Shown here piece after piece: positions 1 through 64,000 of a stretch of DNA of 64,000 nucleotides; within the stretch, counting starts at the first letter, position 1; the number at the start of each line of letters is the position of its first letter. Position numbers and translations under genes: made by a program. The notes beneath the pieces are model-generated. The model was not told where the DNA came from and made no database searches. It saw nothing but the letters and a program-made list of their open reading frames with translations. The stretch comes from Heliocidaris tuberculata. Its lineage: Eukaryota; Echinodermata; Echinoidea; Camarodonta; Echinometridae. The stretch is from contig CM046850.1 of NCBI GenBank assembly GCA_025618425.1, positions 4,003,986 to 4,067,985 on the forward strand, in the 5' to 3' direction.

Positions 1-702
1 AACAGAAAAACTGCCAATTTGTACACGAAAATAGTGATTATATATTTTACACTGCATTGCCAATTTAGAAGGTTTAATGATTAGTTACAATTAAAGCATT
101 ACAGCATTAGAAGAAATATACTCAAAATTCTCAGTGATTTTTGTGTGTAATTCCTAGCATTCTGGGTCACAAGATAATGCAAAAATGCCACTATAAGGAG
201 ACACGGCACAGCTATGAGATATACAGTTTGCAAGTTTGGAACAAAATATCTTAAATCAATTCAATTCAATTCAATTTTATTCGTCCATCAATAATATCAA
301 GGAAATTTAGCATGGGATTTTTACATACAATATGATCGTGTATACATGTAAAAAAAGAACAAAAGATATAAATCACAAATAATTGCATACCAAATCAGTG
401 GAAAATTATACATAACATAACATGACTCCGACACTATAGCCGTATTGCACGACATAGTAAAAAAAATCCATAAATTTTCAACTGTACATGCATACAGTAT
501 CAGTGCATATAACTGGCAGAATCAGAGTGCACACATTTGCACAACTGTATCCTGAATTTTCAAGGTTATCGTATACTTGTATTGTATTGCGATTTTGTTA
601 AGGTTATCATTATTGTATTATTTCACGTTTGTTAAGCTTATCAATTATCAATTGGAGCATAGTTATGAGATGTCAAAAATAATTTCCATTTTTATGCAGT
701 GC

Positions 703-1126
703 TTAACCCTTTAGAGACAATTGAACTCATTTTGCAGTTTGGCTCAATAACTTTTGATTCAGTGCTCTAAAAAATATACCAGATGTACATGTATGAGCAG
801 AAAGAGCAAAAATTTCGGCACACAGCGCCCTTTTTGTTGCATGACCGTTTTCCATTTGATGCCAGGAATTTTAAAAAGGAGATTAAACTTTAAAAATCCA
901 TCAATTGGCAACACATTGAGAGGTTCAAAATCTTTGCCTTTCATCAAAATTGGCAATATTTTTTTCAACTTTGTGACAAAGTTGCTAACCATGTATGTTG
1001 TTTTCAAAGACATTTACAGTTTATTAGAACCATGTAGTATTTAGAGAAAAATATTATTGTTGCCAATTTGAAGAACAAAATGTGATCAACGTAGCCCTTA
1101 AAAAATTCCTGTCATGAAAGGGTTAA
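703..1126 (+). mobile_element. TTAA-ended MITE, family A copy 1
   Basis: TTAACCCTTT at the left end mirrors AAAGGGTTAA at the right end, and each end carries TTAA. The interior shares long blocks with five other copies (29409, 40556, 43558, 53255, 61255), such as the GGCTCAATAACTTTTGATTC region. It has no coding capacity. TTAA target sites and CCCTTT ends suggest mobilisation by a piggyBac-type transposase. Confidence 0.75.
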
Positions 1127-1639
1127 CTCGGTCTACAGCTGCTATTTTGGCTGAAAAAATGGCATCACTTACAATACAAGGGTAGGTCATACAACAGTTA
1201 TGAGGCCTCCCTTCACGTGTCGTAATCTATAAGAAAACAACAGTTAACCTGGATGAGGAATCGACAGGAGGCATTTCAGTCAATTTACACCCAATTCGCC
1301 CAATATTGTGTTTAAAATATGGCTTAATTGATGTTGAAAACACTTCTAAGTGACACTTTCCGAGAAATTTAAATGCTTCTCTCCATTCCCAATTAGTAAG
1401 AGTCATTGTTGCAGTAATCAACGATTTCCAAATAAGGAAGCCAACGTTGTGGGTGATAAATGAAACCGTGCACTTAGATTCTGAAAGTAAAAGCACATCT
1501 AGGTCTGTTTCTACCACAAACCAATTACAATGACATTGATTGAGGTAATTTATACCATGGACAGACAGAAAATATTTAGACTAGGTACTTTTCATGCAGG
1601 GTATATGAAGACTGTAGATATAGACCTTCATGTGAAGAT

Positions 1640-2045
1640 TGTGACTTAAAGATAAATTTGAGTGCTGGTCATGCAATTATATTTATGAAAGAAACTTTCT
1701 CAAAGCAACTGGTAAATGTTGATTATATCGACATATGAATTGGTGTTTACTGTGAGGTTTTTGAATCATCAAAATGATAAGAAATCGACCCACTCTCGCT
1801 GAGAAGCACATGCACTGCGCAGAAAAATGGGTATACAATGTATGGGTCTGCACGCACATATGGCATTAAATGGTCGGGCCGAACACTTCAGCTATTTCTT
1901 GTCATATTTCATATACGAGGGCACTTGAAGAGCAATCCTTTCCAGGGGACATTTCTACTGTGATGTTCTTCCAAACTGATCTAAGAGAAATGAGAAAGCT
2001 CACAAATCATTTTTCACATTTCCCAGAACTCATCTTTCGATTTTA
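1640..2045 (+). repeat. Dispersed repeat family B, copy 1
   Basis: It shares long blocks with the reverse-oriented copies at about 27670-28215 and 40040-40420, including the TTTTGAATCATCAAAATGAT region, CGGGCCGAACA and the AGCAATCCTTTCCAGGGGAC region. Borders are approximate. It is non-coding. Confidence 0.55.
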
Positions 2046-2069
2046 TGAAGAGATGATCTAGTGTGTATA

Positions 2070-2592
2070 TTAAAGGGAAATCCAACCTTAATAGCAAGTT
2101 GCATTGAAAGAAATAGGAAAAATCACTGTAATCACTGTACATATGGGAATTTCAAATTGGCTGAATAGGTAATGCCACTGTGATGTAGCTGTGGACAACT
2201 CCCCCATTCGCTCCAACACACAAAATGACTAAAATGTCACTTTTTTCAAAATGTATTACTCAGCAGGATCTTTTTCTTTCATGAGGACCTATAACAATAT
2301 GCTATCTCCAATATATTTTTAGTACTGCCCCGAGGGTAAAAGCGCCTCAAAGAAAACCTCAAATTAATTATATTTTTGTGTACGACAAATGGGAGAGTTG
2401 TCCACAAAAATGTCACAATCGACTCACCAAATTGCCAATTTGAGATTCGCATAGATGTAGTGATCTCATTTTTCAAACATCCGTAACTTTCTTAGTCCTT
2501 GTCCGATTTCTTTCAAACTTTCACCATCCTGTTTTTCTTATTTTTCTGCTTTCACACATATCATCTTATTACGAAGGTTGGATTGCCCTTCA
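2070..2592. mobile_element. TTAA-ended MITE, family C copy 1
   Basis: The left end TTAAAGGGAAATCCAACCTT mirrors the right end AAGGTTGGATTGCCCTT. Interior blocks (for example the AATTGCCAATTTGA region and the CTTTCAAACTTTCACC region) recur in the copy at 15792-16386. Confidence 0.6.
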
Positions 2593-3336
2593 AGAACACG
2601 AGAAATGAGTTTCCAACGAAATGAAAACTGCTTATACTGTCTTGCTGAAACTGCAAAAAATGCCTATTAATGACGTGGAGACCATCATGCATTGTATCAC
2701 TATGAACATGATGGACAATGAGAGTGGACAAAATAAATAACCCATCATTATACCCTTCACAATGGTTCTGGTAGACAAAAGAATATCCCTTCACTGCTAT
2801 TCAGTAAAAATATGTAGAACAGGTGTCACATGTATATTCACCTGTTCTACTTATTTTACAGAATAGCAGATCATGTTTGTCCATCATGTTCATAGTGTTT
2901 GTAACAATTTAGGACTTACTTTTATTTTCACAGTTAACATTTAGTTTGAATGTGGCCACATCAGAAGCATTTCTTAACAACTGCTGAAAGTGCATTCTGC
3001 TGTTTATGTATGCCTTGGGTGCTAGGCGGATATGTGCGCTTTACAAATAATAACAAGCATTATAGTACACTCTCCATAGTACAACTATATCACAGCGTTC
3101 ACAAACTTAATATTACTTAACATAACATTAAAAACATTAATACCAAATTCATAATGCACAACATAGAATAGAATTGATCTGTGTAGTTTGCTGATTTTTA
3201 TGAAAGAGAGGATATTGTTCCATTCTTTGGATGCAGTCACATTAAATATAAGATCGCCAGCCTTGCTACAGGTTTTGGGGATGGTCAGAAGAAATGGGTC
3301 CCTACAAATCTAAAATTATCATTATTATCATCATTG

Positions 3337-3367
<31 letters not shown>

Positions 3368-4929
3368 TAACATTATACAAGGGTACAGGGAAGAATTTAT
3401 AACAATTTTTTTTTTGTCCTGACACTTATCTCCAGACAAGCCATACACACTTATAAACAAAATATTCCTATTTCGAAAGAATACATAAACCATCATCTCT
3501 TATTTCTTCTACCCTTGAAACAGAAATACAGAGATGATGCCTCTTTTATGTCCATTTCCTCTTGTCAGTTTCACTTCCTTGTCATGTGACATTGGTACAA
3601 CTGTTCATGATATCTGTCTGTTTGTCTCTATCTATAACACTGTTTTAAGCCTATAAATGTGTCACCTCATGTTTGTTGTACTAACTAACAGCAGCAATGC
3701 CCCCCCCCCCCTCCCCACGATAGATACATGTACACATACTGATATCACTAAATCTCTATATCTATGATACCTGTCAGCCTGTATTTTTAACAATGTTTGA
3801 ACTCTACAAATGTGTCACCTTATACATGTTTTTAATAAATGAGAGTCTCACAACCACAGGAAAAAATACATTAAATTGTAGACAGAAAGGCGCACATTTC
3901 CCATTCACAACCCAGGTGTGGTTAACTGGTTGGAAGAATTTCCTCGGATAATTAGGCTCTACACAAACAGGAGCCTGGGACACATGGGGGCCCACAATCA
4001 AAGTCTGAATCCCAATATTTCTAAATTTCAGCATGGGGCACATGGGGGCCCACAACCAAAGTCTGAATCAACAAATTTCTAAATTTTAGCATGGGGCTCA
4101 TGTACACAGACCCTAAAATTTCAATCCAGACCAAATTTAGTGTTTTGAGCGCCACTTCAATGTTTTCAACGCCTTTCATGGCAGCTTAGCCAAAGTCGGG
4201 GTAATAGTACAACTCTAAAGATTGAATAAGCATCCCTTGGGATGGGTTTAAGTGCATAATAATGTAAATGTAGCCACTATCAAAATCATCATCATCAAAA
4301 CATGAGGAACTAGACATCAATCTCCTTGACATATTTTTAGATTTTGAAGCACCAAGTATCGGATATCGATCAACAGTGATTGCAATGTGCTGCATTATTC
4401 ACATGCTGTATGATTTGTGATAACCTGACTGCTTGGATAATCATTGATTAGATTTATTCATTCACTGGATAATGCATGGTGAATGTGTACACTGAAACCA
4501 TAAATATGTAATTGGACATTATTTCTTCTTTCTCAAAATGCTGGAGTTGATACACACATAAATTTTTCTCTCATACATAAGGAGCACATACAGGAAGGGG
4601 AGGAACTAACAAAATAGAAACAAGCATTCCGCATAATGGCAGATCTCTGACACGTAGTTAAAACTAGAATCACGTAGTATACCCTATAGAAAGAAAAATT
4701 ATGACTGCAATAAGTTTACGTATAGCGTGCTAAAGATAAATAAATTACCACTGTTCTACATATCAGCACTAATCAATCACGTTAGTATGAAGTACTTAAA
4801 ATCAACCAAAGCATAATGTGGTCACACTATAGTTTCAGTTTGACTATAGATCAATTGACTGAATTAAGACAGTAATTACTGTTAAATGCAGCTCCAACAC
4901 AATACAGATCTTTTGACATTTACAAATCA
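2593..4929. other. Non-coding stretch without recognised gene
   Basis: AT-rich sequence holding the ATC microsatellite, a C-run near 3700 and a duplicated segment with ATGGGGCACATGGGGGCCCA-like wording (about 3980-4110). No TBC exon was recognised on the minus strand. Confidence 0.5.
3309..3369. repeat. ATC trinucleotide microsatellite
   Basis: A run of TCA repeats with a few interruptions. It gives a spurious poly-Met minus-strand reading frame. Confidence 0.8.
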
Positions 4930-5076
4930 GGGGCCCGTTGCACAAAACTTGCGTTTGAACGCAACTCAGGAAAATCAAACGCAACTTTATTTTCAACCAA
5001 TCAGAAGTGCGCATGAAGGACTTGCCTTTGATTTTTAGGAGTTGCAATTAAACGCAAGTTTTGGGCAACGGGCCCC
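4930..5076. mobile_element. Fold-back element with GGGGCCCGTTG ends
   Basis: The left end GGGGCCCGTTGCACAAAACT pairs with the right end ending CAACGGGCCCC, and the arms also share CTTGCGTTTGAACGC-like sequence. It is a short non-autonomous fold-back repeat. Confidence 0.65.
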
Positions 5077-5149
5077 AGATATATCTACATGCAGCTACTG
5101 TTATAGAAGATAAGGCCATTGGGATCAGGCTGGTGTTTGTAATTTTTCA

Positions 5150-5354
5150 AACGATTGGTTTCGTGACATTTTGTGAACTTTGTTCAAATTCTGCTCACTT
5201 GGCTCCTTCACAACCTTTGTTTAGAAGATTTAATAGGTCTTTAAACATTTATGATATTAACAAATTACAAATCGCGTCATTGATGAAATGCTTTTTCTCA
5301 AACACCCTGCCTCCCAATCTGATGCAATTATTTACAATTCATTTAAATGTATAA
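5150..5354 (+). pseudogene. Non-LTR retrotransposon ORF2 C-terminal relic
   Basis: The open frame reads HLAPSQPLFRRFNRSLNIYD, INKLQIASLMKCFFSNTLPP and NLMQLFTIHLN. This is the pattern found after the reverse-transcriptase domain of CR1/L2-like elements (APLF-x-x-L-x-IL-x-x-x-DI-x-KLQ...N-x-LP...F). About 300 bp of possible 3'UTR follows, ending in a GATTTCAATTTCAAT tail near 5672. The 5' side is cut by the fold-back element at 4930-5076. Confidence 0.55.
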
Positions 5355-5689
5355 GAATCTTCTCTCTCTTTATAATGCATAATCTACTTAATATTTCGTC
5401 TATCATACTGAATTGCAATTCAATAAACTTTACTTTTGAATTGATACCTGTATCTTATTAGTGTGCCTGGTGCATCCAACTGTCAAGCCTTATTGGCTTT
5501 TACGTTTGCACCATTTTCCACTGAACTATTATGCCGATGGTTATAATTTTTTGTTGTTGTTTACATTTTCCTTGTAACCATTTTAATCTATACCTTTATG
5601 ATTTTCCATCTTTTTATCTTAAATATATTTGATGTGATGATGATGGAAATAAATGATTTCAATTTCAATATTTAAAAGCTGATTTATTT

Positions 5690-7180
5690 TATTCATTCAT
5701 TTTATTTCAACAATATTCAAAGATAGTCTGGCAAAAGATCATGTGTGCAATGCACTACAGTTCACCAACACCAGACTCTGTGGATTTCCCATATCTATGT
5801 GTACACATCTCACATGCAGCAAACACTGCTGGCACACCTTCCCACTCAGAACAGCTCTGATCATGACCTACTGGAGTTTATTTCAAACATGCCATTTGCA
5901 AACTAGTCTGGACACATGTTGCTCCTATACAGCCAAAAGTGAACCTACAAAAGTTCTTTCCATTTAAGCTTCTTGTTGTTTTGTAAGTAGTCAAAGAACA
6001 TTTACAGCTATGTTGCCCCTTGGGCAACCTTGAGCAATTTGCATAATTTGCATATTAACATCCAGTGTGTTATTCATCTTATGCAGCATAACCTGTGACA
6101 CAATGAAGAGGATATGTACCAGGGAATCGTATTGTATCGCAGGTTTCATTGTACAAGATTAACAACACTGTTAGCATTGGGTGCAGTGCAGCGTGCACGT
6201 TGTGCATAAGTTGTCTTGGGTTGTTTAACATTGCCTGTATGTGATGCCTTTGATTTGTGCAAATTATGTAAAATGTTTTTGGGGGGCAACAAAGCTGAAA
6301 TGGTTTGGAGACAACATGTGATCACAAATCAACAACAAAAAATTAACAGACAGAACTTTTCTAGGTTAAAAAAAAGTCAAGTTGGATAAACCGAAACAGA
6401 AGGACTGAGGATTTATTATACACTCGTTTTCAAGAAAAATTGACAGATGATACATGTTTCATTTCCCCAATAGAAACTCATGCAAAACTATCCTCACATG
6501 TAACAAGAAACCACTTATAACTTTCATTAGTATTTTAACCAACAAATTTCTCTATATCCTCACATTGTCCACTTCAGGATAAGCATTTATTTGTTTGGTT
6601 TTTCTTCATACTTTATTGTGCTCACATTTTCCACTTCATGATAAGCATCTATTCGTTTGTTTTTTCTTCATACTTTATTTTGCTCATTAGAGAAACACAG
6701 GAGAAGAAAAAAACAATACACTATAGGACATAAGCTCTGATATGAGTGCAAAGAAGGGGTAGGCATTGAGGAATTAACATTACCTAAAGACTTAATCAAG
6801 GACTGTCACAGTAAACCAAATGATTGTTAATGACTACATTGCAACTCAGTCATCATGTCATTAATAACTAGATTATCTGCAATACTTGGCCACTCTTGCT
6901 TTCCCTCAAGAATAGATTGGTGCTCATGTCAGGAAAGGATTTGACTTTCTTTGGTTTTTATCTCACACATGTATAACATAGTAAATAGAATGGCTTAACA
7001 TAGTATACAGTAAATAAAGCCAAATATTTACTGCACACTCATTTGAAAAGTATGGACAAATCTTGGAAAATATAGATACCATTACCTAAAAATCTCTAAA
7101 TATATTATTATCAGATCATCAATATAGAACATATTGGCATCTAAAGTTGGCTATTGTACCCAAGTGTACATTGGTGATAA
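5690..7180. other. Non-coding stretch without recognised gene
   Basis: AT-rich intron-like sequence. A direct repeat of about 75 bp (around 6565-6690, with CTTCATGATAAGCAT and TTTCTTCATACTTTATTTTG-like wording) is visible. Nothing else is supported. Confidence 0.45.
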
Positions 7181-7186
7181 TTTTTT

Positions 7187-7503
7187 CTGTGATTGTGATT
7201 GTGATCGCGATCGTTATCATGACTGTGATCATGAATGTGATAGCGACTGTGATCGTAAATGTGATCCTGATTGTAATCATGACATAAATGTGATCGCGAT
7301 CATGATCATGATTGGGATTGTAATTGGGATCATGATTAAGATAGTGATCCTGATTGTAATCAGGATTGTGATTGCCACTATGATCATGATCATGATCTTG
7401 ATCATGATTCTGATAGTGATTATAATGGCTGTGATAGCCATCCTGATAGTGATTGTGATAGTGATCCTGACCGCGATTGTAATTGTGATTGTGATCGTGA
7501 TTG
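7187..7503. repeat. GTGATC/GATTGT hexanucleotide-type tandem repeat
   Basis: Degenerate units such as GTGATC, ATGATC and GATTGT run for about 320 bp, ending 19 bp before the donor of exon 7838-7528. It yields a low-complexity open frame (IVIVIMI-type) that is not a gene. Confidence 0.8.
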
Positions 7504-7527
7504 TTGTAAACAGTTTAATGAACCTAC

Positions 7528-7838
7528 CGCAAACCTTGCAGCCAGCTTCTCAAAGCTGATCCTGAAGGATTCATGCTCCACCCAGGACACCTCCAAGTAC
7601 TTGTAGCGGGTGCTTCCCAGTAGCGCTGAGAGACAGTCAAAGGTCTCTTCAGGACTCATGTAATGCAGGAGCATGCCTGCCAAAGGTGCCAGGAGAGGAC
7701 AGTAGAGGATGTCCGGTCTAGTGTCGGCCACAACGCAGAGGAGACGGTTGAGGCAGGCTTGACCCTCTGACTTGAGGGCATAGGAAGCGACGGGATGGTC
7801 AGGGTCCACAAAGCTGGGTAAGGTGATGGTGGAAGGAT
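7528..7838 (-). CDS. TBC1D24: TBC1D24-like exon: TBC domain core
   Basis: The acceptor is TTTTTCTCTCAG at 7839-7840 and the donor is GCG|GTAGGT at 7527-7522. It is 311 nt long, from phase 1 to phase 0. It encodes DPSTITLPSFVD, SEGQACLNRLLCVVADTRPD, ILYCPLLAPLAGMLLHY, and ends SFRISFEKLAARFA. This is the most family-specific stretch. From memory human TBC1D24 has LPLPEFVD, ILLCIANQFPDISFCPAL, LLLHYSIDE and CMTFGDLVNKY at matching spacing. The next exon was not found in 1-7527, so a large intron probably carries the gene off the left edge. Confidence 0.87.
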
Positions 7839-10800
7839 CTGAGAGAAAAAGAGAACAATACAATGTGCAAAAAAAGTCATATTAAACTAGCACATCAATG
7901 ATGTGGTGCTCATCCGGCATGCAGCAAAGAAATTGATGCAATTTGTACTTTGAACACAGTAGACATTGTAATGAATCGATGAAATGTACATGTATTGGTT
8001 ACATGCATGTACAGATGATGAAGTGCCTATTGCAGATCTGGCTAAATGTGGTTTTGGAAGGAGACAGTGACATGTAGATATGAATGAAAGTCTGGAAATT
8101 GACAACTCAAGTTGCACGACTTCAGTTAAAAGATTTTGGGGAATGTAAATTTTAATAGTTTTACTGTGTGACAGAGAAATTTGAAATAAAGCATAAAGTT
8201 AGTCAAGGTGAGGTATCTCTACCAACTGTGAAATCTTTATTGAGAGAGATTTGAAGGTTAAGATTTGTAATAAAAGAGAAAAGCACTGAATGACATAAGT
8301 TATGCATTGGTGTAAAAAAAGAATTTTAAGGTTGGGACATTTAAAGGGGGTACCCAATGCTGAAACAATGTTAGTTCATTTAAAAGATCATGATTTTATT
8401 AGCAGAAAATCATCTGCCTTAAGTTTTTTTAAAATTCGTGTTGCCAGAAAAATCCCCGAAATATGGTAAGACTTCAGGATATTTTGGCCCCTCAGCTGTG
8501 TCCCAATTTCAGCTAGGTAACCACAATGACGTAAAAGTGGTTACCCAGGTTCGCGTATTGCAGATGTGTTGCGCGCTAGACTGTACAAAATGCATTACAC
8601 CTTGCGCGCATTTTGCTATAATTGCGCGACAAGGTAACCACTTTGACGTCATTGTGGTTACCTAGCTGAAATTGGGACACAGCTGAGGGGCCAAAATATC
8701 CTGAAATCTTACCATATTTCGGGGATTTTCTGGCAACACGAATTTAAAAAAAAAATTAAGGCAGATGATTTTCTTCTAATAAAATCATGATCTTTTAAAT
8801 GAACTAACATTGTTTCAGCATTGGGTACCCCCTTTAAGGGTGGCTTCAGTGCATTGTCCCTCACTGTTTCAAGTCTTTATTAGCTCATAACCCGCTATTG
8901 TTGACCACTGTCACTTCTGGGTTCTCGGTTCTGTCGATGATGTCGACAGAAATCATGTAGAAAGGTATAGCCTTTGAAATAATCCAGCAGCCATGGGTTT
9001 CATAATGGACAGGGCAAAGAGTTAAAATAAATTTTGTATAAATTACCATAAATAATTTTCTAGATAAAATTTCAAAATTCCGGGTAGAAGTTCAATGAAC
9101 CTCATGAAAGTCTTCCTCAATAAATGAGGAAGAAGAAGCAAGTTTTGTGATTTTGTAATAAATTTTGCATAAATTAGCATAAATAATTTTTTAGACAAAA
9201 TTTCAAAATTCCATGAAGAAGTTCAATGAACTTCATGAAAGTCTTTTAGATGGAAGAAAAAGAATCAAAATCAGTCAATAAATGAGGAAGAAGAAGCAAT
9301 TTTTGTAATGTTTTAATAAATTTTGCATAAATTTGCATAAATAATTAGCATAAATTATTTTCTAGACAAAATTTTAAAATTCCGAGTAGAAGTTTAATAA
9401 ACCTCATGAAAGTCTTTCAAATGGAACAAAAAAAAAATCGAAATCGGTCAATAAATGAGGAAGAAGAAGCCATTTTTGTGATCTTTTTAATAAATTTCGC
9501 ATAAATTAGCATAAATAATTTTCTAGACAAAATTTCAAATTTCCGAGTAGAAGTTCAATGAACCTCATGAAAGTCTTTCAGATGGAAAAAAAAATCGAAA
9601 TCGGTCAATAAATGAGGAAGAAGCAATTTTTGTGATTTTTGAATAAATATCGCATAAATTAGCATAATTAATTTTGTAGACAAAATTTCAAAATTCTGTG
9701 TAGAAGTTCAATGAACCTCATGAAAGTCTTTCAGATGGAACAAAAAAATCGAAATCGGTCAATAAATGAGGAAGGAGAAGCAATTTTTGTGATTTTTGAG
9801 AAATGCGCATAAATTAGCATATTTAATGAGTTTCAAAATTCTGTGTAGAAGTTTCGAATCCCCCACCTAGTGCTATCATATAAAGCAAACGGAATTAAAA
9901 TCGGGTAAGAAATGGCGAAGAAGAAGCATTTTGAAATTGTGGACGGACGACAGACGGACGACGGACGACGGACGCCTCGCCACGGCATAAGCTCATCTGG
10001 CCCATTCGGGCCGGATGAGCTAAAAAGTAAGTTATGATAAATTTAAACGTGAGGTTAATCCATGAGTACTCTAACTAGAGTGATTCATTTACAAAACAAA
10101 CACAAATCTGAGAGAATGAAGAGAACAATAAACATGATAATCAACTGTAGAGGTATAGTTGTTGAATGGTCAAAACATTTGCCAGAAGATGGAAAGGTTG
10201 TTGGTTCATGTCTCTACATAACTCTAATTTCCATTGGCAGCATATTAATCTACTACATGTGCATGCCTGCCACTTTGCCACATGCAGAAAATGGATACCT
10301 GACATGAGGGAATTTTTGAATGCTCCAAGCATTTAAAACAAAATCAGTAGCAACTCTAAAACCAGAGTAATATTGGAGCCCCCTGAGCACCTTGTATGGT
10401 GGATATAAGCATTATATAAGATGCCGATTTTATTATGCTGGTAGGGAATTCATTTACAGAGGGTGGTTTATGAGTACTTGCCAGTTAATGGTTTATCCTA
10501 CAAGGACAAGTACACAAGTACACTTATGCTGTCCAGGAGGACCTTCTTGTTCATTGTTCATTTTTCCACAACTGCGAAATCTAGTCAATGACAATGACAT
10601 AGGTGTCATTTGTAAAATAAGTTTGTATCGTAAAATCCTTCCATACCTATCACACTATTGGAACTTTTGAGCCAGTAAGTTTTTTTTCTTAAACAAGATT
10701 TAAATTCATATTTCAAAAAATAAATTTGCAACTCCATAACCCATCAATAGATGTGTTTTCCCATAAACTACCTCACTAGAATTAGTTAGAATAGGGCTGA

Positions 10801-13800
10801 AAACAGGATGTTTAAGGTCAAAGTAGCTCTAAAATTTCCACTAAACTATCATTTGATTTGATTTGACTGATTTGATTTGATTTATTGATTTATTACCACC
10901 AACAACATTTAAGTACAATACATTTTTTTTTATACAATGATGTTTACATATAAAGGAAGAAAGGCATTGGTTGGTAAAAGGGGCCAGATAATAGCACATG
11001 TGCTAGTCGAGCCTGACCCACAACAGAAAAAAAAAAGCACCAAGTATTTTGGTAAAGTTCAATTACTACCAAAATTAAAAATAATAATAGTTAACAATGA
11101 AGTACAAAAAGCAGAAAGTAATGATGTTAAATACATTTCTTGTATATATACAGACTATTTGCACGAACGTTTTCATTTATAATTTACTTAGCAAGTGTGT
11201 CGTAACAGAATTCCGAAACCTACTTCTAGACCTGGTTAATCTGATTTATTTAACTCAATTCCAATGTGCACAACATCAACATAAAGTTAATACGACTTTT
11301 CAAGCATGATACCGAGTCCACAGATCAACTAAACACACAGAAATATCACTAAAACCATTCTATTTGAATAGCGAAGAGTTGTTTATCTTTCCCAGGCCAG
11401 CACAATCCGGAGCAGGGTTCGTGTCCTGCATCGTGGCTTGACATGTCAGACAATTTCATTTCCTACATCATCATCTCCAATAACCATTAGCAAGGAAAAT
11501 AGATTAAGATGATATGGACCAAACAACATGTTTGTGTTACCTGAATCTTACTGCCAAAAGTCCCAGATAGAAAAACAGTCCTTCACAATTGTTTCTCATC
11601 TTTTCTTTGTAGTTCTATATATCTAAATAATTTTGGAGGGTCTTCAATTACTCTGCAAAAGGGGTTTGTCACAGTTAACTATTAATTCACTTTTGCTGGT
11701 GAACTTAAATTTGTTCCATGCAGGCTTTACTTTTGTCCCAGTTTTGTGGGTTTCATGCAGCACTTTGGACGCAAAAAAATATTGTCAGAATTGTGTAGGT
11801 TACAACATCGTGCTATGAAATAGGTCTACCATCCCTCTACAACAAAACAAAACAAATAAAGCCACTCATACACATAATTCCAGATTCTGTATTGACTTTT
11901 CCTGATGTCTGCAATAATACTTTATTTTTCTATTTGCTAAACCTTCCCAAGGAAAATTAAATATTTTGTCACTGCTCTTTTGACACAGAATGCAGAAGCA
12001 GAGACAAGAAGTACATGGTTTAGAAGAATAGGAGCTACACCTCCACACACACCCTCAAAAGAAGAAAAGAAACAAACACAAAATGCGGTTTACAGGGAGA
12101 GATACTCTTCATGTATGTGACAAATACTTTTTTTTCCCATTTGTTATTGCTTCCCGAGGAATGAGTGAAATGAAAAGTCACAGAGGTGAAATATTGACTT
12201 CTTCTGTCCATCCATTGCAGGAAGTAAATAGTCTCTCATATATTCACTTGATATCTGACTCAGCAGTCCACAGGATAACCAATGACGCAAAATATGTCTG
12301 GTGCATCTAGCTGGTTCAAACCAGTATATATGTAGCTCATTTTAAAGCGAATATTGATCTCTGCTAATAGAAATTTTATTTAAAGTGAAAATGGTTTAAT
12401 CAATTCTGTTGATTTTTTTTTTTTTTTTTTTTTGACTGGCAAAATATAAACATAATAAAGAAAACTTGCCAGAATCCACATTCACCTGCAGGCTCAGTTC
12501 ACATTTGAAAAAAGCAAGTATAAGACCATGTCGTTATATTCACTTAGACATATCTAATTGCTCAATTTCCTTTTCTTTTGTTCATCACTTAGCTGTTATA
12601 CATTTTCTACCAAAATTATTTGGCAGACATCATATCATTTTAATCCTGAACATTCAATGTAACTTTCATTTGACTTCATGAGATTTTTTTTCCCAAAACT
12701 GAATATTACCTTTAATGAGAGCATATTTTGGGAGGTTGCTTTCGGGATAAGCAGGACTTGGTATTCCTGTTCAGCAATTCTAATATTCTATCCAGGACAA
12801 CCAATTAAAACTGTGTTTCAAGGGAATTTATTGAGAATTTGGCAGGTAGTGCATCTGAAGTTTATAAAATCTATTTTAAAAGGAAATACAACATGCAGGA
12901 GTCTGCACTATCTGGGGCAAGACTAATTTGTACATGAGCCTTGTACTTAAACCATTCCCAGACTCTGAAGTTGTATGTGATTTGAGACTAGGCCTCTCCA
13001 AATATGAAACAGTTACGTGGAGTAGGTGAATGTCCTGACCACATTTCATGACCTCTGCCTCTAACTGGGCCATACATAGTCTAGGTTTCTATACTGAAAA
13101 ATGAATACCGGTATTAGCACCTGCTACAGTACACTTTCGGTATGTGTACAGTGCTCTGACAGATATTTTTATACCCAATTTTTATTTTAAAATGTGATGT
13201 CTTCCAATAAGACATGACATCAAGCATACGACTTAGTTGATGGAATGCATATTTTCTTTTTTTCTCTTCTGGGGTACAAATTTTGACATTCCCCAAATTA
13301 AGTAACTAGGTATAAACTTTTTAAAATACTCAATTCCTGGACAGGATTTTCTTTAGGCAATAAACATCTTCCAATCAAATATCAAAGCACAAAAAAATAG
13401 CAGTGTTACTTTCAAAACTAATGATTATCAATCAAAGATGATATTCTTGATACTTTGGACAATTTTTCATGTATTCAAGCAATGTAAACAAACATTTTTT
13501 TCCCCTCAAACTGATGACCATGAGTAAATATTTATATAATATTGACTGGCCTCTAGGACTAGGGGGATATCAGAATATATTGCCCGTAACAGAATCATAT
13601 TGCCCCGAGTCGAAGACGAGGGCAATATGCTTCTTTCAAGGGAAATACTTCCGATATTCACCGAAAGTAGAGCCAGTCAATATTATCATTATTACCTATA
13701 TCATGTGTATGCCTATTTTGTAGCAATTACAAACACGTCTGTTTGCTTGTTAGTCCCTCTGATTTCAGGTTATTCATACAGGTATGTAATCTTGGCCAAG

Positions 13801-16800
13801 CAATTGTGATGTAAATTGTTACCGTGCGTATCCGTTGTTTAAGCCTTTGTACACTTTAATGCGTAACAATACTGGGCATATGCACTGATAAAAGCTCACT
13901 GACAAGAAAGGGTGGAATATGGCAAAATGTTGCCCTCTTTTTTAGTACACTGGTCTATGGGGAAAACCTGGAAGAGGGCAATATAGCAAATATTGAATGC
14001 TCCGGTTACGGATTTGGAGTAGCGTGCAAAATACGGCTTTTTATTTTGCAGCTAGAATGCCCTGTATAGGTAATAATAACTAGTCTTTCTAAGCACCTGC
14101 TTTCTACTCAATAACACACCCAAAGTCAAACACACATATGTACTCATAAATGAAAGGAAAGATAACAGAACTCCAAGTTTTGACTTTATAGTTTCAAGTG
14201 ACTAGCAAAAGTGCAGGAACACCAGTTTTTGGTCAAATTTTCAATTTTTCCAGTTTGTAAACTGAAACAAAACAATAAAGAAATCATGCACAGAAGCTAT
14301 AACTTCTATAAATCAGACATTGTACAAAATGGAAAATGATGTATACATGTAGATGTAATATGCAAAAGGTCAATATTTAAAAATGCATATTTCTAGTAGT
14401 GTACACCTACTGGTCATGCATCCATGCTACCACACTCACACCCACACCAAGGCTCACATAACAGGTTAGATAACAGAACTCAAAGTCTGATTGTTTACAA
14501 TGAACTCACCCACCGCCTCTGTCCCCTTGCCAAAGAGTCCCTCTTCTACTTCATTATTGATGTGGGAAACAGATGCTCCCGCTTTTTTCACTCACTCACA
14601 AACACACACACACACACACACACCCACACCCTAACATTCACACATAAAAGACCCGGGGCCTGTAACATAAAGAGATACACTTAAATCAATCTTACGATCG
14701 ATATCAATCGTAAGTCCATGGCAAACCATATACTGAAGAGTTACAATTGGTCGTAAGATTGATTGTATCTCTTTGTTACAGGCCCCAGATCAGAGGACTC
14801 AAAATCAGACTTTACACAATGAACTCACCCACTGAGTCTGTCCCCTAGCCGAAGAGTCCCTCTTCCATTTCTTTATAGACATAGCATACAGATACTCTAG
14901 TTTTTCTCATTCACACACACCCTCACACCCCACTAACGGACACCCACATCCAATGTACACACACACACAAGCTAGATTAGAGAACTTATACTATGATTTT
15001 TATATGATGTACTCACCCACTGATTCTGAGTCTTTTCCAAAGAGTCCTTCTTCAACTTCCTTGTAGACATGGGAAACAGATGCTCCAGCACTGTTCTTGA
15101 GACATAGCTGTTTCCACATCTCCTTGCGAACCTAATGATTACAAATAATTTCTCTTGAGGATAAGGTTTGATGGTTTATAGAATAAGAAGGAGCCATCGA
15201 CTTCTAGTTCCAATGAACAGATAATTAGCTTTAAAACCTTGTATATCTACCAGGAGAATATCAAGATATCGAATGAAAAGGGCATTAACTCTACCAATAA
15301 AAAAAATAAAGGTTAAAATGATATGATTAATGAAGATAACTTTTCCTTCAATCCCCTCTAAAAGAAAGCCATAATGGGAGTGCAAATGAATCAGGCAAGC
15401 AGGAACTTTCAAATTAATCATGATGAAAATCATATATTTTCTTCTTGCAGTTGACTTCAGTTTCATTTAGGATGCAAATCCTTCTATATATTTAACAGGA
15501 GAATGTCAGTATATCGAATGAAAAGGGCATTAGCTCCACCAATAAAAAAATATAAAGTTTACAGATGATATGAGTAATGAAGATAACTTTTTCCTTCAAT
15601 CCCCTCTAAAAATAAAGCCATAATGGAGAGTTTAAATGAATCTGACAAGCAGCAACTTTCAAATTAATCATGATGAAAATCTTATATTTTCTTCTTGCAG
15701 TTGGTTTCAGTTTCATTTAGGATGTATTTCCAGCTCATTTAAAGGTGATAAACATCTACTATCGTTAACTTCACATATAGAAACTTGACCTTTAAAGATC
15801 AATCCAACTTTTGTAATAAGTAGATTTGTGTGATAGCAGAAAAATAAGAGAAACAGGTTGGTAAAAATTGGAAGGAAATGGGACAAGCATTAAGAAAGTT
15901 ATGGATGTTTGAATAATGAGATCACTAAATCTATGCGAATTTCAAATTGGCAATATAGTCAGTCGATTGCGACATATTCTCACTGAACTCTCCTGTTTAT
16001 CATATACTAAAATATCACTGTTTACCGGTTTTCTCCTAAGCTCCTTTTCCCTCGGGATAGTACTTAAAAATCAAAGAAGACAGCATACTGCTTTAGATCC
16101 TCCAAAAAGAAAAAGATCCAACGAAGTACTATATTTTGAAAAATTGACAATTTAGTCAGTTTGTGTGTTAGAACAAATTGGAGAGTTGTCCGCTGCAACA
16201 TCACAGTGACATAACCCAATCAGCCAATTTGAAATTCCCATATATGTATAGTGATGACAACTTTCAAAAATTCATAACTTTCATATTGTTTGTCCTATTT
16301 CATTTAAACATTCACCAAATAGCTTATCAGATTTTCCCCGCTTTCTTTCAGAGCAACTTATCATCAAGGTTGGATTTTCCTTTAAGTAGCAATGGTCTGG
16401 TGAGAGCTTGAAAGGCATTACCTCATATCTGTTAGGAAGATAATGCCTCTTTGACTCTGAACAGATGATATTTCAATAAAACATTTAATCACCTCGTGTT
16501 CTGTCTCGCTTGCCCACCGTTCCTTGCGTATGACCTTCTTCAGCCTCTTCAGATCAGACGGAATGTCTTCAGGCGAATGCTGTGGACTCTTCGTACCCTG
16601 CTCTGTCCTCACAGTCTGCACCAAGTCCGCATCCACCCACAGCATCAGTGATCGTCGTTTGCTCTCATCTGCGCCCCCTTCCCCCTTCACCCTTCTTTGG
16701 ACAGCAGAGGGCAGTTCAGAAACTTTATCTTCTGCCTCAGCTTCAGCATTTGATGCAGCTTGTCCATCAGTGGTTGTTGTGTCGTTGGCATCTTTGATCT

Positions 16801-19800
16801 GGACCGTTACTGAGACGGTTGGAACATCGTGCTTGGAAACAGGTTCTGTCACTCCTTCCTCAGTAGAGGCATGGTTACTATTTGCTATGTTAAGAGAAAA
16901 ATAGGATATTACTAATCATAACTTCATGAACAGAATGCTTCCTACAGTCATTAGTCAAACAAGATCAATTGAGAAAGAATGTAAATACATCCAGCTTGTA
17001 AAAATCAAAATATTAGGTCTACTTCATACAGAATCAAAGGAGAATTGTATTCAGATTTAGAACAAGATTAATATACAATACTCACAATTCATTCTAAGGA
17101 AACAAAGTACTTAACAAGTTGCTATGCAAGAAACATTCACTGGTTTAATAACACGATATGCTTTGCATGAAGTATCTGTCACTCTGACTGATACCAATTT
17201 TGGTGATCTGAACAATAGTAAATACTACCATAAAAATCGAGACCAACTCCTTGGTGTGATCATTGATCACTGACCTTCAGACCTCACAATGGGAAATCAG
17301 GATATTAGAAAGGTATTATAGTGACAAAATAAAGAATACAACTATTGAATAGAAACTGTCCATCACAGAGACCTTTGTCTTATTCTCTGAAAACGAGGTC
17401 TGCTTACTCCTTGAATGATCTAAGGGTCAGGCTTTGAGCTGATTTCAGACATCTTCCAGTTGGAGTCATGATTGAATGGATCCCGTTGCACGTTCCAAAC
17501 ACAACAACTTTTTAAGGTCAATTTCTCAGCCCTTTATACATTAAATAAATTATATCACATATCTGTACTGTTAATAAATTTACTGTAACAATATCACAAA
17601 AATGACAAATATGCAAATATATTTCTGAAATACTGTTGCAATGTAGGTAAGGACAATCAGGTATATATATTACCAATCTAGACGATGCAGAGGGGCACAG
17701 ATGTTTAAAAAGGCTCATATGCAATGATACAACTAAAAAATTCTAACAATCAGAAACTGCATGTTTCTCAAAACTTTATGACAGGTAAGACAAAGGTATG
17801 CCAGATTTAGTTGGAGGAAGGGGGCACATGCCCTCTTTGCCCCCCCCCCCCCCCCATCCCGATCCTCCACCGCAAAGAAATGACCAGCTTACAAATGTTT
17901 CAGTGAATACACACACTATGTAATTAGCTCAGATATCATTGTCCTATACTGATAAAGGGTGCACACAGGGGTCAAACTGATATTGCAATTCAGCCTAATA
18001 TAATTTTATGTACATACATACACGTATATACATAATCATACAATCTTTAATACAGTGTATAGGTTTATGTACATGTACATGTATGTATACAATATCCTTA
18101 TAAAGTACTCTTCAACATTTTTCACAGACTAATCCTGTTGGTGAATTGTGCATAATCTCTTAATGAAATATCTCAAGCAAAATCCTTAAATCATTTATTG
18201 TGAAGAAAAAAGACATTCCTTCCTCTAAGAGGTCAGTACAAAATGCATAAAGAAAGCAAAAGCAAGAAACCTAAAGTAATAAGATCTACAAGTTTCAGTT
18301 GTTTAATTCAGAATTTGTTTCCTCACTTTTCATGATTCCTTTCATACTTTGCAAGGACTTTGCATCAAGTCATTTTAAATATATTTTGTACCTTTAACCC
18401 ATCAATTAGACAGATACTTGTATACATGAATAGTTAATAAACAGATACTCCCATAACATGTATCTCATCTATTATTTGTGCTTACTAGGGTGGATTGGGT
18501 GAAGCAAGGAAGAAAGAGAGTAGTCTGCAAGCACAGACCCTAATTTGACACTTTATCAGAAAATCACTGTGTCTTGAGAGAAGCCTAACCCAGCTACCTA
18601 ATGGTCGTGTCAATATCAGCTATAGTACATAGCCTATGGTAGTCTTATAGTGCAGTCACTCTTTTACGACTGATAAGGGTTTGTGCATGCAAACTACAAA
18701 GAGAAAGGGATGATGAGTAGATGTATAAAGTGGGTGTGTGAAAGAGGGAGAGAGAGGGGATGATGGAGAAAGAGCAGAAGTGGGAGAAAGAGGGAGAGAG
18801 AGAGAGGGAGGAAGGGGAAGATAAGAGAATAATAACTACTCTACACTGACCACAAAAATGAATATGAAAAATGTTCCTGTAATATATTAATGATTTCCTT
18901 CAACTGGTCTTTACATGTTTTACTAGTTTTACTTATAATTGGGGGCAGTAATGAAAATGCAAGACACACATATATATTTCAGTCATCAGTAAGAACCTAA
19001 TATCAATATGTAAAATATGGCAATTTTTTTACTTGGGATCTACCTTCCCTTATCTCAGTATGATGTGAACATACTGCATTATTAACACCTATCTCTTTAA
19101 CAGCATTTCTAGATTTCCAATTTCCAATTACTTGCTTAAATGTAATGCATTAATTTTTAATGTTAATTTACTATTGTTTCTCTTTATTATTATATGTAGA
19201 TCTGGTCAGGCTAAATATCACTGAGTACAGAATTCAAGTCAAGTAAAGAATTCAGGTCAAGTTTTAATGGTTGCAGAAAGTTTGTTAATAATAATTTACA
19301 ATTTTTTCAAGTAGCAACTATATTGGTATCATCCACAAAGAGGACAAAACTATAAAATGATGAAACATTACATAAATCATTTCTATAAATTATAAACAGG
19401 AGGGGCCCCAGTGTGGAGCCCTGTAGGACTCCACACTGGACCCTCTCATGATGAGAAACAATTGTAAATCAACATTACCATTAATGAGCATCTTCTCAAA
19501 ATGTGGTTGGGTGGGTTTGAAGGAGGGGGTTTGGCAGAGTTTGCTCATTAAACAGAAGGTCAAGTACCAAAAGGAGGAAAGTTTGATTACAAGCATTCTT
19601 TCACATTTTGGTTCATTTGAAGAATTTTTTTTTTTAATTCCCTTTTGAAACAAGCATTGTGTTGGGTTGGCCAACAAAAGACAATCAAAATTCTCATAAG
19701 TACAGGCATTGTTCCACAGTTAATTTCACTACCAGAACCCACTTTCATAATTTACTTGTTTGCTAACTTGATGTAAAGAGGGATGTAAAATTTGTAGTGT

Positions 19801-22800
19801 TTTGGTAGCAATTCGGAAGTACATATCCTCAACATAACATAAACCTGGTCTGTAATATCGATTGCAATGGGCAACCTTCTAAATGTCCACACGAGATGGT
19901 CATGACCTTGAGCTCTTTACGGTCAATGCAATATTGGGAGGGACCTGGTTCACCAGGGTTTCTAGTCATAGTGAAAGTAGGTATACACAAATGAGGAAAG
20001 GGGTGACAGCAACTATTGGGCATCAGCAGAAACATGTACCCCCCCCCCCCCATAGGTCTCTAATAGGCTTTTTACATTTGATTTTTTTTTTAAACCCTGT
20101 ACTATCCTTCACCCCAGACTATCCTTAACCCCAGATATTTTTTTCTTGTTCTCATTTGCAGTTTTAGTCCTGTACTATCTCCCTAGACCCTAGCCACAGT
20201 GCTTAGCCCCACATTTGGTGGTGCTCACCCTGCTCTGTCAAAGGGCTAAAATAATCCCATACTATCGTGGAGTTAGTCTACATTGGTAAAATGCAATGTG
20301 AACAGAAAGGGGGCTTTGCTTAGTCCCGTACTTTCAGTGGGGCTAAATCCTCGTTTAGCCCCACCGATAGTACGGGACTAAGCAAAATTTTGTGAAAAGC
20401 CTAATATTCTGCAAGTGTGTTCATAGCAACTACAAGAGAGAGACAGAGAGACAGAGACAGAGAAACAGAGACAGAGAGACAGAGACAGAGACAGAGACAG
20501 AGAGACAGAGAGACAGAGACAGAGAGACAGAGACAGAGACAGAGACAGAGAGACAGAGAGACAGAGACAGAGAGACAGAGACAGAGACAGAGACAGAGAG
20601 ACAGAGACAGAGAGACAGAGACAGAGACAGAGACAGATAGACAGATACAGAGACAGAGACAGAGACAGAGAGACAGAGACAGATAGACAGAGACAGAGAC
20701 AGAGACAGATAGAGACAGAGACAGAGAGACAGAGAGACAGAGATAGAGAGACAGAGACAGAGACAGAGACAGACAGAGACAGAGAGACAGAGACAGATAG
20801 ACAGAGACAGAGACAGAGACAGATAGACAGAGACAGAGAGACAGAGACAGAGAGACAGAGAGACAGAGAGACAGAGAGACAGAGAGACAGAGACAGAGAC
20901 AGAGAGACAGAGAGACAGAGACAGAGACAGAGAGACAGAGACAGATAGACAGAGACAGAGACAGAGACAGAGAGACAGAGACAGAGACAGAGAGACAGAG
21001 ACAGAAAGAGACAGAGATACAGAGACAGAGAGACAGAGACAGAGAGACAGAGAGACAGAGACAGAGAGACAGAGACAGAGACAGAGACAGAGAGACAGAG
21101 ACAGAGAGACAGAGACAGAGACAGAGACAGAGAGACAGAGAGACAGAGACAGAGAGACAGAGACAGAAAGAGACAGAGAGACAGAGAGACAGAGAGACAG
21201 AGACAGAGACAGAGACAGAGAGACAGAGACAGAGAGACAGAGACAGAGACAGAGAGACAGAGACAGAGAGACAGAGACAGAGACAGAGACAGAGAGACAG
21301 AGACAGAGACAGAGACAGAGAGACAGAGAGACAGAGAGACAGAGAGACAGAGACAGAGAGACAGAGACAGAGACAGAGACAGAGAGACAGAGAGACAGAG
21401 ACAGAGAGAGACAGAGACAGAGACAGAGAGACAGAGAGACAGAGACAGAGAGACAGAGACAGAAAGAGACAGAGAGACAGAGACAGAGAGACAGAGAGAC
21501 AGAGACAGAGACAGAGAGACAGAGACAGAGAGACAGAGACAGAAAGAGACAGAGAGACAGAGACAGAGAGACAGAGACAGAAAGAGACAGACAAACAGAT
21601 AGAAAGACACAGTGAGAGAGTGAGAGAGTGAGAAAGAAAGAGAGAGAGAGAGAAACTGAGAGAGAGAGAGAGGATAATATTGAAATGGGTACTTATTGAT
21701 TCAAGACAAAATATGAAAATAGTAGGCCAATTACTGTACAGGGTAATACAGAATGTAAACGTGGATCACAGAATTGTCCAGAGGTAATTAATCAAAAAAA
21801 AGGAGAGATAAGACAGAAATTTTATGTAAGGAAAGGTAGCCAGAGGGACATGAACATGATCCTGTTTCATAAAACTTATTATCAATAACAATTTCAACAG
21901 ATCATGACAAATCTGACCTCAGCCATTCAAATGCTAGGATTTCAGTAGCTTAAAACAGTCATTGTGATTTGTTATCGATAACAAGTTTTATGAAACAGGG
22001 CCCTGATGGAGAGAATGGAAGGTTCACATGTATTGGACACAAGAGGTGAATAATGAGGGAAAGAGGCAGGCAGAGCACTGTGTGTAAGGAGTAAAATACT
22101 GCAGGAAAAATAAGATGTTATAGAAAGGAAGAAATACGGGAGAGATGTTCAAGTACAAAGAACAGAAAAAAAACATGATGAATTTAACTGGAAAAGAATG
22201 AAAAGGTACTCTGACCTTGGGATGAATTTTCTTTTTCATTATTCATCCAAATTTCTCTTTACTCTCTAAAAACAAAAGAGTGAATTTTCACTCTTATTTT
22301 CATTCTTTCAGGAGTCACAACAGTGATCACTTAATCGGGAGTGAATATCAATTTATTTTAGAGGTCTCCCTAACATGAAAGGCGGAAAATTTCACTCTAC
22401 ATGTATTTTCACAATATTTCACTCTCCTGGGGAGTCACATCAGTGATCACTCGATTTTTTTCTTTTTAGAGAGTCCTTGCTAAACATACAACCTGTACAT
22501 TTCATAATTGAACGGCCAGACTACACGCTGAAGCACCCAACGATAATAAATTCATGAACTGGCTTTCTCATATGCATTTCGATGAGTCACCTGGAATTCT
22601 GCTATGCCTTCTCATTCCAATTACACGGCCCAAACAGCACAGTACATGTTATGTTTCTTATCTTTTGACTATTTTAGTAAGAAATATTGACAGAGATAAA
22701 TCTGGCATGCTACCACAACAGGTGTTTCAAATCCCACCAATATATAATGTATTTAATAAACATGCAATAGGCCCTTTTCATAATGTATTTAATGCTTACC

Positions 22801-25800
22801 TCTTTGTCGAACTCCTAGTAATGATCTTTTACAGCCACCTGTTACAAGTCAATGTATTTCAATAGTCAGAATGCAGATTGCATACATTTAGTGTTGCTCG
22901 TCGGGCAAGTAAAAATGTTTGTCCAACCTGACAATGCCTAATACATGCAATTCACATTCTGACTATTGAAAAAGAATAGCTTTTTACAGGTGAATGTAAT
23001 AGCTGGTTGCTAGGCAAACATGTACAAATTTGCATTATGAAAATGGCCTATTGCATGTTGGTGGTAAAGATACCCACCAAGTTTCAACACATGTAGCTTT
23101 TGAGCTGAAATCTCTCACGAAACATAACCCTGAATGATGTCATAGCCCTGGGGGGGGCCACTCAGGAATATTGGTGTACACATGCGCGTCCCAAAAAACG
23201 TGTAAAAAGGGGTCTTTTTTTCATCCAGGACGCGTAACGCGTGTTACGTGTTAAGGGGTCCAAAAACGTTGATTTTCAACAAAAAGGGGGGTGCTGAACG
23301 GAATGTTGCCAAACGTGTTTAGGGGTAATTTTCATTTCGGCGGCAATGGTATGAACAAAACATTTTTAGTCCGATTTTCAGGAACTTGAACGCCCTTTGA
23401 AGTGGTGTATTTTTTATGTTGGTAAAGTTAATCTTGTTTAGGGAGTAATATATAAGACAAACTTGTTTAGGGGGTAATATTTCAATCAAACCTGTTTAGG
23501 GGGGTAATTTTTATGAAAAAACACGCGAAATCCTCGTTAAGGGGTAATTTTTACGAAAAAAAGCACGCGAAATCCTTGTTAAGGGGTGTCTTTTCACCAT
23601 GTATGAAACTTGTTTAGGGGGTATTTTTTTAAATCCATGGACACGCATGTGTACACTAATATACCTGAGTGGCCCCCCCCCCCCCCCCCCCCCCGGGGTC
23701 ATAGCTTGGCTCAATTTTTTTTTAAAAAGGACCATTACTAAAAATTACCATGTTTGTGTATGTTAATCCTTCATACATTATGAGATCAAGACAGGCATTA
23801 ATTCTAAAGGTATGTAAAATAATGTGAGTAAATGCCCTTTTGGCAGCCAACAGACTATATACTATACAGGGCTCTGGGGCTAGATATCCACAAACTTGTT
23901 TACAAATACAAATCTTCTCTACTTTTTCACAGTCAAAACATTGACTCAAATCAAGAGAGCCAAAGAACAATATAATCTTCACAACAAATAACAAAACAGA
24001 TTAGCATTCCATTTTGCTGCAGTAGGTTATTTCCAAAAGACCAAAACACAAAGCAAAATACTAAATACAGTGAGTTGTACAGACATGATTCCCTGCTTAA
24101 ACATTTCACATCATAGTTTAAATTAAGCTTTGCTCGGACCTCAAATGCTTTGTTTATGATTTCTTTACAAAGAATTTCACAACATTTGTCTCAAGGATAT
24201 AAATGTGACAAAAATAATGATGGAATTTACCTGGCAAATACATGTAAATACTCCTGCATTCCCAATGGCTTAAATCAGATGAGATAGTAAGTGCTTCAAA
24301 CAAAGCATCCATGTAGCAACCTACTTTTTACATAACATTTGAAACATATTTTACACAAAGTATTTTCATGCATGGTTTGGCAATGGAAAACAATGCCTGA
24401 AACATGTTACTAGTAATTGATGTTTGTTAATAACACGAGTAGTATAAAAATGTCCTTTTATACACCACATATCAATATCCTAGGACTCTGATTAGTCTAA
24501 ACTGCACACATAAAATTGGCTATTGAATGCTGTGTCAAAATTACCAGGAAATACATGTAGTTAAAAATAATTCCCAGGAAATAGTTAAATATAATTCCCA
24601 GGAAATAGTTTAAAATAATCCATAGGCAAATAGTTAAAAATAATGACCAGGCAACAGCTCTCAATGTGTGTGCATGTACATGTACATGTACAACGAAACA
24701 CTGAATGCCATGAAGTCAACACAGGATATGCACAGTTAGATAAGCCCGCAAAATGCACCCTCTTTGATACAGTGTAATTATTTCTACAAATAAATACATT
24801 TTGACAAGAAATGCTCATTTCTGTCCTTTTAATATGATTCAAACATGGGACGTGGTCAAAATAACAAATATTGACATCTATTTTTTTCAGAAAGCAGTTA
24901 GAACAAACTATAGCACTCAGTAATCTCAAGACTACTATGTCCCTCGACTCTGTCTCAGCTAAGGTAGAGCACAGTTTCGAGATCAAGGCAATATATGTAG
25001 TTTTAACCATTGCCCTCAGAGCAGTCAATATTCGCATATTCAGGTTGTTCAAACAATAAAGAAGTTTACCATTTCCATCAATCATGTTGACTTCCTGAAT
25101 CCTCCATCTTTGAACCACTTTCTCCTCATCACCCCTCCCTCACTGCCTCCTCTGCACCTTATACAACCTGATGAAGGGCCTCGGGTCAAAGGTCATCAAT
25201 CTTTGACTTCTCTCTCACAAAAAATATTTTCATGAGGGACCAAAATGAGCACTGCCCATACACTCAATGAGCCTTTGCCACCTCAAAAATGTAGGTAATT
25301 TTTAGAGGAACTTGGGATTTTTTTTTCTGGATGATGATGATACGTATGATCTGCTCAAAAACTTACAGTATACAGTGTGTATGTTTCAATAAAAATTTTG
25401 GGGGAGTATCCCGGAAATTATTATACACAGCAAAAACACTGTTTAAAATTTCGCTGTTTAAAATTGTGTTGTTTAAATTTTAAGCAATGTTGTTTAAAAG
25501 ACGGAACTTGTATTTTAAACAACCACTGTTTAAGACACCAATGATAATCTTTTAAACAACGTTTAAAAAGATTGAAAATACGCGCTAGACAGGTTTCCTT
25601 CTCCGCCAAACACGGCCGGCTTCATCACGGCGGATGACTTCGTGGTTGCAATGTTACAGAAGTTCCAAATGCAGGAGCTGATTGATACATTCAGAGGTAA
25701 GCATTTAGACTAAATATATTGCAATCTGATCGAGTTTGTACTCAAGACATATTTGTGCTGCCATGACATCTATATGATGTCTAGATCTGAGCCACAGTCA

Positions 25801-28800
25801 CAGAATTAATTATGATTTAGACCTAGCTGCAACTTTGCAAGTCGCCCTTCCAGCGCAGCGCAGTTTAAGTTGCACACACAGTGAACACGCACGTGGGTCC
25901 GTTCCGGTCCAGTCCTATACTGTATGTGTGCCACTAACTTAAACTGCACTGCAAAGTTCCAGGTCTACATCATAATTTGTTTTGTGGATGTGGTCTAGAT
26001 CTAGACATAATGTAAATGTCATGGCAGCACAAATGTATCTTGAGTATAAACTGATCAGATTACAATATATTTAGTCTAAATGCTTACCTCTGAAAGTGTC
26101 AGTCAGCTCTGGCATTTGGAACTTACTAGTGTACAACAGCCTTAAAACAACCGTGTATGTTTAAGCACATCATATCTGTATAGTGTTTTAAACAACTTTG
26201 AATTCAATTTTTTTAACAATAGTTGTGCAAAAAAAAATTTAAACAACTTAATTTAAACAACCTAGATGTTTTAAACAATTGTTTTAAACAACAAATTTTT
26301 TAAACAATAGTTGTGCAAAAAGTTTTAAACAACTGTGTGTTTTTAAACAACTTAATTTAAACAACCTAGTTGTTTAAAAGCTGTTGTTTAAAAAAGTTGT
26401 TTAAAATTTTAAACAAGAGGTTGTTTAAAGTTTAAACAACCTTGGTTGTTTAAAATTTTAAACAACAGTTGTTAGAGAGACCGGCTTAAACAGCGTTGTT
26501 TAAAAATTTTGAAGAGTTGTTTAAAATATTTTTTACTGTCTCTTTTATTTTAGGGACGGATATTTAAAGATCTATCTAAATCATGATGCATCATTAGTTA
26601 ATGTTTGTGCATAGGTGGGTGCACATGTGGCAGACATCACCACAATGATGATTAACATCCTTTTGCTATAAAGAATAAAAGATTGAGAATCTTCAGAATC
26701 TTCAGAATACCACCCTAAATTATTGTCTTCTTCATAAATTTTAGTCTTTTTGCACATTTTTTATTATTGGAGAAATGTATCAGTGTTTCTAGAGTCCAGC
26801 AGATGATTCAGCTTTCAATTCTTCTGATTTCTGTCAATCATTTCAATTTGATTATCAAAGTTGTCTTAACTCAAGTTTGCTTGCTGGTACATGTATCTAC
26901 AACTTCTTTAAGAATTTTAGTAGTAGTTTTGATTTTGGTGTTAGATTTTTTTTTTTTTGAATAATTTGCAGTCAGACTACCTTCATCCTTTGAAGCTCTT
27001 CCACATACATAGGTACATCCAAGTAAAGTCAATATTTTAACTGATTGTGACATTTTCTTTACTCTTCCCATAGGCCTAGCCTAAAACAAATAGGTGGAAG
27101 ATTGTGACAGTCTCTTCTATTTTCACCCTCTCCAATGTTGTTAGCTGGAAGAGGGGCAATTTATATCAACCTCATTGTGCCCATTTACTAATTGTCTGCA
27201 CAACTTGAGGCAATGAAGGCAGCATCTCTTTCCAGTAATTTTTTTTTTTTTTGTTTTGCATAATACTTTATTTCAGTATCAAGCACTTTATTTCAGTGCC
27301 TAACACTTTGTTTCAGTATCTAACACTTTATTACAATATCAAACACTTTATTTCAGAATAAAGCACTTTATTTCAGTATCTAACACTTTGTTCCAGTATC
27401 TAACACTTTATTACAACATCAAACACTTTATTTCAGAATCTAGCAGTTTATTTCAGAATCTAGCAGTTTATTTCAGTATCTAACACTCCCTTCAGTACCC
27501 AACATTTTATTTCAGTATCTAACACTTTATTTCAGTATCTAAAACTACTTCAGAATCTAAAATATGAAGTAATTAAAGAGTGTTGGGATCAGTCATATTA
27601 ACCTGTTGAATACTAAGGCAGAGGCTGGAGTCTATGGGAAAGGTGTGTTATACCAAAATCAAATCACCCAATGGATTAAAGGGAATCTTGAGTTCTGGGA
27701 AAAGTGAAAAATAATATGCGAGATTTCTCATTCCTTTTACATGTATGATAGTGTGGAAGAAGATCATAGAAGAAACATCCCTTGAAAACGATTGTTCTTC
27801 AAATGCTCTTATATTAGAAATATGACTAGAAATAGCTGAAATGTTCGGGCCGAACATTCATGCCACTTGTGTGTGTGGTAGCATAAACCCATTTCTGTGT
27901 GTAGTACATGTGCTTTTCAGTGAGATTGGGTCAATTTCTTATTTATTTTGATGATTCCAAAACAACACAGTATAAAACAATTCTTATGTAGACATGGTCA
28001 ACATTTCCCAATTCCTTTGAGACAGTTTCTTTAACAATGTAATTGCATGACCACAACTCTACTTTATCTTTAAAGCTTGTGCCCATCCCCACAAATGACA
28101 AAGAGGTATGACAAATCTGGACTTTTCCCTTCCAAGATATGGCGATCGAAATCCAAAGAACCCCCTTCATAAAACAATTGTTCAAACAATTGTAAAACAC
28201 AGCACTTGCCTGAATAAACATTTCAGTTCAAAGCTTTTCCCCTCTTAAAAGGCTACATGTACAACAAGCAATCAAACTTTCATGAGAAGATATTGCAAAG
28301 TAATGCAAACAGTCAAAATATGCCACACATGTAAAGTTAGGTGTCTATTTGAGAGAGAATATACACAGATGTACATATGTATAGGGTGCTTATCAAATAT
28401 GAATAAAAGTCTGTGGCAAATTTCATTTTTTTTAAGCACAGTCACTGCCAAAAGAAAAAAAAAATCAGACATAAATATGTCGCAGATAAAATATCAGAAA
28501 TCTATCAAAATGCCACAGTGAAAATGTCAGATATCTACACATAAGAAAAAATGGAATGGATTAAAATGTCTGTTTCAGAGGTAAAAATGAAAATGTCACG
28601 TAAAAATGAAAGAGATCTGTCAAATGTTAGAGAGGTAAATGACTTCTAATATCAGAGATTAAAATGTAAGTGGTAGAAATATTGGAGAAAAATTTAAAGA
28701 GGTAAAAACATCATAGAAGTAAAGGAATTCTTTTTTTAATGTCAGAGATAAAAATATCATCTTTTATCAGAGGTAAAAATGTAAGAGACTAAAATGTTGA

Positions 28801-31800
28801 AGGTAAATACAGAGAAAATATTTCAAATATTACAAAATGTGAGAGGACCTGTAAAATACCAGTGGTAAAAATATAAAGGTAAAAAGGAAAAAATCTATGT
28901 AAATGTTAGTTATGAATATGCCGTTGTAAAAATGTTACTGATTAAATTGTCAGAGGTAAAATATCAAAGGAAAAATGTCAAAGGTAAAAAAATGTCTGAG
29001 GTAAAATATCAGAGGTAAAATATCAGAGGCAAAAATATCAGAGTAAAAAATTAGAAATTTCAAAGGTAAAAAAGAAAATTCCATGAAAATGTTAGTGATG
29101 AAAGTGCCATCGAATATCACAGGTAAAATGTCACAGATTAAATTGTCAGAGGTAAAAATAGAGAAAAAAAGTCAGAGGTAAAATATCAGAGGTAAAAAAT
29201 TTTCAGAGGTAAAAATGTCATAGATTACTAGTATATCTGTACAAAGTAGACTTCCGGTCAAAATTTACATAACATTTCTTCATTTATTGACTGATCAGAG
29301 CAGCAAAAGTTCATGATTCGACAGCCAACATGAACAAATCACTAAAGCTCCTGGATCCTCTTACAATCTCTTACAATGGCAGAGGCATACACAGTTTATA
29401 TTTGAAGAATCTTTCATGACAGGAATTATTTAAAGGCTAAATTGATCACATTTTGTTCTTCAAATTGGCAACAATAATATTTTTCTTTTAGTGCTACATG
29501 GTTCTAACAAAATGCAATGTCTTTGAAAACAATATACATCATTAGAAACTTAGTCGAAAAGTTGAAAAAATTGCCAATTTTGATAAAAAATAGTGATTTT
29601 GAACCTCTCAATGTGTTGCCAATTTAAGGATTATGAAGCTTATTCTCATTTTTGAAATTCCTGGCATCAAACGCAATATGGTCATGCAACAAAAATGGAC
29701 ACAATGTGTGTAGACATTTTTGCTTTTTCTACTCCTGCATCTGGTTATTTTTTAGAGCTCTGAATCAAAAGTTATTGAGCCAAACCACAAAATGTGGTCA
29801 ATTGTCTTGAAAGGGTTAAGAATCCACTTTCAAGAAAATCATCTAAAAATATATGATGCACCGATTCCAACACTGATCCCTTTTCTCCTTAATAATGTAA
29901 ACTTTATTGGTATACATGTATGTATGTGTCTATCTATATCTATATCTATATCTACATGTATATGTATAATATTTTAATAATCATGCACATGCATCGATGG
30001 ATGTTTAAGATGATGAAGGTTTACCATTATCATCATTTTCTGGACTTTCTGGAACCTCCGCACCACCTCCTCCACCATCTTTCCTCCCTCCATCAGCCTC
30101 TGAATCTTTTTCTTTCACCTGAACATCCTCAGGTGAAAGACCATCTTTCTTGATTTCTTTCCAAAAATCGCCATGTTGGATAATAACGAAATCAGCACTG
30201 CTGACAGACTCTGAATCTTTGCTGGCAGCAGTTGCTTTGTCATGAGAATCTGTGGACTTTGTGTGTTCTTTTCCTGACTGTTCTGTGTTGTCTGTGCATG
30301 AATCAGTATGTCTGAGGACTTCAGTGTTTTCCAAGTCAGTGTCAGTACTTTTCTCAACATCTGCATCTAAATTTTCCATGGTGGAAAGATAGGACAGAGT
30401 TTCTGAAGGAAGCCCTGTGGAATTTCTGGGACCTGCAGAAGACTCTATAACAGGGGACTCTGATTCTGTTTCTAAAATAGTTTCACTTGACTGATCAGAT
30501 TTTTCTACATTATTTGAACTTCCCTCCCTTTTGCGGGCTGCGTACGAAAAGCCAAACATTTCTACCGACCCTGACCTTTTTACTCGGAACCATGGAGATC
30601 TAATTTGACGACGGGTATTCTCTCCATCATTTGAACCTTCACCAGTTTTGTTTTCAGGGTAAGCGAAACCAAACATTTCTACCGAGCCGGACCTTGTAGT
30701 ACGTGCTTGGGGAATAGAAAATCGTCTCACTTGACTACTCTTTGGACCTTCACTATCAGAATAGTCACTATCCTCAGTATTTTCATTGTTTTTCTTTTCA
30801 GAGTAAGAGAAGCCAAACATTTCAACTGATCCGGATCTTGTAGTTCGTGCTTGGGGGATAGAGAATCGTCTCACTTCACTACTCTTTTGACTTTCATTTT
30901 CAGAAATGTTGCTATCCTCAGTACCTTCCCCACTTTTTTTGGCAGGGTAAGAGAATCCAAACATTTCTACTGATCCAGATCTCTTCACCCGAGCCATGGG
31001 AACAGAATTTGGTTGCAGATTTCCACTGTCCCCGGCATTTGAACCTTCTGCTGTTTTGTATTCTGGGTAAGAAAAGCCAAACATTTCAACTGATCCAGAC
31101 CTTTTCACCCTAGCCCTGGGAACAAGAATTGATTTAGGAGCACTCTTTTGATTTTCACTATCATCATCATCCCTGTATATGAACCCAAACATATCTACAG
31201 ACCCTGATCTTTCAGTCCTTGGTCTAGCAGAGGGATCATCTGCAAAAAGAATATTCTCTTCTTTATATTCTTCCTTAGAATTTGCAGGAGGCTTGGGTTT
31301 GTGTTTGGGAGATGAATTCTCTTCTGATTCGACAATGGGGTGCAACGGGAAGGCAGAGTTGCCTGTTTTCACATCAACAGGTTCCTCAGGGGTTGGTTTA
31401 AGATCATCTTTCTCTTGATCATCACCAACAACTACTCCTGTGCTTCTCTCAGTTTTGTTGGCTGGGTAAAAGGACCCAAACATTTCAACAGACCCAGACC
31501 TTTTAACACGTGCAAAGGGGACAAATTTTTTATCTAGGTCATAGCTCTTTTGACTATCAGTGCTGTCAGATCTATCTCTATTTTCTGAATTTCCTCCACT
31601 TTTGCTGACTGGATAGGAGAAGCCGAACATTTCTACAGACCCAGACCTTTTTACCCTTGCCTGGGGAACAGAATATCTTGGAATGCTGCCATTTGCCCCA
31701 TCATTTGATCCTTCCCCCATTTTGTTTTCAGGGTAAGCAAAGCCAAACATTTCTACTGATCCAGACCTTTTCACTCTTGCTTGAGGGATAGAGAATCGTC

Positions 31801-34800
31801 GCACATTTTTACCCTGCTCATAACTGGAATCTTCCCCAACTTTCTTTTCTGGGTAAGCGAATCCAAACATTTCTACCGATCCAGACCTTGTGGTTCGGGC
31901 TTGGGGGATGGAAAATCTTCGCACTTGATGACTCTTTCCACCATCACTTTCAGAAATGTCACTTTCCTCTGTACTTCCCTCACTCTTCTTTTCAGGGTAA
32001 GCGAAACCAAACATTTCTACTGATCCAGACCTTGTAGTACGTGCCTGAGGTATAGAGAATCGTCGCACGTTGCAACTCTTAGGACTCTCACTATCAGAAA
32101 TGTCATCTTTACTTCCCTCAATTTTTCTAGCTGGGAAAGAGAATCCAAACATTTCAACTGAACCTGATCTTTTGACCCGAACCCTTGGAACATACGTGGG
32201 TCGAAGAATGCCACTGTCCCCATCACTTGGACCCTCTCTAAGTCTGTTTTCAGGGTAGGAGAATCCAAACATTTCTACTGATCCAGACCTTGTGGTGCGT
32301 GCTTGAGGAATAGAAAATCGTCGCACGTTAGCACTCTTTTGGCTCTCACTATCAGAGTTGTCTCTTTCATCAGAACCTGCTTCTACTTTCTTTTCAGGGT
32401 AGGAGAAGCCAAACATTTCTACAGAACCAGACCTTTTCACTCGTGCCCATGGGGATCTAATATGGCAACTGACATTGTCACTGGCATTTGAGCCTTCTCC
32501 CGTTTTGTTTTCAGGGTAAGCGAATCCAAACATTTCTACCGATCCAGACCTTGTAGTACGTGCTTGGGGGATAGAAAATCTTCGCACTTGACCACTCCTT
32601 AGGCTGTCAGTATCAGAAACATCACTATCTTCCTCACTTTTCTTTTCAGGGTAAACAAATCCAAACATTTCAACTGATCCAGACCTTGTAGTACGTGCTT
32701 GAGGAATAGAAAATCGTCTCACTTGACTACTCTTTGGACCTTCACTATCAGAAATGTCACCATTCTCAGTACCTTCCCCATTTTTCTTTTCAGGGTAAGA
32801 AAACCCAAACATTTCTACTGAACCAGACCTTTTAACCCCTGTCCCAGGAACACAAACAGGCTGCAGATTTCCACTGCCTCCATCATCTGAACCTGCCCCT
32901 GCTTTGCGAGTTGGGTAATAGGAGCCAAACATTTCTATTGATCCTGACCTCTTTACCCGTGCCCGAGGAACATACATTCGTTGAAGGCTTCCTCTGTCTT
33001 CTGTTTCCTCTGCTTCTACGATAGGGTGTAGTGGGAAAGCAGAGTTGCCTGTGTTCATGTCAACAGGTTGCTCACAGGTTGGTTTAGGATCTTCTTTCTC
33101 TTGATCATCACCAACAAGTACCTCAAGACTTCTCTCAGTCTTGTTGGTGGAAGACCCAAACATTTCAACAGACCCGGACCTTTTGACTCTTGCAAAGGGC
33201 ACAGACTTTCGATCAAGGTCATCACTCTTTTGACTATCAGTGCTGTCAGATCTATCTCTATTTTCTGAATTTCCTCCACTTTTGCTGACTTGGTAGGAGA
33301 AGCCGAACATTTCTACAGACCCAGACCTTTTGACCCTTGCCTGAGGAACAGAAAATCTTGGAATGCTGCCACTGGCCCCATCATTTGATCCTTCCCCCAT
33401 TTTGTTTTCAGGGTAAGAAAAGCCAAACATTTCTACTGATCCAGACCTTTTCACTCTAGCTTGAGGGATAGAGAATCGTCGCACATTGCTACCCTGCTCA
33501 TAACTGGAATCTTCTTCAACTTTCTTTTCTGGATAAGTGAATCCAAACATTTCTACCGATCCAGACCTTGTGGTTCGGGCTTGGGGGATCGAAAATCTTC
33601 TCACTGGACCACTCTTTTGGCTGTCAGTATCAGAAACGTTATCACTATCTTCTGTACTTCCAGCATTTTTTTTTTCAGGGTAGATGAAGCCAAACATATC
33701 GACTGAGCCAGACCTCTTTACCCGTGCCATAGGAACTGAAAGAGACTGCAGATTCACACTGTATCCAGCATTTAATTCTCCTCCAATCTTGTGGGGTGGG
33801 TAAAATGAGCCAAACATTTCTACTGATCCTGACCTTTTTACTCTTGCCCCAGGAACAAATGAACGTTGAAGACCTCCCTTTCCTTCAGTTTCTGAACCTG
33901 CTCCTATTTTGGGAGCAGGGTAAAATGAGCCAAACATTTCCACAGACCCAGACCTCTTAGAGCGTGCCCTAGTGGACGCACTGTCAAAGTGAGAGGTGTC
34001 TGTGCAACTGACATTTTCTGATACTGTGGCCATTGCCTCTTCAGTGTTCAGCTTGTCAGCTGTCATAATTTCACAGTCATTGGAATCGTAATTTTGTGTT
34101 TCTGCTTCGATTTCTGCAAGGATCTCTTCAGGATTGACAACAGCATTGTCACCTTGTGACTCTGCTGAGTGGGTTGTGTCTTCCATCTCTGCATCTTGGA
34201 TTTCTGCTTCTATTTGAGCAAGAAGAACGTGTGGATCTATAAGAGGTTTACTTGAATTTTCAGAGGCAGTGGGACCTTTTTCAGTTGAGTTATCAGATTC
34301 TTGTGGTGGGAATGTTTGATTTGTGCTGACTGTATCTGTGTCATCTTGCAGTTGCTCTTGTGTATATGTATGAGTTTCTCCTAGAACGAGAGAATTATCG
34401 GTAGATTGTGGTGGATCATTTAGTATGTCTGTAATAGGGGCTGGTGAGTAACCTGTGGCAGACTGCTCAGAAGGCAATTGTGCCTCACTCTCTGAGGGTA
34501 TTGTTTGATCACTAGGGGTGCAAGAGGGGTGCAGTGAAGGAGAGTCTTGAGGATCAAGAGGTGCAATAGGAGATTCTGAGGTAGGAACAGAAGAAACTGC
34601 AACAGAGGGTGAGTGAGTAGGTTCCTCTACAGAGGTGCAGTAGATAGAGACAGAGAAAGAAACAAACAAAATAAAGACATTAAGGGTACAGAATCTTCCA
34701 AATGAAGCCAGATACAGATTATGGAATGAACATATACATGTACATGACAATCATTCTAAGTCCTTACTGGTAAATGCGTCAATTATTGGAATGCAAATGT

Positions 34801-37800
34801 ACATTGTGTGTATTGCTATTGTCTGTTCACATCCAGAATGGCATTAATTCATGTACTTTTTATATATTATTTGATGACATGGGCTCATACATGTATGATC
34901 TTGCCTTAAGAATCCTGAGTTAAGCAATGTCATGCAAGATGAAAAGCCACATCAGGCATGAGTACATTCATTCAAAATGTACATGTAGTTAGTGTAGCTT
35001 AGGCCATTAAGCATATACATGTATGAAGGCACTGTATCAAGGTGACTCTCATGAAGGAATAGGCTTGATTGAGAAATCTTACATGGGTAAATAAGCAATT
35101 GCAATTATTTGTATGATAAATAATTGTCATTAAATGTTCAAGTTTTTTTCACTTTTCTTCCTGAGTCTAAATATACATAATCACAGGATAATTAATTCTG
35201 TATAAAATAATGAGTAACAGTGAGCTCTTTGCTTGAAGTAAAGGAAATGTTTTCATGGAAACTGAGGCATTGTGGATGGCAGCAGCATTTTTGTTTGTTT
35301 AAATCGTTAGTTGAAACTTACAATTCTGGACATGCAGTGCTGGTCAAAAGTTTCGGTACACCCTGGATTTTATGACGAGTTTTTATATCAGTTTTTATTT
35401 CCTGTGAAATTACCTTCTCTAGGCTCTTAAACACAATTTTACAGGTTTCAATATGTACTAAAGATAAGTAAATAAAGAAAAATTTTCAATATTACCTCAA
35501 AAAACTACATTTTTTTGGAGGAAAATCCCACACAATTCAAGTGAACCAAAAGAAATTTCCATATTGATTCATCCTCTTCCCAAAATATTGCTAATAGTAG
35601 GAATTGCAACCATCAAATCATAAGATAAGGGGTCAAATATTGAGACTTACATGTACATGTAACACAGACAGAAAAGGGTGATTCTGTGTAATGTGTCACG
35701 TACATGTATGACATACGTATGTCTTCTTTCGATATATTTCCTAAAAAAATGAAGAATCTTTCAATATGACCATTGTACAATGATGTTTTCTGGTATCACC
35801 ACCTATATTCATGGTCGTATCAAGAAATTTTTCTTTTATGGATGAAATATATGGATACATGTACATGTCAATGTCATATATCGTACAGGACACAGCACGG
35901 AATTGCCAAAAAAATTAAAAATACTGTAAGCACACTTTCAGAATGAAATACCCATTTCCGAGATGGAAATTGATAAACATCCCAATATTGTTGCAAATAC
36001 CTCAAAAGAGGCACGCCACGATCACTGCTCAATGGAGTCAATGCACCTCAAATGCGCCAGAGAACAAGTTACCAAAATGTACTTTTACAAGTAAATAGCC
36101 ATGACTGTATTTGCTGTTATAAGATTTTAAATGTACATGTACATGTATGTTAACTGTGGATTTTCATGCAAAAAGTATTAAGTATCATAATTTGGACCTA
36201 GAGACTAAAGTCAAACATGAAGTAGAAAATCCATAAAAGAAATTTTAAAAGGATGAAAACATACGTAAACTTTGAAATGGCACTGTAGCAGAGTCGTTTG
36301 CAGTATACAGTGTGAGTCAATAAAAAGGAAAACCCATATTCAAGCCCCAAATTTCAAAAAACCAACTGAAATCCCTGAAATTTATTGTAAAGGTGTGATA
36401 TTTTATAATGTCTTCTTTAATTTGATAATGCAATCATGGATGACTGAGCACTGGCCATTTTCAAAAAGCATGTCAGAATCATCTTTGCCCAAGTTTGGGC
36501 TGAATTGTGTTCAGGAGTTACTTTCATTATTTGTGAGTGCATTCACCTGGAATGGAGATCATTCTTCATTCAAAAGTTGGGCAGATGAAATTTGACATGC
36601 ATCAGGAAATATATTTTTGTTCAGCTGTCCATGGTGAGATTTTATTGATCAAGGTGTCAAATTACAGGAAACATGACAGGCTACAATATGAGTATCTTTG
36701 ATTAAATCTACATGTACATTGTATATACTGGTTCAAATCAAATTATTACAAAGGTTGGATTGCCTTTTAAACTGAATGCAAGTTAGATGATATGGTCATG
36801 GGAGTACAAAGCTCTGAAATTTGCAAAATGAAATCTGCATTGAATATTTGTACTACAGTGTACAACAATTCCCTCTTTTCAAGTTCTCCTCAACATTTCT
36901 TTTTTTTCTCTGCAAGTTTTCCGCATATATGTCTCTCACTCCATTTGAATCCCATGCACTGAATATTTCATATAAATATGTGCCGTATGTTCAATTAAGA
37001 AGTATTTGCAGTTCGACACGCTCGACATTATACTTGTGACAGAAGTGGTCTGCTACATGTACATGTATATGTAAGAAAGATGACCAAAGCAGGAAGAGTT
37101 TGTAATGTGATTATAAAGTTTCAGACTATAGGCATCACATTCTTATATTTAAAACCAAGAATGTTTGCAGCGTCATTATCATGTTATTTATACATGTAAG
37201 TTAATAAACACCTACAGTCAAAAACAAATTTAAAATGTACCCTTTAATCATCCACTCATTTCAAATCAAATATGTACATGCACTCTTCCCTTTTATGGGC
37301 TCGACATCAACATCACAGTTTCCTGAGATTACCTGCATAACCCAAAATTGGTACTCAGTGCAGTGGCGGATTTAGGGGGGCACTTCTGGCCCATGCCCCA
37401 CCTCCTTTGAAAGAAAAGTGTACATTGTGCCCCCACTTTTTATTGTGCCCCCCCCCCCCCTTTTTGGAACTGATAACCTTTTTTTTTTTTCAGAGAATTT
37501 TGAAGGAGAGCCCAAAATGTTATTTCTTTATTTTTTTTTATTTTTGCTTGTCAGAGAATTTTTGGAGATTTGTATGCCCTCCCTTTTACAAAATCCTGGA
37601 TCCACCCCTGACTCACTGACTCAGTGTTTGAAAAAGTGAGATTAATCAACTGAGAGAAAGTGGAGACAAATAGGTAGATGCTGCGAACAGGGTTGTCACC
37701 AGGGACTTTTTAGTGGTGCCACAGGGGTTCAGGGTGACAAAAACTAGTCGGTTTTCAGGGCTTATAAGTTATAGTTAAACAGTAAAAATATCATGTATCT

Positions 37801-39931
37801 ACACAGTACACATTGTATTGTAGCTGCAGCATATAAGCATTGTATTAAACTACTGTACTAGTATTTAGTTTACTTTGTACATATAACTGCTGTGAGTACT
37901 GTCAGATTACTGGCTTAAACCACAATTGCATGTTCGTAGGTCAAAATCGTAGTACTTTTTTCTTTGTCAGTGGGGAAATTAGTGCCCCGCGGGCGGGTGT
38001 GATATTGCATTGAGTGCCGGTTGGAAATTTCGAGTGGTGGAAAGTTCCGACTGGCCCCGACCACCGTAGTGACAACGCTGGCTGGGAAGTGCGGCCGGTA
38101 GCCGGTGTGTGAGGCCGGTCCATCGTTTGCATTGCAAAATCACTTTAAAATACATGGCATCATAATATATCACATATCACACACACAGGGTACATGATGC
38201 CATGTACTTTAAAGTAATTTTTGCAATGCAAATGACGGACCAGCCACACACCAGCTACCGGCCACACTTCGCAGCATCTACTCTACACTGAATTTGACCT
38301 TCTGCCTGTCATTGTGTGTGTTTAAATACCAAGAAGAGACAGAAAAGGAAGATGAGAACTATGTTCGATTTAAAACAAACAAATTTGCAATATTTGCATT
38401 CATTCTCTGATTTAAGGTGGTGAAATATGTTTTCAGGAAACAAGTAAATCCAGAGAGAAGTTGTCGTTGTGGCCAGATGACTCCTTTGAATTTTTTTCCA
38501 ACTGAGCTGCATAATCGAACTACTATTACATGTATGTACACAAATTTCTGTTTAGAATTACATGTAAAGAGAAAAGGAGTCACATAAGAATTCTACAAAG
38601 ATTTTAAATCAGATGAAAACACCTGACAACTGGATCAAAAATGTTGTCAATATTTAGAGTGAGACATTTCCCAGCACATTCTACATGTACCATTTTCACA
38701 GCCTAAAACTTCATGCTTTTCACAGATTACAGGACCACAAACACATTCATTACATATACATGTAAGTACATGGTGTACAGTGATCTACATGTACCAGTGC
38801 CTTACATTCAATCTACCTGATGAAAAAGAAAGATATACTGTGTCGTAGTGCTACAAATTATTCAGCAGAATAGAATATAGTATGTAAATTACCAGCCATG
38901 ACAAGCAAAAGAGAGTAATTATAAAAGCTTAGCCATGTCGCGTGCAGGCTACATGAGGATTGGCTATATACGAACTTTATGAAAAGGAATAGATATATAT
39001 AGCAATTACTCAAAAGCATGCTAACTTTCACATGTCATTAAATATTTATGAGCTGAACGTAGGCTTCATGTTCAAGGTTCATGTTTGAAGTTTGCCACAT
39101 GTATAGAAAAGCAAAATGTACATGTAGCAAAATATATTGAGGCGATGACATCCATGAATACAAGCTTGCAGCATGACTGTAATTATTCATAATATGGACT
39201 CTGAGATATTATCTAAATTGGTTCCTAGGGTTTTCTAAACATAATTATCAGATTTTATCCTTGGATTGACATTGATATAAAATGAGCATTTTCGAATGTA
39301 ACATAATATACAGGTATTCTATATTCAAACACATACAAAGAAGCCTTTCTTTGCTCGAAAATGCAGCTTTCAGGAAAATTGTATAGTATCACAGGCTCTT
39401 ACATTTGAGCGCAACCATACAGAAATATCACATTGGCCTCTGGATTTTTGTTCAGTGCACAACATTTATCCTTTTTTTTCCTTTACCTTAAAATTATCTT
39501 AATATCAAATGAAACAATTCTACAAATGTACAAATAATTGTAATTCTAAACTACATGTATGCATCAGCTCAGTGTTGAATTTTCCTCATAATCTACATGA
39601 TTTGTTGGAATACATGTAAATAGGTAATACAGTCAAACCTGTATAGCAAGACTGCTCAAGGGAGAAACAAAAAGTGGATCCCACTGACTAATTTTTCAAT
39701 AAGAATCACCATTTCAAGCCAGGACAAATAAAGTGGTCTTTAAAGAAAGGTGGTCTTTCTATACAGGTGGTCTTTAAAGCAGGTTTGATTCTACACTGTT
39801 CTACCTGATTGTGCTACATCTCCATTTTTATCAGCTCCTGAATCTGTCTCCGCAGCTGGAGGATCAGTATTTGTTTCCATGGCAACATCGCCCATCTGGG
39901 CATCACCCGTTTCATCTGGAGGAGTCGGCAT
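7528..39931 (-). CDS. TBC1D24: TBC1D24/Skywalker-like gene with giant N-terminal repeat region (3' end off window)
   Basis: Whole-gene span. Coding exons in order are 39931-39805, 34626-30025, 16884-16493, 15131-15017 and 7838-7528. Phases agree at every junction (1, 1, 0, 1, 0), giving 1,849 codons without a stop. Residues 1-42 are an acidic leader, about 43-1576 come from one repeat-rich exon, and about 1690-1849 match the start of the TBC domain of TBC1D24: LKRLKKVIRKERW, then VRKEMWKQLC, LPSFVD, PDILYCPLL, LLHY. Human TBC1D24 (about 560 residues, recalled) has LPEFVD, PDISFCPAL and LLHY in the same order. Family members are TBC-TLDc proteins that bind phosphoinositides and act in endosomal and synaptic-vesicle traffic. 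The usual TBC arginine-finger motif IxxDxxR is not visible, as I recall for this subfamily. The rest of the TBC domain and any TLDc domain would lie left of the window. The vertebrate protein has no comparable extension. Gene structure is good; orthology is probable. Confidence 0.8.
8341..8837. mobile_element. 497-bp TTAA-ended hairpin element
   Basis: Arms of about 205 nt (8341-8548 and 8633-8837) are near-perfect inverted repeats around a loop of about 85 nt. The ends are TTAAAGGGGGTACCC and its complement. The arms include GTGTCCCAATTTCAGCTAGG and GGTAACCAC-x-x-TGACGT. It lies in the TBC intron and has no coding capacity. Confidence 0.8.
8880..10022. mobile_element. AGCTCAT-ended element with about six 150-bp tandem units
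   Basis: It is bounded by TTAGCTCATAACC on the left and GGCCGGATGAGCTAAAA on the right. Between about 9010 and 9830 six units repeat ATTTTGCATAAATTAGCATA, AGACAAAATTTCAAAATTCC, AAGTTCAATGAACCTCATGA and TCAATAAATGAGGAAGAAGA. A GGACGACGGACGACGGACG tract follows (9950-9975). No protein is encoded. Confidence 0.65.
10030..14430. other. Intron stretch without recognised coding sequence
   Basis: AT-rich sequence. A GATTTGATTTGACTGATTTG tract (10856-10890) resembles the 3' tail of a LINE. Around 13560-13990 two blocks with GGGCAATAT-like ends suggest an old interspersed element. No exon is supported. Confidence 0.45.
14510..14579 (-). pseudogene. Second partial duplicate of the TBC exon, frame still open
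   Basis: Seventy nt align gap-free to the 3' part of exon 15131-15017, with an intact GTGAGT donor at 14509-14504. The frame is open and gives GASVSHINNEVEEGLFGKGT and then EAV, close to the real exon (GASVSHVYKEVEEGLFGKDS). A (CA)n tract (14601-14623) sits where the 5' half of the exon should be, and no good acceptor is visible. It could be a relic or part of an unrecognised alternative exon. Confidence 0.55.
14601..14623. repeat. (CA)n microsatellite
   Basis: An AC dinucleotide run inside the partially duplicated TBC exon region, on the side where the missing 5' half of the exon would be. Confidence 0.85.
14655..14786. mobile_element. Fold-back element with GGGGCCTGTAAC ends
   Basis: GGGGCCTGTAACATAAAGAG at the left pairs with CTCTTTGTTACAGGCCCC at the right, and inner arms pair ATCAATCTTACGA with TCGTAAGATTGAT. 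It sits between the two duplicate exon copies. Confidence 0.75.
14829..14898 (-). pseudogene. Decayed partial duplicate of the TBC exon, with stop
   Basis: Seventy nt align without gaps to the 3' part of exon 15131-15017, followed by the same GTGAGT donor (14828-14823) and similar downstream intron sequence. The frame reads VYKEMEEGLFG and then meets TAG (14847-14845), so inclusion would truncate the protein. The 5' part of the exon (the RKEMWKQLC segment) and its acceptor are missing, replaced by CA-rich sequence on the plus strand. It is probably a dead exon copy, or a poison exon if a cryptic acceptor exists. Confidence 0.6.
15017..15131 (-). CDS. TBC1D24: TBC1D24-like exon: second part of TBC domain (ancestral copy of a triplicated exon)
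   Basis: The acceptor is ATTAG|G at 15132-15133 and the donor is GTGG|GTGAGT at 15016-15011. It is 115 nt long, enters in phase 0 and leaves in phase 1. It encodes VRKEMWKQLCLKNSAGASVS and then HVYKEVEEGLFGKDSESV. The segment RKEMWKQLC corresponds to the RGKVYQRLI helix of TBC1D24. Two partial copies of its 3' 70 nt plus the donor lie just downstream at 14829-14898 and 14510-14579. Confidence 0.85.
15241..15728. repeat. Two-copy tandem duplication, about 245 bp each
   Basis: Copies at about 15241-15475 and 15483-15728 share ATATCGAATGAAAAGGGCAT, CTTTCAAATTAATCATGATG and TATTTTCTTCTTGCAGTTG. They lie in the TBC intron just upstream (in gene sense) of the triplicated exon. Confidence 0.8.
15792..16386. 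mobile_element. TTAA-ended MITE, family C copy 2
   Basis: Inverted ends TTAAAGATCAATCCAAC and AAGGTTGGATTTTCCTTTAA. It lies in the TBC intron between exons 16493 and 15131 and shares its interior with 2070-2592. Confidence 0.6.
16493..16884 (-). CDS. TBC1D24: TBC1D24-like exon: acidic linker and start of TBC domain
   Basis: The acceptor is a T-rich tract ending CATAG at 16885-16886; the donor is CACGAG|GTGATT. The exon enters in phase 1, completing GCA with the previous G, and leaves in phase 0 (131 residues). The first part is a disordered linker rich in E, A and T. The last 23 residues, from DLKRLKKVIRKERW to SETEHE, look like the helix that opens the TBC domain in TBC1D24 (ELKQLARQGYW in human, recalled). 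A long plus-strand open frame over the same bases is only the antisense shadow. Confidence 0.8.
16900..19250. other. Intron stretch without recognised coding sequence
   Basis: AT-rich sequence with a C-run near 17841, a TACATGTACATGTACATG-type palindrome tract near 18070 and a GA-rich tract (18740-18825). No exon or element is supported. Confidence 0.45.
19293..19650 (-). pseudogene. Non-LTR reverse-transcriptase relic
   Basis: On the minus strand one frame reads ERVQCGVLQGSTLGPLLFII, then YRNDL and later SFVLFVDDTNIVAT before a stop. These are the GVPQGS-x-LGPLLF and FADDT motifs of non-LTR reverse transcriptases, with A to V in FVDD. A frameshift and stop lie just upstream near 19470, and a neighbouring frame carries MLINGNVDLQ. 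It is a short dead fragment in the 13-kb intron. Confidence 0.7.
20433..21600. repeat. GACAGA simple/satellite repeat, about 1.17 kb
   Basis: Units GACAGA, GAGACAGA and occasional GATAGA or GAAAGA alternate without interruption. All open frames here, including one of about 410 residues on the minus strand (Ser/Leu/Cys/Val only), are artefacts of the repeat. Confidence 0.95.
21861..22003. mobile_element. Fold-back element with CCTGTTTCATAAAAC ends
   Basis: CCTGTTTCATAAAACTTATT at the left pairs with AACAAGTTTTATGAAACAGG at the right, with an inner TTATCAATAACAA/GTTATCGATAA pair. The end type recurs near 41198. Confidence 0.7.
22261..22474. mobile_element. Fold-back element with ACTCTCTAAAAA ends
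   Basis: ACTCTCTAAAAAC and TTTTTAGAGAGT are inverted ends. Inside, GGAGTCACA-x-CAGTGATCACT occurs twice as a direct repeat. Confidence 0.6.
22761..23057. mobile_element. Fold-back element with TGCAATAGGCC ends
   Basis: ATGCAATAGGCCCTTTTCAT at the left pairs with ATGAAAATGGCCTATTGCAT at the right. The arms continue with CAATAGTCAGAATG and its complement. Confidence 0.7.
23147..23697. mobile_element. hAT-like non-autonomous element with 8-bp target duplication
   Basis: GTCATAGC flanks both sides (23139-23146 and 23698-23705). The inverted ends are G-rich: CCCTGGGGGGGGCCACTCAG at the left and the mirror of CTGAGTGGCCCCC at the right, extending through GTGTACACATGCG. The interior repeats GGGGTAATTTT several times. 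An 8-bp duplication is typical of hAT elements. Confidence 0.65.
24545..24660. repeat. Short tandem repeat, about 28-bp unit, 4-5 copies
   Basis: Units carry CAGGAAATAGTTAAAAATAA with small changes. It forms the C-terminal end of a chance 177-residue open frame on the minus strand. Confidence 0.65.
25436..26536. repeat. GTTTAAA-rich palindromic zone with an internal inverted repeat
   Basis: Both flanks (25436-25570 and 26125-26536) contain dozens of TTGTTTAAA/TTTAAACAA palindromes. Between them two inverted arms (about 25650-25865 and 25900-26130) share GAGGTAAGCATTTAGACTAA, TATTGCAATCTGATC-like and CATGACAT sequence. Each arm contains an exon-like piece ending AGAG|GTAAGC (reading MLQKFQMQELIDTFR in one arm). 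Confidence 0.65.
27262..27560. repeat. 20-bp minisatellite, about 15 copies
   Basis: Units of AACACTTTATTTCAGTATCT type repeat with scattered changes for about 300 bp. It lies in the TBC intron. Confidence 0.85.
27670..28215 (-). repeat. Dispersed repeat family B, copy 2
   Basis: Reverse-oriented copy of the 1640-2045 repeat: AATCTTGAGTTCTGGGAAAA, TTCGGGCCGAACATTCATGC and TATTTTGATGATTCCAAAA are shared with copy 3. Borders are approximate. Confidence 0.55.
28530..29225. repeat. Degenerate repeat of AAAATGTCAGAGGT type
   Basis: Irregularly spaced units of ATGTCAGAGGTAAAA fill about 700 bp. The unit length varies, so this is an old decayed minisatellite. Confidence 0.7.
29409..29819 (-). mobile_element. 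TTAA-ended MITE, family A copy 2
   Basis: Reverse-oriented copy of the element at 703-1126. Its right end keeps AAGGGTTAA; its left end has diverged and lacks a clear TTAA. It lies in the 13-kb intron just downstream of the giant exon. Confidence 0.7.
30025..34626 (-). CDS. TBC1D24: Giant 4,602-nt exon with 25 RSGSVEMFG repeat units
   Basis: The exon is open throughout, between an acceptor (pyrimidine-rich, TGTAG|AG, 34628-34627) and a donor (G|GTAAAC at 30024). It opens with Ser/Thr/Pro/Glu-rich sequence. Two related coil-like acidic segments follow (QIEAEIQDAEMED and EIEAETQNYDSND). Then 25 units of about 35-80 residues lie between roughly residues 267 and 1400. The unit core is (RVK or RTT)RSGSVEMFGF-x-YPEKK, followed by an acidic linker and often VRRFSIPQAR. 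Three copies vary the core (two SVDMFG, one SIEMFG). The tail is acidic and ends SPENDDN. RSGS and RRFS fit basophilic-kinase sites, and RRFSIP also fits a 14-3-3-like pattern. No known domain is recognised. Function is unknown; a multivalent phospho-regulated scaffold is an inference. The reading frame over this length is itself strong evidence of coding selection. Confidence 0.88.
34640..37360. other. Intron stretch, little recognised
   Basis: AT-rich. A possible single Tc1/mariner-like end, CAGTGCTGGTCAAAAGTTTC, occurs at 35335 without a visible mate. A family C end, AAGGTTGGATTGCCTTTTAA, occurs near 36752. No exon is supported. Confidence 0.45.
37365..37612. mobile_element. Element with GTGGCGGATTTAGGGGGG ends
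   Basis: GTGGCGGATTTAGGGGGGCAC at the left is mirrored imperfectly by AAATCCTGGATCCACCCCTGA at the right. The interior is C- and T-rich with GTCAGAGAATTTT blocks. A related element lies at 51663-52006. Confidence 0.55.
37674..38283. mobile_element. Nested fold-back element
   Basis: The outer ends GTAGATGCTGCGAA and TTCGCAGCATCTAC are inverted. Inner arms at about 38085-38160 and 38190-38270 pair over roughly 75 nt (CCGGTAGCCGGTGTGTGAGG with its partner, and TTTGCATTGCAAAA). The left arm is apparently split from its outer end by about 400 bp of other sequence. Confidence 0.6.
39628..39795. repeat. Dispersed repeat, GTGGTCTTTAAAG type, copy 1
   Basis: CAGTCAAACCTGTATAGCAA, GCTCAAGGGA and GGTGGTCTTTCTATACAGGT recur at 54678-54868. 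It abuts the donor side of the first visible TBC exon. Confidence 0.65.
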
Positions 39932-39953
39932 GATGTCAGATCATCAAGGCCAA
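39805..39953 (-). CDS. TBC1D24: TBC1D24-like, first coding exon (5'UTR plus residues 1-42)
   Basis: The acceptor is a T-rich tract ending in TAG at 39954-39956. After 22 nt of leader comes the ATG at 39931-39929. The peptide starts MPTPPDETGDAQMGDVAMET and is acidic and unstructured. The donor is G|GTAG, with the exon ending at 39805 in phase 1, so codon 43 is completed as GAG by the next exon. The ATG was chosen because it is the first in the exon and leads in frame into the large repeat exon. An upstream non-coding exon must exist but was not located. A dispersed repeat (39628-39795) abuts the donor side. This exon is short and low-complexity, so it rests on splice signals rather than homology. 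Confidence 0.65.
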
Positions 39954-40039
39954 CTACAAAATAAAAAGATACAGGTACATGTAATATTTAGATCTGGTAT
40001 GGTAATTCTGAAAACTTTGTTATCTTCCGTGAGTAAGAC

Positions 40040-40420
40040 AATCTTGAGTTCTGGGAAAATAATTTGTGAGCTTTCTCATTTCTTTTATGTCAGTTTGGAA
40101 GAACATCATAGTAGAAATATCCCCTGGAAAGGATTGCTCTTCATATGCTCTCATATTCCAAATAGCTAAAGTGTGCGGGCCAAACATTCATGCCCCATAT
40201 GTGTGTGCAGCCCCATACAATTGTACACTCATTTCTGTGTGCAGTACATGTGCTTTTCAGCGAGATTGGGTCAATTTCTTATCATTTTGATGATTCCAAA
40301 ACCTCACAGTATCCGCCAATTCTTATGTAGACATGGTCTACATTTCCCAATTGCTATGAGACAGTTTATTTCACAATGTAATCACATGATCGGAACAGTG
40401 GTTAATGTCTTTGCAATACT
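40040..40420 (-). repeat. Dispersed repeat family B, copy 3
   Basis: Same orientation as the 27670 copy, with ATCTTGAGTTCTGGGAAAAT and GGGCCAAACATTCATGCC. It sits about 100 bp upstream of the first visible TBC1D24-like exon. Confidence 0.55.
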
Positions 40421-40555
40421 GGCTGCACACATATATAGTTAAAACTAAAGAGACATTTGCACAAGCATTGATGCTAAGTATTTCTATGCAATTCAGGTTT
40501 GTTATGAAAATCAACATCATTTTCCTTAAAATATAAGATTATACAGCCCCTACAG

Positions 40556-40968
40556 TTAACCCTTTCAAGACAATTGACCACATTTTGTGGTTTGGCTTAA
40601 TAACTTTTGATTAAGAGCTCTAAAAATTATACCAGATGCATGAGTAGAAAGAGCAAAAATTTCTGCACTCACTGTGTCCATTTTTGTTACATGACCATAT
40701 TGTGTTCAATGCCAGGAATTCAAAAAAGGAGATTAAGCTTTAAAATCCTTAAATTGGCAACACATTGAGAGATTCAAAATCATTGTTTTTTATCGAAATT
40801 GGCCATTTTTCCAACTTTTCGACAAAGTTTCTAACCATGTATAATGTTTTCAAAGACATTACACTTTATTAGAACCATGTAGCACTAACAGAAAAATATT
40901 GTTGCCAATTTGAAGAAAAAAATGTGATCAATTTAGCCCTTAAATAATTCCTGTCCAGAAAGGGTTAA
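40556..40968 (+). mobile_element. TTAA-ended MITE, family A copy 3
   Basis: TTAACCCTTTCAAGAC at the left and CCAGAAAGGGTTAA at the right, both with TTAA. It is intergenic and has the same interior as copy 1. Confidence 0.78.
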
Positions 40969-41293
40969 CTCCTGCTTTGCCATGCAATGGACCCTGAATT
41001 GCCACATATGCCTATTTTTACCATTCAGTAATGTGCAGAACCTCTATTCATTTTAAAATCAAATAACCTTCTAATGACACTTGTCCAACAAAAAATAGCA
41101 ATTTGTAATTCTATAAGCCACGATATTCAATGACAGTGATTTTTATCCACATTCTTTTAAATATCACTACATGTACTGTTCTCTTGTCATGATCTGGGCC
41201 GTTTCATAAAACTTGTTATAAGTTACGGGTCGAGCAGAAGATTACTCCATTTTTCTCCTATATTTTCACTAATTTCAGTACGTTTATTTTACT

Positions 41294-41743
41294 CCGGGGG
41301 CACTCAAATTTTTTTCAGATGAGGGTGTGCCGCAGCCGCCCTCGAAAAAGGGGTCTAAGGAACTGACTAGAAGCGAAAAACATCTATAGGGTCTTTGGAA
41401 CGGTGGATCTATACCCAGCTGAGCGAAAAAACATGGTCTAAGGAACTACGGCACTTAGTGTGGGAATTCTATAGTGCATGCATATATATGCAATTGCACA
41501 CGCAAGTGAATGGACGTATGTACGTACGCGAGATCGAGAGCTAGGGAACGGGGCATGCCGGAGGAAACGGAGAGAGATGAGCGCTTTTGTTTCGGCCTAG
41601 TATCTTGAGAACGCGTGAGAGGGATGAGAACGGCATTTATGGAAATTCGGGTCTCTTTAGAACGGCGATCAGCCGTTGAAAAAGGAGGTCGTCAAAGCGG
41701 CACATACCCGTCTGTGCAATACATGTATATTGAGTGCCCCCCG
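41294..41743. mobile_element. Element with CCGGGGGCACTCAA ends
   Basis: CCGGGGGCACTCAAATTT at the left is mirrored by TATTGAGTGCCCCCCGG at the right. The ends resemble those of the 23147-23697 element. Interior blocks with GGTCTAAGGAACT are duplicated. No target duplication is obvious. Confidence 0.55.
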
Positions 41744-42348
41744 GGCTGTCTACCAATATCTTGTGACATTGGCATACTAAATTTAGATTTAGATCTAGGT
41801 CTTCACTTTTTCACATATACCTAGATTCAACTAAAAGGCGAATTTTTTTTTTATTATTATATACGTATATCAGCGCAAAATGACATTACAGAGAATTAAT
41901 TGATTCAAAATGTTAGTATACTTAGAATTAATTTGATTCAATTTGCATTTATGGCAAAAAGAATCGTATAATAACTACCTTTTGTGTGCGATAAGGTATT
42001 TTTAGTAAATCCCCAAACTATTGATATAATCAAGAAAAACAGACATCGCCGTAAGTCCAACCTCAGGATGTTAGATCCCCAAGAGTTATACATATATAGA
42101 TTTCCACGCTATATTATACATGTACGAAAATGAGTTCTCCCTACCGAACAAAACTTTGTAGTAATATAAGTAATTTGGCGCCCTCTACGTTTATATCGAT
42201 AGAATGCCTCCTACCCCTACGGAAATGGGAAAAAACAGTGCCGAAAACGTTAAGGCGAATCGAAAAATTCGACTTAACGTCGGCTTCCCCCTTCCATTGA
42301 ATATTTCACCCAAAAAAAATCGCCTTAAGTAGGAATATATACTTTTAT

Positions 42349-42387
<39 letters not shown>

Positions 42388-42795
42388 ACTAATTCGCCCT
42401 AAAAGGGGAATTGGTAAAAAAAGCATAGCAAAGGAGAAAATTTATATAAACCTGTTTATACATAATAAAGGATATGATAAAGGACATTTCCCCAACCAGC
42501 ACATATTTTACCCATGGCACAATATGAATCCTGAAATTTGAGATGCATGCATAAGGCTACCCTACAGTAAAAAAAAAATGGAAGGGTCCTCATATCGGTG
42601 GACGCTCATTATAGCATTGTGACAGCGAAGTTACAGCTGGTGATATGGCAGGCAAAGGACAGAAAGTCTAGTTCAAAACGTAAAGGAGAAATGCATATTT
42701 CTCCTTAAAGTCGATTTCCCCCTTACGCTGCATTTTTTACCACGTATTTTTTCCCCAAGTACATGTAGGTATCTAATGAAATATATATATATAAC

Positions 42796-43419
42796 ATGTA
42801 TGTACATGTATATATACAGGTTGGTGTACGTTTCTGTACTGTAGAGCTGTCAAGAATTTATTCACCCGCCGGACAGTTTGAGCCAAGTTTTATGTGTTTT
42901 GTGAATATACCTACTCACCCAGTAGCACCGGTATTTAGCTTACATGTATTTCTTGCTGACTTAAAATCTCTACTTGGTAAACGAAACAAAAACCCTACCT
43001 CACTTAAAAAGAGAGTACTAATATATATTTGCATGCTGTACATTTTACCTGCTGGTGAATGTGATACAGAAACTAACCCAGGTCCAGAATTTCTGTGTAA
43101 AATATGTAATGAAGAATGTGACTAGAGCAGGTATGCAGTCCACTTGTGATTCTTGTGATGCATGGTACCATGCTGATTGCATGCATGTATGTCCTCTGCA
43201 ATCTATGCTAGTTTAGAGGACAGTAATGTGACATGGATCTGTTGTGATTGTGGTTTACCTAATTTTTCTAGCTCACTATTTAGCTCACATGTTACTGTGT
43301 TGTCTAACAGCTTTAGCACTTTGTCCTCTGTCAGTAGCGAAGATGATAATTTTCCACCAATGGCAACATTATCTCCGCAACATATCAACTCAAATACATC
43401 TAACTCTAAACCCCAATAG
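42796..43419 (+). pseudogene. Sea-urchin-type non-LTR retrotransposon 5' relic: 2A-like peptide plus PHD-type zinc finger
   Basis: The frame from 42796 carries LLGKRNKNPTSLKKRVLIYI and then GECDTETNPGP at 43054-43086. That matches the 2A consensus D-x-E-x-N-P-G-P, which causes peptide-bond skipping before the last proline. Right after it come Cys pairs (CKIC at 43096) and a stop at 43123. A second frame (from 43133) carries CDSC and WYHADC, and the first frame resumes near 43177 with WICCDC. Together these are the Cys/His pairs of a PHD-like finger, broken by two frameshifts. 2A ahead of such ORFs is known from CR1/L2-like retrotransposons of sea urchins. The copy is dead and 5'-only. Confidence 0.75.
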
Positions 43420-43557
43420 GTAAACTTAGAAGATGGTCACAAAAACCCACTAACTATATAACAGAATCAAACCTGAAAGAAATGGCCAGCTGACCATACT
43501 GTTGTTTATCCCTCCCAGCAAGTTTATAAAAACTCTTCTCATATTTTGTTTGTTTAC

Positions 43558-43978
43558 TTAGCCCTTTCAGGACAGAAATTATTTAAGGGCTAAATTGATC
43601 ACATTTTGTTCTTCAAACTTGCAACAATAGTATATTTTTTTATTGCTACATGGTTCTAATAAGGTGTAATGTCTTTGAAAACAATATGTACATGTACATG
43701 GTTGGGAATTTCTTCGAAAATTTGAAAAAAATGCAAATTTTTATAAAACAATGACTTTGAACCTCTCAATGTGTTGCCAATTTAGGGATTTTAAAGCTTA
43801 TTCTTGTTTTCAAAATTCAGTGCATCAAACGCAAGATGGTCATGCAACAAAAATGGACATACATGTAGGGTGTGCAGAAAATTTTGCTTTCTACTCATGC
43901 TTCTGGTATATTTTATAGAGCTCTGAATCAAAAGTTATTGATAACCACAAAATGTGGTCAATTGTCTCTAAAGGGTTA
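43558..43978 (-). mobile_element. TTAA-ended MITE, family A copy 4
   Basis: Reverse-oriented copy: TTAGCCCTTTCAGGAC at the left and CTAAAGGGTTA at the right. It lies 139 bp after the 2A/PHD retroelement relic. Confidence 0.72.
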
Positions 43979-43999
43979 GACAACATATTGGTGTACTCT

Positions 44000-46430
44000 G
44001 CCTTGAAAAGAAGATTAGATAAACAAAGGGATTCAAGTGATAGCCTCCTCTAATCATCTTTCATCCCCTACAATGTAACAAACATGAATACAGTGTTATG
44101 TAAGAGGAAATATAAACAAAACATGAGTCATGCCCAGCCCTGGCCAAGTTCATGCGAACATCTTAATCCTTCTATTTAGAACAACTGATTTCAAATTCAA
44201 TGGACTAGGAAGTTAATTAATTTCACGTACTCACCTTCGATTATATTTCGCACATTAATTATTGCTTAAAAAGGCATACACTGCATGTGTAAATGTACAT
44301 GTACCATTTTGCATGTGCATACATAAAACGAGTGTATAGTGCACACCATGTATTACACTACAAGTAATTATTCTGTCAAACAAAATAATATGATAGGTTT
44401 AATACAAGATGATTCTAGACTACAAACAAAAATAGATTAATATTTGCATTCTTCTTGTCGTAGTTTTCCCCACAATAAATGAAACTGCAGAATGTAGATC
44501 TACTAGAAGTCTACAGCTATTTTAAACAAAATAAAGGCATTCTCATAAAATAGTCCACCATTCATTCACTCTGCATGGTAGCACTAGCAGATCATTGAGT
44601 GCAATGCTATTTATGCCTTAATTATTATGGTCATGTTTATTACGGCGCGGTGACTTGTTTCCACCTCCGCAGACTTTACACACTAGTGTGTGTGTGTGTG
44701 TACACATTCAGTGACCAGTGGCTTTTCACAAGATCGCCAAAATAAATGTGTCTACAAATCATATGATATTTTAGCATAATCCATAATATATGAAAAAATA
44801 GGAGGTCTAGCCATATTACACGACCAGATATCATACCGACATCACCGATCACCAGTAACTGACAATATTGCAGGCCGCTTGGCCAGGCGGATCCCATTGT
44901 GAAACACTGATGGCTGAAAATTGCTGGCCACAGTGCTGCATGATTTCAGCTGGGTGAAAACATTTTAATTGTGTCTATATATTCGTCATCATAAATTCTC
45001 AGAAAGCATATATCCTTATAATACATTTATACTCACAGAAATAAGACGAATTCCAAATGCTTATGGTTTCCTTAAAAGGCTTTTACTGTCCTTTTTAAGC
45101 TCCTTTTAAGCTCCTTAGTCGGCTTCGAGATACTACTACTCCGATCAAATTCAGCGGCGGAGGTGCAGGCCGGCCGTGCACATGTACTATATGCGAATAT
45201 ATGTAGAACATGCATAGCATGAATCGCCCGCGATATACCAGTGCGCGAGCTCCAAAATAGATGCACGCACCCACCACGTATTTGGATGCCTGGATCTGGA
45301 TGCACTGGGCGTTTACTCTGTTGATGGTTATCCGGAATAGATTGAAGCAAGCGAACCCCCGTTTTAAAGGCCAAGGGAAACAAAAATCAACACAACTTGC
45401 ACTGACATGTACATCGCTCGGGGCTGTCCACAGGCGTACAGTAAGAACAACTTTTCTCCTGGGAAAGGGGGGAGGGGGGGGGGGGCTTATATCTTATGCC
45501 CAAAGATCATCTTTCATATTTCTAAATCAGGTATTTTAATGATGTGAAAATGAAATTTTGTCATCAAAATGAGATAGAAAGATTAGAAATAGATTACCTT
45601 GCTTTCCTAATATGAGGTGATGCAGTGACGGTTGCCTGAATACCCCTGAATAGTGGTATTTTTAAAGTTTCCAGGGGCTGCATCCCCCTTGGCCCCCCCC
45701 CCCCATCCTCTCACCTCTATGGGACTGCTCAAAGTCAAATATATTACACCCCCTCCCTTCCTACAAATGCCTGGATAAATATTTTCCATGTATGATTGCA
45801 TTAGTTCAGGAATTTGGTAATTTGATTAGAGAAGATGCGCTTGAAATAACCAGGCAACTGGGTAAAAATTACCAGATTTGTGTTGTCTACCAGTCAACCC
45901 GGAACTCTGGTAAAGTTTAACACTTTTTGTGTTAAAATTTACAAGGAGTTTTTTCAGTATAGATATATAGCTGAGAGGATTCTATCCCAAGGTTTATCAA
46001 TTTTAAGGCTTGAGTCAAGAAAAGTAGAATATCTACTAATCTTTTTTTAGCAAGAAGATTAAGCTAACCCTTGTCGGCAAAATTTGAAAAAAAAAAGTGA
46101 AGATCATTTTCAAAGATTTCAAAATTCCAAAACATGCCTTTTGGACAGATCGAGTGCATAGGCAGATCGACCCAGGTGGTCAAAAGTCCTATTTTTTAAA
46201 TATTTTTTTAAAGGAAATGGAGACTAGTAAACTAAAGCACAATGATTTATGAAAATGCAAAAACAATGAAACTCATTTTCTCCATTCCTTTTTATTCTTT
46301 ATAGTCTCAAATGAAGGATCTCTTAGAAAACTACCCCCCCCCCTTCCTCCTTCATGATGATTTACAATGTATTTCCTTACCCCCTGTCTATCTGTAAATG
46401 AAGAAATAATTTCTGTATTCTGAAACACTG
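44000..46430. other. Intergenic region, no gene recognised
   Basis: It holds a short TG-repeat (44688-44701), a locally GC-richer patch with many CpG (about 45110-45300), and G- and C-runs near 45470 and 45700. The non-coding first exon of the minus-strand TBC gene could lie here, but no splice donor could be chosen. Confidence 0.4.
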
Positions 46431-46532
46431 AGTTTGTGGACATGTCGTTGTTATTTGACTTTTTACAGACATTTGATTATCTTCTTTTACTTTTTAGATC
46501 TAAAAATTATGCAAAAGGTCTTTTCTTTCAAT

Positions 46533-46557
46533 AAAGTTCAAAGTTCAAAGTTCAAAG
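46533..46557 (+). repeat. (AAAGTTC)n short direct repeat upstream of NT5DC start
   Basis: About three and a half units of AAAGTTC follow AATAAAGTT, about 105 bp before the ATG. It reads as overlapping CAAAGTTCA direct repeats spaced by one base (DR1-like), but the AATAAA plus heptamer tail also looks like the 3' end of a LINE. Confidence 0.6.
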
Positions 46558-46658
46558 CCTGCCAGTGCAGTGGCAGTGCAAGGATTTCATTACTTTTAAT
46601 ATTTTCGTCTCAAGCTGGCGCACTGCTACTTCTCTCAATATTACATCATTATGTAGAA

Positions 46659-46848
46659 ATGGCGTCTGCTGCACTGCGGTCAGGGCGAAAACTTATCTGC
46701 AAATCGTCCATAATTCGGCGATTTTATTCTAAATCAGTCTTGCATGATCATGTTATTGATCGTCAGCTCAGCAGTCCATCAAAATTACTAACAGACAGTG
46801 ACCTGTGGGAAGAATATAATTCCCTGAAAAGTTACTGCGAAGGGTATG
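46659..46848 (+). CDS. NT5DC2: NT5DC-like exon 1 (start codon, presequence)
   Basis: It starts at ATG 46659 and ends at donor TATG|GTAAGT (phase 1), with 63 codons plus one base. The start was chosen because it opens the basic presequence-like stretch. The frame is also open upstream to about 46434, but that part overlaps an AT-rich tract and a short tandem repeat and looks non-coding. It ends [18 protein letters not shown], similar to the DLW-x-x-Y segment of NT5DC proteins. Confidence 0.8.
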
Positions 46849-49800
46849 GTAAGTTAGCAGTGAAATTGTGCCATGCCAACAACATGGCCAAGCATTGGCA
46901 TTGCATTCACGCACACGGCCACGGCCGGATCGCAAAGAGCTTCCTCGCCATCGCCCGGCCCGGCCCTTGTCTCGCTGGGGCTGGGCTGGGCCCACTGGCC
47001 CCACTCACACTTGTGCGAGGTTATTGGAGATAACCTCGCACTCTGTACCTTCATACCGTGAGCAATTGCCTCCCATAGCAAGTGTGTGATATCTTGCACA
47101 TAGATCTACATGTGTGCGCACTGCGGCAGAGGAGCAAGATCACCGACCAAAAACAGCCTGAAAATTTCACTTGATCAAGATGATAAAGATCCTATCGAAG
47201 GATCTGGCATGAAATTACATATTCTATCATTCTAAAATGTAGAAAGAAGTATTTTCTCAAAATTTACCGATTATCTTGGTGTTTTTACCTCTTCAACTAA
47301 TACAGGTCGTGACAGGCAGAAAATTGACACAGGCCCATATAGTGATGGTCCCGTGAGTGGGCTGGGCCCAGTCTTGGGCAATGGGACTGGGCCTGAGCCT
47401 GGCCTGGACATTTCTTCTTATTCTGTGAGCATGTCCAAGCCATTTCGTCCAACCATTGTTAAAGCTCATCTTCGACCCCTATCAGATATTTTAGAGAAAA
47501 TGCATGGCATTGCCTGTTTGCACAGTTTGATGATTGATTTCCACTGTCATGACTGTTTCAGACTGTTTGATTTTGAGTGATGCATCAAATTACCTTAGTG
47601 ACTAGTCCTTAGTCTTAGACTTAGTTAATCTTCGGTCTGTGGCGATATCACTTATACATGTACAAGCTTATCTGGGCGATATCACTGACGTAGACGTTAA
47701 TATATTAACCTCGCATAAGTGTGAGTGGACGTGGACCGTGGTTAAAATTTTCTTCAAAAAATCTCAACAAAAGGGCTGGACATCAAGTGTCGTTGACAAC
47801 ACTACTTAACAGCTTAACTAAATAACTAAAGCCTAGTGACCCTTTTTTGATATTTCTCTACACATTTTCAAATTGACATGATTGCATGCTAAAATTAGAA
47901 ATATTAGGGCCTAATCCTGGAATAAGACCCCTCTCATTCAGTGTGTACGCACACACTTGTGTGCTAATTATGTCCACTGAGTGCAAATGAAGTCCTCATA
48001 CTAGTATAGCATCCACTGCATGCAATAGACTGATAGACTGATGGTCCACAAACCCAAATTCAAACGTAAAATTGCAACTGGGAAGGAATATAAACTGATG
48101 TGTGATCATGAAAAGTGCAAAGTCCCTTGTGGCTGGGGTCCAGAGCCTGCTTGAAGGCCCTGGCCAGAAGCTCTGTGGTTCTCAGAGGCTTTCTGGTGCA
48201 ATCTTAGCCATATTCTGAAGCACTTCAAAAAAAATTTATGACTAATTTTATGACTAATTTCACAAATTATTTTGGTTGAAAATTATTATTTATGAGATTT
48301 TAACCTGTCGCTGATTTTCAAACGTAGTTTCAAATTTCAAACCTGTCACTGTTACATGTTTAAAGTAAACCCTCTGTGGACTAACGTGCGATACTGTGCG
48401 GAGTGAACGAGGGGGGACCTATTTCATAATAACACCAATGTTAGTTCTACAATTTTTATTTGAAAGTAATTTACACAGCACATGATCAGGAGTGCTAATG
48501 AATTCCATTTCATTGTCCAGCTGCAAATCACAGATACAAAGTCGACCCCAAGACAGTGTTTGCCAACAATGAAGTGAGTTTGGAAGACATTGAGGTGTAT
48601 GGATTCGACTATGACTACACACTGGCTTGCTACAATGATGCATTACATCAACTCATCTATAAACAGGCTCTGGATAACCTCATTCTCAAGAAAAAGGTAT
48701 GTCTTTGTATGTACTAAGTGTTAACTCAAAAATTATATCGTATCATACTGAGATGTTTACAATGTAAAGTTAAAGGATGTAGAATTTATTGGGAGCAAGT
48801 TTTATTACATTTCTCTGAATACAAATTCTTTAAATATTGCTCTGAATATTTAATTAGATTTTTCACTAAGGCCACAAAATCTGTGTGTATCAGTAATCAA
48901 TTCAGAATACAGCAATTGCCATTGTGTTTTGCAGCTGTTATTTCTGCTAACCTTTTGCTGTCCACTGTCAATAATGATTAACGACTCTGGGTTAAAAAGT
49001 GTTCGGGAATTTCAGCTGCAATGCCCAATGGCAATTGTTGTATTCTGAATTAATTACTGATACACCCAGATTTTGTGGCCTTGATTTTTAAAATCTAATT
49101 AAATATTCAGAGCAATATTTAAACAAAAGTATTCAGATAAATGTCATGAAACATTTTACATCCTTCAACTTTACAATGTAAAAACCTCAGTTTGATACTA
49201 TGTATCAGATACTTTATATGCACGAACAGACATGCACTGCAACTATGCACCTAAGTTTAATTCCTCTGCATTATATCCTGACTTATGGATCCTGAGGAGC
49301 ACCCTCGTAGAAGTAGAAGTAGAAGTATGTATAATTTTTTAGTTATTAACAATCATAAGTGTCCACTATTTTTTTTTAACACCTATTAGTAATGTAAATC
49401 TCCCACTTTATGAAAAAACCTCCTGCCAAACGTGTCAAATAAGTTGTTTGTTTTGTGTTTTTTTGTTGTTGTTGTTGTTTTTGGGGTTTGTTTTTTTGGT
49501 TTGTTTTTTGCTTGACAGGCGAAAAAAAAAAAATCCCCCCCCCCCCCCACACTGAGCGACTTTTGGAGGGCTGGCGAGAAGAAAAAAATATGAATCTCCC
49601 TCCAAGCAGTTCCCCAAAGTTGACAGCCCTGGTTAATATGAGTGAAACCGGCGTAAAGTAGTTCTGCATTGTTTCAGTTGGCATAGATATCTGCTTGGAC
49701 TTGTAAGCAAATTATTACATTTTTTAAAAATCAGCAGAAAAACATTTTTTTGTTGGTATTCTATGGGTTAACCTTTCATGTCTTTATACATTAGAAGCTC

Positions 49801-51826
49801 ATCTGTTGAAATACAGTATACCAGTACATGCAGCTACATGGAACCTGTAATAAGAATGAAGAAAAAGTTTTTTATTGATTGTTACCTGATATATTATTGA
49901 TACTTATTGAAATGGTGCATTAATCTGCTTAGACTCCACTGAGGTACCTTGATGAATATCATAATGTGGGGTTTTTCATAAGGCAAAATGTGAATATATA
50001 TATATATTTTTTTAAATTTAATTAAAGATGATTTTAAAATAATGTAAAAATATTTGTGTCCTGAAAATGTTAAATCATAAAGAAAAGCCCTCCATGATTA
50101 CATGTACATGTATATTTCCTGTCCTCATTCATACGTACATGTACATGTACATACACTGTACATAGCTTTGTACAGTATCTGATTTCATTTACTCTGTTTA
50201 CATTGCCGAGAGCATCTGTGTGTCTATCCATTGAGGATGATATAGTACTAGGTCCCATTACAGAGAGATTATTAAAATCACATTACCCTGCTAAGTTATG
50301 AATGCTCCAATCGCCATAGCCTCTGCCCCAGGCTAACCAAGAGTGTAAAATCAATAATGCAGATATGCATGCGTGGGATGCCGGGTAAGGCAATACATAC
50401 ATACTTAAAGGACTTATCCTCATGGGTGGTGATAGCCTGTTGTATTAAAGTGCAACTGCAAGCTGCATTTAATTTAGCAGTCTTGATGAAGAACAATTAT
50501 GAATGACAGTTTGTGTCATGCAATTTGCTGGTGATCTTAGACCAGTCTCTATGGATGCCCTGTGGTAGGGGCATTATCCATCTATAGGATGGGGGAGGAG
50601 AGGAGGAGGGATAGAGGGGAGGGGTGGGAATGGAGAGATGGGAGAGGCTAACATGTAGGACATATCCTCAGGGGAAGTGATAGTGTGTAATATATTACAG
50701 TACAAGCTGCATTTAATTTAGCAATTACATGTACATGTATGATGAAGAACAATTATGAATAATAGTTTGTGTCATGCACTTTGCTGGTGATTTTGGACCA
50801 GTCTCTATGAATGCACTGTAGTAGGCATTATCCATCTAGATGCATGATACACAGTTACACACACTGTTATTCATAATTGTTCTTCATCAGGATTGCTAAA
50901 TTAAATGCAGGGGTACATGGGATGGGGGAGGAGGGGTAGAGGAGGAGGGATGAGGAGGAGGATGGATGAGGAGGAGGGGGAATGATGGAGAAGGTGGGGG
51001 GGGGGGGAAAGGAGGTTATACATGTAGGACTTATCCTCAGGAGTAGATAGAGCCAGCAGTATATTACCATGCATGCTGCATTTTGATGTAGCAGTCTTGA
51101 TGAAGAACGATAACCATGAACAGAGTATATTAATCTGTCATATTATATACTCTTTGCATGCTGTGATATGCACTTTGCCATTCTCTGTGGATGCTTGGCG
51201 TGGCAGGCTTGCAGCAAAATGTTTTTATAAGGACAGGGGTTTTGATCCATCTTCAGTTGAGGGATAGGGGAGGAATGGGTGCAAATACATTAATCTGAAA
51301 AATATATTCTTATTGGACACACAGCTGTTTCTTATTCTAATATTCAATATTGCTTTTAAAGTTGAAATGTCATGTTAACTTCTTGCTTACTTGAATTGGG
51401 TGGTTCCTGTATTAAGCCTATGGAACCGATAGAATTCAGTTGTCAAGAGGTTAATGAGATACATATAAATCCAGGAATAAACTATTGTCTAATAGACTAT
51501 ACATGTACTTAATAAAGTTGAGAGTAAGGCAATGAATAAGACAACATTATGAATTCAGGCAAATGTATCATCACAATTATCACATCATGATTAATTTTAG
51601 GAAAACTGTTATATAAGTAGGCTACCATAAATGACATACATGTATACTGAAGGCCTACATCATAGGCGTACCCAGGGGGGTGTTTTGGATGTTCAAACAC
51701 CCTCTTTTGGTGTTCAAGCACCTCCCTTTTGGTGTTAAAACATCACCCTTTAGCAGTGTTTTAGGTGTTTAGAAATGGAACAAAATCTTTTTTTTAACCC
51801 CAAAATGCTGATAACCTTTTTTTTTT

Positions 51827-51860
<34 letters not shown>

Positions 51861-54800
51861 TGTCAGAGAATTTTTGAGTAAAAAAGGCACCCCCCCCCCA
51901 AAAAAAAAAAAATGCTGATAACTTCAGTTTTGGGGGTTTTTTTGGTTGTCAGAGAATTTTGGAGTAAAAAGACACCCCCTTTAAAAAATCCTGGGTACGC
52001 CACTGGCCTACATGTATATGCAGATCACATCTCCAGGCTATATGCTTCTTTTTTTTTTCTTAGTTCATTTATAATGTACATGTAATAATGCATTAAAGGT
52101 ATGTTTAGCTTGTGAAATTACATCTTTAGAATTTTTGACCCAATGTTAATGGGAAGCAAGATTACTGAATGGTGACAATGTTACATAGTCCCCTTAAAAT
52201 ACCTCATCTAAAATATATAATAATTATGATATATTAGTCATATCAAATAAATATTCACTTTCTCTCACAAAACATGAATCCTCTTTCTTGGATTTTTCAT
52301 GTATGTTCCCATTTTCATTCTCAGCTATTTGATTAACAGTTCCAACTACTTTCCCTTATTCATCAGAATAATGAAAATCTTAAAGTGAATTTATTTATTC
52401 TGTAATATTTTGTATTTTCCAGTTTCCACCCGGTATCCAGGATATGCCCTACAATCCAGACTATCCCATCAGAGGTCTTCACTTTGACACTAAGAAGGTA
52501 GATCTAGTCTATATTTATATTATGGTATATATGGATGCCTGTTTATCAGTGATTAGAATAACAGCAGGAACTACTTGTATAATATTATTTATCATGGAAT
52601 ATGAGGGCTCACATACATGCTAAGGCATGCCAACTTTCGTAGAATGGTTAATGTTATTATCATATCATATTTGATGAATTATCATATCATTATCTACACA
52701 TGACCTGCTCATCTATATTTTATTGTTTTCACTTTGAAATAATGTGTATGATTTTTTATAACATATTCCATGTTCAATCATCTCCAAACCAAAACAAATT
52801 CTTTGAAGAATTTTAATCAATATTAAAATAGAGATGATGGTATGAACTTTGTTGTAGATGTTCAGTATGATATTCTTGTACATGTATTTTATTTGAGGAA
52901 GTTATTATCAACAAATATGAACAATTGGCTATTTTATCATTAGATAACCCTCCAACCCTAACCAAAAGTATTAATCTTGTACTTTGATCATGTGCATTAA
53001 AAATGACATGAAGTGTGACTTATTCCGGCTTTATTATTAAGGTCAGAGACTCAGAGTCTTTGTACTTACTCAAGTGATATTGCAAAATGATTTACATAAG
53101 GTTCATAAACAATAGAGAAATTAGAATGAATTATGTAATCTATAACAACAAAATACATGTAATGTTCAATTCATGTATATTTATGTTACAAAATTCTTAT
53201 CAAAGCTTACAATGAAAAGTTCATCCTGTTACAGTTAGAAGAAGCTATGTAATTTTAAACCTTTCATGGCAGGAAATATTTAAGGGCTAAATTTATCACA
53301 TTTTGTTCTTCACATTGGCAACAATAATTTTTTTCTTTCAATGCTACATGGTTCTAATGAAATGTAATATCTTAGAAAAAAATATACATGGTTAAGAACT
53401 GTGACAAAAAATTCAGAAAATTGCCAATTTTTATAAAAACAGTGATTTTGAACCTCTCAGTGTGTTGCTAAATTAAGGATTTTAAAGCTTAATGTTCTCG
53501 TTCTTAAAATTCCTGGCATCAAATGCAATATGGTCATGCAACAAAAATGGTCATGGACATGGTGTGTGCAGAAATGTTTGCTCTTTCTGTTCATGCATCT
53601 GGTATATTTTTAGAGCTCTGAATCAAAAGTTATTAAGCCAAACCACAAATTGTGGTCAGTTGTCTCGAAAAGGTTAAACACATTTCGTAAAGTAGCAGTG
53701 TGATATCATTATGGGCACATACGCATTTGTATAACATTATTATGAGAGAGTGCTTTTATATTTTAAATAATCGAGTCCAAGAAATTTTGTCTTCCAGAGA
53801 ATCTAATAGTTTTTAGGCATGCTATTTAATGCAAATGACCTTATCTATTAAATTTAGAATAAAATCTACTATGAAGATTTGAAAGCTGTCAAAAGAGGAT
53901 AAAAGGTTACAGAGCATACATTTCAAGAAAATGAAATGAAACTACATGACTGTCATAGTCAAAGAAAGTATAGGCTTTGAAACAATACCTTTCATAAATT
54001 CTGTGAAATCTGTAATGGTACAGATCCTCTGCCACCAAAGAAGAAATAGCAGAAAAGGGGAAAAGAAATGAAGGAATATGTTTTGTTTTATTTTTTGTTT
54101 TTAGGGTGTGCTACTGAAGGTAGATGCTTTTCATCACATACAACTTGGCACAGTGAGGAGGTTAGTATAATGTTATTGTTTTTATATACAAATCCCAGGT
54201 CATTCACATATCCATGTATGTAAACAAGAGTACAGTACATTGAGAGAAAAGAAGATTTGTTAACTAGACTTTTATGATGTGCAAAAGAACACAAGCGCAT
54301 ATTGTAGGTTCTCATAATTTGTTTTTTACTCAGATAAATCCAAACTGAGGGCCTGCATGTATTGCCTCTACATGTAGTTGTTCTTTTTCCAAATTCCCCC
54401 ATTTTCTTTTGAAAGACTCATCCACTGTTCAAAGTCCAAACTCAGATTTATCAAATAAGAAATAAATGTACACTGTAAGACCCACAACCAGGCCTACATG
54501 TAAGTTTTTCATATACCCCTTCACTCGCTGAGAGCAATGATGATAGAATATTATGATAGTGCTACTGCAGGAATAATTTTCTTCTTAAATATTTCTTTCA
54601 TTCGTTATTTGCAGTCCTTGACTAATGCGATTCCATTCAGAGTATCCCATACGACATATGACATTTCTCCATATACAGTGAAACCTGTATATAAAGACCG
54701 CTCAAGGGAGACAAGAAAAGCTGTCTTTATGAGCAGGTGGTCTTTATGGACAGGTTCCTGTAATACATGTTTTATTGAGAAACATTCAAGGGAAACGAAA

Positions 54801-57800
54801 ATTGTGGTCTTTATAGACAGATGGTCTTTCTATACAGGTGTTCGCTAAAGCAGGTTGGACTGTACACTGTATTTCATCCATAAGGGAAAAATCTCTTGCT
54901 ATGACCTTAACTAATTTATTTATTTATTTATTTATCTATTGGTATATAACATTACTGATTAGCAGCAAGCTAAAAGGATCATGGTAGTGATAACAGAAAG
55001 TACAATTATTCAGTGATCATATCGAGAGAATCTTCACGTTTGGATGAAATATGTGGAAAAAATATATCATATGGGACTCGTTGCATTGAATTGCCCAATA
55101 ATGGGAAGGGGTGGTATTTGATTAATGTCGTATGATGGTATTTGTATATGCCACCACTGTACTGTTAGATTTAATGGTTCCCATATTATTTTTTTACTCC
55201 CTGAACAGAGGATTGCAGGCCGTGAGTAATGAAGAAGTGATAGAGATGTATGGTGGGACCCATATACCTGATGAAATGATCGTTGATCGCAGCATGCATG
55301 GCTATGTGAGTATCCAAGTTTCAAAGCATTTGGTCTAGTGAACATCTTGACTCTGGATGATCTGCATGTAGTCTGAGCTCAAATCTCCTATAGATGCGAT
55401 ACTAAAAATTGTGGCAACTGTAATTATGTTTCATGCTGGCATAAATCTAATGAGCTAAAGTGTACCAACCACATGAAAATTTTTTAATACCGCTAGAAAG
55501 AATGAAATTAACCTCAAAGAACTTTATCTGGCATTCTATAGGCCAACAGCTAAGGAGTATGAGGGAATAAAGGATAACATGAAGGTGCTCGCGCGGAATG
55601 GAACTCCAAGTTGGGTTCCGCACAAGCCCTTATCTTGGGAAGCACGTATGGGTGCATCGAGTATTCTACTCATGAGTCGCTTTTATGCCTATAGAGAGTA
55701 CAGTTAAACTTGCATCATCTCTTTATAGAAGTAATATTTGAAGCCATTATTTTGAATATAGTATAATGACTTGGAACCTCTAACATACAGAGCAAAATAT
55801 TTTTTGGTTACTCGTACCCTTGTATCCAATTTACTTTTGTTATGCATTCAGTGTATTTTTTTAATCTCATACATTATAGATATATGTATTCTAGAAAATT
55901 GTATCAGATCTATGTATATGTTAATGAAAATGTATGTGGAAAAAAGATGATACAGAAACCAATAAATCAAATTGAAAGTGTTCAGAGGATTAGGAATGCT
56001 AAGAGTTTTATGACATGTAGATTTAGTATTTTCACCATTAGACTAAATACTGATAATGAAATGATTTCTCTTCAGAAAGCATTACAGTTTTAGCTATCTT
56101 GCATGTTTATGTTCTCTAGGAGAAAGGCTTGCGTCAACTGATGGATATGTTTGCTACAGCTGAAATGTGTCTCCTTGTCAACGTCATTGAGGTATGGCTT
56201 AACATGAATTACAAGAGAAATGAAGTTTTTTTTTTTGGTACATCATTGCAGATGATACAATGCCTCTATATAAATATAGTCAGCTAATTTTGTTTAATTC
56301 TTTGTTATTTCGAACATATTTCTAATGAAAAAACATCACAATACATCTATTTGCTTTTGATTCATGAAGATGTAATTGTGATTCTTCAGAATTTGTAAAG
56401 GCTTGATAGTGAACATGTTATTTTGGTTGAACATGAATACTGGATAATTATGACAAATTTGAGGAAACTTTAACCTATGTTTCTAAAGATACATTTACAT
56501 GTTTTCTGCTGCCTATTACATAAACTACTTGCACTTTGTCATTTTTTATTTTTCAAACTTTGCCATTCTTTGACCTCTTTTTTTTTCAGTACTTAAGAAC
56601 CCGTGGGTTTGACTATGATCCAGAATACCTCTTCCATGATATACATGTGAGTATGAACACAAATTATCTTAATTTGTTTTTTAAAAAACTCAATGATGTC
56701 TGCAAATTGCCTTCAATGTATGCTATTTGATAGCCCATGAAGTCCCAGACAAATCAAGAAGTATTTACAATTCTAAACAGATTAGATATTTTTTTCTAAA
56801 GGGGAATCACAAATTGGTAAGTGGGTGACAAGTTTTAGAAAGGACAAATACATGGATGCAAATATCCATATAATTACTTTGTCACCACTTCATCTTTCAA
56901 ATGACATCGTGCATTTGAAGAGACAAATGATGGTTTTGACAGGCAGACAAGGGCATCATTTTGTGTCAGATGACCACTACTCTTAAACTTTCTCCAGTGA
57001 ATTATAAACTACATAATATAGTAATCAAATATTCCTTGCACTGAGAGGCTCCAGTTGAAATTATGGATTCTCTGAGGCAACTGGCATAGCACTATTTTCT
57101 GAAGAATCCATAATTTCATTTGGTTCCTCGAAAAGAGTGCATGGTGTATTTGATTTATATCCTACAAGATTAAGCCTAGATAGATAAAAAATAAAAATCT
57201 AAATGTAGAATCGGAGTAGACCTACATACACTGAGAGGTTCGTCACGCACAAACATTATCGCGATACATTATCTAGATATCGATAGCTTCGAAATATCCA
57301 GAATAGCAAAAAAGTGACATAAAAATATCGGTATAGCAAGAAATATACAGAGGTCTGATGACACACGATATCCTTTTTTTTCTTCATGGTGAAAGTATTT
57401 TATGTCACCTGAGGCATTCCTGGCCAATCCTTGCACGAGAATTTTATGATATAGGATATAATACATTTATTCTCACCGGTGGTTTATTAAAGGGTGACTA
57501 AATTAGAGAGAAAAAAGGTGCTGTTTCCATGTATTTTTGCATTCAAATCACGAATCTGGCAATTGATTGTCAAAATTATGTCTCGTTTTGGCGAAAAAGG
57601 GGGAAAAGTAGAGGTTTGGGGACCGTTCCTTAAAATTTGTGAGCTGATTGGCTAATTGACGTCACACCCCCAAGTGACGTATGAAGAGTAAGAGGCACAA
57701 GATCTACAGGCTGCGGCAATGTAACATTGTACACACAATGCGGTATTTGACCGCTCTGTTCAACAGACAATTTATGAAAAATGGAAATTAATCAATACAG

Positions 57801-60800
57801 TCTAAGGAGTGAATAATCATTATCAATATATTTTCTTTAAGATCAGTGAACACTTTTGCCCAAATATACAGCTCTTGTTTTGTTTTTTTAACTTTTCTTT
57901 GAACAATGTTCTCATCCATCTGAGCTTGCCGAACGATAGTTTTGCATTGGTCTTAAACGCGTACACAGCCGTTTTATGCGTCTGTGCAATGTACTACACA
58001 TCTTTAGTACGGCAACTATGTTCCCCCTCGTACTAAGCGACTGGTGAACGCTTTTGTTTGGTTTGTTTTCACTCTCGCCTTTTTTTACTTCGCTTTACAT
58101 GTACTACGGTAGTACTGACTTGGATTTTTGGCTGAATTCTTCGAGTAACTTAGAGAGATGGATAGTGATCGCGAGTCCGATTTGGAGGACTTTTTTGAGC
58201 CAGATACGAACTCTGATTTATCAGATGATTTATCGATACCGAAAGAGAAGAAGCTCAAGTGCAGTGGTAAGGGGAATTCGACCATTATGTTTGAACCCCT
58301 CGCAGAAGACGCGCCAGGGCATGGTGAAGGGGTCGCGGGGGAAGGGGCCGCGGGTGAAGCTGCTGCAGCTGCTGGAGAAGAAAAGTGATCACTGCAAATT
58401 GTACTCCACTCGCTTGGCCTTGCCACTCTGCCCGCGTGAGAATACCGTTGCGACCCACAATTTCCGTAGATTTTCATCTTTAGGAAAATTATTTACGTAG
58501 GCTTACATCATCTTTAGGGGTCTTGCTACAGCCCGCAACTATACACCGATTTGGCATTACTGACGAAATTGTGTCCCAAAATCAAAGTTATTGTGAGGAA
58601 TTAAACACACGAAAATATGCGATGCAAATGGTCGATGCGGTGAATGTCATGCTCGGCACCGGGCTGGGCCTGCCTGGGCCTGCGGGCGCGCACGGTATAT
58701 AGGTTGGTGGAATATTTTCCCTTACTTCTCGTACGTCACAGATCACGTGATCATGATGTCGCTCGATGGGTTTTTTTAGGGGCGGGGCTTATGACTGTGT
58801 AAATCATCAAAAATGTACTTTTCAAATGATTATGAAATACGACTGAATGCATAAAAAAGTGTGTGATAGATATTTTTTGGCTCCTGATGACTCCTTCCTA
58901 CGAAAAATGGGCAATCAATTTTTTAATTTAGTCACCCTTTAAGGCATCTAGACTAGATTCTACAAAAACTTTTAAAAGTTGTCTCACCGTTTGATGGTTG
59001 GCTTATAGGACCTTCTCATTGAATTACGATTTGATAATATTGCTTCGTTGATTATCAAGTTATGTTTTCTTGTGATATTTTCAGAATGCAGTCAAAGAAG
59101 TACACCAATCAGGTTCCATGCACAAAGAAGTTGCCAGCAATGTCAGTAAGTCATAAATGATATTTGATATGTAAAGCTTATAAAATGATAGTTGAGAATC
59201 AACCAACAATATACACACAGGAGCCAAAAGCAGTCATAATAAAGCAAGAGTTGAATGGAAATAATTCAATTAAACTCTTTAATAAAAAATTAAAAAAAGA
59301 CAGGAGCTAATGATGGAGCCCAAATAATGATTAGTACAAGTTGAAGTCTTGTAGTCCTGTGCCCTTTCATTCAGTATTACGAACTGCTCTCAGCAGAAAA
59401 TAATCATTTTAAGTAGAGTTACCAATAATAACATAGAATGGACAAGTAAGAGGAAAGGAGAAGAAATAAAAATGACTGACAGGTGAGTAACGAGAAACGA
59501 ACGAGAAACAAACGCATCTCCTGAGTAATAATGAAGAAAGGAAGGACAAAAGAGGCTATGGTTGAATGAAAAGAAATATTTAGGAAGTGAAAATAAGATA
59601 AAATATAGGAATGGAAATGAGGCAAATTATGGAAATCTAATTTTGATATTGATTCTGCCATAGAAAAAAGAAAAAATTACTTTCTTATGTATATTTTGGA
59701 GGAAAAAAAGATGATTTTAAGACTTTGATGTATCACAAAATTTACTCCAAATATATTTGATATTCTTCAACTTTAAAATGTGCAAACTTTAATTTGATAT
59801 GTATGAGTAACTATGATATCCATGCATGTGAGTAACTACTGTATGATATAAGTTTTGAGCCAAAACTAATTTTTTAAAATGTCATGTCTTTAAAAACATG
59901 TTAAGTGGTATTGAGTACTGGTAAAAGTTATGTAATTCTCTTATTACCCATTATAATTCAAAAACATGCTGTTTATTAGTAATAATTTCATTGTTTGTTA
60001 CTATGATAGAGGAATATCTTCAGATGGATACTGGTATACCAGAACTCCTCCAGATATTACACGATGCAGGGAAAAAGCTCTTCCTTATCACCAACTCTGA
60101 ATTTGCCTTTGTGTAAGTTGAACAATACTTGATAACATATTAAAATTACTTTACTTTGCTATTGTAAATGCTTTTACTGCAGGCAGCCATTTTTATGATT
60201 GGCAAAATGGATCACAGTTTTATTTATCCTGATCCTCTTTTAACCAGATTTCGATTCCCTGAACTGAATATTTAGTTTTCTTGAAAATGTGTATCTCATC
60301 GAGAAAAGAATTTTGCTAAGGTTAGATTTTCCCTCTGTATTTTTTTATATTCTTTCATTTTGGGGGAATTCTTTTGAGTGAAAACATTCTCCTCTACTAA
60401 GTATTTTCTTTCCTCTGCTAGTTCATTCTTCAATAACAAACCGAGAGCCAGTTTTTCTCTGAAAGGAATTCTATTCCCAAAAGTAAAGATTGGCTACGAT
60501 AACAATTCTAATATGATATATTTTTGTCCTTACAGGAATAGTGGTATGTCTCACCTAATAGGATCAGATTGGGCTAATCTCTTTGATATCATCGTAACTC
60601 AGGCCAGAAAACCACAATTCTTCAGTGATACAACAAGGTATATTGGCCAGAATTTGAAGTACTTTCCAAATATTTAAAGGGTACCAATCACAAACAAATA
60701 TTTTGCTCTGTATGTTACAGGTTCCATGTCATCATACTATATTCAAAATATAGGCTTCAAATAATTACTTCTGTGAAGAGATATTGCGAGTTTATTGCAC

Positions 60801-63800
60801 TCTCTATAAATGTAAGAAGCGACTCGTGAGTAGAGTACTTGATGCACCCGGTACACTTTAAATCAGCTACATGTAATATTTGGGGGCTGTGGTTTTGAGT
60901 GAATTCTACTATTGACTTCAAGCAGGATGTCTTGGTTAAAACAGTCTTTTGGGTAGCTTAATAGCGAAACGTGATGGCGTGTAAGAACACGGGAAAGACG
61001 CATATGACAAAATTATTTTAAATCATAATTTCATTCTATAGAGGCAGAACCAAAATAATAGGATGTAGAATTAGTATTTAACTCTATGAACATTTTTAAG
61101 CAAAATAATATGAAGAATTTTATTCAGATAAGTCTGATTGTGATTTTAGATGTACAGACAAAATTAGCAGTTTTGCTCTTAACGTCTTTCCTGCATCTTT
61201 GCGCATGATTGCATTTCGCTAAGCTACCTTAGAGCTGTTGTCTTTCAAAAGGGCTTAACCCTTTCATGACATCATTCCACATTTTGTGGTTTGGCTCAAT
61301 AACTTTGATTCAGAGCCCTAAAAAAATGTACCAGATGTATGAGTAGAAAGAGCAAAAATTTCTGCACACACTGTATCCATTTTTGTGACCATATTGTGTT
61401 TGATACCAGAAATTTTAAAAGGAAGAATAAGCTTTAAAATCCTTAAATTGGCAAGATATTGAGAGGTTCACATCATTGTTTTTTTCATCAAAATTGGCAA
61501 TTTTATCAACTTTTCAGCATATTTCTAACCATGTGTATTGTTTTCAACGACATTACACCTTATTAGAACCATGTAGCTCTAAAAGAATAAAAATATTAAT
61601 GTTGCCAATTTGAAGAACAAAAGGTGATCAATTTAGCCCTTAAATAATTCCTGTCCTGAAAGGGTTAACACTGACCAGGCTCCATGAGCAAAAGGCTCCT
61701 ATATTTTGACCCTCAGTATTAACTAAGGCTTGACTTTAAACAAGGTAGAAACCATTTTCCATTTGGAGCTGTCTGTGAGTGTGATCCATCTGTTTGCGTG
61801 CAGTCTTTATCAAGAGATGTCCTATGTTTTTAATAAATCATTAACAACAAAAAAATTTGATGAATTGGCTTATCTAGATAAACACTAGATCAGAATTTGC
61901 CTGAGGCAGCCCTGGCCCACATGCAAGACTGGACATTATGACCCCCTAAAATTCAGAGTGATCCTCCAAATGTTGATTATTGTATTCAAAGATGAAGTAA
62001 ACTCTCCTTTCATTTTATCTGTAAGAGGACCTCTTGATGTATTAAAGGAGAATGAAACCCTGGGGAAATATCCATTTTAATGAAAAGAGAGGATAGAAGC
62101 AATTTTTAAAAAGTTCCATCAAAATCGGTTACGTAATGAAAAAGTTATGAAAGTTTCAAAAGTCTCAGTTTACTTCTATGGCGATCCTCAAATTGGCAAT
62201 GTTGCTTCAAAGTGACAGTTTTAGTAGTACAACTCTCCATATGTTTTGTACATAAAATTTCATATTTTCCCCATTATCTCTCAAGGTGCAGCTTGTCTCC
62301 TTCTTAGCTCAAGATATATCATGGGACACAACATATGTTGAGTTCACAAAAAGTCAAGCAGCCTCTTTAGAGATAATGTAGAAAATATGAAATTCTGTGT
62401 ACAAAACATATGGAGAGTTGTACTATTAAACCTGTCACTTTGAAGCAACATTGCCAATTTGAGGATCACCATAGAAAGTAAATTGAGACTTTTCAAACTT
62501 TCATATCTTTATCATTTCGTAACCGATTTTGATGGAACTTTTTAAAATTGCTTCTCTCTATCCTCTCTTTTCATTAAAATTGATTTTTCCCCAGGGTTTC
62601 ATTCTCCTTTAAATTGTGGAGCACTTCCTCTGACAAGGTATTTTGTCAGCATTTTGTCTCTCTGATACCAGCTTTTTGTCTTGTCAAGGGTGTGCCATTT
62701 TAAAATGAAATCCCCACATATTGCAACCTTTAACACTATGACTGATTGTTGTACAGATGACAAGTTTGATATCTGGGAGCTCTAATAATCCTTCAAGGCA
62801 AACTTTGTAATCACTCAGGGAAAATCTTTTTAAATTGCATATCTTTTGTCTTGTGCTCTATCTGTGTCCTTTTCTCTCCTCTTCAGGCCATTCCGGTCAA
62901 TCTACAGGAAGACAGGGACTCCCTCATGGGCTAAAGTCACAGAGCTGAAGAAAGGAAAGATCTATGTAGAGGTGAGTCAGGATGGGGTTGGATAAGAATA
63001 TAAATCTCTGAAGTCCCTGATAATTAGTCTTTAATTTTGTGTAGCTCAGTGATATTTCAAGTCATGCCTTAAAACTCATCAATATCAGGAAATGTGTAAA
63101 TAATGCATTGATTGGAAGTGCCTGCATCTTTGAATGTCTTTAACAGAAGTAAGGCACCACACAAATGCTGTGAATCATCATTATCATCATCATCATTATT
63201 ACATTCTTCCTTTGTTTTGTTTTTTTATATTTTCTTATATAAATTTGTTGATTCTCAATAATGAAAATAATAATGTGGCTTCTTGTACAGTGCTCGTGTC
63301 CAACACACCGTGATTCTCCTGGTGCTTTAACATTTAATTCTTTGGTGGGGAGGAGGCATTGCGGCTGCATTTGCAAGATCATCCTAGATTTTCAGGATAT
63401 TTCTCTGTCCAATAAATGTCTTTCTTTGGCCATTTACATTTTAGGGGCTCTTCTGTTTAAGGTAAACTGTATGCCATTGACCAACATACTCAAACTGTCA
63501 CTGTTAGGACTCTTGAGTGTATGAGACTTGTGTGTTGTTTTGAAGTATAAAAATATCTGGGAATTTTAATATGGAACTGAAAGTTTGTTATCCATGAGTT
63601 GTAGATGTTGCTTGCAAACTCATGAATTTCTTTACAAAGACTATTTTCTCTCCATAGTCTTATTCTCATACACATGACCTTTTTGTCTCTAGGGGAACGT
63701 GGAGCAGTTTACACAACTGACAGACTGGCACGGTTCGGGTGTGTTGTACTTTGGAGACCATGTATACAGCGATCTAGTAGAACCATGTCTGAAGAACGGT

Positions 63801-63833
63801 TGGAGGACAGGGGGCATTATACCTGAACTAGAT
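46659..63833 (+). CDS. NT5DC2: NT5DC2/NT5DC3-like HAD 5'-nucleotidase domain gene (3' end off window)
   Basis: Whole-gene span of 12 exons with consistent phases and 405 codons so far. Family members (NT5DC2/3) are about 520-550 residues, so roughly 100-150 C-terminal residues lie to the right of the window. The N-terminus [17 protein letters not shown] is basic, with no acid until about residue 29, and fits a mitochondrial presequence. HAD motif I is GFDYDYTLA (D92 and D94), motif II is LFLITNS (T289), and motif IV is [10 protein letters not shown] (D380, D385). Other family blocks are [32 protein letters not shown] and [11 protein letters not shown]. The run DALH, GLQ and YGG-x-HIP favours NT5DC2 over NT5DC3 (recalled sequences), but invertebrates may have one ancestor of both. 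Activity of these paralogues is poorly defined; both motif I aspartates are kept. Confidence 0.87.
47001..47728. mobile_element. Inverted-repeat element in NT5DC intron 1
   Basis: CCACTCACACTTGTGCGAGG at the left is mirrored by CCTCGCATAAGTGTGAGTGG at the right. The left end also forms a perfect 12-bp hairpin with a 5-nt loop (47013-47041). The interior has GGGCTGGGCC-rich patches like those just outside its left end. Confidence 0.5.
48521..48696 (+). CDS. NT5DC2: NT5DC-like exon 2 (HAD motif I)
   Basis: The acceptor is TTGTCCAG and the donor AAG|GTATGT. It encodes [20 protein letters not shown] and [20 protein letters not shown], then [22 protein letters not shown] holds the nucleophile and acid/base aspartates (D92, D94) of the HAD fold. 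Confidence 0.9.
48741..49199. mobile_element. Hairpin element in NT5DC intron 2
   Basis: Arms of about 200 nt pair: TTTACAATGTAAAGTTAAAG with its mirror, AGGCCACAAAATCTG, ATACAGCAATTGCCATTG, and AATATTTAATTAGATTTT. It starts about 45 bp after the donor of exon 2. Confidence 0.75.
49200..50400. other. Intron stretch without coding sequence
   Basis: AT-rich, with T-, G- and C-runs (49455-49550) and ACATGTACATGT palindromes near 50103 and 50145. No exon is supported. Confidence 0.45.
50408..51190. repeat. Three-copy direct repeat, units of about 180 bp with purine-rich spacers
   Basis: Copies start near 50408, 50658 and 51027. Each has GGACTTATCCTCA (or GGACATATCCTCA), GCTGCATTT, TTGATGAAGAACAATTATGA-like and, at its end, TCTCTATGGATGC-like sequence. 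GGAGGAGG-rich spacers lie between them. Confidence 0.7.
51663..52006. mobile_element. Element with GGCGTACCCAGGGGG ends
   Basis: TAGGCGTACCCAGGGGGGTG at the left is mirrored by ATCCTGGGTACGCCA at the right. The interior contains GTCAGAGAATTTT twice, as in the 37365-37612 element. Confidence 0.6.
52423..52497 (+). CDS. NT5DC2: NT5DC-like exon 3
   Basis: The acceptor is TTTTCCAG and the donor AAG|GTAGAT; 75 nt, phase 0 to 0. It encodes [20 protein letters not shown] and then FDTKK, matching the YP-x-x-I...YNP-x-x-x-IRGLH-x-D block of the family. Confidence 0.88.
53255..53677 (-). mobile_element. TTAA-ended MITE, family A copy 5
   Basis: Reverse-oriented copy in NT5DC intron 3, with TTAAACCTTTCATGGC at the left and AAAAGGTTAA at the right. 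It is opposite in orientation to copy 6 in intron 10. Confidence 0.72.
54105..54160 (+). CDS. NT5DC2: NT5DC-like exon 4
   Basis: The acceptor is TTTTTAG and the donor AG|GTTAGT; 56 nt, phase 0 to 2. It encodes [18 protein letters not shown], matching the LLMKIDAFH-x-x-QLGT block of NT5DC2/3. Confidence 0.88.
54678..54868. repeat. Dispersed repeat, GTGGTCTTTAAAG type, copy 2
   Basis: Second copy of the repeat at 39628-39795, in NT5DC intron 4, with GTGAAACCTGTATATAAAGA and GGTCTTTCTATACAGGTG. Confidence 0.65.
55209..55305 (+). CDS. NT5DC2: NT5DC-like exon 5
   Basis: The acceptor is CTGAACAG and the donor TAT|GTGAGT; 97 nt, phase 2 to 0. It encodes [20 protein letters not shown] and then [12 protein letters not shown]. 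Confidence 0.88.
55600..55832 (-). repeat. Dispersed repeat in NT5DC intron 5, inverted to 60676-60870
   Basis: Its reverse complement matches 60676-60870 over about 190 nt: TATTTTGCTCTGTATGTTA, ATACTATATTCAAAATA, GAGTAGA-x-TACT-x-GATGCACCC. It lies between exons 5 and 6. Confidence 0.75.
56120..56191 (+). CDS. NT5DC2: NT5DC-like exon 6
   Basis: The acceptor is TTCTCTAG and the donor GAG|GTATGG; 72 nt, phase 0 to 0. It encodes [20 protein letters not shown] and NVIE, matching the QFMDIFSLPEM block of the family. Confidence 0.87.
56590..56646 (+). CDS. NT5DC2: NT5DC-like exon 7
   Basis: The acceptor is TTTTTTCAG and the donor CAT|GTGAGT; 57 nt. It encodes [19 protein letters not shown]. The following 2.4-kb intron contains a whole TTAA-flanked transposon. 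Confidence 0.86.
57487..58942. mobile_element. 1,456-bp TTAA-flanked piggyBac-like element
   Basis: The ends are a perfect 19-bp inverted repeat, TTAAAGGGTGACTAAATTA, with TTAA at each border, inside NT5DC intron 7. TTAA target duplication is the piggyBac hallmark. The interior has CRE-like TGACGT sites (57657-57683), a GC-rich patch and a 76-codon open frame at 58158. It is too short to encode a full transposase, so it is a non-autonomous or internally deleted copy. Confidence 0.75.
58158..58388 (+). CDS. Acidic 76-residue open frame inside the TTAA-flanked element
   Basis: It begins [20 protein letters not shown] and becomes basic ([12 protein letters not shown]), then Gly/Ala/Glu-rich, ending GEEK. 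Its base composition is much richer in GC than the surrounding intron. Acidic Asp/Glu/Ser-rich N-termini are usual in piggyBac transposases, so it may be the first exon of a degenerate transposase; GTGATC overlapping the stop could be a weak donor. No catalytic region is present. It could also be a chance frame. Confidence 0.35.
   Translation: MDSDRESDLEDFFEPDTNSDLSDDLSIPKEKKLKCSGKGNSTIMFEPLAEDAPGHGEGVAGEGAAGEAAAAAGEEK
59085..59145 (+). CDS. NT5DC2: NT5DC-like exon 8
   Basis: The acceptor is ATTTTCAG and the donor GTCA|GTAAGT; 61 nt, phase 0 to 1. It encodes [20 protein letters not shown], matching the AIRDVH-x-KG-x-M block. Confidence 0.86.
60010..60112 (+). CDS. NT5DC2: NT5DC-like exon 9 (HAD motif II)
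   Basis: The acceptor is ATGATAG and the donor TTTGT|GTAAGT; 103 nt, phase 1 to 2. It encodes [20 protein letters not shown] and [15 protein letters not shown]289-N290 of LFLITNS is HAD motif II. Confidence 0.9.
60536..60637 (+). CDS. NT5DC2: NT5DC-like exon 10
   Basis: The acceptor is GTCCTTACAG and the donor ACAAG|GTATAT; 102 nt, phase 2 to 2. It encodes [20 protein letters not shown] and [13 protein letters not shown], matching GM-x-x-x-VG-x-DWR-x-LFD-x-VIVQA-x-KP. The lysine of ARKP is a candidate motif III lysine. Confidence 0.88.
60676..60870 (+). repeat. Dispersed repeat in NT5DC intron 10, inverted to 55600-55832
   Basis: Forward partner of the intron 5 repeat, starting 39 bp after the donor of exon 10. 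The pair brackets exons 6-10 as inverted repeats. Confidence 0.75.
61255..61668 (+). mobile_element. TTAA-ended MITE, family A copy 6
   Basis: Forward copy in NT5DC intron 10, with TTAACCCTTTCATGAC at the left and CTGAAAGGGTTAA at the right. Confidence 0.75.
62042..62612. mobile_element. 571-bp TTAA-ended hairpin element in NT5DC intron 10
   Basis: TTAAAGGAGAATGAAACCCT at the left is mirrored at the right. Arms of about 240 nt stay paired almost to the centre near 62310: AAAATCGGTTACG, TCAAATTGGCAATGTTGCTT, CATATGGAGAGTTGTACTA on one side and their mirrors on the other. It has no coding capacity. Confidence 0.8.
62887..62971 (+). CDS. NT5DC2: NT5DC-like exon 11
   Basis: The acceptor is CCTCTTCAG and the donor GAG|GTGAGT; 85 nt, phase 2 to 0. 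It encodes [20 protein letters not shown] and KKGKIYVE, matching PFRK...L-x-KG-x-IY of the family. Confidence 0.87.
63693..63833 (+). CDS. NT5DC2: NT5DC-like exon 12 (HAD motif IV), last in window
   Basis: The acceptor is TGTCTCTAG and the donor GAT|GTAAGT; 141 nt, phase 0 to 0. It encodes [40 protein letters not shown] and GIIPELD. GDHVYSD carries the motif IV aspartates D380 and D385. Human NT5DC2/3 continue with about 100-150 more residues, so further exons lie off the right edge. Confidence 0.9.
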
Positions 63834-64000
63834 GTAAGTACTCATTATCTCTTCATTCCTGATAGATTTTTACAATACATGCTCTGACAATAGTTACTAT
63901 GCTGTCAATTTATTACACAAGTCAAATTCCAAACCTCAACCCTTGAATCAACAGTATACATAATTCTAGTCTAATCCTGTCCTTGACCCTAAACCTAAAC

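Follow-up and report, generated by a model that had tools for sequence, protein, structure and literature searches.

The 64,000-nucleotide window of Heliocidaris tuberculata DNA analysed here contains a giant exon that, judged from sequence, sits in a TBC+TLDc gene of the TBC1D24/Skywalker type. Our best explanation, to which we give a probability of about 60%, is that this exon is an optional cassette of the gene and carries 25 docking-like motifs kept by selection. The features involved are listed below, P0001 being an ORF of 691 aa from a relative.

39805..39931, minus strand: coding part of exon 1, with ATG at 39931 (MPTPPDETGD...) and a phase 1 end; aligned to the start of P0001 and matched by P0001 in the genome search.
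30025..34626, minus strand: giant exon of 4,602 nt, symmetric (phase 1-1), probably a cassette; a homologous 744-aa cassette is found in a D. antillarum record, none in P0001 and D. setosum X2.
34091..34237, minus strand: conserved head motifs DPHVLLAQIEAE and NPEEILAEIEAE (Diadema: DPREILAQLAVE and DPEMILAQIRAE), from pairwise alignment.
30530..34003, minus strand: array of 25 units, each with a 32-residue frame, spaced by 36-97 aa, from the unit profile.
30338..30412, minus strand: conserved tail motif LPSETLSYLSTMENLD (Diadema: LPTETLAYLTEMENLD), BLAST 56% over 25 aa, E 1.2e-4.
30179..30193, minus strand: DFVII, a LIR-like peptide by motif match (Diadema tail: DFVLV, paired by eye).
16493..16884, minus strand: exon 3, linker plus the beginning of the TBC-domain region; aligned and matched by P0001.
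15017..15131, minus strand: exon 4, TBC region (VRKEMWKQLC...); aligned and matched by P0001.
7528..7838, minus strand: exon 5, TBC domain (DPSTITLPSFVD...); Pfam PF00566 at 5.9e-10, Skywalker structure 5hjn at 7.1e-15.

The giant exon lies in a stop-to-stop frame (30005-34750, minus strand) of 1,581 aa without internal stop. The acceptor (...ctctgtag/AGGAACC) is present at 34626 and the donor (...GATAATG/gtaaac) at 30025. Exon 1, the giant exon and exon 3 join in frame, and the resulting five-exon model within the window reads 1,849 aa without a stop. A preliminary description had claimed an uninterrupted exon with phases fitting both neighbours, and the open frame, splice sites and joins bear this out. 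No Rfam match in the window reached the gathering score.

The same description had joined the exon to a TBC1D24-type domain, and the exon is indeed found inside a gene of this type. In a genome search, P0001 matched 11 blocks, which together with the cassette exon span 57.5 kb. The gene extends beyond the low end of the window, with other TBC and TLDc blocks at C19 3998547 down to 3986413. Exon 5 relates the TBC domain to Skywalker; it alone was matched when the three minus-strand frames of 1-9000 and 8900-17900 were searched with Pfam. A C-terminal TLDc belongs to the same gene, as P0001 residues 462-691 map, collinear and on the same strand, to C19 3989178-3986413; of the three matches there, the middle one (3987104-3987433) contains two stops. 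PF07534 is listed for P0001 and is found in P0002 at 3.2e-30. The likeness to TBC1D24/Skywalker is that the relatives' proteins carry PF00566 and PF07534 and that the D. setosum record is named 'skywalker-like'; the difference is a probably optional insert of 1,534 residues with 25 repeats ahead of the TBC domain. In humans, TBC1D24 is a gene for epilepsy and hearing loss (PMC5614904). Among the papers listed by a literature search for TBC1D24 and sea urchin, nothing concerned such an exon.

The comparison with relatives indicates that the giant exon is probably an alternatively spliced symmetric cassette. The P0001 ORF joins the flanking exons directly: it aligned end to end with the skip isoform of the window, with 272/315 residues identical and one gap, across the 39805/16884 join. 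Because its longest contig measures 2,236 nt, yet the gene covers 57.5 kb here, P0001 appears to be transcript-derived. Searches for the TBC protein returned three proteins at lengths of 495-1575 aa and one, again from D. antillarum, at 1394-4436 aa. In the D. antillarum record, the gene has a homologous long exon in the corresponding position, followed by the TBC domain, whereas D. setosum X2 is without it. BLAST of model residues 1-229, exon 1 included, against Diadema gave an E value of 4.9e-8. The preliminary description had placed about 1,534 residues in front of the TBC domain. Their position stands, but not as a fixed N-terminus, the cassette being missing in P0001 and in D. setosum X2. 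Inclusion of the cassette in mRNA of H. tuberculata is predicted from these comparisons. Other well-studied urchins had no record among the matches of the size-limited protein searches, which is uninformative on absence.

We also considered that the long exon could be the last exon of a separate transcript. Without splicing at 30025 it would read NGKPSSS-stop and give an array protein without TBC domain. An in-frame TAA starts 18 nt below 30025, and possible poly(A) signals are seen near 29978 (ATTAAA) and near 29908 (AATAAA). However, the GT donor is in the right phase, exon 1 is common to the TBC protein, and in the D. antillarum record the homologous exon is followed by the TBC domain. This occurrence within the same gene is evidence against a separate gene, and we consider a terminal exon unlikely. 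Such a form could coexist with splicing.

The cassette carries the array, of which RVKRSGSVEMFGFSYP is a unit peptide. Units were framed as 32 residues, 16 preceding and 16 starting at the R of RSGSVEMFG. The 25 units announced in the preliminary description were recovered as 25 RSGS[VI][ED]MFG cores: 22 are exactly RSGSVEMFG, two have D for E and one has I for V. R1, S4 and F8 are fixed in 25/25 units. The core had been called almost invariant over R-x-x-RSGSVEMFGF-x-YP; this holds for RSGSVEMFG and for the Arg at -3 (24/25), but the FGFxYP part is less constant (F10 20/25, Y12 23/25, P13 20/25). The motif would read roughly (RRFS[IV]P)-x-A-R-[VT]-[KT]-R-S-G-S-V-E-M-F-G-F-x-Y-P, in 25 copies in this lineage. 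As previously stated, no named domain with this core is known: with the cassette, no Pfam family was found up to E 1 and no PDB sequence up to E 10. A protein search (candidates of 843-2683 aa; the 7,986 sharing most words were scored) gave none at E<=0.001, although unit-bearing fragments elsewhere could be missed, and a literature search for RSGSVEMFG found no paper. The unit profile detected 25 units in the window model and none in P0001-P0003. The array appears lineage-restricted because the 744-aa Diadema cassette shares the short head and tail motifs but has no unit. AlphaFold, run on three units with 8 alignment rows of one array, gave no confident fold (mean pLDDT 47.8, pTM 0.12), and DSSP gave nothing. 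The cassette is most likely a multivalent docking module, predicted to be disordered.

The near-invariance had been ascribed to selection or to recent homogenisation. When all pairs of the 25 units were pooled, the core showed a pS of 0.54, a pN of 0.011 and a dN/dS of 0.012, as compared to dN/dS values of 0.42 for the preceding 16 residues and 0.28 for the following seven. All six Arg codons occur at one nearly fixed Arg. As the protein is constant while synonymous sites differ widely, selection acts on the core at the protein level, and recent homogenisation of the units was rejected. The array may have spread through the cassette by unit and block duplication, and it is kept constant by selection on the peptide.

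The same values bear on the idea that the repeats expanded neutrally in a disordered linker that tolerates them, the array having no binding function. The Diadema exon exists without the array, linkers and unit spacing vary, and the two assembled copies of the cassette (see below) differ at 7/4,599 positions, six of them amino-acid changing, a rate about that of introns. Indeed, this 0.15% is no lower than the difference in neighbouring intron bins (0.10-0.39%, with one at 0.56% and one at 2.28%), so that recent constraint is not visible between the two copies. Against these points, the core dN/dS at such a high pS and the six codons at one Arg make neutral expansion very improbable.

Conserved copies with variable acidic spacers also recall a multi-copy secreted peptide precursor, nested in the locus and cleaved at RVKR. 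Rx[KR]R occurs 15 times as compared to 1.2 in shuffled arrays, and RxxR 25 times as compared to 8.3. However, exon 1, which the TBC protein also uses, has no hydrophobic leader by eye, no Met occurs in the open frame that directly precedes the cassette exon, the K before R is missing in 9/25 units, and no constant or regular cleavage site follows the core. This alternative is largely refuted, with hardly any probability left to it.

We return to the proposed optional docking cassette. Without it, the product would be a conventional TBC+TLDc protein some 690 aa long; with it, a disordered stretch of about 1,534 residues would separate the TBC domain from a 42-residue start. Each core may be a peptide that docks one and the same folded partner. 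By carrying many of them, a membrane-trafficking protein would gain avidity and concentrate the partner on endosomal or synaptic membranes, splicing being the on/off switch. The partner, and with it the effect of the array, is proposed from motif comparison, and our best guess, a tentative one, is a MAP kinase. The D-site pattern [RK]-x0-2-[RK]-x3-5-[ILV]-x-[FILMV], as given in PMC11982978, matches 25/25 units, ending at M7; within-unit shuffles gave 3.5/25, with a maximum of 8 in 300. The same pattern matches 11% of P0001/P0003 32-mers (146/1,288). The F-motif (DEF) of MAPK partners is FxFP or, more loosely, Fx[FY]P, and the FxYP of the units may resemble it; Fx[FY]P is found in 16/25 units (FxFP in one, FxYP in 15), as compared to 0.39 expected in a whole shuffled array.

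PMC12463012 gives the JIP1 D-motif KRPTTLNLF, which aligns without gap with KRSGSVEMF. The units would resemble the docking sites of JIP1 and the KIM phosphatases in a basic cluster, a spacer, a hydrophobic-x-hydrophobic pair and a Ser inside the site; the key Pro of JIP1 is Ser in the units. MAPK binding is lost when a Ser within the KIM is phosphorylated (PMC1761141), and in the units the Ser at R-x-x-S could be a similar phospho-switch. Several points count against a MAP kinase. The 25 D-site matches amount to a single observation repeated by copying, and many motif classes were weighed post hoc. S2, G3, S4 and G9, which are invariant, and E6, which is nearly so, are not demanded by a D-site, and the core is better conserved than Fx[FY]P (25/25 versus 16/25). 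The array is poor in Ser/Thr-Pro (5 versus 14.2 shuffled), which is denser in the cassette flanks. MAPK docks also differ in number, three being described for MKK7 in PMC2928751 as compared to 25 here, and the units have a fixed SGS spacer. Among the literature titles listed (10 of 16 papers), no direct link of TBC1D24 with JNK and MAPK was evident. Motifs of calcineurin, Siah, beta-TrCP, AP-ear and PP1 were judged to fit worse.

An alternative that keeps the same gene and cassette, and overlaps our explanation in everything except the partner, takes the units as phospho-sites of basophilic kinases, with the CAMK/AMPK group acting on RSGS and PKA on the RRFS ahead of it; a phospho-binder, for instance 14-3-3, would then recognise them. 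It builds on the consensus sequences of these kinases and of 14-3-3. RxxS occurs 42 times in the array (15.6 shuffled), RRx[ST] 10 times (1.7) and RxxSxP 10 times (0.9), and the fixed R1, S4 and F8 would suit it. At sequence level, the 10 matches to 14-3-3 mode I RxxpSxP are all RRFSIP upstream of the core, with none within it. Nine fixed residues are, however, more than such sites need, RRxS precedes just 10/25 cores, and a Gly in the position directly preceding the Ser, as in RSGS, is uncommon for 14-3-3 sites. We hold phospho-sites possible, with the odds clearly against them.

The tail adds a further element. By the consensus sequences of PMC5538626, DFVLV fits [W/F]-[V/I]-X-V and DFVII a wider LIR, and ULK2 TDDFVLVPH is an entry in a table of that paper. 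Two LIR-like peptides occur in the cassette tail versus 0.42 expected; DFVII and DFVLV were set side by side by eye, whereas global alignment with Diadema leaves them unpaired. Compared with the LIR/GIM peptides of TBC and ULK1/2 proteins, this putative LIR is no more than a motif match in the cassette tail. A reading that combines these elements, to which we give a small chance, is a 25-site MAP-kinase dock: each unit would hold a JIP1-like D-site, a basophilic phospho-switch and often an F-motif, and the LIR-like tail would direct it to Atg8-family membranes. If so, splicing would decide whether MAP kinases are sequestered or scaffolded on vesicles by a trafficking protein.

More generally, an ordinary trafficking protein would become a many-armed binding platform when the exon is included. 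If one peptide indeed occurs 25 times in a natural form of TBC1D24, this form could be used directly to search for the partner, 25 repeats of 20 residues coming close to an ideal bait. An array that arose or survived in an already optional disordered exon, frozen as protein while the DNA drifts, would also bear on the origin of multivalent scaffolds. The term 'new architecture' used in the preliminary description is too strong, because short-motif arrays on trafficking proteins already exist: the FAM21 tail has 21 LFa repeats that engage several partners (PMC7093645). FAM21, of the WASH complex, is likewise a trafficking protein with a long tail and about 20 short-motif copies, but its motif is L-F-acidic-L-F, it is a non-TBC protein, and the passage on it in that source mentions no optional exon.

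Beyond what had been described earlier lie the skipping of the symmetric cassette in a relative, the extension of the gene past the low end of the window, and a second cassette copy 177 kb away (C19 4211012-4215610). The stretch duplicated around this copy is 98.6% identical over the longest aligned piece, a 500-N gap directly precedes its low end, and of the gene's exons it yielded just exon 1, the cassette and exon 3. For these reasons a second real gene copy was rejected, and the stretch is probably an uncollapsed haplotig. Genome-wide, the DNA pattern of the unit gave 48 matches, 44 of them within the two arrays; the array is probably repeated in its own genome only by the haplotig copy. 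Of the four remaining matches, one on C2 and two on C18 proved on translation not to be units, and the fourth, at C19:30755632, has 20 bases identical to one of the C18 matches.

The cassette, the giant exon between exons 1 and 3 of the TBC1D24/Skywalker-type gene, is a single stop-free exon of 4,602 nt on the minus strand of the window (30025-34626). With the splice sites read from the sequence, it is in phase 1 at either end and may therefore be included or left out without a frame shift. A five-exon model is free of stops over 1,849 codons, so that the uninterrupted exon with phases fitting both neighbours, as claimed in the preliminary description, is borne out. Apart from exon 1 (39931-39805) and the cassette body, the features are as follows (window positions).

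Cassette acceptor, minus strand: ctctgtag/AGG
Cassette donor, minus strand: AATG/gtaaac
16884-16493, minus strand: exon 3, linker; exons 3-5 together encode this linker plus the beginning of the TBC domain
15131-15017, minus strand: exon 4, part of the linker/early TBC stretch of exons 3-5
7838-7528, minus strand: exon 5, matching PF00566 and Drosophila Skywalker 5hjn
29903-30024: in-frame TAA right after the donor site of the cassette, followed by ATTAAA and AATAAA; possible alternative 3′ end
20435-21672: AGAGAC-type tandem array of 1.2 kb, inside the intron separating the cassette from exon 3
702-1120, 29411-29819, 40556-40962, 43564-43978, 53258-53677 and 61255-61669, both orientations: dispersed repeat of about 410 bp with roughly 84-90% similarity between copies; a probable short mobile element
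48502-52620, plus strand: neighbour gene on the opposite strand with segments of the 5′-nucleotidase family: one PF05761 match at 7.8e-15 and a second, weaker one that misses the cut-off

Three relatives were matched by the TBC part: P0001 and records from the sea urchins (Echinoidea) Diadema antillarum and D. setosum, with 90%, 76% and 74% identity to the searched region, respectively. In the 897-Mb assembly (69 contigs), where the window is C19:4003986-4067985, a search with P0001 gave 13 matches. Two are in a second copy of the locus; the other 11 are collinear blocks that share a strand and extend from C19 4043916 to 3986413. The TLDc blocks among these 11 lie below the window; together with the exon 5 matches, they support the TBC1D24-type identity proposed for the gene. 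Stops inside 5 of the 11 match rows were taken as matches overrunning exon edges; for exon 4, the sole row checked, the exon borders leave the stop out. At E ≤ 0.001, no further gene of this kind was found in the assembly among the 64 of 308 first-look candidates scored.

The cassette, a twelfth block of the gene, is not contained in P0001 (691 aa; longest contig 2,236 nt), which runs from MPTPPDETGD... straight into ANSNHS.... The skip isoform of the window aligns with it end to end (272/315 identical, one gap). Because the gene spans 57.5 kb and the whole ORF stands on one 2,236-nt contig, we infer that P0001 derives from a transcript. The cassette is also missing from the record of D. setosum isoform X2 (661 aa). 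In that of D. antillarum (1,403 aa; second label 'isoform X1'), an insert of 744 residues occupies the corresponding junction. The protein start is shared between this record and the window, as is the head of the exon, where insert and cassette each have two [DN]PxxxLAxI motifs (BLAST of model residues 1-229, exon 1 included: 26% identity, E 4.9e-8). They also share the tail motif LP[ST]ETL[AS]YL..MENLD (BLAST: 56% over 25, E 1.2e-4). A DFV[IL][IV] peptide is present in both tails, paired by eye and unpaired in the global alignment. The longer form [DN]PxxxLAxIxxE occurs twice at window 34091-34237 (minus strand), and two copies are found in the Diadema record. A profile of the 25 units, whose use on echinoderm proteins had been suggested, recovered 25 units in the five-exon model and none at E ≤ 100 in the three relatives' proteins, P0001, P0002 and P0003. 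With head and tail motifs shared and no unit in Diadema, the cassette appears to predate the split from Diadema, and the array would have been either gained in the lineage of the window or lost in Diadema.

The array contains 25 copies of RSGS[VI][ED]MFG, 22 exactly RSGSVEMFG, spaced by 36 to 97 residues. Following the succession of unit types by eye reveals higher-order blocks, most clearly the repeated pair of units 4-7 and 16-19 (201 codons; 72% protein and 77% DNA identity; pS 0.33, pN 0.20). Over all unit pairs, which are non-independent since the units derive from one another by copying, the nine core codons gave pS 0.540, pN 0.011 and dN/dS 0.012, as compared to dN/dS of 0.42 for the 16 codons before and 0.28 for the 7 codons after. 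An Arg at -3 is present in 24/25 units, with all six Arg codons in use; the exception is unit 9 (GTGVK), where the second copy has RARVK. The near-invariant core had been ascribed to protein-level selection or recent homogenisation. The core dN/dS and the Arg constancy across six codons argue for the former and against the latter, and they make it unlikely that the core was kept constant by neutral processes alone. The large synonymous differences between units indicate that the array is not young.

An AlphaFold2 model of three consecutive units (8 alignment rows) had a mean pLDDT of 47.8 and a pTM of 0.12, and DSSP gave nothing; the outcome agrees with the array being a disordered string of motifs, although the alignment is shallow. 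Fx[FY]P, which includes the Y form of the F-motif, occurs in 16/25 units (15 FxYP, 1 FxFP; 0.39 expected in a shuffled array). The canonical docking F-motif is FxFP (PMC12463012). Taken together with the basic residues in front of it, the core matches the D-site consensus for MAPK docking given in PMC11982978 in 25/25 units, versus 3.5 in within-unit shuffles; because the units are copies, the fair chance figure is 11-14% for a single peptide. Set against KRSGSVEMF, the JIP1 D-motif KRPTTLNLF shares K, R and F and has other hydrophobic residues at two positions. The Pro of JIP1, which is among the key residues mutated in PMC12463012, is replaced by Ser in the units, however, and the K is absent from 9/25 units. 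Two further points speak against a MAPK dock: Ser/Thr-Pro is scarce in the array (5 versus 14.2 shuffled; denser in flanks), and the core's fixed S, G, S, G and near-fixed E are unaccounted for by a D-site. Overall, a multivalent docking array is likely, and a MAP kinase is the best guess at its partner, though less likely than not. Each unit would then act as a D-site-like docking peptide, and the Ser of RSGS, an R-x-x-S site, could be a phospho-switch as in KIM phosphatases, where a phosphorylated Ser within the docking site blocks MAPK binding (PMC1761141).

Literature searches gave no match for RSGSVEMFG and, judged by listing, no paper on TBC1D24 in sea urchins. The cassette had no match in Pfam, in the PDB or in a size-limited protein search, in agreement with a core outside any named domain. 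Motif arrays on trafficking proteins are already known, as in FAM21 (PMC7093645). The claim of a new architecture is thus narrowed: the host family and the motif-array idea are both known, and the unit, its copy number and its placement in a probably optional TBC1D24 exon appear new within these searches.

The second copy lies 177 kb away.

C19:4211012-4215610: second cassette copy, same exon, from the genome comparison
C19:4196587-4250986: duplicated stretch, matching window 15647-64000 and beyond

Its longest aligned piece is 26.1 kb (98.6% identical), and its low end directly adjoins a run of 500 N; the high end lies beyond the sequence compared. P0001 matched exons 1 and 3 there; exons 4 and 5 were found neither by the genome search with P0001 nor by the copy comparison. 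The second copy is probably an uncollapsed haplotig, and may alternatively be a real partial duplication. The two cassettes differ at 7 positions in 4,599 nt (0.15%) with no indel; six differences change an amino acid, one is silent and none falls within the nine-residue cores. Nearby intron bins differ by 0.10-0.39%, a similar rate, so that no extra constraint on the cassette is visible between the copies.
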